From assembly GCA_947034885.2 (NCBI GenBank), contig OX344749.2:12725501-12789500 (forward strand): 64,000 bases of DNA. The letters are read 5' to 3'. Source of the stretch: Thuidium tamariscinum. Taxonomy: Eukaryota > Streptophyta > Bryopsida > Hypnales > Thuidiaceae. Under the pieces are notes generated by a model. The model did not search any database. It worked only from the letters and a program-made list of their open reading frames with translations, and had not been told where the DNA came from. Position numbers and translations under genes: made by a program. Below, piece by piece: positions 1-64,000 of this stretch; the stretch's first letter is position 1; each line of letters starts with the position of its first letter.

Positions 1-735
1 TTTCTTATAAGATAGGGAAACTTATTAGCTATGTGGGAATATAATTTTAATTTCAATTAGTGTCCAGGAGCAAAAGATTATTTTACAAAAAGCCAAAATT
101 TCAACTCAGTGGGCCAAAAAAAATCTACAAAGCATTAAAATTAAAATTAAAATTTTTTCATCTTATAGATTATTTTTTTTCCTACATGTGAAGATTTGGT
201 TCATTCCATTTGGATTAGTTATGTGAAAGTTATGAATAATCTTGTTTTGGGGGTAGTTTAAGTATCTTCTTGAAAAAATTACTAATAGAATTCATTTCTG
301 AATGCAAATTTCACTATTTTTCAAAAAAAAATTGCTTAAAAAGGTTTAAATTACTTGCTAGAACAATCTCACTATTGGAATTATTGTATTTTGATCCTAT
401 CTTTAAATTTGAGCTATTAACAATTTATTTTTTTCTTTCAATCTTGGATGTATTGTACTTCTAATTAATAATTTTTTAAATAATGAAAATCAAGCATTTA
501 AATTTTTTTTTAAATCCTATATACTTTCAACTCAATTATTCAATAGAAATTTTTTTTAACTCAAAGTCTATAGTGCAAAAAATTTCTACAAATGGTAGTC
601 AAAGTCATCTAAAATTGTCACTTCTTTTATTATATCACTTCTTTTATTAAAGTAAACCAAACATCCATGGATCTTTGAAGACCATATGAAAAGCGCTCAA
701 TGATTTGATGTAATGTAATATTTCAAAAATAATAA
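1..735. other. AT-rich intergenic DNA, no gene seen
   Basis: AT-rich sequence with many homopolymer runs. The only reading frame of any length (270-464) is biased to Phe, Leu, Lys and Ile, as expected by chance in such DNA. I see no repeat end or motif. Confidence 0.6.
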
Positions 736-737
736 AA

Positions 738-1654
738 CCCCTTAAGGACTAACACAGTTTTGACAATGGAGGTTTTCAATGAATTCTAGCACTTTGATAT
801 TCTTTTGCACACAGAAGTGAATCAATTTTTTTAATTTTAACCTTACCAAAGTAAAAATTACTTTATCTAGTATGCATAAAATGAATTTTAGGAAATTTGG
901 ACGGTTAAATCTTTAGATTATAACAATTTTGGATGATTAACTTCATAGGCCTAAATTGCAGGTTTTGGAGAAAAAAATTAATAAAAAGATGAATAAATAT
1001 TTTTTAACCCCCTTAAGAAAAATATTTGGAGTATAAAGCAAATGTTTTATTTTTTTATTTGAAAATTTGAAAAAAAAATCTCTCAAATTTGTACACATTT
1101 TCAAACATGAAGACTAGAAAGTCAATTCCAAGCAAATTGGATCCTACAAAATTCTTAAGAATTTGTATATCGATAAATTTTTGAAATTTTACAACAAATG
1201 TTGTTATCATATTGTTTGGAATGTCTTAAAAGAATTTGAAATCATTTTAATTATTTTGTGTCATTAATTACACTTGATTGAACATTTTATTCAAAAATTG
1301 TTAAAAACAGTCAAGAATTTGAAATTTCTTTTGAAATTTTTTTGGTTTGTATGGATTATAGAATAGAATTGTGTAAGAAAATGTTTTTTTTCCATCCCTA
1401 CTATTCTTTTCATGAAAAACCATTATACTTGCTCTCTTTTCCTACTAGACTACATTCTCGACTACATTTTGTAAATGAATTTTTAACTACTTCTGATATT
1501 GAAAATTAGAGAATTGAAAAATGCAAAAAGTATGTAAACTTCTTTTCATACAAGATCTTAATTCCCAAAATATTCAGATTTGTTTCACCCTTCCAAGAAA
1601 TTGCCATTGAAAACTTTGGAGAGGACACATTGTGTCCTCCTAGTCCTTGAGGGG
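738..1654. mobile_element. Degraded TTAA-type inverted-repeat element
   Basis: The left end reads CCCCTTAAGGACTAAC and the right end, reverse-complemented, reads CCCCTCAAGGACTAG. The right end is followed by TTAA at 1655-1658; the left flank (TAAA/AAAA) looks like a decayed TTAA. No coding capacity. Both ends match the better preserved element at 15722-17391 and a partial copy starting near 48503. TTAA target sites are the hallmark of the piggyBac superfamily; that assignment for this copy is an inference. Confidence 0.5.
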
Positions 1655-1658
1655 TTAA

Positions 1659-4298
1659 GTTAAAGTAAGTGCAATTAAGCTTATTATACTAATTTACATT
1701 GGCCCCTGTCAGACATGGTATAGATGGGATGTTGTATTCTAAGTTAATTACACACTAACCAAGAAAATAAGACCCAAAACAGGTGGCCATTGAGGCAAAT
1801 GTTACTGTTTGACATTAAAAGCTGAAGGCTGCTGGAAAAAAATTACGTCTTTCATTGTACAGCAGTGATCCCAAAACTGGCTAAATTTCGCTCATTTTCT
1901 ACATAATTTTTTCATGCGCTTTGTATAAATTTTTAAAAATCTTTCAAAAATGAACATTTGGCTAAAAACCCAAAATAGGTTCTGAGATCATTGTTGTACA
2001 GTACAGTACTTGGATGACCCAGCTTTGGATGAATAATTAACAAAGAGACTGAGGCGGTTGTTAGCGTTCAGTGAATCTTTTCCCTTCGCAGTTTTTGTTT
2101 GCTCAGGGTTGGAGCGCCTAGGTGCTGCGTGTTTGATCAAGTGAGGAGGTTGCACGGGCTGGACGTTAAATCCTCCCATTCAAGGTGGGCCTAGCAGGGT
2201 AAATTTTGGGTTCTCTAGGGGAAAAGTGGAAAAAAAAAGTCCTTTATTTTGTATCATGTCTAGAATATGTTCCTCACCAGGGTTTGTTTTTTGGCAATTT
2301 GGTGTAAAATTGCACCAAATTTTTTGGCCTGACACCAAGCCTATTGGAAAAAAACAGTAAAATTTGGATGAAATCGCCAATAAACTTTAATTTTTTTTAA
2401 AATAGTGGATGAAATCGTCAAATAATGGATGAAAATAGAATGATAGATATGTATTATGTGTTAATATGATATTTTCTATCCAATATATGGATGAATGTTG
2501 AGATTTGGAGCTCCACAATAAAATGGAATATCGCCACTTTGACACTTCACAAGAAATGAAAAAAAATAAAACTATTCCTCATCCCTCCTAGCTAATTTGG
2601 GGTCTCTGATTGCAAATATGAATTCAAAATTTGCAGGGAAAAAAAAATCTTGGGTTTTTCTTTGAGCTAAATCCACTTTGTTAGACCCACCTTCAATGGT
2701 AGGATTTAATGTTGTGCATTGCACAGTGAGAAGAGAGCATCTGATGTAGAGTGACAAAAAGTGATTAGTGATTTCCAAATACAATGTGAGCTTGATTGAA
2801 AACTAACTAAGCATTAGAGAAAATTTGGACTCTCTAGAAGGCTATGGCAAAGGTTTGACAAGCCACTTTGTATGGAGAACCCTACTCAACTAGAAAAAGT
2901 ACAAAATCTCTTACGAAATTGCAATTTATTTTTGTGTGAATATTTTCATTGTCAACTTGAATATGTTAGATTTCTATAGCTTTCTTCCAATTGAACACAA
3001 GTGTTTGTGTACCAAGGCTCTAACATTTGGTTGTACTATTGTACACATGACACTTGGTGCACAAGAGCTATAGGGGAAAAAATTCTAGTCCATGCCAAAT
3101 AAATGTAATCTTGACCCTTTTGACACTTCTTAGCAACTTTTGAAGAGTCTAGATTTTTCCTAACATTAGGTTAAATCCAAGTGAACAATTTGATAGAAGT
3201 GAATTAAAGGCAAAACGCCCATTCCTGCACCTATTCCTTACAGTGGACTCTAGATTTACCCAAATGCGTTAGTAGACTTCCTTTAATGTGTTCGCCACAC
3301 GTATGATTGTAATTTGCTGACACAACTAAAGGACACATAGGGAAATTTAGTTGGCTAAGTGCTGATTTTCGTAGGGTTCAGTTTGGGGGGCACCTACAGG
3401 ACGGTTCTACAGGTCTAGGGAGCCAACACTTTGAAAATTTATAGAAATTACATATTGTATCCAAAAAATCTAATTTTTTTAATATTCATGATTTTCACTT
3501 GCTAATACTAGAAAAATATCATTTTTAGAAAACGTTGCCTCGAACTATGCTGAATTCCTTATTTGAACGGTTTTGGGTGTTTCCATTGTACCAAGATTGA
3601 GTGTTGTGAGATCAAACTGAGAATTGATATGTGATTAGTGACTGGACTGAGCGACCAGTTGGAGAAATTGAGGCTGAGTGAGCTCTAAGTGTAGTGAATA
3701 AGAAATGATCTGATTGAGGTATGCAGAGGTGATTGGAGAGCCTGATTGGGTCAATTGCAAAGCTGGCTACTTTGAGTGATCAGTCATCAAAACTGGATCA
3801 AAAGTGAGCGACTGGGAAGACTGATCGGAAGACTTACTGGAAACTTCAAAGGATTGGGGTTGATGAGGATACTTGGAAGCGATAAGTCTGTAGCATTTCC
3901 AAGATACCGAACTATGATCGAGAAGACTGTACTTGCTGCTCGGATCGACAATAGATCAAGAGCGCTTGTGAGTGTTGTGGAGTGATAAAGGCTGGTTGAG
4001 GTGATAGCACTGCTACGAAGCATTGAGCGAGAGAATTGCAAGGTTAAAACGGTATTGAGAGAGCTGTCAAGAGAAGACTGAAACTCCACGATCAGTCAAA
4101 ACTTGGAGTGGCTGTAAGATATTGGAGTAGACCACATTTCTTTTACAATTTAATTTTGTGCAAGGAATTCAAGTCTGGATGAAGCAAGTATTTGGAACGA
4201 TCAAGTTGGAGTGGACCAATATTCACTTCTTGTGGATGTTGAGAAGAAGAAATCCAAAGTGACCAACGTGAAGATTTGGAGTAGTGCAAGATTGGGAG
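1659..4298. other. Intergenic DNA before the LINE, no gene seen
   Basis: Short open frames occur on both strands (1988-2784 and 3776-4461), but none has a recognisable domain. From about 3590 to 4298 the composition shifts to purine-rich runs with short phrases such as TTGGAGTAG and GAAGACTG recurring. This flank continues beyond 39136 on the far side of the LINE, so both sides belong to the old pre-insertion locus. It may be decayed repeat DNA; I cannot assign it. Confidence 0.5.
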
Positions 4299-4309
4299 TT
4301 TGAAGATAG
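4299..4309. repeat. LINE target-site duplication, 3' side
   Basis: TTTGAAGATAG lies next to a T-run (poly-A of the minus-strand LINE). The same 11 bases occur at 39125-39135 beyond the LINE 5' end. A long variable duplication beside a poly-A tail is typical of target-primed reverse transcription. Confidence 0.85.
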
Positions 4310-4366
4310 TTTTTTTTTTTTTGAAAACGGGGGTGACCATTGAAAACCAAAAGGGAAAGAAAACAA

Positions 4367-5130
4367 TCAATCCGGCTCACGCGGAAAAGACAGCCTCGGT
4401 GGGAGGCTGAGAGAGAGGTGCCACTTAGGCTTGTGAAGAGAGCCAGAGCAGAAGATCTCATTTTTACACCAAGTGTTTAAAAACTCCTGACTAATGATAC
4501 TTTGCCTATCTTCACTGCAAGAGTTGTAATAGGAAAGGATGTGATTCCTATGGACCATGCCCGCAACAATAGTATCCCGCCACGCAAGGGCTCTATTAGC
4601 CTTGGTGTCAATTGGTTGGTTTTCAAAGACCAATTTGTTCTTGGCACACCAGATGTGCCAGAGGATAGCCGAGCGGAAGGTGTCGCTTGCGATGTTGATC
4701 GAATTTGTGGCAAGGGTGTAGCTACCATTTCTGTCGTGGGTGCCAGGGCTAATTCCGGTGGCCGCTTCCTTCCAAGAAAGGGAATCATTCTGGTTGAGCG
4801 CGCTACAGATGTGTCGGAAGCTGCGCCAGACTTTCTTGGCTGTCCTGCATGCGAAGAGAAGATGCTCCGTGGTTTCCACGCATCGGTGGTTGTAGTTATG
4901 ACACAGGGGAGAGAAGCCCATCTTCGCGCTCCAATTGGCGGTGGGGAGCCCTCCGGAATTTGTCAGCCACAAGAAGAATTGCAATTTCGCGGGTCTTCTG
5001 TTGTCCCAAATAATCTGGATTGCGCTCATGATCTCTTGTGGGGTCAGGTTTAGCTGCTCTAATTTCTTTTGTATGCGTGTGGGTGATGCCTTCTGGTTGA
5101 GGATGATCTGGTAACCAAGTCGTGTCGAGT
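4367..5130 (-). pseudogene. LINE zinc-binding (zf-RVT) C-terminal domain
   Basis: Open from about 5029 down to a stop at 4367. The protein has the usual zf-RVT series: IWDNRRPAKLQFFLWLT near the start, then GLPTANW, a C-x8-C spacing (LCHNYNHRC), the TTEHLLFAC phrase and VWRSF, followed by an IWCAKNKLVF stretch. This domain follows the reverse transcriptase in plant L1-type LINEs. The frame upstream is cut by the element at 5134-5881. Confidence 0.85.
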
Positions 5131-5884
5131 AAGGGTGATTGCAAGAAACACTTGTCCTATTTTTTGTCCCCTTGACTTCTAATAGGTAGTTTTTTGCTCA
5201 TAACTTTTGCATCGTTTTTCCTATCAACTTGAAATTTGGATTGAAGGTGCACACAAAAGTTTTATATGTTGTGTAATTTTTTCAATTTTTTCAAAATTAT
5301 TTTACTATTTTAAAACTGCCCCCAATTGGCTGTCTACCTTGGCCATTTTCGGGGTTTTAGTCCTATTTTTGACTCAAAAATCCGAATTTGAAGCCACAAA
5401 TTGGACAAGTTGGAGTTCTACTAACATTTAAAGGATTGACAGTGACTTTTTATAAAAATAGTAAAATGCCTATTGTCCACATGGGGTCAAAGTGACCTTC
5501 CTTTGCACAAACTCTATGAAGAGGGAAAAACTTTTTTAGAGGAATTTTTTCTTGCAATGTGTGTACAATTTTGTTTAGAAAAATGGGTTTTTTTGAAATA
5601 ATTTTTTGATTTTTTTTCTAATTATAAAAAATAAAAAGGTCCACAGATCCTTTTTCTACTATTTTTTGCTCCCTATGGCCTATGAAGTACTTTTAGTAAT
5701 CCATAATACTGCATAATACTGCATAGTACTACCCAGATTTGCAAGTGCCCGAAATCGACGATTGAGATTTGCAGGCGCGCGTCAGACGCGATGTACTATT
5801 AGGATCGTGTAGTACTGCCAATACTATGCCAAAAAACATCATTTTGAGCCAAAAACGTGAAGTGTTTCTTGCAATCACCCGTAA
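5131..5884. mobile_element. Harbinger-like non-autonomous element inside the LINE
   Basis: About 748 bp (5134-5881) with inverted ends GGGTGATTGCAAGAAACAC, flanked by TAA at 5131-5133 and 5882-5884. A 3-bp TAA/TTA duplication is typical of PIF/Harbinger. No transposase. The interior matches the larger element at 27153-28244 (Ser/Thr-free AT-rich DNA with a CCCCCAATT segment). It lies in the LINE, so it is younger than the LINE. Confidence 0.75.
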
Positions 5885-8300
5885 TTAAAAAATTCCTTTG
5901 TTTGTCCGTCCTTCGTTTGCCAAAGCCATTCTCCTGGATCGAAATCAAGATTCTCTACCGTGTCTTGAAGCCAGATCGTGCCGCTGAATTTCTGGCTAGG
6001 GTTGATTACTGTTGACTCAAGTTCGCCGCTAGTCGTGATGACTCGGGCCCACTTAAGTACCTTCTCTGTTAGGTCCCATAATTCCTTCTGTTCTTCGCAT
6101 CTGTGAAAACGAGAGTATAAGGGATAGAATCTTTTACCTTTTGTGGGTCTTGCAGTTCGAAGAGGGCTGGCATCACCTGATTTCCAACCTCCATGATCCA
6201 GTCCAAATTTTTTAATGGTGTAGTTTGGCAGATTGGCTATGAAGCCGGGATTGCGTCGAGGATTTCAGCCTTCCTCTGCTGTGTAAAGCTGGTGCCGATT
6301 ATCCTACGCAGTTCTGCGTCACTTTTCCATGCTTTCGTAGCTTCGTCCCACACATCCTGTATCTTATGTATTCCTTTCCTGGACCATGTGCTACCGAATG
6401 AATATGGTCTGTTGCCCAGCATGGAATCCAGGTGGTCCCTCAGGGCAGGGTTCCAGAAGATTTGTTGTCGTTTCATTTCTTCCTTGCTGGAAGATTGTTG
6501 GAACTTCAGACCCTGTCTTACTTGGCACTATGCTTTCCACACTGTCCACCAGATGTCGGAGCCTTTACTATTAATTCTGGAGGCTGAGATGATGTAGCGG
6601 TTTAGCAGATGTTCGGTGGCCATTTGCCACCACACTTGGGACAGATTGATTTAATTTGGAACTGAATAATGGTTCTCCATGGTGCACTTCCAAGCATTAA
6701 TCCTGTGATCATGAGTTTGGCAAGGAGGGCCTAGACCTATAGGGATGGATTGAGTAGTTTGATACCGCCTTGATTGAGTTTTAGTTTGAATGAGGGATCG
6801 AATCCCATTCTACCTTGGCGTGGCATCTGCGCTCCCCGTTCTCTCCCGACCAAATGTAGTTACGTATTAGGTTTTTGACTTTTGCGAGTGAATCCTGTTG
6901 TGGAACCTAGTAAGAGGTGAGGTACCACATTGAAGCTAGCAAGACTTGGTTTGCTATCAATACTCTATCTGCTAGGAAGAGTTTAGCTGTGCTCCATACG
7001 GCTAACTTTTGTTTGAGGTTCTGCAACGCTACTCTAAACCGTTGTTCAATTGTGACCTGGAAACCAAATGTGAAGCCAAGATATCTCGTGGTTTCCCCTG
7101 GTTGCAGCTACTGAAGGAAGACTTCGGAGCCCTAGTCAAACAATTTGGGTGATTTGCTAACCCAAATTGCTTTGGATTTGTGCCAGTTCACTTTGGATCC
7201 TGATGCTAAGACAAATAGGTCTAGGACTACCTTTGCTCTGTTAAGATTGTCTTGGTTACCAACTAAGTACATGTTAGTATCATCTGCAAATTCTTGATCA
7301 GTGACGCTTTCTTCCGTGTCTGAGAGTTTGAGACCTTTAATGTTTTGGTTTTCTAGGAGGTAGCCTAACCTATCAACTATGAACAGGTAAAGGAACGGGG
7401 CTAGGGGGCACCCTTGGCGGATTGATCTGGTCAGTTGGAAAGGGGTACTTCTAGATCTGTTAATGTCCACAGTGCACTAGGAGTCTACATATAGTGTTCT
7501 TATCATTTTAATCCATTGTTGGTTGAAACCTATAGAAGCTAGGGTGCCTTCTAAGAATCCCCATTCCACCCTGTCGTAGGCTTTTTCAAAGTCTAGAAGT
7601 AGCATGACCATGGATTGGGACGATTCTAAGGTCCAATCTATAGATTCATGAGCTAGGAAGACATTGTCTATGATACTTCTTCCCTTGATAAATCCTGTTT
7701 GGTTTGGTCTTATTAAATTATTTAGTGAGGGTTGTAGTCTTCTTGCAATGGATTTAGCTATTATCTTGTAGATTGTTCCAAGTAGTGTGATAGGACGCCA
7801 GTTTTTAATGTTGGTCTTACTGCCTCCTTTTGGGATTAAACATAGTAGACCCGTGTTGAGTTCTTTTATTAATTTCCCTGAGTTTAAGGCTTCCTAACAT
7901 ACCTGGTAAATATCGTGGCCTATCGTTTCCCACAAAGCTTTGAAGAATTTAGCTGGGAAGCTGTCCTCGCCCGGAGCTCGTCTCGCCGGTAACTCCTTGA
8001 GTGCTTCAAAGAGTTCTTCCTAGGATATGGCTTTGGTTAACTCGGAGTTCATCTCCTTTATTACCTTCCTCGGGATTGCTGACCAACAGCTTGACCTGGC
8101 ATTCAAGTATTCTTCGGATTCTCCTTGCGAGGAAAAGAGCTCTTGGTAGTATCTTGTGGTGTATTCTGCCATCTGGTCATTGGAGTTGTACTCTCTTCCA
8201 TTTTCGTCGATAAGTTGTGGAATCGGGGGGGTGGACTTGACTTGATTTGTTCCTAGGAAGAAGTCCTTCTTCATCCTGCCGTCGATTTCAAACCAACGAG
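5885..8300 (-). pseudogene. LINE reverse transcriptase domain, degraded
   Basis: Read on the minus strand in several frames. The clearest block (about 7470-7132) has RSIRQGCPLAPFLYLFIVD followed by the FADDT active-site box near 7276-7296 and ASGSKVNWHKSK, the standard order of non-LTR RT motifs. Upstream, 8274-8020 has the MKKDFFLGTNQ and YYQELFSS phrases seen before the RT in plant LINEs. At least four frame interruptions separate these blocks, so this is not functional. Confidence 0.85.
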
Positions 8301-8422
8301 CAGAGAGCGGAGGGATTCGGCCTCAGCTTTTGTAATTTCCATTTTAGTAAGTTCCTGTTGGGCCTTACTTTGCGCTTTTTGCAGAAATAGGTCGCTTGGG
8401 TTGGCTTGGAGCAGTCTTTCAG

Positions 8423-8907
8423 CTAAGGATAAGGATGATTTGACCTGTCGAATAACCGAATTCTATTTTGGTGTTCTACTGCTCTTTTTTTGGCGATAGT
8501 TATGCATAATTCTTTGGTTCTTTCCATGGCAGTTGCTATCCATTGCATCCAGCCTAGCTCTTTGTGATTCGGTCTGGGCTCTTCGTTCCATTTGTTAATT
8601 ATATCTTGTTTGACTGATTTGTCCTTAAGTAATGTGATGTTAAATCTGAATGGGGGGCTGCCTTCTTGTAAAGCTCTATGTCTCCTAATGCAGATTAGTA
8701 TTGGGAGATGGTTTGATATAGTGCTATAGCCTGTAAGTATATTAATTTTTCCACCTCTTTCTCGGAACCATTCTCCTACGTGGGCTCTGTCTAATCTTGC
8801 CAAAAACAATTCATTTTCTCTTTTGTTTGACCAGGAATAGGGTAGGGATTTTTGTGAGTCAAAATCATCACTTAAGTGGGCGTCCTCTAAGCCAAGTTTG
8901 AAGATTA
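8423..8907 (-). pseudogene. LINE endonuclease end and linker
   Basis: Open frame with NELFLARLDRAHV and SNHLPILICI, the C-terminal part of the exonuclease-endonuclease-phosphatase fold (the SDH-like box is SNH here), then a charged linker. It continues directly the endonuclease start found at 38526-39072 once the large insertion is removed. Position 8908-8910 is the CTT target duplication of that insertion. Confidence 0.85.
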
Positions 8908-8910
8908 CTT

Positions 8911-8987
8911 CACTAGTAGAAACCCCTGTTTAATGTAACAAGACCTATTTTTTCTTGACGAATTTTGCTAGACATCAAATGTAACAA
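8911..8987 (+). repeat. Left terminal inverted repeat of the giant element
   Basis: Begins CACTAGTAGAAACCCCTG and matches the reverse complement of 38447-38522 with about eight differences in 77 bases. The shared block is followed on both sides by a second shared phrase, CCAGGGTTGTTCTG, which on the right comes after an extra hairpin segment. Confidence 0.9.
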
Positions 8988-9029
8988 CCAGGGTTGTTCT
9001 GTTAGACATATTTTTGGGTTTCGGCGTCG

Positions 9030-9480
9030 TGTTAGACGTCCGATGTCGCATGTCGTATAAGACAACCTGTCGCTACCCCGTCCCGTCCCGTCGCGCAAGG
9101 GTAAATTTTTTTACCGCGAAGTAAGAAGTTTTTGCCTACGTGGCAGGCTGTCTACGCTGACGTGGAAAGCGAGGCAGGGCGACTACGGGTGGGGCGACCG
9201 CGTCTCTGGTAAGGGCGACCGCGCATCCGATTTTCAGGGCGACAACGGGTAGGCGACAGCGGGTGCAGAGGCGACCGCGGGTACCGGGCTTAGGCACGAC
9301 CGCGGGTTAAAAATCCAGCGCGACCGCGTCTCTTTTGCGACCGCGGGTGCAATGGAAGGGCGACTTCGGGTATAGGGCGACCTCGGGTACAAGAGAAGGG
9401 CGACTTCTGGTTAGGGGCGACCTCGGGTGCAGGGCGACCACGCCTCTGTCTTTGATGGCGACCGCGGGTGTTTTTTACCC
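9030..9480. repeat. GC-rich subterminal array, left end
   Basis: About fifteen imperfect copies (counted by eye, 9175-9471) of a 13-14-base motif with core GGGCGAC followed by CGCGGGT, CTCGGGT, or CGCGTCT/CGCGCAT, mostly in plus orientation and spaced by a few bases. The surrounding DNA is AT-rich, so the array stands out as a CpG island. In CACTA elements such subterminal repeats bind the element's accessory protein; here that role is inferred. Confidence 0.85.
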
Positions 9481-10132
9481 CTAAATGCTCAAGGCCTTTG
9501 GGGGAGTTTCTAGGAATTTGTTCTAATTTCTAAAGTGAAGAAAAAAATTACTTCATGATGAGCTTTAAGAAAGAAAATTTTAAATGTAACCATTCTAATT
9601 CAAACTAGACATGTCAGAGATCATTTAGGAGAACAAAACATATATCACTTATGGATTGAAAGATTATAATGTTTAATCACTATAGTGTCCAAATTGCCAA
9701 AGAGATTTGAAGTCATTCAACCCTCCGTTTACAAGTCTAATCTAAAAAGTTTATGATTAAAAAAACCGGGATGAAAGGGCTTTACAAGCATAACCCCGGT
9801 CAATTTATTGCTTCTCAAAATGTACTCTACAATCTTTTTCCTATATAATGTACAATTCCAATAGACTTTAATTTTGTTTGAAGCGTATACCGAGCTTGCC
9901 TTATAGAATGGTTTTAAAATATAACTACCATTTTCAAAGTTTATTTATAGCATTGTGACCTTTTAAACTACAATCCTTGATTATTACTACAGGTCTACAC
10001 TTCATTGTAGTTTTCATTTTAAATAACAACAATATATTATACATTTTGAATTTTTTTCTTGTAGGGGTGTGAGGGTGTGCCTCTAAAGGACCTTTGTGTT
10101 TGTGGTGTATTGAATTGAATTGACACAATCAT
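9481..10132. other. Non-coding interior of the giant element
   Basis: AT-rich, no convincing gene. The phrase around 9643-9680 (ATATCACTTATGGATTGAAA followed by TTATAATGTTT) recurs at about 31229-31262, at 23235-23262 in part, and inverted near 18770-18810, so it is part of a repeat family within the element. Confidence 0.5.
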
Positions 10133-10136
10133 TAAC

Positions 10137-11066
10137 CCGTAAAGCCCCGAATTGCATTTCTAGGGATCTCACTACCTATTGAATTTAATTTTCTTTTCTT
10201 TGAAATTTTGACACAACATGTGCCCGCAACTTAGGGGAAAAGGACCAACAATATAATCCCTTTTGACTACACGATCAAAAAGTTAGGACATGACGTGTTG
10301 TTTCCTTTAAAATTGTGCGTAGCCCGGGCACCAAAAAAAAACTTCTTTAGAAATTGTGACATTAAGAAATAAAAATTTGAAATATCTTTATTAGATTTTT
10401 ATCTATGTGTAAACCTTTGAATCATTCCATTTCAATACATGAGTCAAAAGTTATGAGGAATTTTAGTTTGGGGTAGTCAATGGGTACTTATAGAATCTCT
10501 ACTCTACCAAAAAAGTTTGAAATTCTTTATTCCATTCAATTTTTTATATTTTTGAAAAAAAAGTGAAACATTGGATGAAGATTGTTTCTTACAATACTTT
10601 AACTAAAGTAATTGGCATTTGTCATTTTTATAAATAATTTGTTGACAACTTAGTATTTTCAAGCATTTTCTATTTTTTTGTTGGTTTCTAACTTAATGTT
10701 TTTTCTCCCATATGTTGAACAATTCCAAATGATTACAAATTTGTAGAATGTAGAGCATACATACCACTTTGATTCTAATATGAGTTTAAAGAATAACCAT
10801 CAATTTTGAGTGTTTTTTATACTAATGTCACCTTGTCAAGGGCAATTGGCCAATTGCCGGAAAAAAAGGGGTTTTGCTAGTACAAATGTTAATATCTTGC
10901 AATGTACATGGTGAAGATTTTCTCCACATCTTCTGAAACCATCCCACAAGAATATCTCACCATTTCATATGTGACAACAAAAATTTCAAAAACATTGCAC
11001 TTGTATTACAAAACGCAATTTTGGAGCAATTTGGGTAGAAATATACTTAGTTAAAAATCTGTGAGG
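10137..11066. mobile_element. TTAA-flanked non-autonomous element, diverged copy
   Basis: Flanked by TTAA at 10133-10136 and 11067-11070. The left end CCCGTAAAGCCCC and the interior (TGTGCCCGCAACTTAGGGG, a CCCGGGC phrase, and ATGAGTCAAAAGTTATGAG) match the left half of 58611-59353 and, inverted, 40548-41388. No coding capacity. Diverged, so an older copy. Confidence 0.6.
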
Positions 11067-11283
11067 TTAACCAACTAAACCAAAGGCTAGAAAATAATAA
11101 AATAACCCCAAAATTAATATGTCGAAATACGATGAAAATGCCTAGTAAGGTGCTACAACATATCAATATGTAAGGTACTAAACTACTAGGCTATAAACTT
11201 CCGCTAGAAATCTTTTCAAAAAAACATTTTTGGAAGATACAGTGGGACTAATTTACCTTCCAAACAATTGGACTAATATCTAG

Positions 11284-14200
11284 TTACAAACAAAAATCTG
11301 AATCGTTCTGCACTTCGTCAACATCAGGGTCCGTATCTTCGCGCGATGCGTAACCAGCGTCTGTGTCGCTATCGTGGCTTGAGCTCTCATTCTCGTCCTC
11401 TTCTCTTGTTATTGGTTCTGGTCGTATTTCTCTTTCCACCTCCGAGGTCAAATTCCGCACAACTATGTCTTGACCACCAGGAATCGCAGTCTGGACTAGT
11501 CGTTTTGTGGGACGCGTTGCATCAATAATTCCATCAACTACAGATTCAGGACCTGCTTGAACCGCTATTGATTGGCTTGATTGCTGGACCGCTTGCGTGG
11601 AGCACCCTGCCCCAAGCCTACAAGGTTCCACAATTTGATTTGCGCGCTTCGGATGTCTGTGTGTCCTTTCATCTACTCTTCTAATGCGCCTTTTTTTACT
11701 TCTGTCTCTATTGTTGCTGTTGCGTAGTCGTTCTTCCAACGATATTTCTCTTGGCTCAGACACTGGAGTTGGTTGGGTGGCTTGTGGAGCGGACTCGGGG
11801 ACTTCTTCATTGATGCTGGATAGTGGACCTCCATCTAAAGGCGTCCTTGTCGATAAACTAGGGGCCGATCTTCTGACTCTACCTTGGCTTGTATCTTCCC
11901 CTCTGGGCACACGGCCCCTTATAGAAGGAGTTGTGACTGACCTTCTGACTGTAGTCTGCCCTGTATGTCCACCTCAAGTCAAGGAAACGTTCCGACTACG
12001 GTTGAGGATGGTATTCAGTGGCGCATCTGAATCATACTCAGCTGCCTCCGTTGTTTGTATGGTCGGTGAATTCATTGCTACCGAAATAGGAGTTACTTCT
12101 TCTACAACCTCTTCAATGTGATCCACCTCTTCTTCTGCTTCAATTCCCGCATTGATTGGTGCAATGTTTCCAATATTCATTGCTCTGCTTGAAGGAATAC
12201 GTGTTGGTACTGGAGATGTTTCTTGAACATCTGAGGCAGGCATTTGATTATCTGCTTGTTCGTTGTTGTCAGAAGGTGTTCTTGCCGCAGTTCGTGGTGA
12301 AACTGTGCCCCAATTTCCGACCCACGCATCATCAGGGTTCCGCTCTGGAAAACGAAAAAGTTCTTCCTCAGCAACACCTTCCGCATCATTGCCACTTGCA
12401 AATGTGTTTCCATATCGATATGGCGGTGGACTTGGTGGAGGTGGGACCATATCTGCCCATTCATTGTGATCGCGCAAGAGATCTTCTTCTTCTCTTCGGA
12501 CTAAATTATCTTCGATAAAATCAAAATAACCCTCGTCCTCCGATCCTGAAGGCATAGGCTCGTCCCTCTCTTCATCAGTGTCTCCATCCACGAGGACCCT
12601 TTCATAAAATTGAGCAGCATTGTACCCACGCTTTTGACGTTCCAAGTGGCAGTTAGCATAAATGTACACCAAATCTTGAGCCTTCTTTGTGGTCAAACGA
12701 TTTCGCGTTTTACTGTGCACGAATGAATACATGCTCCAGTTTCGTTCACATGAAGATGCTGAACAAGTCAACCCTAGAATTCTCTTTGCAATCTTCGGAA
12801 GAGCATCGCCGCCTACATGATTCCACCATTGATGAGGTTCTAAATTGGTCTCTGTGATGTCGAGAACCTCTTCTCGGGGATCAAATGGCCCTGTCTTCTC
12901 CTCAAATTTGACAAGCTCTTGCATTGCCACGACCACTGAAACTCCTAATGATGGAGCTAGTTTTCGTATGACTCGATTCAAAGCTGCTTTGGCCGCCCTA
13001 TCGTTTTGAATTTCTTCTACTCCTGCCAAAAACGGATTCAAGAGTGCTCCTGCATAGTGGAGGTCCGTTCGCATTAACTTCCAACGAGCTTCAAATTTCT
13101 TCTCGTAACGCGTTGCAACCACAGGGTCTAAAAGAAATGGAGGATCCCTGAGAGCATACACGTGTTTCTTCAACTCGAACATTATCAACCAAGCTTTTGG
13201 CATTGCTGGTTTTTTGCCATCAAAGTGTCGTAGAGCAACGAGTACTGGCTCTATCATAAACACGAAATTCTTGCATTTTGACCAAAACCTTTCAGAATGA
13301 ATGTTTAGCCGAACATCCATTGCTTTGCGCCTAATGGTACCTCCATTAGTCCGATTCTGCAAATTGAACTCGAAGGTCATGTAAGCGTCATCTGCAACCA
13401 CGGTTTGCAAAGCTTGTTTGCAATCGAGCAGGCGGTCTACCATAAGGAAATTGGTGGCAAACCGTGTCAAAGTAGGCAGCCTAAGCATTTTGTTTGGAGA
13501 ATGTTTCCGAAACAAAGCCATAGTGAAATGGTATTTCCTGATATGCTTCACCATTGTCCTACACTCGCTTACCAAATCCTTCATCGTTTGAGACTTTCCC
13601 CAATCTTCCAAAAGCAAATCCAAGATGTGAGCCGCACACCCTTGTTTGTACATGTGGGGATATTTCAGTAACAAACATGACATAGTTCCAATCATTATTG
13701 AAGCATTGTCTGTACACAATTGCACAATATTTGAAGGACCGGCCTTGTCTATGTACTTCGACATTAAAGCTGTCGTGTAGGCAATGTCCTTCTTCGCTCC
13801 CGTACTGTCCTCTGATCCCAAAAACACATCCCCTACTGGACAAACGAGCATCACATTCATCAACGGCCGCCTATTGGTATCTGACCACCCATCTGAACAA
13901 ATAGTTGCTCCATATTGCACAATAGAGTTCTTTGTCCGGTCATTGACCATTTTTTGGACAACTTCTTTCTTCACATCAATCATCCTGGTACGCAACGCGT
14001 TGAATGCTAGTGGACGATATAAAATTCCAGCTGCTGCAGTTTCCTTCACTGCATTTATAAATGCAGGGTGTCGCGTGACGTTGAATGCAATATTGGCTTC
14101 ATAAAAAAATGAAGCCCACGTCGCATCCAACTTTTGTCTCAAGCCTATTTGTAATGCTTCATCCATACTTCTTTGACGAGAAACCACAGGGCGGCCTTCC

Positions 14201-14653
14201 TGTTCTGTCAACCGTACTTGGAGTAGAATCCACTGAATCTGGGGTAGGGTTTGTCGGGCCAGTTGGACCCGTTGGATTTGAAGAACCACCCACCTCACCA
14301 CCCTCTACCTCTTGAATGAGGGATTGTGCCGCACCAATGGCCTCATTGCCCACAAATGGTGTTTCAAACAATTCTTCAAAGCTCATGGCTTTTGGAACGT
14401 TTCCGCCGCAAGTCATAAACTTTTCACGTGCACTTCTAGGGATTTTTGGACAACGTTCTGCTGTTGTCGAGCCACCATATCCAAAGTGACTAAATGCCCT
14501 TTTCCGCACAAAGACTTTGCTCCACCCGCAAAACAAGCATTTCCGAGGATAGGGTGAATGATCATTTGGAACGCATGGTATAAACCAAGGGTCCCAATCT
14601 TTTGTAGCCCTACGCGTATCGGGCCGACCTTGACCACCACCTGGGACAACCAT
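11284..14653 (-). pseudogene. hAT transposase with zinc finger, DUF659 and dimerisation domains
   Basis: The likely start is the ATG at 14653. The first segment has a zinc finger of C39-x2-C42…H56…C68 type, as in plant DUF659-hAT proteins, then a Gly/Pro/Thr-rich linker. The main segment (from about 14200 down to 11977) has SDGWSD, LCTDNASIM, a GCAAHILDLLLEDW motif, and the C-terminal SCERNWSMYSFVHSKTRNRL block of hAT dimerisation domains. An acidic, Pro-rich tail follows. Two breaks are visible: a frame change near 14160-14300 between zinc-finger and main frames, and one in-frame TGA at 11974-11976, after which the same frame stays open for about 229 codons to 11284. These could be an intron or recoding, but simple decay is more likely. 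hAT enzymes normally make 8-bp duplications, unlike this element's 3-bp ones, so it may be a captured or nested gene. Confidence 0.85.
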
Positions 14654-14877
14654 GGTGTGAATCCACAATGAGTTTCACCCCCAAAAAATCGATCCAAGAA
14701 TCCAGTAACAAGGAAAAAGTTATGACAATGCTACCTACTGTGAGAGGGTTTTTAAACCCCCTCAAAGCAAGGCTCTTGCCCTCCAATGAACCAAAACATC
14801 CGCAAGAAGCCTCTTTCGAAGGTTCAAGGCTAGAGTCTAATCACTGAAGCAAGGTAATCCCTCAGTGTTTCAGCTGC

Positions 14878-14890
14878 AGCTTTATACTCT
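14878..14890 (-). promoter_or_regulatory. TATA-like box of the hAT gene
   Basis: Reads GAGTATAAAGC on the minus strand, about 230 bp before the ATG and directly after the GC array, the same position as in the other four genes. Confidence 0.6.
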
Positions 14891-14894
14891 GTCG

Positions 14895-15360
14895 CCATAG
14901 GGGCGACTGCGGGTACAGGGCGACTTCGGGTGAACAGGGCGACCGCGGGTGCAGGGCGACCGCGGGTAATGGGGGCGACGGCGCCTGCAAGGACGACCGC
15001 ACGTACGAGGGCGACCGCGCGTGGAAGGGCGACCGCGAGACAGGGTGAGGAACTGCAAAAAATGACCCGCGATCGCCCCAAGCGCGGTTGCACTCCCCAG
15101 ACGGGCGACCGCGCATGGACGGGCGACCACGCATGGAGGTGGCGGTTTAGGTTCTGGCACCGGAGGTCGCCCCTGACCCGCGGTCGCCTCAAGCGCGGTC
15201 GCACTCCCCGGTCGGGCGACCGCGCATGGACGGGCGACCGCGCTTGGAGGTGTCGGGCGGCAGTTCTGGCACCCGAGGTCGCCCCTGACCCGCGGTCGCA
15301 CCTTTGCAGGTTTTCAATTTTTGGAAAGCGCGGTTGCTGTACACGCGGTCGCCTTACAGG
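14895..15360. repeat. GC-rich array upstream of the hAT gene
   Basis: About twenty motif copies (by eye) of GGGCGACCGCGGGT type. Those from 14900 to 15050 are mainly in plus orientation; from 15060 to 15355 both orientations alternate (GCGGTCGCC and GGGCGACCGCGCAT). It ends just before the TATA-like box of the minus-strand hAT gene. Reading frames here are artefacts of the Arg/Ala/Pro-rich repeat. Confidence 0.85.
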
Positions 15361-15721
15361 ACCAGCTGGCCTGAGCAAGGTGGACAGTTATTAACCTAGC
15401 TGTAACAGGTATTATTTGAGAGATTCGGAGATTCCTCCTAGTTCCACATTATATCCCACTTCATTCTCATTAAAAGCAGCATCTAAATTACTATGTAGCA
15501 ATAGTTACTCCAAAGTGATTTACCATTTCATGCACATAGAAGCTTTTAAAGGTATTTCCAACCCCTTCACCACCAAGCCCTATTGGCTCTTTCTCCAAGA
15601 AATCATGAACCTTCAAACCTCAATAAAAAATATCATACTTTCACTTAGGAATGTTGAGTTCTATGAGAGCTCAATTATGGAGGAGGACAACCCTCAATTT
15701 CATGATATTTCAAATGCTTAA

Positions 15722-17391
15722 TCCCTAAAGGACTAAGAAGATACAATGTGTCATCTTCAAAGTTTTCAATGGCAATTTCTTGTAAGGGTGAAGCAAATCT
15801 CAATATGAAACAAAGGGAATGTAATATTTTTGGGATCTCAGTATTAGACTTAGATTAGTGGGAAAAAAAATGGGAAGACAAAATTTTAAAAAATGACAGT
15901 TATTCAAAAATGTATACTTGAACTTCTACCAAAACATTATGGAGATAGAGTTTCTATTAAAATTCAATGGAACAACCCCCCCCTAGTACTTTAAAAAAAA
16001 GGAAATGTAATATTTTTGAGATCTCAATATTAGACTTAGATTATTGGGGAAAAAAATGGGAAGACTAAATTTTAAAAAATGACACTTATTCAAAAATGTA
16101 AACTTGAACTTCTACCAAAACATTATGGAGATAGAGTTTCTATTAAAATTCAATGGATCCCCCCCCTAGTACTTTAAAAAAAAGGAAATGTAATATTTTT
16201 GAGATCTCAAAATTAGACTTCGATCAGTTGAAAAAAAAATGGGAAGACAGAATTTTTTAAAATGATACTTATCCCAAAATGTATACTTAAACTACTACCA
16301 AAACATTATGGAGATAGAGTTTCTATTAAAATTCAATGGATACCCCCCCCCCCTAGTACTTTAAAAAAAAGAAGGGAATGTAATATTTTTGAGATTTCAA
16401 TATTAGACTTAGATTAGTTGAAGAAAAATGGGAAGACAAAATTGAAAAAATATGGCACTTATCCAAGAATGTGGAAATAGAAGGGCATTTACAAATAAAA
16501 TATTAGAAATTTAAGTTACCTTTTTAGCTCTAACATGGACCTTAATGACATTGATCTAAGCAATTAGATAGTATCCTAAAGAGGATATCTTAGCCTCCAA
16601 AATTTATGTGGATTTAGTTGCAATAATGGATTATGTTGAATGCATCTTAAGGACAAGTATTTATTGTAAAGATGCTTGCATTGACCAAATGATAACAATG
16701 TTGTGTACAATTTGAGAAGAACTTTACTCCAAGTCAAATGAGTAGGAGGTTTCCATAAAAATGAATCCAATCTCATGTCATAGTATTTTGTGTTTAATCC
16801 TTATTTGAAGCCTTTGTGTAGGCTTCTCATGATTTAAGGGTTTAGGTAAATGGTGTTTTTTTTGCTATATAACTTCCATTCTAAAGTTGTAATTGAAATA
16901 TCAATTATATTTCTAGATAAATAACATTCCAAAGTAGAGGGACAATGGAAGTTTAGGGATAATTAAGGATTTCGGTTTTATTGAATATAATACTCCAAGA
17001 ACATATAATTTAAGATCTAAAAAATGTTCAACAAAAGATCTTTAGGAATAATTAAGGGTGAAGCAAATCTCAATATGGTAATACTAAATTATCTTTAGAC
17101 TCCAAATAAATTTTTCTAAGGGGTTAAAAAATCTATATTCATCTTTTTATAAATTTGTTTCTCCCAAAACTACGTTTGTGGCCCATGATGTTGATCATCA
17201 AGAATTGCTATAATGTAAAGATCTAACCATTGAAATGTTCTACAATTAATTCCATACATGCTAGATATAATAATTTTTACTTTTGTACAGTTAAAATTTT
17301 TAAAAATGATAACACCTATGTGCCCAAAAATATGGAAGGATAGAATTGATTGAAATCCTCCATTGTCAAAACCGTTTTAGTCTTGTAGGGA
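15722..17391. mobile_element. TTAA-flanked element with internal tandem array
   Basis: Flanked by TTAA at 15718-15721 and 17392-17395. The ends are TCCCTAAAGGACTAAGA and, reverse-complemented on the right, TCCCTACAAGACTAAAA. It contains a 183-191-bp tandem array. No transposase. TTAA duplication plus CCCTA-like ends resembles piggyBac non-autonomous elements. Confidence 0.7.
15815..16470 (+). repeat. Tandem array, about 185-bp unit, 3.5 copies
   Basis: The phrase ATGTAATATTTTTGAGATCTC recurs in register at about 15818, 16004, 16187 and 16378. Each unit ends with a run of 8-11 C followed by TAGTACTTTAAAAAAAA; the C-run length differs between copies. The last unit is partial. Confidence 0.85.
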
Positions 17392-17499
17392 TTAAAGGAA
17401 TGCAATATTACTATTGCATAAAAAATTTGTAGTTAATAGACACTTGAGCAGAATGCTACTTCAATGTTGCAAAATTAAAAATTAAAAATTGAAGTTATA

Positions 17500-18840
17500 C
17501 ATATATCTTTTAGTAAATGGCAAACACCATTGTATTAGAAATGAACATTTAGACCAAAAACATTTGAGCCAGAAGGGGTGAACAATAAAAATAAGTTATA
17601 CTATAGTGAAACTAATACAAATATTTGAATGCAATTCAATGGACACACTCCAAAAATGAATTTTAAGCCTTTAGGTGATTTGAATCAGGTAGTTTTGACA
17701 ATTGCTATTTTTAATTCAAGTAATAGATTTTAGGAAAAAATATGAATTTAGGCACATATAATTGTAAGATCCTATATTACACTAGTTTGAGAAGATGTGG
17801 AGGAAAGTTAACCAATTTTCTACTATGAAAATTGCCAAGATATTAACATTTGAATTGATTGTAATTCTTTTGAGGGCCTTGTGATGTATGAAAACCTAGG
17901 AAGTTGCACTTCATACAATCACATTTGTATAAAATAATTGTCGTAATGGTGTTTCTTTTCTATACCAAATTACCAATGTTCAAAGGCAATTCATAAGATG
18001 CTTGAAATTTTTTTTAGGCAAACTACAAGTGTATAACATTTTTGGAAAATATATGTCAGTACATAGGAATATAGAATGATTTCAAATAGTAAGTTGTTAA
18101 GAGTTGAATTATATAGAATTGAAAATGCCAATTCCAATGGTAATTATTATCCTGCATCTAATATTTCAATTTTTGTTATAGATTTCGAATATTGAATTAA
18201 ATGAAGAACTTTACAGAATTTATTGTGCATTTGTTGATTAGAAAACTAGGAAATCCCTAACAACCCTTAATCAAAATACCTCTTAACGATCATGACAAAT
18301 GCTACTATATGAGTCTAAAAATGTGAATCCCCAAGACTATTCACCTATAGTATAGGTGTTTAAATCATAGAAACTTTTTATAATTAGAGATTTCTAGTGT
18401 GATTATACTATACACACTTATATTATTGGTGCATATGTTATAAACACATTGAAATATTCAATAGTTGTATGATACCTACTTATATCTATAATCAAGGCTT
18501 ACATACTTGCATTTCTATCTTCTCATGCTAGCATTTTAGTAACAAAATCAAATTAAGAAATTCACATTTTAAATTTATTTTGAAAATTTGTAGAACACTT
18601 ATTTCAAAGCCCAAAACTTATTGGGGTTATGCGTCTCCAATGCATGCATCTCCAATGTTTGTATCTCATTTTTTCGGTGACCAAATTTTTTAAATTGAAC
18701 ATATGAAAAGAGGATTGTAAGACTGTGCATGTGTTTTGTAAATTTAACACACTCGTGAAGTCGTGATCAAACATTATAATCTGTCATCCATAAGTGATAA
18801 TATTCTATTTTCTTTACCTTCATAACCTCTAATATGCACA
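17500..18840 (+). repeat. Long inverted-repeat arm, left
   Basis: Matches the reverse complement of about 23200-24245 over most of its length; for example GAATGCAATTCAATG near 17628 pairs with CATTGAATTGCATTC near 24100, and GTTATAAACACATTGAAATA near 18437 pairs with the block at 23297-23316. This arm has an extra ~270-bp segment near 18490-18770. The arms bracket the gene at 19290-20687 and its promoter. Confidence 0.7.
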
Positions 18841-19289
18841 GTTTAAATTTGTATGCTTATAATTTAAAGAAAATTGATGAAGCATATGAAATATTATCCT
18901 ATTCCTAAAAACTAAAAAGGAATATGAAAGTTGCATGTACAAAAATGTATTAATTGAAAGAAACATCTATTTTATGAAATTTAGATATGGACACTTTCTT
19001 CATAAAAATTTGAAATGTCTACATATTACATATTGAGCATTTTATGGAGATGCTTTTTAAAAGATTGAATGAGCATTTTGGATGTTTAAAAAAAACCCAT
19101 CAACATGCAAACAAAGGAATATGAATTCTTTTGCATCCATACACATCAATGATAGAAATGAAACACCCCAAGTTTGCAAAATAATACTAAAAAATAATAG
19201 TAGCCTTTTTATATATAGATGTTTACAAAAGTCATAAGTCCTCCAAAAAATGCTAGCATTGCTAGCCCCCCGAAAGATCATACAACATT

Positions 19290-20687
19290 CTACTTGCTTT
19301 GTTCATCTGTCTTTAGCCTTTTCTTAGCTTCCAAGTCTTTCTTCGCCTCCTTGTAGGCACTATCCAAATTGGATTGAAGAGGAAAATCCCACCATTTATT
19401 TTTCATGTACTCTTTCTTCAAATTCAGTGCATTGAGCAAATTCATCTTCTTCTTCTCCACTTCCCCGGCCACATCACTTTCCAATGCGAGAGCATGGGCT
19501 AACTTCTTCTTTAGGTCCTTTGCTTCCAACTTCAATGTCTCATGTTGCCTCTCATGATCTTCAGAATCTTGTATATCAACAATACGATCAAGAGGGGCTT
19601 TGTCCTTCATTTTCTGAAGGTCACGTAATTTTGATTGTGCACCTTCAAGAGATCTTTTTTCATTTTCCAAGCAGTCAGCTTCGATGTGACAATCTTCCTT
19701 GAGTTTAGCCAATCGTTCTTCTACAAATTTGTTAGTTGCAGAACTAGAACCTTCACCCCCTGAAATGGAGAAGTTCAGATAGAATGCTTCCAAGTTCAAG
19801 ATTTGCTCATGTTGCTTGGACAACTGAATTCGTCCCGATTCAATGAGGGCTTGAAGGGTTGGAACATCATCAGAAGTATCAGTCACTGCCCCTTCCTCCA
19901 AAGTCCTTTTCTCTTCATTTGCTCTATCCAACTCTTCAAGCACACTCTTCAATTGAACTTTATAAAAGTCGTTCAATGGAATATCTTCGTTGGCCTCCAC
20001 ACTTGCAGCTTCAACAGATCCTTCAATTCTTGGCATCCCTTCCAATGAAGGCAATGTCAACGTGGGGCCCGCCTCCACTTCCCCCTCCTCCAAAGGCTCC
20101 AAATTAGCCAATGTCTCACCCACATGTGGTAGTCCAACATCCATCAACTCATCTTCACTACTTTCGTGATCCGACCACACGAACTCATTGTTCGGAACTT
20201 CATTCTTGATGAAAATCTTTTTCCCTAAACCTTCACGTGGGTTTTGGGAGGGACCCGCCCTAGGAATGTCCTTGGTTGACGGTTTTTGGACAAGCTTTGC
20301 TCCCTTAATGGTGCTCCAATCCACCCTTCGTCGAAGAATAACTTCCGCGTACACCATCTCACACAGAAACAAGGGAATTTCATTCCGAGGCACACTTCGT
20401 GTCTTGTACAAGTATTGATATACTTCGATACATCTTTGTACAAATCCATCGTGAGTGCAAGCATGAAGATTTGCCATGTTTGACTTCAAGTGGATTTTGT
20501 GTCGATGATAGGGGAAAAGCTTATCGATGTGGCACCATTGTACAAATGCCCTACAAGTGGTCGCGGTCCAAAAGCCTTCGATCCTCTCCCAACCTCCATG
20601 AGCCACGACATTAGAGTCCACAAGGACGTGTCGTTGTCTTTTTTGCATCTTGCCTTTGGCTTTACGGTTCCTCCGGGTGGCGTCCAT
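19290..20687 (-). CDS. WCHI-domain coiled-coil protein A (unrecognised family)
   Basis: 465 residues from the ATG at 20687 (frame open further upstream, but that part lacks an ATG and is not conserved in the relatives). I do not recognise the family. Residues 7-20 are basic. Residues about 33-128 form a domain shared with the proteins at 31842-33338 and 35226-37700: W-rich start, WCHIDKLF (51-58), RHKIH, ANLHAC, RCIEVYQYLY, RNE, MVYAE, VDWSTIK (122-128). The Cys/His pattern could bind metal. An acidic Ser-rich stretch follows with FVWSDHESSEDE, also found in the 31842 protein (VVWSPNSSSDE), then a long predicted coiled coil to the C-terminus. Single exon. Upstream are a TATA-like box and a GC array, and inverted arms flank the whole unit. 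A nucleic-acid-binding accessory protein of the transposon is plausible but unproven. Confidence 0.75.
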   Translation of the reverse strand: MDATRRNRKAKGKMQKRQRHVLVDSNVVAHGGWERIEGFWTATTCRAFVQWCHIDKLFPYHRHKIHLKSNMANLHACTHDGFVQRCIEVYQYLYKTRSVPRNEIPLFLCEMVYAEVILRRRVDWSTIKGAKLVQKPSTKDIPRAGPSQNPREGLGKKIFIKNEVPNNEFVWSDHESSEDELMDVGLPHVGETLANLEPLEEGEVEAGPTLTLPSLEGMPRIEGSVEAASVEANEDIPLNDFYKVQLKSVLEELDRANEEKRTLEEGAVTDTSDDVPTLQALIESGRIQLSKQHEQILNLEAFYLNFSISGGEGSSSATNKFVEERLAKLKEDCHIEADCLENEKRSLEGAQSKLRDLQKMKDKAPLDRIVDIQDSEDHERQHETLKLEAKDLKKKLAHALALESDVAGEVEKKKMNLLNALNLKKEYMKNKWWDFPLQSNLDSAYKEAKKDLEAKKRLKTDEQSK

Positions 20688-20874
20688 TGGATTGAAGTAG
20701 ATGGAGGTATTAAGAAATACCAAAATGCGACAATAGCTGCCCCAATAGATGCACGAACCACACAATCACAGTAAAAAAAAACCAAGTACTGGACACGCAG
20801 TCAGCCACGAGAAGCGGGTGATAGAGCAGTGTGCAGCGCTGGAATTGCAAGTGGGCGAATGCGGATGGGGCAAC

Positions 20875-20886
20875 CACTTATAAACC
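20875..20886 (-). promoter_or_regulatory. TATA-like box and leader of WCHI gene A
   Basis: Minus strand reads GGGTTTATAAGTGG, about 190 bp before the ATG. The leader beyond it (CCGCATTCGCC… GTGGCTGACTGCGTG) resembles the leaders of the genes starting at 25202 and 31842. Confidence 0.6.
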
Positions 20887-20887
20887 C

Positions 20888-21165
20888 GATGTCGCCTGGG
20901 GCGCGTGCGTTCCGTGCGAGGGCGACTGCGGGTGGGGCGAGTGCGGGAAGGGCGACCGCACGAGGGCGACCGCGGGTCCTTTGAAGGACCTGTTTTGCGG
21001 TCTGGGCGACCGCGCCTGGGCGAGTGCGCGAAGGGCGACCACGGGAAAGGCGACCGCGGGTCCTTCACAGCAGTGGCGACCGCGGGTAGGGCGACCGCGG
21101 GTCCTTTTACGAGGTCATTTATTTCTGAATTTCCCGCCTTCTGACTTGGGCGACCACAGGTTGTT
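20888..21165. repeat. GC-rich array upstream of WCHI gene A
   Basis: About ten copies of the GGGCGACCGCGGGT-like motif, nearly all in plus orientation (antisense to the gene), e.g. GGCGACCGCGGGTCCTT repeated with the same CCTT extension. It ends at the TATA-like box of the minus-strand gene. Confidence 0.85.
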
Positions 21166-21169
21166 CACC

Positions 21170-22015
21170 AAGGAAATCTGAATTTTGGATTTCGCCCTCT
21201 GAAAAATAGTTGTAGAAATGAAAAGGAAGCCGATGTGAACTAAAAAAAGGATTCATGGGAAGAAATGGTGTGTAAAAGAACAAGGAAATGCCCATTTTTT
21301 CAAAAAATAAAAGTTTATAAAAATAAAAAGGGAAATCATATTAACTAAAGAATGCTCATTTGGAGAAAATTCCATGAGAAAATAAATATAAAAATAACAC
21401 AATCAATGAAAGGCTTGAAAGAAAAATGCATTGTAGGAATGAAAAGAAAAATCTCAGTATCAATAAAAAAAAATCATGAATTCAACTGCAATAGTGCAGT
21501 AATGACCTGAAGTATGTCAAAGCTAAATGCTCAATAATGTAATTGAATGCCTATATAAGTTAAAATGCAATGGTATACATTTCCACCAATATTTGGTGTG
21601 TAATTTTTGAGCATAGGAAGCTGAGATTCATTTTATATAGATTAATAATGATGTCCAAAGTTGTACACCATCTAATTTGGTGGGAAAAATATCTAACTAA
21701 AGAAATTGTTGCAAAAGTATTCTATATAAAAATAACTACCAAGTGGACTACTAAGTATTATTCAACCTTCTTTTTTGGATCCATATTGCTTACATAAAAA
21801 AATATAGAAGCATGTCTATTCTTTATTGTTTTTTTATTTAAGTTGAAGGTGACATTTGAGAGCCATTGTAAATACAAAATCACATCATTTCTTTGTTTTC
21901 CTTACGACCCCCAATCAACATCCAAGAGCATAATAAAACATGAATTTCTTTTTTGGGTTTTAGAATATGATGATTATGGTGTGAAAGACCCTGAATCCAA
22001 AAGCACATTAGCCTT
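21170..22015. other. AT-rich non-coding DNA
   Basis: No supported gene. Short frames at 21570-22052 are AT-driven and lack domains. Confidence 0.5.
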
Positions 22016-22019
22016 GTTT

Positions 22020-22460
22020 TTGTGGGAGGTTTCTATTGGGAACCTCATTTAATTCTAAGACATATTTTTTTATTTTTTTAGAAAGTTTCCCATCATAACT
22101 TCATTAAATTCAAAAGTGCATTTTCTTTTAAGAGGTTCACATCAGAAACCTCATTTAATTATAAAACTAATATCTTAATTATTTAGTAAGGGTTTTCATT
22201 AGGAACCTTATTTAATTCAAAAACATATTTATCTTGAACCCCTTTTTTTTAAAGGGTTCCCACTGAGAACTTCATTGCACTCAAAAACACATTTTTTTGG
22301 ATGTGGTTCCCATTGGAAACCTCATTTATTTCAAAAACACAATTCCCTCTTTTTTTGGCGTGGTTTACATTGCAAACCTCATTTCATAAAAAAAAACAAT
22401 TTCCCTCTTTTTCAAAAGAGGTTTGCATTGGGAACCTCATTCAATCCAATAATTTGTTTT
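22020..22460 (+). repeat. Degenerate tandem array, about 57-bp unit, about 8 copies
   Basis: Repeats of a unit like GGTTCCCATTGGGAACCTC followed by ATTTAATTCAAAAACAcat. Starts of units lie near 22026, 22085, 22137, 22195, 22255, 22305, 22362 and 22420. The GGTTCCCATTGGGAACC part is itself a short palindrome. The small frames reading through it are repeat artefacts. Confidence 0.75.
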
Positions 22461-22469
22461 ATTTTATAA

Positions 22470-23195
22470 AAAATTTGGTTCTTGTTGTGCATAAACTCAT
22501 ATGCATTAAATTCTGTGATGCCTTATTTGGAATACTCATTCAAAAGATGTTAAGTGATATAACCTCACCTTTGGAATTCTCGGAAAAAAATTAAATTTTT
22601 AAGCTATTAGTAGTTGAGGTTAGGGGTCAACTTTAAATCAACCTCTACTTAAATAACTATTTAGAGAGAACAAAACATTATTTTCTTTAGGGTGAAATCG
22701 TAGATCAAATATTGAAAGATTCCTTAGTTATTGGTCACAGGATTGATGATATCATCATTTGGAACATGAAGGGGGGGGATTTTAGTGCTCAATTTCCTTT
22801 TCTATCTAGCCTTTCGGCCCTTTTCAAGCTTGGCCGCTTTGTATATTGGATTCATCTTAATGCAATAGTTCTTCCATTTTTTCAAATACATATTTAATTT
22901 TATTTTTTGCAAATTCATTTCAAAAATAAAGTATTACAAAATCTAAATTCAAAGTGGAAAAATTTTAGGATCTAAATATTCTAAAACGTAGGTATTGTAT
23001 ATGGTATTATTGTCCAACAATATGTTATAATCTTATTAAAATATCAAGGATTATTTTGAGTTTTCTTCTATTCTAATCCTTGCCTTTATCCTTTACAAAT
23101 TAATATCAATCCTCTTTAGTTTTTTGAGATAGGACAAGTTCTTATACACTTTAACAATTCCTTAAAATTATAAGCGTACAAGTTCTAACTAGGTA
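22470..23195. other. AT-rich non-coding DNA
   Basis: No domain-bearing frame and no clear repeat end. It lies between the 57-bp tandem array and the right inverted arm. Confidence 0.45.
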
Positions 23196-23199
23196 AATG

Positions 23200-24245
23200 C
23201 AGAGATTATCAAGGTAAAGAAAATATAATATTATCACTTATGGAATTATGGATCAAGAGAGTATAAATAGGTATGCCACAACTATAGAATATTTCAACGT
23301 GTTTATAACATATACCCTATAATATAAGTGTGTATAACATAAGTGTACTAGAAATCTCTTTTTTATGATCCAGACACGTATATTATAAGTGAATCGTCTT
23401 CTAGTCTTAGGGACTCACATTCTTAGGCTCATATAGTAGCATCCGTCACGAGTTTTAAGAGGGATTTGGGATGCAATAGATCTCCCATTTGTTCAAAAAA
23501 TAAAAAATAAAAAATTGTACAATGGTTTGTAAAGTTCTTCATTTAATTCAATATTCAAAATTTATTACAATAATTAAAATATAATGTGTAGGATAATTCT
23601 TTGAAATTTGAACCATTGAAATTAGCATTTTCAATTCTAGAATTGAACTACTAACAACTTAGTCTTTGAAATCATTCAATATTCCTATCTACTTGCTATG
23701 TTTTCCCAAAATGTTATACACTTCCAAATGGTTAAAAAGTTCTCAAGTATATTATCAATTGCCTCTAAACATTGGTATAAATAAGCACCACCATTTACGG
23801 CAATTGTTTTATATAAATGTGATTGTATGAAGGGCAACTTCCAGATTTTCTTACATGTCACGGCCCTCAAAAGAATTTCAACCAATTCAAATGTTAATAG
23901 CAAGGTAATTCTCATGGTAGAAAAATTTGAAATTTCCTCCACCACTTTTCAAACTAGCATAATATAGGATACTACAACTATATGTGCCTCAATTCATTTT
24001 TTTCCTCAAAATCTACTACTTGTATTCAAAAGAGCAATTATGGATAAAACAAAATTCAAATCACTTAGAGGTTTAAAATTCATAGTTGGAGAATGTTCAT
24101 TGAATTGCATTCAAAGATTTGCATTAGTTTGGCAAAGGTATAACCTCTTCTAATTCTTCACTCCATTTGGCTCAAATGCTTTGTTCTATTAAATGTTAGA
24201 TTTTAGTACAATGAGATTTTCCATTTACTAAAAAACTAGGATACA
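23200..24245 (-). repeat. Long inverted-repeat arm, right
   Basis: Reverse-complement partner of 17500-18840 (see there). It ends just before the next GC array, so the unit arm–WCHI gene A–GC array–57-bp array–arm spans about 6.7 kb. Confidence 0.7.
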
Positions 24246-24289
24246 ATACATTAAACTATTCCCTAATGACAAATTTTTAGTTGTCATGT

Positions 24290-25012
24290 AAAGCGACCGC
24301 CTTTAGAGCGACCACGCTTCACAATTTATTTATTTATTTTGAACCAAAGGGGCAAGCCCTCTGCATGAAGAAGCTTAACAAAATTTGCAAACCCTGAAAG
24401 TAAGGCGACCGCGGGTAAGGGGCGACCGCGCCTCAAGGGCGATCGCCAGTGCCACAAGTTGCGTCAGAACACACTACCATTCCAGGCTCGGTCGCCCCTT
24501 AAGAGAATATTTTATTTACTAAATAGGTTTCATCCAGTGTCCCGCAATGCTCTATCAGCAGGGTTGAAGTTCGAGTTTCAACGAGACATTTCTCGATTTT
24601 ATCCATCTTCAGAAGTTTTTTGTTGTAGACATCATAAACTCGATTGAAAACATGATGAGCACTTTTCACTTGCAGCTCCGACGACACGGGATTATCTCGA
24701 CACTTGGTAGTGCACAGCACAATTGCCTTCCCGAGCAAAATTTCCACCACATTCTCATTTTCAACTCCCTTGATACTGCCTTGCGATATAAACACCTCCT
24801 TCCCGCCCTTGCGTGGAGGAAGCTCTTTCTTCAGAGTAAGGGAGCTCCTCAAACGCGGTCGCCCCCCAGCCACTGTCGCCCCCCAGCCGCTGTCGCCCCC
24901 CAGCCGCGGTCGCCCTCCAATCGCGGTCGCCCCCAGTCGCGGTCGCCCTACGCACCCGAGGTCGCCTACCCGCGGTCGCGTCTGGATCCGCACGCGCCTG
25001 GGGCGACTTTGG
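24290..25012. repeat. GC-rich array, in two parts, upstream of the kinase-like gene
   Basis: Part one (about 24292-24500) carries motifs in plus orientation (GGCGACCGCGGGTAAGG). Part two (24853-25012) carries at least ten mostly in the opposite orientation (CCGCGGTCGCCC with CCAGCCG spacers). A coding-like segment (24499-24840) separates them. Part two ends at the TACTTAA box of the kinase-like gene. Confidence 0.85.
24499..24840 (-). pseudogene. Unrecognised coding-like fragment between two GC arrays
   Basis: An open minus-strand frame of about 114 codons with balanced amino-acid use and complexity well above the surrounding DNA (e.g. VENENVVEILLGKAIVLC, HHVFNRVYDVYNKK, LLIEHCGTLDETYL). It has no ATG outside the GC repeat, which would add an Arg/Gly-rich artefact head. 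I do not recognise it. It may be a captured exon piece or the remnant of a sixth element gene driven from the opposite side of this array. Confidence 0.35.
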
Positions 25013-25160
25013 GTACTTAAGCAGTCTCCGGGACCGCATTCGCCATCTTGCCTCGGCCTTGCGCACTGTCTTTCACCCGCCTTGAAGTGGCTGAATGCAT
25101 GCCCGTGGGCCGGGGTCCTTTATTCGATTTTGGGGGGATTTTTTTGTCATTTTGATCTAT
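25012..25160 (+). promoter_or_regulatory. Promoter and leader of the kinase-like gene
   Basis: GGGTACTTAAGCAGTC lies at 25011-25026, about 185 bp before the ATG. The following leader (GCGCACTG… TTCACCC… GTGGCTGAATGCATGCCCGTG) aligns with 31497-31610 before the gene at 31842 and, more weakly, with the leader of the 19290-20687 gene. This shows a shared promoter module. Confidence 0.65.
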
Positions 25161-25201
25161 AAAATTCCTCAAAGCTACAGTGAAGCTTTCGATTACACGC
25201 A

Positions 25202-26857
25202 ATGTCCAACCCAATAGAAGATGGCGACGTGAGGCACAAAGGTGTTTTGGATACTCATCCAATATTCTCAGAAATGCCTAATCCCACAGAGGGTACCAGT
25301 ACCTTGAGGCGAAAATCCCTTTGGGATTTGGATGATCCACAACACTTTCTAGAGCCTATATTTACAAGCGAAACAACAGGGAATGAAGCTCGATTGAAGA
25401 AAAAGAAGTCCAGGTCTGCTCATGATAAGGATCCAACATATCCTCCTTCAAGTTATACGAAGTATGCATACGAGGTGTGCCTTCAATGGTACGCTGGCAA
25501 AAGTGTACAATTTTTGGAGGCAAACTATTTGAGGGATGCTGGAACAGGCACGGAGAAGCTGATGGGGGATTTGGAGGCCCGAATCTTAAGCAAGTGTTAT
25601 GAATCAGAGGACTTCAAAGACGTGGACTTAACGTACAATTCCAGATTTTGTGATTGGATGACTGATACTATTCAGGCAGTAACTTTTAATACCAAGAAAT
25701 TGATGATAGAGTTCCGTGCACCAACCACAGGACGAGTGGAAGATGAAGAGGCAAAGGAATTCCGTGCGAAGATGGAGTGGTGGCATACTCCGTCCAAGAG
25801 ATTGTCAAAGTTTGGATCGAGGGGTTTCAAGTGGAAAAATGACGCTGTGAAGGCTGCATTTGCAAGAGATGGTGGAGTGAGTATCATATGGATTCCACCC
25901 ACGGCAAAGGTTGAGGCCCTCGGTGGTTTTTCTCGTGAAGGTGGCCACGGAAAGGTGCGAAAGGTTCAAATAACAGGTCTAGATACCATTCCACCAAATA
26001 TTGCTCTTGCGGGGAAAATGCCAAAAACGAAGGACTTGCGTGATCAACGGGTGGAGCGGTCCGTAGAGGCCTTGGCATGCCCTTTAAATCATGCAGGCTT
26101 AATTAAGTTTTTTGCCTTAAACTCAATTACCATGGAAGCGTATACATTGTGGTGGAATGGAGGTCATTTGGGTGACTTACTGAATGTGGATAAACTGGTG
26201 TCACCAAGTACTGAATGGCACGAAGTGCATCGAATTAGACAACTTCCTAAAGAGAAACAAAAGGAAGTTAGCCTTTTTCGAAGGCATAAGGCAAAGTTGG
26301 CATGGACCTTGGTGTATGTGACTCACCTCATGCACCAATCATCAGTGCTACACAACGATTTATCTCCGAGAAATGTATTGTTGCACTATCCTGATTATTC
26401 AAATGAAATAATCAACATTGGGATTTGTGATTTCGGAATTACAAGCCTTGTAAACGAAAAAGCCCCATCGCATTATGGATATCCTACCAAGGAAGAGACA
26501 CTGAAGCAACAAGAGGGACGATGGTGGGTGGCTCCAGAGTTGTTTTATACATTTGGACCACCTAATTCGGATACAAGCATACCAATTATGCAATCGAGGC
26601 ATAAATATACAAAGCAGTCAGACTCGTATTCTATTGGAAAGCTGGTGGAAGCTATGAAGATTGGGGATATGTATCCTTTTGACAAAGAGACATTCACAAC
26701 GATGGATGCATGTAGGTATTTTGCTATGAAGGTGGGCCAACTCAAAAATGAAGATCTGAAGGAGAGACCAACATGTACAGAGGTGGTGAATTTGGTCCTG
26801 GGGCCTCCATGGTATATGAAGCCTCCAACATTTGTATTGCGCGATTCCCCCCTGTAG
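25202..26857 (+). CDS. Protein-kinase-like protein in the giant element
   Basis: 551 residues, single exon, ATG at 25202. The first ~200 residues are unrecognised (basic KKKKSRS patch near 68-73, YAYEVCLQWYAG, then WWHTPSKR). The C-terminal half reads as a protein kinase domain: a glycine-rich stretch near 241-252 (GGFSREGGHGKV), a possible ATP-site Lys in IALAGKM (K272), the catalytic loop HNDLSPRNVLL (H384, D386, N391; the usual Arg of HRD is Asn), CDFG (D410-G412) and VAPE (A444-E446), then a W/P-rich end. So catalysis is plausible, though the Lys assignment is uncertain and the Lys after HxD is replaced (LSPRN). The substrate is unknown. It shares its promoter module with the neighbouring element genes. 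It may be a captured host kinase; I cannot name the family. Confidence 0.7.
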   Translation: MSNPIEDGDVRHKGVLDTHPIFSEMPNPTEGTSTLRRKSLWDLDDPQHFLEPIFTSETTGNEARLKKKKSRSAHDKDPTYPPSSYTKYAYEVCLQWYAGKSVQFLEANYLRDAGTGTEKLMGDLEARILSKCYESEDFKDVDLTYNSRFCDWMTDTIQAVTFNTKKLMIEFRAPTTGRVEDEEAKEFRAKMEWWHTPSKRLSKFGSRGFKWKNDAVKAAFARDGGVSIIWIPPTAKVEALGGFSREGGHGKVRKVQITGLDTIPPNIALAGKMPKTKDLRDQRVERSVEALACPLNHAGLIKFFALNSITMEAYTLWWNGGHLGDLLNVDKLVSPSTEWHEVHRIRQLPKEKQKEVSLFRRHKAKLAWTLVYVTHLMHQSSVLHNDLSPRNVLLHYPDYSNEIINIGICDFGITSLVNEKAPSHYGYPTKEETLKQQEGRWWVAPELFYTFGPPNSDTSIPIMQSRHKYTKQSDSYSIGKLVEAMKIGDMYPFDKETFTTMDACRYFAMKVGQLKNEDLKERPTCTEVVNLVLGPPWYMKPPTFVLRDSPL

Positions 26858-27149
26858 TGATGAATGCATTAGTTGAAGGCAAATTGTTGAGCTATTAGAA
26901 GAAATTGTTGGCAACAATGTGAGCCTATCATTTTGTATTACTATACACGAATATATAAATTTTTCTTTGGCAAAACAAAGTGTACATACCATTGCCTTCC
27001 ATGCATTGTATTTTAAAAGTTAAAATATAATTTATCTTGGGAGTCAAATTTGTCTTCACTGTGAGTTGAAATGTCATATGACATGTTTGTATCAAGTCCA
27101 TAAGATCACCTTTTTGGGGAGTATGGGGAAATAATATATTACGCAGGCT
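26858..27149. other. 3' flank of the kinase-like gene
   Basis: Short non-coding flank with AT-rich stretches (ATATATAAATTTTTC near 26950) that could hold a polyadenylation signal. No further gene. Confidence 0.4.
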
Positions 27150-28247
27150 TTATGGGTGATTGCATGAAACACTTGTACTGCTGTGTTGCATCATGTTTTG
27201 TGGTGACTAGTTTTTTAGCCATAACTTATGTTTTTTAGCTCCAAATGATTCAAATTTTTAAAAATGGGTACTCATAACTATTATACATCATTTAGAATTT
27301 TTGAAGATTTAAAAAAAATATTTTACTATTTTTAAATAGCCCCCAATTTTTTGTCACATATTCCAATTTAGGGGTTTTTAGTACTATTTAGAACCCAAAA
27401 AAAAGAATTTTGAGCTGAAATTTTGAGAGAATGTTTTTTTAGTAGAATTATAGCTTACCTCCAAAGGAATTATAAAAATAGTCATTTTTTGGATGTATAG
27501 AAGTCCACAAAGAGACCTTCTTTCTACTTGCTTTTTGAAACATATTAAACATTTTTTTGGTGATTTTCTTGGTCAAGCCTTATCACCAAAAAATCTTCTC
27601 AAATGGCCAATTTTTATTTTTATTTTCAAAAATGTTTTTTATTTTTTATTAATTAGAACATTGAAGTATGTATTTTCTTCACCGGAATTCTATGTGTTCT
27701 ATGTCCAAAATCCTAGTGAAGAAAAATACAACTTCAACATTTTAATTTGTAAAAAATAGAAAAAACAAATTTAATGAAATCTAAAAATTGGCCATTTGAG
27801 AAGACTTTTTGGTGATAAGGCTTGACCAAGAAAATCACCAAAAAAATGTTTAATATGTTTCAAAAAGCAAGTAGAAAGAAGGTCTCTTTGTGGACTTCTA
27901 TACATCCAAAAAATGACTATTTTTATAATTCCTTTGGAGATAAGCTACAAGTCTACTAATAGAATATCCACTCAAATATTCAACTCAAAATTCGGTTTTC
28001 TGGGTTCTAAATAGTACTAAAAACCCCACAATGTCAAAGTGTGACAAATTAACAAAATTGAATTTTAAATATCAAATGTTTTTTTTTAATTTGTAAGAAA
28101 TAAGAATAATAATTTGAGTCAAGATATCGAGGAAGTGTTTTTTTATTTTGGACACTTAGTTTTTTACTCAAAAGTTAGAGCCATCTTAAAGCGGTCAACC
28201 CAAAAAAACGCAACAAATAGTACAAGTGTTTCGTGCATTCACCCTTA
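27150..28247. mobile_element. Fold-back Harbinger-like element
   Basis: About 1092 bp (27153-28244) flanked by TTA (27150-27152, 28245-28247). The ends GGGTGATTGCATGAAACACT and, on the right reversed, GGGTGAATGCACGAAACACT match those of 5134-5881. Most of the element is one long inverted repeat: 27440-27613 pairs with 27784-27960 (TTGGATGTATAGAAGTCCAC with its complement near 27893-27912). The transcript would fold into a hairpin. The plus-strand frame at 27493-27759 is one arm and not a gene. Confidence 0.8.
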
Positions 28248-29600
28248 ATATGCTCACAAATTTCATGCTCATGCCTCATGGAGTCATGGCTCTTAGCTCA
28301 CAAGCTCTTTGTTGCAAGCTCTCATACTAGTGTCGTTGAAAGTGAACGTGTTCAAATTACTTGTTAAATTGTGTTAAAGGATTTTCATTATTTTGTCATT
28401 TTTTATTTTTATTTTTTTTAAAAATATTTTGTCATATTTTTAAATAGTCACTTGATTGCTTGAAGTCAATGACATTGACATGTTTGTTGGCCCTTTAGTG
28501 TGCAATTTTTTTTCCCAATAATAGACAATATTGAGTAAAATTACAATTCCCAAAATGTTATAGGTTTTTTTTGTCCATAGTACTCTATAGTATAAGGGAT
28601 TTTTTTCCTCTAGTAATTTACATCCTTAAAGATTTAAAATAGACTTAAGAGATATGGGACTTCAAGCAACAAAGGACCCAAACATTTGAGACTTCATTCA
28701 CTTCAAGAGTTCAAGTTGGTAGTAATTAAATAAAATATGATGAGCCTTTATCCGTATAGTGAAACTAAAAAGTCCTTGATAATTGTATCCTCCATTTCTT
28801 TGCTCCTCAATCCTTACGTGCAAAGATTTTTAGGTGATTTTTTAGATTAGAGATGAATTAGAGATGAATTGACATGATTGACTAGTGCATGTATTCAGAA
28901 TTTGAATTTTCTATTAAAAATTTCCGATCATTATGAAATATGAATTTATGAAGAAAGCTTAAAAGAAACTAATATTCAATACTTAATCCTTGAAGGGCAA
29001 AGGGGGACATAATGTACTTACTCGAAATTTTCAATGACAAATTCCCGATAGGGCAAAACTAATTTAAGTCTTCATTCTTAATACACAAAGAAAACTTTAA
29101 TTTTATTTTCAAATTTTATTTATTATAAATCTGAAAAATATTACCCTAAACCTAGAGTTCTAGAATTATAGTGTGAATGTATGATAGAAAATACCAAATA
29201 ATTAGAATGATTCCAATTTTCTGGAAGATGTTTCTATTTATGGAATGATAATAAGAGATTTATAAAATTTGAAAATTTACACATATATAGTTTTTATAAA
29301 AATGTTAAGATCCAATTTGGTCAATTTCCCTATTTTTTACAAATTGAAAAATAACAGTGCCTATTTCCATGAGCCATTTGTATTTTTCTAGTTCACCACT
29401 TCACCTACTTAGAAACCTTTTCTACACTTTTCCTTCATCGGATATCTTCTTCTAGAAGAAATATACATTCTCTATATTTTTTATATTTTTTAAAAATTGT
29501 TTTTGTATTTTGAAAGTACTCCCGGAAAATCAAGAGTACTATGGCCAAAGTGTACCAAAACCGGTCAACCCTCCTATGAAGATAGGCTGTTTGTTTGTTT
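28248..29600. other. AT-rich non-coding DNA with a TTAA-type end
   Basis: No gene. At 28983-28986 TTAA is followed by TCCTTGAAGGGCAAAG, and the next 70 bases resemble the left end of the TTAA element at 15722; a matching right end may be at about 30163 (CATTAAGGAG then TTAA at 30164-30167), but divergence makes this uncertain. Confidence 0.4.
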
Positions 29601-29606
29601 GGATGT

Positions 29607-29901
29607 TTGTTACGTTGAGATCTCCCGAACCGTGAGTCCCCCGGGTGCGTGTTTGGTACCATTGGAAAGCCCTCGGCGAGGAGGGGTGCACGGGCTTTGA
29701 TTCATGGTGTTCTGACCTACGGCATGAAAGTTATTGAATTTTGAAGTTTCTATATGTTACGTTGAGATCTCCCGGACCGTGAGTCCCCCGGGTGCCTGTT
29801 TGGTACCGTCGGAAAGCCCTCGGCGAGGAGGGGTGCACGGGCTTTGATTCACGGTGTTCCAACCTACGAAATGAAAGTTATTGAATTTTGAAGTTTTTAT
29901 A
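29607..29901 (+). repeat. Tandem duplication, 147-bp GC-rich unit, 2 copies
   Basis: TACGTTGAGATCTCCCG starts at 29611 and again at 29758. Each unit includes GTGAGTCCCCCGGGTGC, GGAAAGCCCTCGGCGAGG and GGGTGCACGGGCTTTGATTC and ends with GTTATTGAATTTTGAAG. The copies differ at only a few positions, so the duplication is recent. It is GC-rich but differs from the GGGCGAC arrays. Function unknown. Confidence 0.85.
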
Positions 29902-31290
29902 CATTTATAAAAATATTTTTTTCTTTTCTTTTAGACCGTGGCAACGGCACAGGCCACCCTAGTCTTTCTTGAACTTACGATAAATGGTCTACAACATAAA
30001 ATTCTTTGAAAGATCTAACATGTTGAATACTTGAATTAGAATTTGAACAATTTTAATTAAAAGAAAGTTGTCGAACTTGTCAAAATGTAGACAATTTTTT
30101 CAATTTACAACAAATTCCAAGAAGCTCAAAATAGGCCTTGGCGCCTTGTCATTAAGGAGTTAATGGCTTTACGTGTGGAGAAGTTTCTTGTGCCATTCCA
30201 TGTTTGATAGTTTTGCTATAGATCTTGAATAAAGTACAAGATTTCAATTTATAAATTTTGAATGGAAACGAAATTTAATTCCAAATATTCGGTTTTGTTA
30301 CCTTTTATGAATAGCTAATTGGTTAAGTTTGAATGTCAAAATGAAGTTATAAATTTGTAATGGGAGAAACCAAGAAAATATTGAAAGGCACTATATTTTT
30401 TTATTTTCTTTAATGATTTTAGATTGGCTTACTGACATATTGGATATTTGGATGAGGAAATGGAGTTTGTCATCATGCTTTACAATAATTTGTTTATTAC
30501 ATTTTGGAAGAATGGATGTGAATTCATTTATTCATGGTATATTTAACTTCTTTATCTTATATACTATTATAGATTGAATTCCTTTATTTTGTTTTGTTTG
30601 CAATATTTTCAAAGAAGGAAGAAAATGATAGATAGTACTGAACTATGTTGTTTAGAAATCATTTAAACCATAGGGATGGTCAATTATGTTATTCCATCAA
30701 CACTTTTTTGCCATTTTGGCATGTACAATAATTTTCTACCTTTGCCTATTTACAATTTATTTCCCTTATCATATATAATTTGAATAGTTTTAAAACCTTT
30801 TAATACAATATCAAATTTGTTTTTTTCGTAAATATAGAAGAAGACTACTATTTTTTAACTACTTGCGAAACCATTTCTAGATACATGAGAGGTTCCTCAG
30901 AAATAAATTATTGAAAATAGATATCTTTTTTTTGGTGAACTATTATCTTCAAAGATTATAGAAAGTTACAACACAAAGGATTTTTCGATTTCAACCATAC
31001 AAAATTCTTACAAATTTGGGACTTCACGACTTTAGGGGATGCTAACTTCGTAGAAGTCACTGAACTAATCATTAACCAGTAAATGGCCAGGGCCTATTTT
31101 GAGCTCCTTCGAATTTGTTTTCATTAAAACGGAATGTAAACATTTTCATAAGTTTTTATTATTTCACTCTTGATTAGAAATGACAAACATTATCATCAAA
31201 GGTTGCATAGGAAAAAAAATATATCACTTATAGAGTGAAAGACTATAATATTTGATAATGAAGGTGTTAAAACAACAAAAGAACTAGAAG
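29902..31290. other. Non-coding DNA with inverted phrase pair
   Basis: AT-rich, no gene. AGCTCAAAATAGGCC near 30122 is inverted at about 31092 (GGCCTATTTTGAGCT); each lies next to a TTAA (30164-30167 and about 31072-31075), like two relict ends of one TTAA-type family. The last part (31229-31262) repeats the phrase at 9643-9680. Confidence 0.45.
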
Positions 31291-31295
31291 CCCCA

Positions 31296-31495
31296 AACCC
31301 GAAGGCGCGGTCGCCCATCCCGCAAACGTGCACCCGTGGTCGCGCACCCGCAGTCGCCCATCCCGCGAACGCGCACCCGTAGTCGCGCACCCGCGGTCGC
31401 CCAGCCGTGGTCGCACCCCACGAACGCGCACCTTCCTGGACTCGCGGTCGCCTTGAATGCGCAGTCGCCCTTGCGCACGCGCCCTAGGCGACTGC
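31296..31495. repeat. GC-rich array upstream of WCHI gene B
   Basis: About twelve motif copies, mostly in GCGGTCGCCC orientation, with a GCACCCG(T/C) variant (CGCGCACCCGTGGTCGCGC). It ends at the TACTTAA box of the plus-strand gene. Frames reading through are repeat artefacts. Confidence 0.85.
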
Positions 31496-31496
31496 G

Positions 31497-31650
31497 GGTA
31501 CTTAAGCAGTCGCCCCGACCCGTAGTCCACCTCCCTTGCTTTGCGCATTGACCTTCACCCACTTAGATGTGGCTGATTGCGTGCCCGTGAGCAAGGGATT
31601 CCATACTTCACGTCGGGATTTGCCATTTTTGCGCTCGAGCTCTGCACATG
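31497..31650 (+). promoter_or_regulatory. Promoter and leader of WCHI gene B
   Basis: GGGTACTTAAGCAGTCGCCC lies at 31496-31515, about 340 bp before the ATG. The next ~100 bases (TTGCGCATTG… TTCACCC… GTGGCTGATTGCGTGCCCGTG) align with the leader of the kinase-like gene at 25012-25115. Confidence 0.65.
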
Positions 31651-31841
31651 CTTGGCATACTGTTATGTATGAGTATGTGCCTTTTTTTTTTATAAAAAAA
31701 ACATTTTGTAAATGCATATAGGTTTGTAAATGTGTAGTTTGCTTGTTCTAGGGATTTAGGTTTTTAGAAAAGAACATTTTAGTCGTAGAACAATTAGTTA
31801 AGTTAACCATAGAGTAGCATAGTACTCAGGTAGCAATAGTT

Positions 31842-33338
31842 ATGGAGGATGAGACTGGAGCAGCCCAGCCTAGTACAGGCAAACCATTGACTTCACCACA
31901 GAAGAGGGCAGCTCGAGACAAGGACCGTAAAAGGAAGGGGAAATGTCACAAGAAGCGAGTGCCTCTCCTTCAACATCCAAAAATCAAGGCTTTTTTGGGT
32001 TGGAGGACTGAACCTGAGCCTTGGACTTACAAAACAGTCAACAAATATGTTGATTGGTGCCACATCAACAAGTTGTTTCTACATTGGCGCCACAAGATTC
32101 ATTTGGGGCAAAACAAGGCCAATCTTGCATATTGCAAAGATGAAGACTTCACACTCAGATGCTTGGAAGTATGGATGAGGTTGTATGGGGAGACCAAGCC
32201 ATATAGAAACGACAATTTCTGTTTCTTCCTGGTCCAAATGGTGTATGCTGAAAACATATTGAAGAAAAAAGTGGACTGGTCAACATTGAAGGAGCTTCTA
32301 GTTGGAGACCATGTGGAAGAAGCATCTATTGTGGCAGAAGGTGAAACAATTGATGTGAAGAAGTCATTGGCACGAGTGAAGCCTGGGAAGTTAGCTGTTT
32401 TGGATGAAGACGTAGTATGGTCGCCTAATTCTAGCTCGGATGAACACACCCATGAATACGATGGGTATAATTTCCAGAGCGACGATGAGGATGTTGGCAT
32501 GGGCGACCAAAAAAAGGCCTTGGAGTTGGAACTTGCCAAGAAAGGCAAAAGAAAGGTGGAGGACCGAGGGACTCCATCAAACATCCCAAAACAAGTCAGG
32601 GAGGGTCATGAGCATATGGAAGTAGGCCAAAAAATTGTTGAAGGCCTCCAAGATGGGAGAGTAGGTGATGGAGAAGAGAGTGTGGACATTATCCAAGCTC
32701 AATTAGATTCAGCAATTGAGGCCTTGGATTTGGTGAAAAGACATGTGTTAGAATTGCGCCAAATAAGAGCATTGGAACTTAGTGCTGGCACAACTGCACA
32801 CACCATCCCTATGTTGAAGGAAGAGATGAAGGCCATACATAGGGCCATCTCTGAAAATGACGAGCGCCTAGCTTCTATGAAAAAAAGTAGAGATCTTTAT
32901 TACAAGAAGAAACAAGAGAAGCGTGGACACCCAATGGATGTGTATGCCATACTTCAACAAAAATTGAGAATTCTTGAACGCGAACGTTGGCGGGTGCACA
33001 ATGACGTAAGAGTCCTCAATCGGCAAATAGATGAGGAAGAAAAGACCAACTACGTTGCTGCTCTACAATGTGCCTCAGAGCTAGATTTTCTCGCTATGGC
33101 TCCTCAATACGGTACCACAGAAGAAGAAGTATCAGTATTGCGGAAGCTTGTAAAGCTACATGAGAAGAAATTTGTGGAATCAGTGAAAGAGGTGGGACAA
33201 TTGGATTCACAAATTAAATTTGAGCACGCTTGGATGAAGTGGAAAGTGCGTACTACAGCTCGAGGTGTTACTCGTAAAGACCTTGAAGAGATAGGTCCAG
33301 AACCCAAAGAAGAAGATTTTTGTAATACCACACGTTGA
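31842..33338 (+). CDS. WCHI-domain coiled-coil protein B (unrecognised family)
   Basis: 498 residues, single exon, ATG at 31842. Residues 21-39 are strongly basic (KRAARDKDRKRKGKCHKKR), a possible nuclear-localisation or DNA-contact patch. The shared domain covers about 54-150: GW, WCHINKLF (72-79), WRHKIH, NKANLAYC, RCLEVWMRLY, RND, MVYAENIL, VDWSTLK (144-150). VVWSPNSSSDE and an acidic stretch follow, then coiled-coil segments from about 285 to 470 and a C-terminal basic-acidic tail. Its closest relative in the window is the protein at 19290-20687, with which it also shares the VWS-acidic motif and general length. I do not recognise the family. A role as the element's DNA-binding, dimerising accessory protein (comparable to TNPA of En/Spm) is inference. 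Confidence 0.78.
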   Translation: MEDETGAAQPSTGKPLTSPQKRAARDKDRKRKGKCHKKRVPLLQHPKIKAFLGWRTEPEPWTYKTVNKYVDWCHINKLFLHWRHKIHLGQNKANLAYCKDEDFTLRCLEVWMRLYGETKPYRNDNFCFFLVQMVYAENILKKKVDWSTLKELLVGDHVEEASIVAEGETIDVKKSLARVKPGKLAVLDEDVVWSPNSSSDEHTHEYDGYNFQSDDEDVGMGDQKKALELELAKKGKRKVEDRGTPSNIPKQVREGHEHMEVGQKIVEGLQDGRVGDGEESVDIIQAQLDSAIEALDLVKRHVLELRQIRALELSAGTTAHTIPMLKEEMKAIHRAISENDERLASMKKSRDLYYKKKQEKRGHPMDVYAILQQKLRILERERWRVHNDVRVLNRQIDEEEKTNYVAALQCASELDFLAMAPQYGTTEEEVSVLRKLVKLHEKKFVESVKEVGQLDSQIKFEHAWMKWKVRTTARGVTRKDLEEIGPEPKEEDFCNTTR

Positions 33339-35225
33339 AGTGAAGTATTATAGGGTTGTGCTTTGATTTTGCGTTTTGGACAAATGTGTCTAATTTTAGG
33401 ATGTAATTTTTTGGTAATTAATGTAAAAAGCAATTTTCGGAAAAAATGTGCAAGTCGTGAGGATATTTTATTGAAGATGTGAAATAGTATTATGATAGTT
33501 TAGGACATAACCACTTGAATAATTGTTCCACCAATTGAAAACCCTACCCAAATCAATATAAAATCAATTATTTTCTGTTGTTTAGGAGTTAGGACATTGT
33601 AATGACAAATGTTTATCTATAAAAAAGAACCAATAATGATTAACTTCTAAAGGAAGAATGTCAAATTTTTCGAAAAATTACTTTGTGGTGCCATTTCTGT
33701 TGCATTCATCCAAAAGAAGACTTTTTTTTCCATAATATCCAACCGTAGGATCTTGTACTTTGCTTGCCTAAGATCATGTGGTGAAATGTTTAGGAAGTTT
33801 GACCGGACAGATTGAAAGATATGGCCATCGAAAGTTCGAAATAAAGTTTTCCGAGATGCAATGCCTATAAATGGAGAATACAAAATACTAATTACATTCA
33901 TTTGCTAGAAGAAATACTTCATGTTTTTATGGTGGAATGAAAGTGGAGTTTTAAGAAAAATAGATTAGGTACATTTCCAATTTCCAATTGTGGTAATAAT
34001 AAAAAAATTATGATATTTTTTAGCAAACTTTGATAATCTTTTTGGCATAGTAAATTAACAGTCATTGATAAAAAGAGAACTTTCTAAAAAAAATTGTGTG
34101 ACAAAGTTCACTTATTTTTTCCAAAGATCCGTTTGAGAATTGAGATTTCAAGCTTCTGATCAAAAGTAATGTGCAAAAATCATAGAAGGCTTCAAAGGCC
34201 AAAAAATTACCAAAAACTTCAACATTATTTCTCCTTTTTATCCATAAATTTTGAAATAAAGATCCAAATGTCAAATCAATTCTTGGACATTTAATTGAAC
34301 TTCAATTCAACCCTTTTTTTGGTTTAGAAATTTCCTTCAAAAATTCATTTATTATACCTAATGGATGTCCGAAGTGTGTTGATTTGGTTTCAAATTATAT
34401 GATTTCTAATTATAACATGGATTCTAGACTTTGTAGAGAATTCAAATAATACGTGATTTTTTGAAAAATGAATCTATATTTGTACAATCCTAGGTTTACA
34501 AATACATTTGCCTATGGTTTTCAAAGAACATAAAATTAGGAAAATAAATTTTCCTCTAATATGTCAATGAACAATGAATTATGGAAAAACAAAATTCATG
34601 AGACATATTTTGTCTATATTATTCCATAAAAGTATGTATGTAAAAAAAAATTTGAACCTTCAACTTCTCTCATTGTTCATTTTTTGATATTTATCATATA
34701 AATTATTAGAATAAAAAAATGCGGTCTTCTTGTATGGGATTTAATGATCGAAGTACCTTTCTTTCATTCAAAAATAAAACCGACGTAGGCTACTTCTTTC
34801 CATGATCCAACATGAAAGAGTACTTTGTTATAAAACAAGAATAAAAAACAAATCAATTTCCTTAATACAAAGATTCAATTCGTATTTATAGAAATGAAGC
34901 CATTCACTATTTAGACAAGTGCAAACAATAGAATTTCTATACAGTAAGGTAAAGCCGAAAAAAAAGTATATATTAAAAAGAGATAAACACAAAATTGTTA
35001 TGAAATAACAATTAATGAAGAAAACCTACTAGAATCCATCAAATAAAACTATAACAATAACACATAGGCTAATACTTCACAATGCAAATAGTGATGAAGT
35101 TCCATCGTATTATCGTATAAGAAGACTCTAAGAGCCTTCTTTTATATATATAGTATGACGAAAAGTCACAAGTGACCTAGATGATTACGAGGCTAGCTAT
35201 AGAACCATAGTTAGCATCTTAAACC
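33339..35225. other. Non-coding DNA between convergent genes
   Basis: AT-rich, holds the 3' flanks of the two convergent WCHI genes. Frames at 33647-33901 and 34062-34274 have no domain. The 34060-34330 stretch resembles repeat DNA in 47880-48130 and 49440-49870 (FTTCA-like phrases around CCGTTTGAGA). Confidence 0.5.
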
Positions 35226-37700
35226 CTAAACATTTGGGTCTTCATGTGCATTGCTTGATTCACCACGCTCGTGGTTGGATGATTCTCCAACCACAAGTTT
35301 GCGCTTGGCGCGAGTGCGTGAAGCTGGTCCATTCGCATTTAGAATGGATTCTAAGACGTTGGAATCCTTCAAGGCTTGGAGGGTCCTCATGGTCTGTGGA
35401 GAGTGTTTCTCCAACAAATAGTCAACAGTTTGACTCGTGTAGTAGGGCCCGTATGTAGAGTCCAGCAATGCCATACTAGTAAGATCTTCTTCAGAGGCAT
35501 TTGCAGTCTGGTCGCACACTCTTTTTCCTTCAAAATCCCAACGGTGACATTCCGGATGACGTCCCCACATGAAGCTTTGTGATTGTTTATCGAAAAATCC
35601 ACCAAGGCATTGGAAAAAAAATGCCCTTCGTCCCTCGTTCTGTGGACCGTTTCCCATGAGCTTGGATGCAACTTGCACGATCTCTTCTGGGTCAGTTTCC
35701 CAATTCAATTGAGAACTATCTGTGCCCTTTTCTTGATCATGTTGGCCTTGTCGCCAACTCCAAATCAGGTCTCGGCCCCATAATCTGGTCTCCGAAGTTG
35801 TGTCACCTGTGTGTTCCCAAGAGGGCGGCATATATGTCATCAAGTTGAACAAGGCGTATAAACGATCATGGAATGGGGCTGAACAAATAACACAACGTCT
35901 CCGTATGAGGCATTGTGTAATTAGACATTGAGGATGGTATACGTGCACGCATGATCCAAGTGCCCATCCTCCTTCAGGGCCGAAGGATTCTTGACATATA
36001 GGACATTTTGTATGGTCCAAAACAAAAGTTGCTGGCTTTGGCCACAAAAGTTGTTGTTGTTTCTCATCTACGTGGCACGACATCTGGTTTTTGTGGTCCC
36101 AACCAAGCTGTGTCCAATTGATTCCTTCATTTCCAGGGGTGTTCAACATAGGCATATTCTCAGGAAACATGTCCTCCATAAATGCCCACGATGTGAGTCC
36201 ATTCTCACGTTTAGGGGCATTTGCGACGAAGTTCTTTGAAATTTTGTCCAACTCCTTTGCAACTTGCTGTGATCTGTCCACGGAGAGAATGCACGCAACC
36301 TTCCAGTGATAGTATGTTGCTGCCAACTCATTCAATCGTGCACGAAGCATCTTGTTTTCCTCTCGAAGGCCTAGTTTCTTCGGAGATGGTACCGGTACTG
36401 GGAGTGGAAGTGATGGAAATGAAAGTGAATCTTGAGTCTTGTGAACACCATTTGCCCCCATGATAGCATCTTCCGTGACGGTAGGCAAAATCGTAGTTGG
36501 CAATACTGAAGAACGTTTGACACGCTTGCCAGGAGGAGTACACTCAATGAGACCGCTAGTGAGGTCTTCCACGACCCTCTCCAAATGATGAGGATCATGT
36601 TCAATGAAACCTTCGTCCATATCTGACAAAGTAATCGTCTCATGTTGTTTTTGTCGAAGGCGTTGAAGTTCTTTGGCTTGTTCTAAAATGAGAGCATTCT
36701 TCTGGTCCAAATTTGATTGCAATTTCTTCACATCAGATTGGAGTGAAGCAATTGTCGTGTCTTTGGTCTTCAAGAGGTCAAGAGCCTTATTGAGAGCCGT
36801 GGTTGAATCCCCTTGAGCTAAAAGAACAGGAACGCTCGCATCCACAGGCGTTTCATCATTTGGTTCGAAGTCGAAGACATCGGTCGCATTTTGCAGTGGT
36901 AATGATGGACTGCGAACTGTTGCTGAGGTCGATCCAAGTCCGATTTGATTCAGCGAGCGTGGAACCTTAGAGGGGCGTCTAGGTTTCCGTCCTCGTGATG
37001 ATGAAGCTCCTCTAACAGCTGGATCTTGAATTACTGGTACAGGGGCAATTTGTGGAGCAATCCGTATTGGCCTTGGAGCATGTGTGCCATCGGAATCGCT
37101 ATCTTCTTCAGATTCCGATGTGATAACTTCGATGACACTCTTATCGAAAGGATCTTTTCGAATTGGTCCAAGTCCACCCTCCGGAAACTTCAAGACTCCT
37201 CTTGGTATTGATCCAATTTTTGGAGGTGAAACATACATACTTTCCTTGATGGTGGACCAATCCACTTCTTTTTTTAGAACCACCTCAGCATACGCTCCTC
37301 GAGCAATGGAAAGCGTGACTTCATTCCTTTCTACAAAAGGAGTGTTGTAGAGGACTTGCCAAATTTCGATGCACCTTTGAACAAAAGCTGGATTTTCACA
37401 ATATTTCAAGTTCGCCTTGTTTGTGTGCCGATTGTGATGATGGCGCCATGCCGGAAACAATTTCCCAATGTGACACCATTCAATGTAGTCTTCGCACATT
37501 TGAATTGACCAAGGCTCCTCCTCCTCGCTCCAGCCTTTAAATGCGGGGTGATCAGGATTGTTCAGCACGTGTAATCGCTTGCGATGAGTATTGCCTCTGC
37601 GCTTCCGATTTTTGTCTAGTATAGACTTCCTCGCAGCATAAGTGATTCGTGTATTGCGTGGAACAACGGGGGGCACCTCCGGGGTCTGCTTTGTAGCCAT
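35226..37700 (-). CDS. WCHI-domain protein C with RING-H2 finger (putative E3 ligase)
   Basis: 824 residues, single exon, ATG at 37700 in good context. Residues 24-42 are basic (RKSILDKNRKRRGNTHRKR). The shared domain covers about 56-152: GW, WCHIGKLF (75-82), WRHHHN, NKANLKYC, RCIEIWQVLY, RNE, AYAE, VDWSTIK (146-152). Then an acidic Ser-rich linker, a coiled coil (about 310-350), a Pro-rich stretch, and a RING-H2 finger with perfect spacing: C566-x2-C569-x14-C584-x-H586-x2-H589-x2-C592-x10-C603-x2-C606. RING-H2 proteins are usually ubiquitin ligases that recruit an E2. The region after the finger is unrecognised and W-rich; the tail is basic then acidic. So this looks like a WCHI domain fused to an E3 module. 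Upstream are a TATA-like box and the right-hand GC array of the element. Confidence 0.82.
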   Translation of the reverse strand: MATKQTPEVPPVVPRNTRITYAARKSILDKNRKRRGNTHRKRLHVLNNPDHPAFKGWSEEEEPWSIQMCEDYIEWCHIGKLFPAWRHHHNRHTNKANLKYCENPAFVQRCIEIWQVLYNTPFVERNEVTLSIARGAYAEVVLKKEVDWSTIKESMYVSPPKIGSIPRGVLKFPEGGLGPIRKDPFDKSVIEVITSESEEDSDSDGTHAPRPIRIAPQIAPVPVIQDPAVRGASSSRGRKPRRPSKVPRSLNQIGLGSTSATVRSPSLPLQNATDVFDFEPNDETPVDASVPVLLAQGDSTTALNKALDLLKTKDTTIASLQSDVKKLQSNLDQKNALILEQAKELQRLRQKQHETITLSDMDEGFIEHDPHHLERVVEDLTSGLIECTPPGKRVKRSSVLPTTILPTVTEDAIMGANGVHKTQDSLSFPSLPLPVPVPSPKKLGLREENKMLRARLNELAATYYHWKVACILSVDRSQQVAKELDKISKNFVANAPKRENGLTSWAFMEDMFPENMPMLNTPGNEGINWTQLGWDHKNQMSCHVDEKQQQLLWPKPATFVLDHTKCPICQESFGPEGGWALGSCVHVYHPQCLITQCLIRRRCVICSAPFHDRLYALFNLMTYMPPSWEHTGDTTSETRLWGRDLIWSWRQGQHDQEKGTDSSQLNWETDPEEIVQVASKLMGNGPQNEGRRAFFFQCLGGFFDKQSQSFMWGRHPECHRWDFEGKRVCDQTANASEEDLTSMALLDSTYGPYYTSQTVDYLLEKHSPQTMRTLQALKDSNVLESILNANGPASRTRAKRKLVVGESSNHERGESSNAHEDPNV

Positions 37701-37854
37701 GAGATAAGTTGGTGTTCAAAACACCAATAAGGAAACGTGGATGGATGAAGAAAGAAGTAATTATTCAACCCGAAGTTAATGCATGCAGCCAATGAAGGAT
37801 ACAAGACGAAGAGCCTCGATGGAGAATTAAGGTACCAATGCCTTGTGCGAGCAC

Positions 37855-37867
37855 GGCTTTATAGGCG
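37855..37867 (-). promoter_or_regulatory. TATA-like box of the RING-H2 gene
   Basis: Minus strand reads CGCCTATAAAGCC, about 160 bp before the ATG and just beside the GC array. Confidence 0.6.
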
Positions 37868-37904
37868 CGAGTATGGGTAAAATCCAGGGCGCGTGCGAAT
37901 CAGA

Positions 37905-38220
37905 GGCGACCACGGGTGGCGCTAGAGCGACTGTGGCTAGAGGCGACTGCGGCTTAGGGCGACCGCGTATTGGAAGGGGGCGACCGTGGGTCCGAGTAGG
38001 GCGACCTCAGGTGCGGATGGGGCGACCGCGGATGTGGGGGGGGCGACCACGGGTCCTTGAAGGGTGACCGCGGCTGCGCATGGGGCGACTTCGGGTGAGC
38101 CGCGGTCGCCTAATCCTGCAGTCGCCCCTAGCGCGGTCGCCCCCACGCTAAACCGCTACCTGCGTTCGCCCTATCCGCAGTCGCCCTACCCGCGGTCGCC
38201 CTACCCGCATGCGCCCTAAT
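37905..38220. repeat. GC-rich subterminal array, right end, and promoter array of the RING gene
   Basis: About eighteen motif copies (by eye): GGGCGACC(G/A)CGGGT in plus orientation up to about 38095, then inverted (GCGGTCGCCC) from 38098 to 38215. This one array serves as both the right subterminal region of the element and the upstream array of the RING-H2 gene. Confidence 0.85.
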
Positions 38221-38378
38221 TTTTGCCACGCGGGCATCCAGGTGGCATTATTTTCCACGTGGTAATTTTTAAAAAGTCAAAGGTAAATTTGACTTTTATG
38301 GACGTCGCGGAGGGTCTACTGGACGTTTCGTGACGTCGCAATGTCGCGATGTCGCAATGTCCGGCAGAACAACCCTGG

Positions 38379-38446
38379 TAACAACTTGTGTTTTCATGTC
38401 AACATTGATGTTATGTTGAACATTTTTGATGACACAAAAACATGAA
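38379..38446. repeat. Extra hairpin segment inside the right terminal region
   Basis: About 70 bases present on the right but absent at the matching place on the left (between TGTAACAA and CCAGGGTTGTT). It is an imperfect inverted repeat (AACTTGTGTTTTCATGTC pairs with GACACAAAAACATGAATT). Confidence 0.7.
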
Positions 38447-38522
38447 TTGTTACATTTGATGTTTAACAAAATCCGTCAAGAAAAATTGGTCTTGTCACAT
38501 TAAACAAGGATTTCTACTAGTG
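38447..38522 (-). repeat. Right terminal inverted repeat of the giant element
   Basis: Reverse complement begins CACTAGTAGAAATCCTTG and pairs with 8911-8987. CTT at 38523-38525 copies 8908-8910. Confidence 0.9.
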
Positions 38523-38525
38523 CTT

Positions 38526-39124
38526 TATCCCAAGCCTCTTGCTCAACGCCTTGGATTACTTTCTTCCTACCACTCCTGTCATTTTTGTTTTCTACCATGT
38601 TAAAATCCCCTATTATCGACCATAAAGCTGCTTTAGGTAGCTGAGAGTTTATGAGGTCCCAAAATGCAGTTCTCTCCCTACCGCGATTAGGTGCGTAGAT
38701 ATTAAGAAAGCCTATGTTTTGGTTTTCGATTTTGCAGATTATGTATTGCACTCTTCCTTCACTGATAATGCCGCTTTCAGTTATTGTGTGGCTGATGTTT
38801 GTTGATACAATAATCCCTGTGCCCCCTCTATATTTGTTTGTTTCTGGGTTAAAGACTGCTCCATTCCAAAGCACGTGCCCCCTGCGGATTCCTAGTGGGC
38901 CTAGTTTATCGCAAAGTTCTTGTTTCATTTTATGTTCTTGAATGAATATTATGTTAGGTTTGGGTGAGATGCTTCGAACCTAGGCCTTGAAGTGTTGTCG
39001 CTTTTGTAGTCCTTGAGTAGGACAGGAAAAGCTTTGTACATTCCATGATAGAATTTTTATGTTGTCACTCATTCAGGGAGATTGGTGGTGGTTCTATTAG
39101 GTTCCATTGTGGTGTTAAAGTGAA
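38526..39124 (-). pseudogene. LINE 5' part: endonuclease domain
   Basis: Minus strand from the ATG at 39072: ILSWNVQSFSC opens the exonuclease-endonuclease-phosphatase fold, IIFIQEHKM gives the usual Glu motif (QEHK), then NIYAPNRGRERTAFW and IIGDFNMVENKNDRSGR. One in-frame TAG lies between the first and second blocks (about 38980). The frame runs into the giant element at 38522 and resumes at 8907. About 50 bases of leader precede the ATG up to the LINE's 5' end at 39124. Confidence 0.88.
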
Positions 39125-39135
39125 TTTGAAGATAG
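39125..39135. repeat. LINE target-site duplication, 5' side
   Basis: TTTGAAGATAG, identical to 4299-4309. Confidence 0.85.
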
Positions 39136-40245
39136 TTTGAAGAAGTTGTCTTCACCAACTGGAATGATCAAGATTTTGAAGTGACTTGTAATTTGCCCTT
39201 ACTTTGGTTGCTACTGTGGTTGTTTGAATCAGCTCTACTTGCTATTGAAGTATCAAGTTTGGAGCTTGGAGATCATTCTAAAATGCTCCCTCAAGAGTTT
39301 ATTATTTGCTACAAGCATTTGGTGGGTCAATCATTCCAATGAGTTCCATTTTTTTGAGCATACAACTATGTACAAAAGCGAAGGCTATAATTTCAAAGAC
39401 TATGGATACCCAAACTATGGTTCAAGTTTTATGTGTTTGCTCTAGGTAAATGGATTGCTATTATTTGACAATTATTCAATGTGCAAGATATTTTTCCATT
39501 GCTTGTGAAGATTATTTTTGCAATTGTTGTGAATGACACCAAACTTGCAAATTTTAAGAATCATCAAAAGAGCCTTACATCAAGCTTTACATATATATTA
39601 AACATATTCATAATTTTAAATATATAAATTATATTGATTATATTGATCCTTGAATATATGAGACAAATAATTCAAGATTATTTGTCATGATGAAATCTTG
39701 ATGAGATAGTGACTTAAATGTATGATGATGTTTGAAAAAGAAGATGGTGATGGGTTAGAATAATTTTTTCACCAATAGATTTTGTGTCCTTAGTCTTTTA
39801 ATGTTTGAAAATTACAAATTATGTACTTTTATTCTTTTTGCAAGTGAATTATTAATCATTAGTAAGTTTTGTCCAAATGATGAGAATATTAAAAGTGGAT
39901 CCTTAATAAGTTGAATTTATACATGAATGGAATAAAATAATTGCTCTCTATGAATTTAAAAAAATAAAATTTAATTGACTTAGGTTGTATTAGGTGAACC
40001 TTTATTAATAATGGTTTTGAAATTGGCAATGCATTTTGAAGAGTGAATAATCATTTTGAAAAAATTGTTTAATTTGAAAGTTGTTGTTAAAGTTAAGATG
40101 GTTTATCCTATCATGTGTTGAGAAGATGTTAATTGAGTTAATGAAGAATAATATGAAATACATCATGTTTTAATTCAATTCACTTTGTTTAAATTTGCAT
40201 CTATTGAAATTTCAGTCCTAATTGAGGAACTAGTATAGATTCCAT
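39136..40245. other. Intergenic DNA, no gene seen
   Basis: Continuation of the locus that was split by the LINE. AT-rich; the frame at 39224-39445 has no domain. Confidence 0.5.
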
Positions 40246-40527
40246 TAGGAGGGATTTGAGGGCTCCAACGGGCCGTTTCAGGACCATTCCCGAAACTGGT
40301 CTGGAGAATGGCTGGCCGCTGTCAGGCCAGAATTTTTAAAAAATAAAAAAATAAAAAAATTGGGGTCCTGAAATATGAAAAAAAAGTCCAAAAAATAAAA
40401 CTAAAATTAATGACGTGGCAGTCGCTCGACCACGTAGGATTCCCTACTGAATTGCGTTCCCGCAGCTGATTACAGGATTTTGGGCTGTGGGAACTCGCGG
40501 GCTCCTAGAGCCCTCAAATCTCTCCTA
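40246..40527. mobile_element. TA-flanked inverted-repeat element, copy 1
   Basis: 278 bp (40248-40525) with ends GGAGGGATTTGAGGGCTCC and, on the right reversed, GGAGAGATTTGAGGGCTCT, flanked by TA at 40246-40247 and 40526-40527. A second copy in the opposite orientation lies at 53624-53916. No coding capacity; TA duplication fits Tc1/mariner-related (Stowaway-like) elements. Confidence 0.75.
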
Positions 40528-40547
40528 CTATTTTTCTTTTTTTTTAA

Positions 40548-41388
40548 CCCCTAAATGGTATTGACTATGTTTTCACCAAACTCACTCCAAAATTGCCATT
40601 TTCCAATACATGTACCAAAATTTAGAAGAAAAAACATTTTTTGACACATGTAATCATAGGATCTTGTGGTACACTTGTTTGAAAAGATGTAGAAAAAATT
40701 TCAATTTTTTCCACCATGTAAATTGTAAGATATGAGCATTTGAATTGACAAATATCATTTTTTTTGGCCTTCCAAGAAAATCAACAATTACATTTCACAA
40801 GGTGACATTTGTATGAAAAAAAAGTTCAAATTAGTGGTGACTCTTTGGATTCATTTGTAAAGGCAAGTTGGCTATATGCTTGAAGAATTTCAAATCATTG
40901 GAATTGTACAACATATAGGAAAAAAATAGTAAGTAGAAGGAAGTAGAAAATGAGCCAAAATACTAAATTGCAAATAATTTTTTTATGGAATTGAAATTTT
41001 TTGTAGTGTACAGATTCTATAACTAGCCACAAACTACCCCAAACTAAGACTCCTCATAACTTTTGATTCATTGATCAAAATGGAATGATTCAAAGCTTTC
41101 CACTTAGATAACAATCTAATTAATCAATCTCAAATTTTAATTTCTTAAAAACATAATTTTAAAGAAGTTTTTTGCTGCCCGGATGGCTAGCCAAGCAATG
41201 AAAACTACACATCTTACAATTACTTTTTAACCATTTAATCAAAAGTTATGAAAATTTCTGGGCCTTGGAGTTATTCTTTGGGCACATATTGTGTGAAAAT
41301 TTCAAAGAAAAAACAAACAAACTCAATTTGTAGTGAGCAACTTGAAATTGCTGTGTTGCCAAAAAAATGCAATTTGGGCATTTAGGGG
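40548..41388. mobile_element. TTAA-flanked non-autonomous element
   Basis: 841 bp with ends CCCCTAAATGG and, on the right reversed, CCCCTAAATGCC, flanked by TTAA at 40544-40547 and 41389-41392. The right half (GCTGCCCGGATGG, TGGGCACATATTGTGTG, GTAGTGAGCAACT) matches the right half of 58611-59353. Confidence 0.75.
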
Positions 41389-41392
41389 TTAA

Positions 41393-43200
41393 TTAAGAAT
41401 GATTAAAGATTTAAATGAATAGAAAAAAATATCATTAATAATCAAAGACAAAATATTCTTGATGAGGAAGAGTTTGGCAATAGAATGCAAAGGTAAAAAC
41501 AAGTAATTTGAAGGAAATGGACTTTGAGTGCTTTTTAGTTATTTTTCTCCTAATAGTATTTTTCTTAACCTAAGAAAATTAATTTTTATTTTATTAAATG
41601 TACTAGAGAATCAATTTGGTAGACGTTGATGATTTTGTTGTTTCTATTTTAATGAATTTTGATGAAATAGTATTGAATACTAAAGAAGAAGATGATCATT
41701 TATTAAGATGTAGATGACCAAAATGAGAGAAATGGATCATTTCAAGGCTTAAGACTATGGGGAGGATGTTGGATTGGTGGATGACACTTACTATATTATA
41801 GATATGGAAGAAATGAGTGGTATGAACATAAAGATGTTTTTTTTGTTTTTTAAATTTAAATTTAATTTGTTTTAATGTATATATTTTAAGAGAGAATTGA
41901 GTAGGAGATTCAAGAAAAGATAAAAAATTTGGCAGGAGTGTGGTTGGTCACATTAGTTTTTTTCTATTTAATTTCATAGATTATTTTAAAATAAGGAAGG
42001 AGATTCTGTCTAAGTTATAAGGCTATGAATATCTTTAATTTTCATTGATAAAATGTGATAGATAAATTTCATGTAAACCATTAATAGTAAAAATCGTTAA
42101 AAAAGTTAAGATGAACATGATAATTGAAGACCAATAACTTATAAGAAGTAGATGACAATATGAAGATTAAATGGCTATTAAGTAGACAAGTGGATTTTCA
42201 ACTATGACTAATAGATTATCTATAGGCTTTGGATTAATTAGTGGGATTATTTATGGTATCAAACAAAAAGTATTTCTTTTGTTGTATATTATTGATTTCC
42301 TTTCTTTTCCCTCTCCATTTAAGGTGATCTAAAAACTTTGAGAGAATTGTAGTTGTAGACATATGAGTAATGTTAAAAAAAATATTGGTCAAATATTACT
42401 AAAGTAACCTATAGGTAGAACATGATAAGATAAATATGGTGGAATATGATAATATCATACTACTAAAATCATAACTCCCTCTCTAATGTCACAAATGCTA
42501 CCATTAATACTAGGGGCTGGTGCTTGGTATACTATGCATTCACTGTATCACATATTAATAAAATTTTGATATATTTGAATAGAATGCATGATATTGATTT
42601 CAATAAGTCCTTAAAATAATTATTTAAGTATTTTATAAGAATTTTTTCAATCATAAATACATGAAAATCTTATTGTCACACAATGTGATATTATAGAAAA
42701 GGAGTAGCAATTTGCAATCACTTTTGTAATATCACTTTTTACAAAGAGTGATATTATAAAAATAATGTAGTTGTTGCAATGAAGGTGATATTAAAGAGGA
42801 TCCACAAGAAGATATAATAGAGGTAGCAAATCCATTGGTTTTCTTGGCTTAACGCTTCTTTGCGCTTCTATGATTTAGTACTTTTGTGAGATTTGAGCTT
42901 TCATGATATCAATTTTCTAAATTCTAATGATGATTGCATAGCATAGCAAGCACCAAACGCTAGTTATTATATAAATAAATAAAATTGAGAGTGGTCCAAG
43001 GTTACAAAATGTACCATCTTTCTTTTGACTGTATTTACTTTATTAGATTTGAATGTGAAAAAGTATTTAGTCTAAAGTATTTGTTTGAAATAGTAGGCTT
43101 GCAAGCTATGATTCGATGAATGATTGATGAATTCACATATTAAAGACAATAATACATGTTAAAAAAAAAGACTTCAAGGTATAGGTTATGGCCTTTAAGA
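41393..43200. other. AT-rich intergenic DNA
   Basis: No gene, RNA or clear repeat end recognised. Confidence 0.5.
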
Positions 43201-43204
43201 GAAT

Positions 43205-43900
43205 ATAGGTTATGATGTGATTATTGAATAGGGCAATTTAAAGACCGGCTACAAAGTCATTTCAGAGGCTTACCAAGGTTAGGAGTACTCTTGAGCATTT
43301 TTCTTTTAAAAAAGAGAACCTAGAGGATGCTAACATATGACATTTGGTTACTCTACCGTACACTATGGGCTATTGACCAAAGATTGTTAATGATTTTTTA
43401 AAAACGATTGTGGTGGATGAAAATCAATTTGGTATTATTGTAGAAGGATATAACTACAAATTTTCTTGAAGAAATCTTTTAGCTACCTAAGGCTATGAAG
43501 ATTGTTTGTGTAAGGATTTGAAGATATCTTCATTAGCACAATGGGCAAAGGTCTTCCATGATGGTATGAGTAAATATAACATAAGGGCAAACACTTGGGA
43601 TTTTATGGACACGTTGAAGCATTGGAATGATTTTTGCTTTCATCAATACTAATTTTTGTTTGGAGAACTTGCCAAAAGAAGCTACATCAGGTGGAGGTTT
43701 TTATGGCAATGACAATTCATAGAGGCAAGAAGATGGATTGGGCCACTCTTTTGCTATGTCATGTACGAAGGGAGGTGCTATGCACATAAAAAGATGTTTG
43801 TGATAAGCATGCAAAGTGTGTGATTACAAAAATTTATGAGCAATACAAACATTTGAAAGTAGATAATGCACCACCAACTGCTTCTAAAAGGGACTAGATT
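43205..43900 (+). pseudogene. Decayed coding-like stretch, unidentified
   Basis: Less AT-rich than its surroundings. In one frame it reads in pieces such as LAQWAKVFHDGMSKYNIRAN, TLKHWNDFCFHQY and RWIGPLFCYVMYEGRCYAHKK between stops, which looks like an old protein-coding repeat (the style resembles plant transposon proteins), but I cannot name it. Confidence 0.3.
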
Positions 43901-43904
43901 TTTT

Positions 43905-46900
43905 TTTAAAGTGCCAACTGCCAAGCTATGGATTCGTCTAATTGAGACTCTAAACTTCATTCATTCCTATCTTATTTCAAGTCGAATTTTTAAATTTAAG
44001 AGGTTTTTGGAAACCTCTAACTTGAATCTACAAGATTTTGAATCTACAAGATTTTGAATATAAAACTTGAGAAAAAAAATTGATTTACATACTAATATTT
44101 AGACTTCTAGTTTAGCTAATTGATATAATTGTGGATTTAGAGAGTCAAAAGAAAATAGTGTAAGTTAAAGCTTTATCTTGGTTTGAGCTGCGGTTAATAA
44201 ATTATTGACCACTTCTTCAAATTCTCCATTGTTTGTCATCATCCAATGTTGTTTAGTAGTTTTGCCCATGGTTTAAAGTAGAGTCAAAAATAAAAATTTG
44301 GAAACTCCCAACACTATTTTTAAAAATTTAATTAATTTTTACTTCATTACTATTTCACCTCCATTATTCAATCCCTTTCATTTGGAACAAGTTTGAATAA
44401 TTGTTTATAATAATTGACCTTGACCTCCTATTCTCTATCCTCCTCAATTATTATCCTTTTCAAGTGGTCAATAGCTTGAAATGCTTCTCTAAGATTTCCT
44501 TCTAAATCCAATCAACTTCTAAATTCCTTCAACTACCAAATGAATTTTCTTTCTTCCTCACTTATACTTTGTATTTGTGCTTCTATCTACTTGAGTTTGA
44601 GAATTGAAGAACTTTTAGAGATTGCTAAATTTTATTTCACTCTTCTTCTATTTAAAGTTTATGGTCATTTGAAAAGTTTTGTGAGTTCCTTCCTTCTCTT
44701 GCATTTTTTTAATCTCTATGCTAATTTATGTATGATACTATTCTAATTTTTTGAAATTAGTTTCTAACTCTATGAGTGACTATTTATGCACCCATGGTAA
44801 TTGGTAAACAATCTAATACAACTAGGTTTTTTTTGTTTAAATTCAATAAATTTCACTATTAGGTGCCTAGTTGTTAGTTCACTATACCTTCCAAGTAGTG
44901 GCTCTTGTTTTATGCCTAAGTTGATTCAAAGTTGTGAAAATGACTCAAAGTGTAAATCTACTATATATGTTACAAGTTTTTAATCAAACAACTAGGCTAT
45001 TTGTGTTTTTTAATGCAAGATTATTTAGACTAAAATTAATTGTACCACCTTGTAGAGAATTTTTTGTTCTTTTCAAAAATGTAAAACTTGACTCAATTTG
45101 ACGTTTCTAGCGTAAGTTATGGATAAATGAAGTTTTTCTCTTGAAAGGGCTAACAAAACTTCATCAACAATTTCTAAGAGTTCTTTCTTCCAAAATAATT
45201 CGGAACTTTAAGGACAAATTATAGGTGGTCATTCCTATTGATAACCAAGATTTTGTTCACATTTGATGATTCCTCTAATTTTTCATCCAAAATTAGTTCA
45301 ATATTTCATCCTTCTCTAACTTTCACAATTTTAAATTTTTTCTTGAATGAAATACACTTATGAATTTTAGTTTACCGATTCTATAAGCCTATGGTCCCAA
45401 CTTCCTCTTTCAAATCTATCTTATATCTTTAATTGAGCATTCTTAATTTTTATGTTTTGATTTAAGTATTGTCAATTTATTATTTTTAGAAATATCACAC
45501 TTTTTCCTCTAAAATCCTAATTTTAGATTTCTAAGTTAATATCACACTTGCTAAACTAATTTTCCTAATAGAAGTTATGGATAGATGAAGTTTGACCGCC
45601 AATCAATTTTTAAAACTTCATCCATATTTTTTTCCTAATTCAAAATTTAATTTCAAGTTTTTATTTCACTTTAATATTTTTAGATCTTAACCTTTCTTAG
45701 ATTTACATTGGGAAAAAAATCAAAAATTACTATAGTGCTTTAATAATATTGTTTTAGTAGTTTTGCAATTGCCTAACAGTCTAGTATTGTTGTAGTTTGC
45801 AACAAAATTGTTTGCAATTAATAATATAAAAAATGATGCAATTTAAAAGTAGTATTGCAATCTTATTTGAAGCAATACATACTTAATATTAATATTATTG
45901 ATTTTATCATATTTGAAATTGTTTCATTGCAATTTACATATGAAATTTGCATTTGTATTGTTAGTGATATATTACAATATTGCAATATTAATATTGTTTA
46001 TCGAATCAATTGAGAAATAGATATGTTGCAATTTATATTTCGAAGTTGCATTTTAATGCTCATGGTAGTGTTCAATATTGCAAATGAATTCTAGGAGGTC
46101 TAAATTATATCAAAAATCTACTTTTTAAAGGTCCCAAATGTCTTGCAATCATAGATTCCAAATATTTTCATATGTAAAAGAAGGCTACATTCATACACAT
46201 ACAAATGTCTTACAATTATAGCTTTCAAATATCCTCATATAGAGAAGATGACTACATTTGTAGACTTTGAAATGTCTTCTAGAAGTACATTACAAGTACT
46301 TGTCAACGTACAAAAGAACTACATATATAAGTAGTGTCCTCCATTGTAACTACTACCTCAAGGCTCAAGGTTCAATCTACGGATTTTGAACCTTGCTTTC
46401 AAAAAATTGAGGTTACTAAAAGAACAATAAAACTTGTTGTCATTAACTAAATGTCAATAAGTTCTACTTGTTATTCATTAAAAAATAAAACACAATAAGA
46501 AAAATTGTTCATTTGTAGAATAAACAATGAAAGACTATTGTGCATATATTTCAAATTGAAGGGGAAAAATGAAACACAATGAAAAAAAGACTTTCAGTTA
46601 CTTCAATCAAGTTCAATTCAATGCCTACAATAGTATGTATGGTTACATCTAAGGTAGTCAAATTGGAGTAGAAAAGGTCAATCAATTTTAGTATTCACTG
46701 AAATAGATGTCCCCAATACAATAAGCTTTTTGCAAAGAAAGCGTTCATACTTTCCATTAGACTTGTAAGAACACTAAAGTCTTAATACAAGATATGACCT
46801 CAATAAATGTAGCCAAAAAGTCATCTACAATCACAAATTACAAGCACCATATTAATTAATCAAAAAACAACAATATTGCTTTGAAGTTCAAGGGCAACAC

Positions 46901-47325
46901 TAACAATGAAAATGCAAACATGATATTATTCTTCACTAAAGCTATATAATTCAATCTTCAACTTCATACAATACTCAAAATCAAGCACAACATTCATATT
47001 CTTGATTCCACTAGCAAAAATTAGACAACCAATTGTACTCCTGTAGACCTTGGCTACATAAGAGCATATCACATTCTAAAATACAACACACACACACATA
47101 TTACATTTTTCCACTAGAAGACAAATGACCTTGCATAACAAAAGACAAAAAAAATTGTAATTCTTACCATTAAAAATTGATGGCACAAGAGTAATCTTCT
47201 AATTCCCAAAGATTCAATCCTATGCCAATAAGAAATAGAAAACAAGCAAAGATTCTTTCTTGTCCTCATTATATTCAATAACAATGATATATTAAAAGCA
47301 TAACTGTAGCATAGCTCAATTTACA
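43905..47325. other. AT-rich intergenic DNA
   Basis: No supported gene. Between about 45740 and 46080 TTGCAATAT-like phrases recur (low-complexity). Between 46080 and 46320 two or three diverged ~75-base units containing AAATGTCTTACAATTATAG occur. Confidence 0.5.
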
Positions 47326-47577
47326 CACTAGTAGAAAAATCAGTGTCCAAAGTAACAAAAAAATGTTCATTTTTTTTGTTCATTTTTATGTTAATTTGGA
47401 CGTGTTGATATGGACATTACATAGCACAAATTTGTTGATTTGGACGTCCAAATCAACATTTTTGTGTGGTTTATCAACACAAAACTGTTGATGAAGTAAT
47501 TAGAAAGTGTTGATTTGGCAACAAAAAAATGTTAATTTTCAACATTTTATTTTTATAAAAAAAATTAAAAATTTTAA

Positions 47578-47767
47578 GCTAATGGCCCGACGCCACAGAG
47601 CAACCCTCACCACGTACGCAGGGCCACCTAGGCAGCCACCTGGCAATCCCGCCACACACACTAGGCTACCTAGGCAGCCACACCACATAGGCAAGCCACC
47701 GGTGGGGTTTGAGCCCTTCACCTTGGATATAGGATACTAAGGTCTTTTACCAACAGACCATGCAAAT
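47578..47767 (-). mobile_element. Possible tRNA-derived SINE
   Basis: On the minus strand GCATGGTCTGTTGGTAAAAG resembles an A box and GGGCTCAAACCCC a B box about 50 bases later, followed by a GC-rich body with GGCTGCCTAGGTGG repeats. It is embedded in AT-rich DNA. The acceptor ends do not pair, so it is not a working tRNA gene. Confidence 0.35.
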
Positions 47768-47847
47768 GATCTCATGCTTGCAAGTGGGTGTGTTTTCTAT
47801 TTAATGACTTTCTCGATATTTTTTCATCTATAATGTAAAGACAACAG

Positions 47848-48184
47848 ACTTCAATGGCCGTTTTCACATGGTAAATTAACATTTCTCCTAAGATTTTGAA
47901 TTAAGAAAAGTTGGAAAATGAAGTGAACTTTCATCTCCAAAAATCTGTTTGAGATTTGGAGTCTTTAGTACAAAGTTATGAACAAAAATCAAAGAGGGTG
48001 TTTAAAAGTGTCAAAGGAAAATGGCCATTCCAACCTTTCTCTGAATTTTGTCCATAACTTTAAATTGAAGACTCCAAATTGCAAACAGATTTTTGGAGAT
48101 GAAATTTTACTTCATTTACCAACTTTTCTTAGTTCAAAGTTTAAGAAATAAGTTAATTTACTATGTGAAAACGGCCATTGAAGT
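47848..48184. repeat. Fold-back repeat, 337 bp
   Basis: ACTTCAATGGCCGTTTTCAC at the left is the complement of GTGAAAACGGCCATTGAAGT at the right, and the arms pair (with gaps) towards the centre near 48015. Related single-copy pieces lie at 49440-49870 and 34060-34330. No coding capacity. Confidence 0.7.
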
Positions 48185-50169
48185 GTGCTGAATTTTGTAA
48201 ACACCGATTTGTGAATGATAAAGTTTAAAAAAAAAATTGTATATACTATTACCTTCAAGCATGAATATGAAATATTTTTTTAAGGTTGAAGTATAAATTT
48301 TGAACATATTTATTCAATATATAATGAACACTTGCAAGTTCAAGAGTTGACATACATTTTTTGGGATAAATTCTTTGGAAGATAAAACTTAAACAATTGG
48401 GAATTAAAAAATTAACCTCTAAATGACCAAATAGCATTTTTCTAACAATATAGAGATTTTAGGTAGATCATTGTGGACAAAAATTAAATTTTTCTCCTCT
48501 TACCCCTCAAGGCCTAACACTGTTTTTTTAATTGAGGTTTTCAATGAATTGTCTAATTTTTTTTTTTTTTGCACATGGACATGTTTGAAATTTTTAATTT
48601 TAACTATTAAAAAAGTGAAGGATACTTTGTCTTGTATTCATGGAATTAATTGTGGAAAAAACTAACCACTGGATTTTTAAATTATAACAATTTACTAAGG
48701 ATGATCAACTCTTTAAGGAAAAAAACACAATTTCTAGAGAAAAAAATTATAAAAAGGTAACTAATGCTTTATTGCCCTCCAAAAAAATGATTTAAGAATC
48801 TAAGGCAAATGTATGGTTTTTTATTTTTAAAATTAAAATATTAAAAGACATTTTCAAGTAGACATTTTCAAGTAAAAGGAGTAGAAAGCCAAAATTGACC
48901 AAATACAGATCCTACAAAAAATTTAAAAATGATAAAAGTTTCATTTTTTAAAATTTAATAATTAATATCATTAGTATATTGTTTGGAACATTTCCAAAAT
49001 TTTTGGAATCATTCTAATTATTTTCATACTCTTTATCACAACAAATTGGATATAATATTTTTAAAATTGCTAAAATAAAACTTTGAATTTTTTTACTCCA
49101 GACCTTGTTTGATTGTGCAAAGTAAAGACTAGAAATGTTCAGAAAAGAAATTTCATCCATACTATTCCTTTCATTGTAAGCAAATTATATTTGCTCCCTT
49201 TTCATTTTAGACTACATTTCTAAAATAAATTTCTAAATACTTCCCATATAAATTGAAATTTTGAAAATTGAAGAATAGTGTAGAAATTAACATGAAACCT
49301 AACAAAGTGGAGATAGTTTTTAAAGATTATTTCATTGTAAATTGAACAAACTTTGGAGGTTGTTAATTTTGGCATAGAAAAAAAACTTAATTGAAAATAT
49401 TTTGAACTAAGAAAAGGAAATAATTCTAACAAACTTCCATCTTCAAAATTCCGTTTGAGATTTGGAGATTTTACTCAAAAATTTTGGACAAAGTTCAGAG
49501 AAAGGTTGGAAAATCATCACATTTGACATTTTGGACATTTTTTAACATCCTCTTTGAATTTTGTTCAAAACTTTTGATTGGAGAATCAAAACTTAAAATG
49601 ACTTGTTAGAGATGGAAGTTTTTTTGAATTTACAACTTCTCTTGGTTTAGAAGTTTTTGCAAAAAATCCTTTAACTATACCAAAACAGCTTCCAAAGTCT
49701 TTTGAATTTATTAAAAAAAAAATTTCAACATTCCTCTTAAATTTGTCCATAACTTTTGATTGGAGATTTGAAATTTCAAAAAAATTATTGGAGATGAAAG
49801 TCAAATTTAATTCCACAACTTTTCTTAGTTGAAAGTTCTCTAAAAAATGTTTATTTACTATATGTAAATGACCTCCAAAGTCTATTGTTTTTATTGAACA
49901 CCGAAATCTAAATACTTAATTTTTTTTATAATGACATTGTAATATAAAGATTTTAAGAGATTCTATAAGATTCCAAAAGATTCCAAAAGATTCTAGAAGG
50001 TTCAAAAAGTATTCAACAAAAATTTGTTGATTTTGTTACTTACTGTCCAAATCAACAAAAAAAAATGTCACCCTTAACAAAAAAATGTGAAATTGGACAT
50101 TGCAGTACCTGAATCAATAGAAAATTAACATATTTCTATTGATTTGGACGTCATTTTCTACTAGTGACA

Positions 50170-51322
50170 ATTCAATCTTAGAACTTCAAGTATTGTTAAA
50201 GAAAAGTGCAATGTCTATGAAGGTAACTCATTTAGACATGCTAGGACTCTAAGTCATTTTGTTTTGTAACATATAACTTGAGATCACCTTCGGGAGGAAA
50301 CAAAGAACCGGGACCAAACATTCACAAAATAAACTAAGTTTGGATGAGGTCATCAATCGAGTGCTTATGAGTAGCCTTTCTCTATTATTGTTGTATATTA
50401 AAAAGCAACTTCCTCTATTTTTTCTCAAAGTTTGTAAGAACATATATGCTATAGGTTTGTCAATCTTACAATGCCAATTATGCTAATACTACAAGGGAAA
50501 CAGAATCCTATTTGACAAAAAATTGACAGAATTTTGTCAATAGTGTCGTTGTTTAGAAGTACTTGTTTTGAATAATTAATTGTCAAGATTATGTCAATTC
50601 AGCTTTCATTTCCAATTTAGATACATGTCATGTGCTCTTCCTTTGACTCTTTTGCCTCTGTGGATTTACCTTTCTATGTCACTTCATGCAAAAAAATATT
50701 ATTTAGCTCTTTTCCTATTTTTCAATCATCTCAAGTTCAAAGCTGTTAGTGAAATCTTGTCAATAATTTTAGGTGGTCGGTTTCCCAGGCATATATTTCT
50801 CTCCATTTCAATTGTGTGCATTGTAACATTTTGAAAATTCAAATCTTTTTCCCAGACACAACACAAAATAGGAAATTGCATGTGGACTACCTTGAGGTGT
50901 GAGCTACAAATTTTAGAATATTCAAAAAATTTATTTTATACGAGAGACTCCTTGTTCTAGCAGCATTTACATAGGTGAAATGGTGTACACTTTGTATGCA
51001 TGAAGCCCTATATAAATATTCTTTCTCTGAAAAGCACTACAGTAACTTTCATAGCAGGCTAAAACTTCTTGTATGCATTCTTGTATGTATAATTAGCCTT
51101 CTATATGTAGGAAAATCTCTATATCTATTTTTTGCTTTCTCTAAATATATATCTACAAATATTTGTTTGCTTATAACATTGCTAGTTACTGCATATAAAA
51201 CAACTTATATATTTTGGAAATTGGCCTTAAAAAATGCTTGCCTATACACAACTATATGTAGACTTGATTGAGATAATTTTAGTGAACAATAAGCAATTGT
51301 AATTGATGACTACATACAAGCA
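50170..51322. other. AT-rich intergenic DNA
   Basis: Frames at 50580-50834 and 50975-51271 are hydrophobic by composition with no domain; no support for a gene. Confidence 0.5.
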
Positions 51323-52799
51323 CAGCGGTGCTATTCTGTAAGCTTGTGAGCGTAAGCCTGTGAGCGTAGAGTAGGGATTTTGTGAGCACGGAGCTTAAAA
51401 ATTTGAAGAAGCATTATAAAAGTTAATTTTATTCATTAAAATTGATTCCATCTTAAAATTTGAATCAAAATTTTTTATTTCTAATAAATTTTAGTACCTA
51501 TTTTTGTAAACCTATTACTGTGGACCTATTACCATGGTTATGTTGAAATTGGATGAAGATTCTAATTTTCAATCTTACTTAAAAGTATACATTACAAAAA
51601 TGAAAAACTCAATTGATATGAAAGATGAATAAAGGTGAAATTAAGTTAATATAGAATATTGGTTGATCATTATCCTATAATAATGTAGATCTTTTTGAGG
51701 CCTAAGAAAAGGTACTAATGATTTTTATTGATGTATTATTATTACAATTGTTTAGATTTTAGAAAGAAAATTTGTTGATAAAAATCTTTGCTATACTAAA
51801 TTTTATTTTGATTGATCATGTCTTGTAGCATTATAAGTCTTCTCAAGGCCAATAGGAGGGCATCAATTATTCCCTCTTCATTTTTAAGTCAATGGACTTG
51901 TTTAAATTTTAGAAAAAAATTTGTTTATATGATTTCATTATATATGGAAAGAACTTAGTTGCACCAAATTTCATTTTGTTCATGAGTGTCTTATAGTAGC
52001 ATAGGTCTTCTTAAAGGCCAATATAGGCACCTATAGTTTTGTCTTAATGCATCAATAATGAAACTTGTTAAGATTTTTAAAAATATATTTGATTGATAGG
52101 GATTATTTTTGTAAAGAATGAACTTTGTTACACAATATTATTGATTAGTTGGCTCATTATCCTCTTGTTCATCCAATGAAGGGATTCAAATCTTCTTTCT
52201 TGATCCAATGGTTGTTAATTTATCATCTTGAAACAATACTTGTCAAACTTTGCTAGATTTTTGTGAACAGTCTCCTTGGTCTTTCTTCTTAGTACCCCTC
52301 GGCGCCGAGAGGAATCCCATGGCTTCGATAAAATTATTATTGCAAAAAAAAAGAAAAGTTTTTTTTTTTTTTTTTTTTGGCCAACAGACTCCCCTCGGCA
52401 CCGAGGAGAGTCTCACAATTGCAGGGTGAAAAAAGAATTTTTTTAAATTGGAACTGTGAGACTCCCCTTGGTGCCAAGGGATACTAAGATGCAAGACTAA
52501 GGAGAGTGTTCACAAAAATCTAAATTATGAAATAACCTCATTTGATTTCAAAAAAATTATAATTAGTTACTAATTTTTTTTCTTCATAAAATTTAGCAAA
52601 GTACAATAAATGGTAAAACAAAGTTATTCAAGGGACTACGGTAATAGGTCCACGATAATAGTTCCATGGTAATAGGTACTAAAATTTACCAAAGTTAATC
52701 AAATTTGGCCAAAAGTTTTAAATGGAATCTTCAAAAAATTGTATAGGCTCGCAGGCTTACAAGTTCACAAGCTCACAGGCTCACAAAATAGTAACCTTG
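51323..52799. mobile_element. hAT-like non-autonomous element (ends only)
   Basis: Left end CAGCGGTGCTATTCTGTAAGC followed by TGTGAGCG phrases; right end reversed CAAGGTTACTATTTTGTGAGC with TGTGAGCTTGTGAAC phrases. A second inner match: TGGACCTATTACCATGG (about 51521) against CCATGGTAATAGGTAC (about 52662). Ends of CAG…CTATT type with subterminal TGTGAGC repeats recall hAT elements, but I see no clean 8-bp duplication. Confidence 0.5.
52254..52522. mobile_element. TA-flanked short inverted-repeat element, nested
   Basis: 265 bp (52256-52520) with ends GATTTTTGTGAACAGTCTCC and, reversed, GATTTTTGTGAACACTCTCC, flanked by TA on both sides. Inside are CTCGGCGCCGAG-type short palindromes. Nested in the element at 51323-52799, so it is younger. 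Confidence 0.7.
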
Positions 52800-52804
52800 C
52801 ATGT

Positions 52805-53620
52805 AAGTACAAGTTTTGTCAATGCCTGTAAGTCTCAAACTCATTATACGGGATTCACTATTATTTTTTTCGATTTAAAAAAAAATATAGTGTATAAAAT
52901 AGTACAAAACCGTTCTAGAAGTGTGTAAAACTAAAATAGATATGTTACATACCAATATAGTATTTGGTCATATTTTGAGAATTTTTATCCATTTAGGTTT
53001 AAATCCTAATTGTGAGTTGGTTAAAAATCCAATAATATCCATCCTTTGTGTGAATTTTCAAAATAGCCTCATCTATCATGTATATCAAAAATATTGACTA
53101 AAGTTAGGTCCTAGGAATATAGAGAAGTCCTAGGCTCAGTTCCCCGAATAGGTTTTACGTTTACAACTATTTCCTACATTTTGTAAAAACTTCAATTTTT
53201 AGCTTGCAAGATGGATTTTGTCACGATGACTTTATGAAGGGAATCTATGGCTGGAGGACGACATTTAAGAATTAAAACCATACTAGGTGGTTAATGGCAA
53301 AGTCGCTTCATCAAGAGTCTTTTTTTTGTGAAAAATTCCCCGAAGCTTGGTAATTAGAGGATGGAGTGGGATTTATTTCTCTTTTGACAATTCTATAGAG
53401 TTCAAATGTGGGCTTATACATCTTTTTTAGAATTTCATTGGAGGTCCTACAAAAAATTTCAGAATTTTTTTATATTAAAAAAATATCTTTCCGGACTGTC
53501 AATCACTTTAACCTCTAACAATGTCCTGTTGTAGATTCATACATAGTGTACAAACATATTATAACATGTTTTATTAAGTAACTTCAAGATGACGTTAGTT
53601 CTTTGAGTAATTTTAAGACA
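52805..53620. other. Intergenic DNA, no gene seen
   Basis: AT-rich, no recognised feature. Confidence 0.5.
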
Positions 53621-53621
53621 T

Positions 53622-53918
53622 TAGAGAGGATTTGAGGGCTCTGGGAGCCTGTGAGTTCCCACAGCCCGAAATCATGAAAACAACCACGAGAATGCAGTTC
53701 TGCAGGATTTCGACGTAGTTGAGACCGTGCCACGTCATTGACTTTTTTTTCGAATTTTTTTTGGACTTTTTTTCATATTTCAGGATCCAATTTTTTATTT
53801 TATTTTATTTTATTTATTTATTTTTGGGAAAATGCTGACTTGACAATAGCTAGCCGTTCCCAAACCAGTTTTGGGAACAGTCCCAAAACGGCCCTCTGAA
53901 GCCCTCAAATCCCTTCTA
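53622..53918. mobile_element. TA-flanked inverted-repeat element, copy 2
   Basis: 293 bp (53624-53916), ends GAGAGGATTTGAGGGCTCT and, reversed, GAAGGGATTTGAGGGCTTC, flanked by TA. Same family as 40248-40525 but in the opposite orientation. Confidence 0.75.
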
Positions 53919-54059
53919 ATGTGACAATGTTTTATTGCGAAATATGACATTTACATAAAAAAATGGTTTGCTTTAAAGCTTTATTGAATGCCATAAGAAA
54001 GTTTTATTTTCCACTATAGAATTAGAATGTCGAATTGGAGGGTTTTTTTTAGTCTCAAC

Positions 54060-54450
54060 ATGAAGAGCCTCAACCAAAGGCTAAATTTGAACTTTCATTG
54101 TCACAACTGCCGAATCAACCTATTTTGCTACAACATCTTATATTGCCGCGTGAGCATTTACAAGACAAAATTGGGCCTTCTCAACCGCCGAAGCAACCTC
54201 GTGTGAAGCAACAGTAATACGAAAACCTTTAGCGTGATGCTCGAGCTTTAACAATATTATTGCAAGTTGAATGTGTTGAGTTCGGAAGCCATAAAGTGAC
54301 ATTTGAAGGATGTTTTGAGGGTTTAAACGACGAACAATACTTTGATATGGTTAAGCCTATTAAAAGGAGTCGTGGTCACAAATGATGGTTAGAAAGGACC
54401 GATGAATCCTTTAACAAAAGTAAATCGAGATGATTATGTCATTGTGACGA
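54060..54450 (+). pseudogene. Decayed coding-like stretch, unidentified
   Basis: Higher GC than its flanks. One frame gives QEPQPKAKFELSLSQLPNQ, then in a later frame LLQVECVEFGSHKVTFEG and LNDEQYFDMVKPIKRSRGHK between stops. Looks like old coding sequence; not identified. Confidence 0.3.
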
Positions 54451-54454
54451 TCAA

Positions 54455-57125
54455 ACGCATCCTCAAGTTTCTACAGATCGAGTGAAGCTTCGATTGGAAC
54501 TTTAGTTTTTTACCTCTAGCAAGCATTTACTGAATGTTAATTCCTAATTTTATATTTTGAGTATTTTATTATAATCACAGTGTAATTATAAATATAAAAT
54601 GAGAAATTGGTGTTAATAAATTAGCTTGAAATTTGAAGTCAAGGGAAGGTGTGAATGGAGATGTAGTTGGAATTTTAGGTGAAATTTTGGTAGGGACATG
54701 GGCTAATGTGCTCTATCTCTCACTATAGATAAGGAGGAAAAGAGGGAAAAAATGCTTAATTTGTAAATGGAAGATGATTTCAATATTCAAGGTTGAAGAT
54801 TTGAAATTTAATAGGGAAGAAGATTGAAAATTCGTATGTGTGGCTTGTAGTTTGTTTTTCCTAGCTAGTGTTGGAGGCTCATTGTGATTTTCTTGTTCTT
54901 TTCAGCCTATTTTAGGAGGCTAGTTGTTATTTCAATTTGCATTGTAAACTTTGTTGCGGGCTATGGAGTCATTCTTATGACAGTTATTAGCTTCAATTTT
55001 TGTTTGTGGTAACGAAGTGGGATTGATCACCTTCATGGTCGATCTTATATGTTATTCCTACTAGTAAAAGGTGCTTTTTGGTTACCGTAAGTTTGAAATT
55101 TAGGAGCCAATCTTTTGGACAGTCAGCTTGTAGTTTGGTGTCAATCCTCAAGTTGGATGTAAGAACTCTAGGTCTATTTTTCGTGAATGTTTTGCAAAAT
55201 TTAGTAAAAATATAGAAGAAAAATATATAAAAAGAACGTTAGGAGAAGTTTGGTAGCAGTCTCTACCAAAGTGGTGAAGAATCCTTTTAGAAGGTGAAAA
55301 ATTCCTAATACTAGGGAGTTTTATCATTTTAAGTCTTGGAAGTGAGTTTAAGAGAATATTTAATAATTCTAAGAGATGTGAGGATATGAGAGTTAGTCAA
55401 TCCTAGTGTCTGTCTGTGCAAAATCAACCTTTTAAAGATGCATATAGAATATTGATTAAGCCAATAGAGTCTATTATAAATTTAGAAAGTTTGCCAAGGA
55501 CTAAATCCAATTCTAGTGTAAATTGGATTTAGAGGTAAAATCTTTATAAGTAACTTTAAGAATTGAAGTATCAAGACACGGAAGATGATGGAATTGATGA
55601 TTGAAGACTATATAAAGGTGTTTCAAGGGTAGGAGCATGCCAAGAGCAAACAAAAATCAAGCAATTGTCCAAAATTCTTGGGTATCAGAAATTAAATTGT
55701 CCATTTGGGCAAAGTAATTCCAAATTACTAAAAATAGACAAGTGCAAGCAAGCATGGAATTTACACTTAGAATCTAGAAGTGTTCTAGATGTTACCCAAT
55801 TTATTTTGTATTTTTCCGGAATTCCATGTTAACTCTATGGGAAGTCAACCGCACATAGACATATTCGTAAATTCTTAGAAATTACATATGTTGCGGTAAA
55901 ATTCCACTAAAAATTGGAATAGGTTTTTGTGTGTTTAATAAGTTCCTAGTCAAGTTTGAATACATTCCAACATTCCCAACTACCAGAACTGGCATCGACA
56001 TCAAATTTCACGGGAATTTACAACTTGGCGGCGGGTTGACCAGCATTCTAGGAGCAAATGGTGTCCAATTGATGCAAATGAAAAGACATTCTTTTCTCTC
56101 ATAGACATTTTTAACAACCTTAGCTTGATAGATTCATCAAAAAGTGCAAATTCTAAGAATTAAATTTTTAACTTTTAATTGAAGTTGCCGTAATTCCAAT
56201 TTGCGCTCACAAGCGGCCTAGGAATGAGGGGTAAGGGGTTCTATAGGCTAGTTGGGGTCTTTTAAAGACAATGACACAGACGGATTTCCGTTTCAGGTTG
56301 TTCCCTAAAAGATAAAGAGAGTCAGCTCTTAGTTTGATTTTTTAATCGTTAATTGTGGTTCATTAAATGTGATTTTGGAAATATCTCTTGAAAAATCAAA
56401 GATTGGATTTGGTCAAGATCTCTTTCTTGTATAAAATCCATCTTTGGGCTAAAGAAAGACAATTTTCAAAATAACTTTTGATTAATTTGCAAAATATTTA
56501 GGTAGATTAGGGTTAATTTCAAAATATCTTGGGTTAAGATTTTGGATTTGATTTGGCCAAGGTTTTATTAGCTAAGTGAGGGAGGTTCTAGAGTTTTTTA
56601 CCATTAAACAAGTATATTTTGAAATGACATTAGGGTAGTTTAGGGGGAAAAATAACAAAGTGTTTTCACTAGTGACTTACTTAGGAGGGTCCGACCACGA
56701 GTATACAAGGGCCCCCCTTGAGGTTGTCAGTGCCCTCATTTCTTGCATACCAACACTTTGTTCTCTTTTCCTTTGTTTTGTGCTACCACTGTGGTCGGAG
56801 CACCGCTAGGACCAAAGATTTTGGCCAAACTTATTTTGTATTTTATTATTGAAACTTTGAAGGCTTAGGGCCCCTTCAATTGATTCTTATTTTTTACTTT
56901 TGTGTTAAAGACTAAAGCCTCAATTATCTTTATTTTGATAGAGTTTGGAAGGGATAGACCTCCAAAGCTCTAATTGCTTAAAATCGTTTGAAACTAACAT
57001 TTTGTGGTACTTGCAACAACATTTAGTATTAATACACTTAGAGCGGCGAAGCTTGACCTTGCCAAAAGTGTATTAAATTAATTATTTAGTTCAAATTTTG
57101 TTGTATAACAAAATTTGAGTTTTAA
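54455..57125. other. Repeat-derived intergenic DNA, no gene
   Basis: No long frame. Moderate-complexity DNA that may be the non-coding part of an old retroelement; no terminal repeats found by eye. Confidence 0.4.
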
Positions 57126-57490
57126 ATATCAAAGTTCGATTTAAACACTGTCATATGTACTTCCTTTGATGTTTAAGTGACAACAACCTTAACATTTTGA
57201 GGAATTTAGTGTTGAAGTTCAGTTTAAACACTGTCATGTGTAACTTCTTTAACATCTAAAAACCTTAAAATACTAATTTCGTCTTTTGACACTATTAGTG
57301 TTTGGAGTCGCCCCCGTACGGCAAAGCTATAGCTCTTTAATTCCTTGATTTCTTTAAAATTAGTTGTTAAAACTTAGGGTTGCCCCCGCATGGCAAAGCT
57401 TTGACTCAACAAAACTTCAATTTTAAAGAAATTATATCACTACACTTGAGGTTGCCTCTACACGGCGAAGCTTTGACTTTACTCATTCTA
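57126..57490 (+). repeat. Two short tandem repeats
   Basis: First, an 82-base unit twice (TTTAAACACTGTCATATGTA near 57139 and the same phrase near 57221). Second, three diverged units of about 75-80 bases with GGTTGCCCCCGCATGGCAAAG at about 57310, 57383 and 57448. Confidence 0.6.
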
Positions 57491-57494
57491 AAAT

Positions 57495-58606
57495 TTGTGA
57501 GAATTTGTCTTTAGGTGAAGTCAAATTTTCGTTGATTTTTTCTATGCATGTGTTGGAAAATCCTTGGTTTCTAAACTTACCATTCATTGCTTAGTTTCGA
57601 TTTTAGTTGCTAGTCTTTTTATTTCAAAAATCCATAAAAATTAGTCATCTTTAATTCTTCTTTATTTCTAAAATTTTCTATAAAAATTAGTTAGTCATTT
57701 AGTTAGTTCATTAGTTAGTTAAGTTTTATTTGCCTTAATTTTCTCAATTTCCTCACTAGAATATCAAAGTTCAAAAATTAAAAGAATCTAGTTAGAACCA
57801 AACCATCACCAAACAATGAAATTGTGAACTGAGTGGCAGTACAATAAATCCGGCAAGTCAACTAAAGTTCCAATACAAAAACTGAAATTTCAATTAATAA
57901 ATTTGAGATCCCCAAACGAGGTGAAGTCCTGACCTGATTGTGCTGGAAATTAACTAGGTATGACTAAGTGAAAGATAGAGGAGGAGAGGGAGGCAATGTG
58001 GCACATTCAGGTGGTGGCAGACTGGAGCAAAGCACTAAGCAGATAGGGAGCCAAAGCCAAATTCTACTCAATTAATTTAAATCTAGGCCATCAAGGTATG
58101 CGCACATAATTAACATTCGATTAAACTTTCAACTCAAACTTTGATTTTACAACTAATCTTTGCAGGTTTTAAGGGGGTGATTACACACCTAAATCTTTAG
58201 TTTTCATCTTCTGAATCAAATGCAAACCCTCAAAATCAAAGTTTAACCTCACAAACCTCAAATCAACACTCACCTAATTGAATCTAAAGCCCTCAGACTT
58301 GCAAGTCTCTCACATCAAACTATCAAATCTCAACAACCAAAATACCAAATGAACAACGAAACTTGAAGTTTGAGAATTTAAAGTGTTGAAAGAAGGGAAT
58401 TGAGAGATATTTTGTGAGAATATTTGCATTTGATTTAGGTAGGGCCATTTGATTTGATTTGATTTTGATTCTTTTACTATTCATTAGTTTGTTATTTAGT
58501 ATTTAATTTTGTTTCTATCAAAAATAGTAGACTAGGCTAGTTGTCATTTGTTGACTTATTAGGCCTGATAAGACAAATAGAAGAAGACAAAACTAACAAT
58601 TAAACA
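57495..58606. other. Intergenic DNA, no gene seen
   Basis: No domain-bearing frame. From about 58590 the sequence joins the tandem-repeat locus into which the next element inserted. Confidence 0.45.
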
Positions 58607-59357
58607 TTAACCCCTAAAGCTCTGAGGTACATTTTTTGGCATTATAAATTTTTTAGGCAGCTCACTACGAATGGAGTTTTTATTTAATTTTTGCTGAAAT
58701 TTTTACACAAGATGTGCCCGAGGAGTAGCTTTAAGGCCCAACAATTTTTGTAACTTTTGACTTTGTGGTTAAGAAGTTATAACATGATATGTCGTTTTTT
58801 TACTTGGAGGGCAGCCCAGGCAGCTGAAAAAACTTCTTAAAATTTTTTTTTTCTTTCAAAAGTGAAATTTCAAATTGATTCTTTAGGTTTTTACAAACAT
58901 GGGAAGCCTTTTTTCATCCCATTTGGATTAAGAAGTCAAAAGTTATGAGCAATTTTAGTTTGCAAGTAGGTATGGAATTTTCAAAAATTCCATACCTACT
59001 TGCAAACTAAAATTGCTCATAACTTTTGACTTCTTAATCCAAATGGGATGAAAAAAGGCTTTGCATGTTTGTAAAAACTTAAAGAATCAATTTGAAATTT
59101 CACTTTTGAAAAAAAATAAAATTTAAAGAAGTTTTTTCAGCTGCCCGGACTGCCCTTCGAGTAAAGAAAACGACATATCATGCCATAACTTTTTAACCAC
59201 AAAGTCAAAAGTTACAAAAATTGTTGAGCCTTAAAGCTACTCCTTGGGCACATCTTGTGTAAAAATTTTAACAAAAATAAATAAAATCTCCATTCGTAGT
59301 GAGCTGCCAAAGAAATTTATAATGCCAAAAAATGCACCTCAGGGCTTTAGGGGTTAA
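58607..59357. mobile_element. TTAA-flanked near-perfect fold-back element
   Basis: 743 bp (58611-59353) flanked by TTAA at 58607-58610 and 59354-59357. Ends CCCCTAAAGC. The two halves are inverted copies, about 93-95% alike by eye, meeting near 58982 with almost no spacer. An empty site is visible in the neighbouring tandem unit (AACATTAAATTAATGGGGG near 59505), which confirms that TTAA is the duplicated target. No transposase. Transcripts would form a ~370-bp hairpin. Confidence 0.85.
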
Positions 59358-59370
59358 ATTAATAGGGGAA

Positions 59371-59610
59371 AATAATAAAACAATTAGGGAATAGTATCTT
59401 TGAAGATTTGATTTGATTTGATTTAAAAATTAAACTATTGAAGGACATTGAATGAACAATTAGGAATAGTATCTTCAAAGATTTTATTTTATTTTATTCA
59501 ATTTAAACATTAAATTAATGGGGGAATTGAATAAACAATTAAGAATAGTATCTTTAAAGATTTGATTTAATTTGATTGATTTGATTTAGACTTTAAAAGT
59601 TAGAAAATAG
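59371..59610 (+). repeat. Tandem array, about 77-bp unit, 3 copies
   Basis: ACAATTAGGAATAGTATCTT recurs near 59380, 59456 and 59535, each followed by GATTTGATTTGATT-like runs. The fold-back element at 58611 sits in an outer unit of this array. Confidence 0.75.
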
Positions 59611-60870
59611 CCTTTGAAAACTAAAAATTAGATTTTTCTTTAGAAAACCATTGAAACTTGAACCTTTAATATTTAGATGAACTTTATTGAGAATTTAGAT
59701 GAAAAATTGATGTTTTCATCCAAAGATATAAAATAAAGGAATCTTCAAATCTTGATAGAATTTAGAAGTTTTAGGATAATTAGGAACTTAAAACACTCGT
59801 TTAGATCACAAATAATTTATGGATGAAGTTTTATTCGCTAAACTTTAAACCAAAACTTCATCTATTGATAACTTTTTACTTTGTTGGAAAGAAGATTTAT
59901 TAATTTTCACTTAAATTCTTTGAAACATCTAAAAATAGTAATTTAGATTAAACTCATCATTAAATTGGATAAACCAACCTCTTAATTAAGAATTTGAGGA
60001 AAAGATCTAAACAATATTCTGTTAAAGAATCTTTTAGAGAATCTAAATAGGATTCTAAAACCATTTTTCATTTGAAAAATCATTCATTTTTGAATGAAAT
60101 ATTGATGGATGAAGTTAGAACTCATTTGGATGAACTTTTCTAAGAATAGCCCAAAATCAACAATAAAATTAAACGTAAGTATAGAGTTCATCAAGAGCCT
60201 ATGGATAAAATTTGGAGTAAAATCAACCAAATTTGCTATTTTTAAACGATGGATGAAGTTCTAAGGGCATTTTAGGGATTATTTTTCATCCTTTCATAAC
60301 TTTTGAAGGCAATTTCTAAATTTCATTTACTTTACCATTTTAGAAACTTTAAAACAAGATTTAGAGATAGGTTTAGATAAAACTTTGATTAGAATTTATA
60401 AACTTTGACATTTGATTAGCTAACCATTAACCCATAAACTAGACTAACTTTTACACTTTTTAAACTTTTATACGAACAAATCACATCATTTGAGTGTCCA
60501 TTGCTTAAAAGGCACTTATTTTCATTACCCTAGAATTTTCTACTTAAAATTATCATCAAAATCCGTGTGTTAAGTTCTAGCTCGAGGGTGGAATTATAAT
60601 CACTCACATTTGGTTGTCCCTTTTTACCCGTCTAAGGACTTGTTTCTTATTACATACCTTTACCTTATTCCTATAGGGACATCACGGGATAGGCTTACAG
60701 AAGATTCTAGTGAAGATTGAGGTGAAGTACAAGTAAAGATTTGAGTTTCGACACTTACTTATCATACACTCAGTAACTTGCAGCCAAACACTCTATGTAT
60801 TCCCTAAGCGTGCTCCTCTCTATCCGACATTTGATACTTTTACTAAGAGAACTTAAAAGCGGTTGTTGAA
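59611..60870. other. AT-rich DNA upstream of the gypsy relic
   Basis: No gene. Short phrases such as GGATGAAGTT recur (59820, 60105, 60250). It may belong to the 5' part of the retroelement, but I found no terminal repeat. Confidence 0.4.
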
Positions 60871-60876
60871 TTAAAA

Positions 60877-63800
60877 ATGGGAGACCACGGAGAGGTTACC
60901 GATGAAAGGACTACTACACGACTTTCAATTCTCATGGAGGACGATGGAAAGTATGTTGGAGGATGGCTTGCCTGTGGACCTCAGATCCCTGTAGATAATC
61001 TTTTGGGGGCTTTAGTGATGTTTATGCAACAGCAGAGAGTTAATCAAAGTGGGCATGAGGCTACTAAGGTTCTAAAGATTGTTGTTACGAAGATTGAAAG
61101 ATTTGATGGCAAGAACATCTCTAAGTTCTTGAGGACTTATGTATGTGAAATGGAGGTGCAACAAGTTGAAGAGCCCCTCATGTTACAAACCTTTTGATAT
61201 GATGGTTGTACTTGGTATCAGAGAGCGTATAAAAAAGATTTATGTGGCCACTTCTTTGTAGGATAGATTTGCTGAGCAACTGCGAGATGAATTTTTTAAA
61301 GAAGACTCGGAGAGGATGATTAAGAGGGACTTTCTTGAGTGGATTGAACAACAACCAGGCAACAATATAAGTCCAAATGAGTTGTTTAGAGATTTTGAGA
61401 AAAAGTATGTTCAATTATCTTTAATAGAAGGCGCTTTCTTGATTCTAGGAAAGAGAAACTATTTCTTCAAGCGATTGATGATGTTCTTGAGAATAGACTT
61501 CTATTACTTCTTGGAGATTGTACTACCAAATGTGGTTTCATTATCGATTTGAAAAGTGTAAAGGAGACAATCATCTTTTTAGTTAAGCAACGACGTGTGA
61601 GGTTAAGAGGAGTAGGATCAAGGATTAACATAGAACCTATTTATACTTCTAAAACTCCTAAGGTGTCTTTTGTTCCTTCACCTTCTATACCTTTTATTTC
61701 TTCACCTTTTGTGCCTTCAACTCCTACTATAAAAAACACCAAACTTAATAAAGAAAGTGCATTTGAAAAGCTCATTGGAGGCTTTAGAGAACTAAAGTTT
61801 GAGTTCACAAACTTGAAGAAATTTAGAAGAGCTCCTTCTTCCTTTCAACAATTAGAGGGAGTAAAGAAATATTCGAAGAAATGTGTTTGGTGTAATGAGG
61901 AAATTGAACATATTTTTGAGAGAGTGTGAATCTTATGAGGTGATGCTTAAGAATTGTCATATTTTATATTAAAATGGCAAGATCCTTAAAGCATCCACAG
62001 ATTTATCTTTAAGGATTAATTTTGAAAGAGGGAACATGAAGAAACTTACAAAAAAGAAAGTAGAAAGATTCAGCTTTGTACAAGTGCATGGATCTGAGAC
62101 ATATCACATTCAAATGGGATAACATATAATTAATGTATCTCAAGTTCAAAATTTTGTAGTGATGAAAAGAGGAGCTCAAGCCATAAGAAAGACAACTACA
62201 TAGGAATATCCTATAAATGCAAGAAGTATCAGAGTCTTTTTGCACGAAGAAAAAATCTATGATGGGATTTATGATGCTTAAGTTGAAGAAAAGTGTGTGA
62301 GATTTGATGTTGAAGATGGTAAAGAGCGAAGATCAAAAAGAAGACCTCCAATATAGAGTAATCTTGCAAAGGAAATGAGGAAGAGGGTTCCTCCAAGGTC
62401 AAAGACTGTAGGCCCTGGATTTGTGTATTTGGGTGATGTTCCACTACCTGATAAAGATTGAAAGCAATTTAGTAGTATCAAGAAGAATGAAGTGAAAGAA
62501 GACTCAAGCAAAGGCGAAACAAAAGACCTTACTTACAAATTCTCATCAAACATTGAAAACTCCATTGACTTAAAGGGAGTTTTAGAGGAGAGAATCTTGG
62601 ATGCCAGAATTGAATTTTACTTAAGGAAAACAATTGGCATTGCTAAAGAAGATTTCCATGAGTTGATCATAGACATTATCAAAAGAAAAAGGCAAATGAC
62701 TATTGAGGCCGTAATGGTGAACACTTTGGACATCTACGTGAGTAAAGATGGAGACATAGAGATTAATGAAATTTTTTCCGTAATGGATGAGCCTATAGTT
62801 CGAGAAAAAAATACAAATTTTCGCGTGGTGGAAGAAAGACTAGAGAGGGTAGTTAATTCAAAGATGGAGGTCAATACTTATAATGTAAAGATTGAAGCAT
62901 TAGAGAAGGAAGATTTTGAGGTTGAAACTCAAACTTTTGAATGTGCTTATGATTACGATGTGAAAGGAAAATATGATGAAAAAGTTGAATTTGACCTTTT
63001 ATTTTTTGCTAAAGCCACTATTGAAACTAGAACAAAGCTTGAAGGATTGAATGAGTCTATACTTGCTTTTGTTGATTATAGCTTTGAGATCAACATCATT
63101 TTTAGAGATATTTATGAGAAGAACAAGTGGCCAATTGACATCGAGCATGATTGGATGATGAGAGAAGCTAATAGCGAGCACACTCAATTGCATAGAGCTT
63201 GTCCATCTCTTTTCACAAAAATTGAAGATATATATGTTAAACACAGAAAATTTATTCAAAATTTTAGTGTATACCCCGTACTTTTGAGCCAATCATTCAT
63301 TATTGCTTTATGAATGGAGACTAAAGTATTGGATGATGGATTACACTATACCCGAATTTGAAGCATTGATGGAAAAAAGTCAATAAAATTTTTGACTGAT
63401 AGAGTCAATAATAAAAGGCATCAATTTCAACTTAAGGAAAGTCCTCTTCCTTCTTTCATCAACTTTCCAAAATTTTAGAGGACACAAGTAGAGTGAAGGG
63501 ATCCATTAGTGCCAATAATTCGAAGGTATTAAAGCCTTCAATGTACATACTAATGTTGGGTGTGGATTTTTGAGTGTGATTAGAGATGAAGTTATCAGTT
63601 TTATAAGTGTTCAAGACTTGGAAATTGTATATAAAATATTCGTAAGAAAAATGGAGAAAAAACTAAAAAGAGTGAAGATTTTAGAAGAAGATGAAGCCAT
63701 CTCAATAATCTACAAAAAGAATGGTATACTTGAAATTTTTTACAAATTTTGCAAGAAATAAAGAAAAATAAAGAAGCTCATATGGCCAATCTTCATATAA

Positions 63801-64000
63801 TGAGTGTCTATTGAACTTCATTGTATCATGAGATTTCAATAGCAATGATAGAGCTGTATGATTCAAATATGAATAAATATAGATTAGAAGTTGTAATACA
63901 TACCAAGTACAAGACTGTGGTCAAGAAGTGAAGACCGTGACTACTAAGCTACCATCTGATATTGATGAGCATATCAAGCAAGTTGAAAAAGAGTTAAGTT
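60877..64000 (+). mobile_element. Ty3/gypsy-like LTR retroelement relic (gag and protease regions)
   Basis: A fossil. The gag-like part covers about 60877-61930 (GGWLACGPQIPVDNL, FDGKNISKFLRTYVCEMEV, then RDFLEWIEQQPGNN and NELFRDFEKKY), the style of plant gypsy gag proteins. A spacer and a protease-like region follow (about 62490-63310; VLEERILDARIEF, then a segment of retropepsin style near 63050-63300). The element is old and broken in many places. It runs off the right edge; no reverse transcriptase, integrase or terminal repeat is in view. Confidence 0.7.

Follow-up and report, generated by a model that had tools for sequence, protein, structure and literature searches.

A 29.6-kb CACTA element of Thuidium tamariscinum with three WCHI-domain paralogues and short-repeat arrays near its ends and genes

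TNPA of the En/Spm element has a dimerisation region, and the VANDAL elements, which carry VANC, are Mutator-like. According to PMC2613891, TNPA binds subterminal repeats, TNPA-type proteins have little sequence in common even when those of En-1 and Tam1 are compared, and no similarity of TNPA or TNP1 (Tam1) to proteins outside their own CACTA families is detectable. The same paper describes Tgmt*, a 20.5-kb soybean CACTA element with a 3-bp target-site duplication and asymmetric subterminal arrays. VANC is reported to read short motifs that crowd the non-coding DNA of the element encoding it (PMC5735166).

We analysed 64,000 nucleotides of the Thuidium tamariscinum genome (the window) and found a CACTA element of 29,612 bp with three proteins, A, B and C, that share a domain containing the string WCHI. 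Like TNPA and TNP1, these proteins are CACTA-encoded, are accompanied by short subterminal repeats, densely set and in both direct and inverted orientation, as possible sites, and lack detectable similarity to proteins of other CACTA families. TNPA and TNP1 each come from one spliced mosaic transcript, whereas the WCHI proteins are encoded by three separate uninterrupted open reading frames without Pfam match; here, moreover, arrays also stand 5' of every internal gene, as putative targets of WCHI binding. The element resembles Tgmt* in its large size, its 3-bp duplication and its asymmetric arrays. However, Tgmt* encodes a Tnp2-domain transposase, and none was recognised in the scanned parts of the 29,612-bp element, which holds hAT-like, kinase-like and three WCHI genes. 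Like VANC, the WCHI proteins are candidate readers of short motifs packed into the non-coding DNA of the element that encodes them; unlike VANC, they belong to a CACTA element and face another motif, and no common Pfam domain was found.

A CACTA element inserted into a LINE

The earlier note on this DNA had only asserted that A, B and C lie in one transposon; its ends are now set at 8911 and 38522 (Table 1). Both terminal inverted repeats begin with CACTA (CACTAGTAGAAA at each end) and are 89.6% identical across the outer 77 bp of the element. The element is flanked by a 3-bp target-site duplication (CTT/CTT), and short subterminal motifs are repeated in direct and inverted orientation. It is hosted by a LINE open reading frame, and when the element was removed in silico, the LINE frame was unbroken at the empty site.

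Table 1. Features of the element and its insertion site (positions in the window)
Feature	Position	Strand	Remarks
CACTA (En/Spm, CMC) element	8911..38522	.	29,612 bp; both termini CACTAGTAGAAA; LINE ORF continuity
Left target-site duplication copy	8908..8910	.	CTT
Right target-site duplication copy	38523..38525	.	CTT
Left terminal inverted repeat	8911..8987	+	
Right terminal inverted repeat	38447..38522	-	
Left subterminal array of GGGCGACCGCGG	9177..9467	+	14 copies, all +
hAT-like transposase gene	11977..14674	-	DUF659 and hAT dimerisation domain; start uncertain
Internal array	14901..15354	.	18 copies, 5' of hAT-like gene
WCHI protein A	19290..20687	-	465 aa; domain ~aa 6-130, acidic tail
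Internal array	20853..21159	+	11 copies, 5' of gene A
Internal array	24403..24981	.	11 copies, 5' of kinase-like gene
Protein kinase-like ORF	25202..26857	+	551 aa; HNDLSPRN, DFG, APE motifs by eye
Internal array	31305..31497	.	8 copies, 5' of gene B
WCHI protein B	31842..33338	+	498 aa; domain ~aa 27-152, acidic tail
WCHI protein C	35226..37700	-	824 aa; domain ~aa 30-154
Protein C, other regions			Heptad-like stretch ~aa 298-355; RING-H2-like finger aa 565-606
Right subterminal array	37904..38201	.	15 copies (9 inner +, 6 outer -), adjoining gene C on its 5' side

Another pair of boundaries was considered and dropped. A 31-kb element between the inverted repeats 10132-11045 and 40566-41392 was rejected, since only the first of the two falls within the CACTA element, and a palindrome at 58607-59357 is of the same family. 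For the inverted pair 17508-18921 and 23110-24233 around gene A, inspection of 60-base flanks by eye revealed no target-site duplication.

Besides the WCHI genes, the element has two others, one kinase-like and one hAT-like. The latter is probably frameshifted, because it runs in two overlapping frames. A BED-like finger in its product is possible by eye, with no Pfam match for it. The hAT-like protein could also read the arrays in place of the WCHI proteins.

Using Pfam, we found no match to a TNPD-type transposase (Transposase_21) among the element's open reading frames, nor in six-frame read-through of the spacers 9460-11283, 15400-19300, 21180-24400, 26858-31300 and 33339-35225. The sole Pfam matches in the read-through spacers were two under their cut-offs (E 0.055 and 0.13). 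A TNPD-type transposase is expected of autonomous CACTA members only, and CACTA elements reportedly are mostly non-autonomous (PMC8195511). By its sequence, this copy looks non-autonomous.

Three paralogues with a shared domain and unlike tails

All three reading frames are open (lengths in Table 1) and lie where the earlier note put them, and the shared domain it described is real. Over 123 aligned codons, identity was 46.3% for A/B, 44.7% for A/C and 46.3% for B/C, and BLAST scores of 110, 125 and 111 bits, respectively, stood far above the best shuffle (22.7 bits, 60 shuffles per pair). When a profile of the three domains was run against the six-frame window, A, B and C were recovered at E 5.3e-86 or better, by construction, and nothing else matched under E 1.9; there is therefore no fourth WCHI copy in the window. 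In the signature proposed earlier, WCHIxKLFxxxRHxxH, the second His of RHxxH is not conserved in the alignment, since C reads RHHHNRH. The invariant Cys and His residues are C52, H53, H63, C77 and C86 (A numbering). The earlier note took such residues to suggest a fold that may bind metal and perhaps DNA; for DNA binding, the repeat arrays, which the note does not mention, lend indirect support.

The domain is basic and comprises about 125 residues. Net charge over the first 150 residues is +15 in A, +15 in B and +7 in C, and over the remainder -23, -13 and -10. That the C-terminal parts differ was borne out: no tail pair exceeded its best shuffle (100 shuffles each). A/B tails scored 21.2 bits against a 95th percentile of 25.4, B/C tails 18.9 against 21.9, and A/C tails 22.7, just over the 95th percentile of 21.9 and under the maximum of 28.5. 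A kinship of the A and B tails suggested by a long tblastn alignment was rejected, as the tails alone fail against shuffles. The heptad signal is weak, with best z values of 2.6 (A), 2.2 (B) and 3.2 (C) chosen among many windows. In protein C, the RING-H2 pattern C-x2-C, C-x-H-x2-H-x2-C, C-x2-C is present by eye with its eight ligands, and Pfam gave zf-RING_2 at E 5.5e-4 and 20.6 bits, under the cut-off of 27.3.

Between the WCHI domains, third-position divergence reaches 0.61-0.64, and 31 of the 49 pooled fourfold sites differ. Synonymous sites are thus saturated, and the duplications are therefore old and did not take place within this copy. Of the earlier proposal of duplication and shuffling inside the element, duplication followed by tail exchange fits the data, but the saturated sites speak against placing these events in this copy.

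The earlier note knew of no named family for the domain, and database searches agree. With Pfam (hmmscan, E up to 1), A, B and C gave no match in the WCHI domain, no zinc-finger family inside it, and no CACTA protein family; the last result weighs little, because the published members are mutually dissimilar. PHROGs and NCBIfam (E up to 0.1) returned no family for any of the three, and Rfam at the gathering threshold no match. Two sequence searches of the PDB found nothing under E 0.001: the best hit of one (E 0.011, sub-threshold) was a chain of designed appearance, aligned to the tail, and the best of the other had E 0.43. Two AlphaFold models were too poor (pLDDT 54.8 and 49.7) for judging whether the Cys and His residues cluster, and a fold search of the PDB reached E 1.9 at best, from the first of them. 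Pattern matches to the domain in viral contigs (72) and genome contigs (31) yielded none that was confirmed. Among the papers listed in literature searches on CACTA structure, gene capture and the WCHI string, no description was found of the domain or of an array 5' of each gene of a CACTA element. A literature search on DUF4100 found no papers.

Repeat arrays near the ends and 5' of the genes

With up to two mismatches, GGGCGACCGCGG matches the window 78 times, compared with a mean of 0.19 and a maximum of 2 in 100 shuffles. As 77 of these matches lie within the element and one in the remaining 34,388 bases, the idea that GC-rich blocks mark genes in general, or the LINE, was dropped; the block beside the LINE is the left end of the CACTA element.

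Arrays are found near each end of the element and upstream of each of the five gene units. The subterminal copies are found at 266-556 bp from the left end (14) and at 321-618 bp from the right end (15), where the nearest copy is 204 bp from the start of gene C. Each of the four internal clusters is centred within 900 bp upstream of a different one of the four internal gene starts, a fit matched by 7 of 200,000 random placements; the consensus of the repeat and the 900-bp limit were both picked after inspection of the data.

Across 93 repeat units, the core GCGA is conserved at 95-98% per position. The first CpG is kept in 89 units, the middle one in 50 and the third in 77, and 24 of the 43 changes at the middle CpG are TG or CA. 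A kept core with a decayed middle CpG is the pattern expected of a bound core. Observed/expected CpG is 1.07-1.27 in the arrays (seven blocks), 0.47-0.79 in gene stretches (n=6, LINE included) and 0.20-0.56 in spacers (n=4), the high array values being partly trivial because the repeat itself contains three CpGs; CpG content is an indirect sign of low methylation.

Possible roles of the WCHI proteins

The paralogy, the element with its boundaries and the placement of the arrays are established by the sequence; we infer that the WCHI domain binds DNA, which site it binds and that it has a regulatory role. That A, B and C are TNPA-like, their WCHI domain reading GGGCGACCGCGG for end assembly and gene control, is in our judgement an evenly balanced proposition. 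The basic domain would bind GGGCGACCGCGG(GT), a repeat of 12-14 bp, and the tails, acidic and in part heptad-like, would dimerise or recruit partners, as with the RING-H2-like finger in C. At the arrays near the element ends, a TNPA-like protein would help to bring the ends together for excision, and a CACTA transposase supplied in trans would move the element. The arrays a few hundred bases upstream of the five gene units would act as promoters controlling the element's own genes, and protein binding would keep these CpG-rich promoters unmethylated; this is reported for TnpA, since demethylation correlates with its activation of Spm (PMC10398659). TNPA is reported also to repress an unmethylated promoter (PMC1636069), and WCHI regulation may therefore be positive or negative. 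Three paralogues with differing tails would share out the end-binding and regulatory tasks.

Other explanations were weighed against this arrangement. It seems unlikely, though less so than the other two alternatives, that the WCHI genes belong to the host, as members of one plant family, and are carried as passengers in a non-autonomous CACTA element, without a role in its movement. Host gene fragments have been reported in CACTA elements (PMC2613891 and PMC8195511), and this element also holds kinase-like and hAT-like genes and, in its scanned parts, no recognised CACTA transposase. However, the reported passengers are fragments, whereas here three full-length open family members each stand behind the element's repeat, and the saturated synonymous sites fit long residence of the family better than one recent duplication, unless three already diverged host genes were captured, which is possible.

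We regard it as quite improbable that the WCHI proteins are VANC-like anti-silencing factors which bind the arrays solely to demethylate them, with no part in cutting or joining: CpG-rich arrays do occur upstream of each of the five gene units, but they also occupy the subterminal region at either end, as is usual for CACTA elements, and no VANC-type domain was found in A, B or C (Pfam, E up to 1). Least probable of all, and very doubtful, is a reading of the arrays by the hAT-like transposase or a host factor, with the WCHI domain acting otherwise, for example in protein contacts. The hAT-like gene too stands behind an array and retains its hAT domains, but it has a probable frameshift, and hAT elements are not known to have CACTA termini and 3-bp target-site duplications such as those of this element.

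Beyond the TNPA-like reading, we tentatively propose, as a rather less probable extension, that the element has assembled a regulon of its own. A single repeat of 12-14 bp would double as transposition site in the subterminal regions and as promoter box for all five genes, and private, diversified WCHI readers, one of them fused to a RING-like finger, would govern the entire element and protect its promoters against silencing.

CACTA proteins are reported to diverge between families, as are the subterminal repeats that they bind (PMC2613891), so reader and site are hard to pair. The present element offers a candidate reader and a candidate site together: a compact domain that comes in three natural variants, and a well-defined repeat in six clusters. 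Reader-site co-evolution, and the link of end-binding to promoter control, thereby become directly testable with purified domains.

The insertion and its gene content

The earlier note had placed the paralogous ORFs A, B and C in one transposon, and all three do lie within a single CACTA (En/Spm) insertion, which is defined by its ends, its CTT flanks and a restored LINE frame. CACTAGTAGAAA forms both termini, the outer 77 bp of which are 89.6% identical, and CTT flanks the element on either side. The endonuclease region of a minus-strand LINE is broken after 38523 and resumes from 8910; with the element removed and one CTT retained, an unbroken LINE frame runs over the junction (...GVEQEAWDKVIFKLGLEDAH...). 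The Exo_endo_phos match of this LINE (E 2.3e-4) is under its cut-off, and RVT_1 (E 4.5e-19) and zf-RVT (E 6.9e-14) follow further along.

Features of the CACTA element
Feature	Position	Strand	Remarks
CACTA insertion, 29,612 bp	8911-38522	.	CACTAGTAGAAA both ends, CTT each side, restored LINE frame
WCHI ORF A	19290-20687	-	open, 465 residues
WCHI ORF B	31842-33338	+	open, 498 residues
WCHI ORF C	35226-37700	-	open, 824 residues
hAT-like gene	11977-14674	-	
Kinase-like ORF	25202-26857	+	
Left-end GGGCGACCGCGG cluster			14 copies
Right-end GGGCGACCGCGG cluster			15 copies, 5' of C
Internal GGGCGACCGCGG cluster			18 copies, directly 5' of hAT-like gene
Internal GGGCGACCGCGG cluster			11 copies, directly 5' of A
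Internal GGGCGACCGCGG cluster			11 copies, directly 5' of kinase-like gene
Internal GGGCGACCGCGG cluster			8 copies, directly 5' of B

Besides A, B and C, the element carries a kinase-like ORF (E 1.5e-11) and a hAT-like gene spread over two overlapping frames, with DUF659 at E 3.9e-31 and a dimerisation domain at E 1.2e-7. A scan for a CACTA transposase covered the element's ORFs and five read-through spacer blocks and recognised none. This copy would appear to be non-autonomous. The kinds of hAT, LINE and CACTA element present point to plant DNA.

Gene A is flanked by ~1-kb inverted repeats (17508-18921 and 23110-24233, 77-79%), and a 784-nt palindrome (27307-28090, 83%) lies between the kinase-like gene and B. 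Tandem repeats occur at 15808-16472 (183 bp, 3.6 copies) and 29608-29901 (147 bp, 2 copies). Inverted repeats 10132-11045 and 40566-41392 are relatives of a palindrome at 58607-59357 (93% over 754 aligned columns, TTAACCCC ends). A second CACTA element of 2,841 bp (47326-50166, CACTAGTAGAAA ends, TSD ACA) contains palindromic stretches at 47842-48190 and 49338-49710 and no GGGCGACCGCGG match at ≤2 mismatches.

The WCHI domain and its age

A common basic N-terminal domain, the WCHI domain, was confirmed in the three ORFs: pairwise identity is 44.7-46.3% over 123 codons, and domain pairs score 110-125 bits, where no shuffled version (60 for each pair) went above 22.7. The RHxxH motif proposed earlier stands except for its second His, where C is out of column in the alignment. 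As had been claimed, the domain belongs to no named family within the scope of Pfam, PHROGs, NCBIfam and PDB sequences, none of which gave a significant match. A three-domain profile search of the six-frame window detected no fourth copy (next match E 1.9). Both structure models are poor and helical in outline only; the first, itself poor, gave no fold match (best E 1.9).

Behind the basic domain each protein has an acidic tail, taken here to start at residue 141 in A, 161 in B and 166 in C. With 100 shuffles each, tails A/B scored 21.2 bits (95th percentile 25.4) and B/C 18.9 (21.9); A/C, at 22.7 bits, was slightly over the 95th percentile of 21.9 and under the shuffle maximum of 28.5.

Domain divergence is 0.39-0.455, 0.309-0.407 and 0.61-0.642 at codon positions 1, 2 and 3; this third-position excess indicates that the protein sequence is constrained. 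Fourfold sites differ at 31 of 49 (pooled), and synonymous distance is saturated in all three pairs, no value being computable. The duplications are old.

The repeat and its possible readers

The short unit GGGCGACCGCGG has 78 matches in the window at ≤2 mismatches (shuffle mean 0.19, maximum 2; 100 dinucleotide shuffles), 77 within the element and one in the remaining 34,388 bases. They form six clusters, two at the ends and four internal. The region 60847-63313 is without a 12-bp array and has a lone two-mismatch copy at 60879; its ORFs are retrotransposon-like, and one of them matches DUF4100 slightly under cut-off (26.6 versus 27.9 bits).

All four internal gene starts have a cluster within 900 bp, equalled by 7 of 200,000 random placements; this distance was chosen post hoc, and the hAT-like start is uncertain. 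Upstream of the five genes, 63 copies fall within 900 bp; 16 share the orientation of their gene and 47 have the opposite one. In 93 units (≤4 mismatches) each position of the core GCGA (3-6) is retained in 95-98%, and the first, middle and third CpG in 89, 50 and 77 units. The observed/expected CpG ratio is 1.07-1.27 for seven blocks of array, compared with 0.47-0.79 for six stretches of gene and 0.20-0.56 for four of spacer; the three CpGs of GGGCGACCGCGG itself account for part of this excess.

In rival readings the WCHI genes would be passengers in the element, or their products would be anti-silencing factors like VANC of VANDAL elements (PMC5735166). In En/Spm, TNPA is described as recognising subterminal repeats and as needed together with TNPD for transposition, and TNPA-type proteins as having low similarity from one CACTA family to another (PMC2613891). 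Spm activation by TnpA is reported to correlate with demethylation (PMC10398659), and repression of an unmethylated promoter by TNPA is also reported (PMC1636069). Three proteins that each join a basic domain to an acidic tail, together with a repeat at both ends and every gene start, fit a putative TNPA-like protein; by this analogy the WCHI proteins are candidate readers of the element's own repeat.
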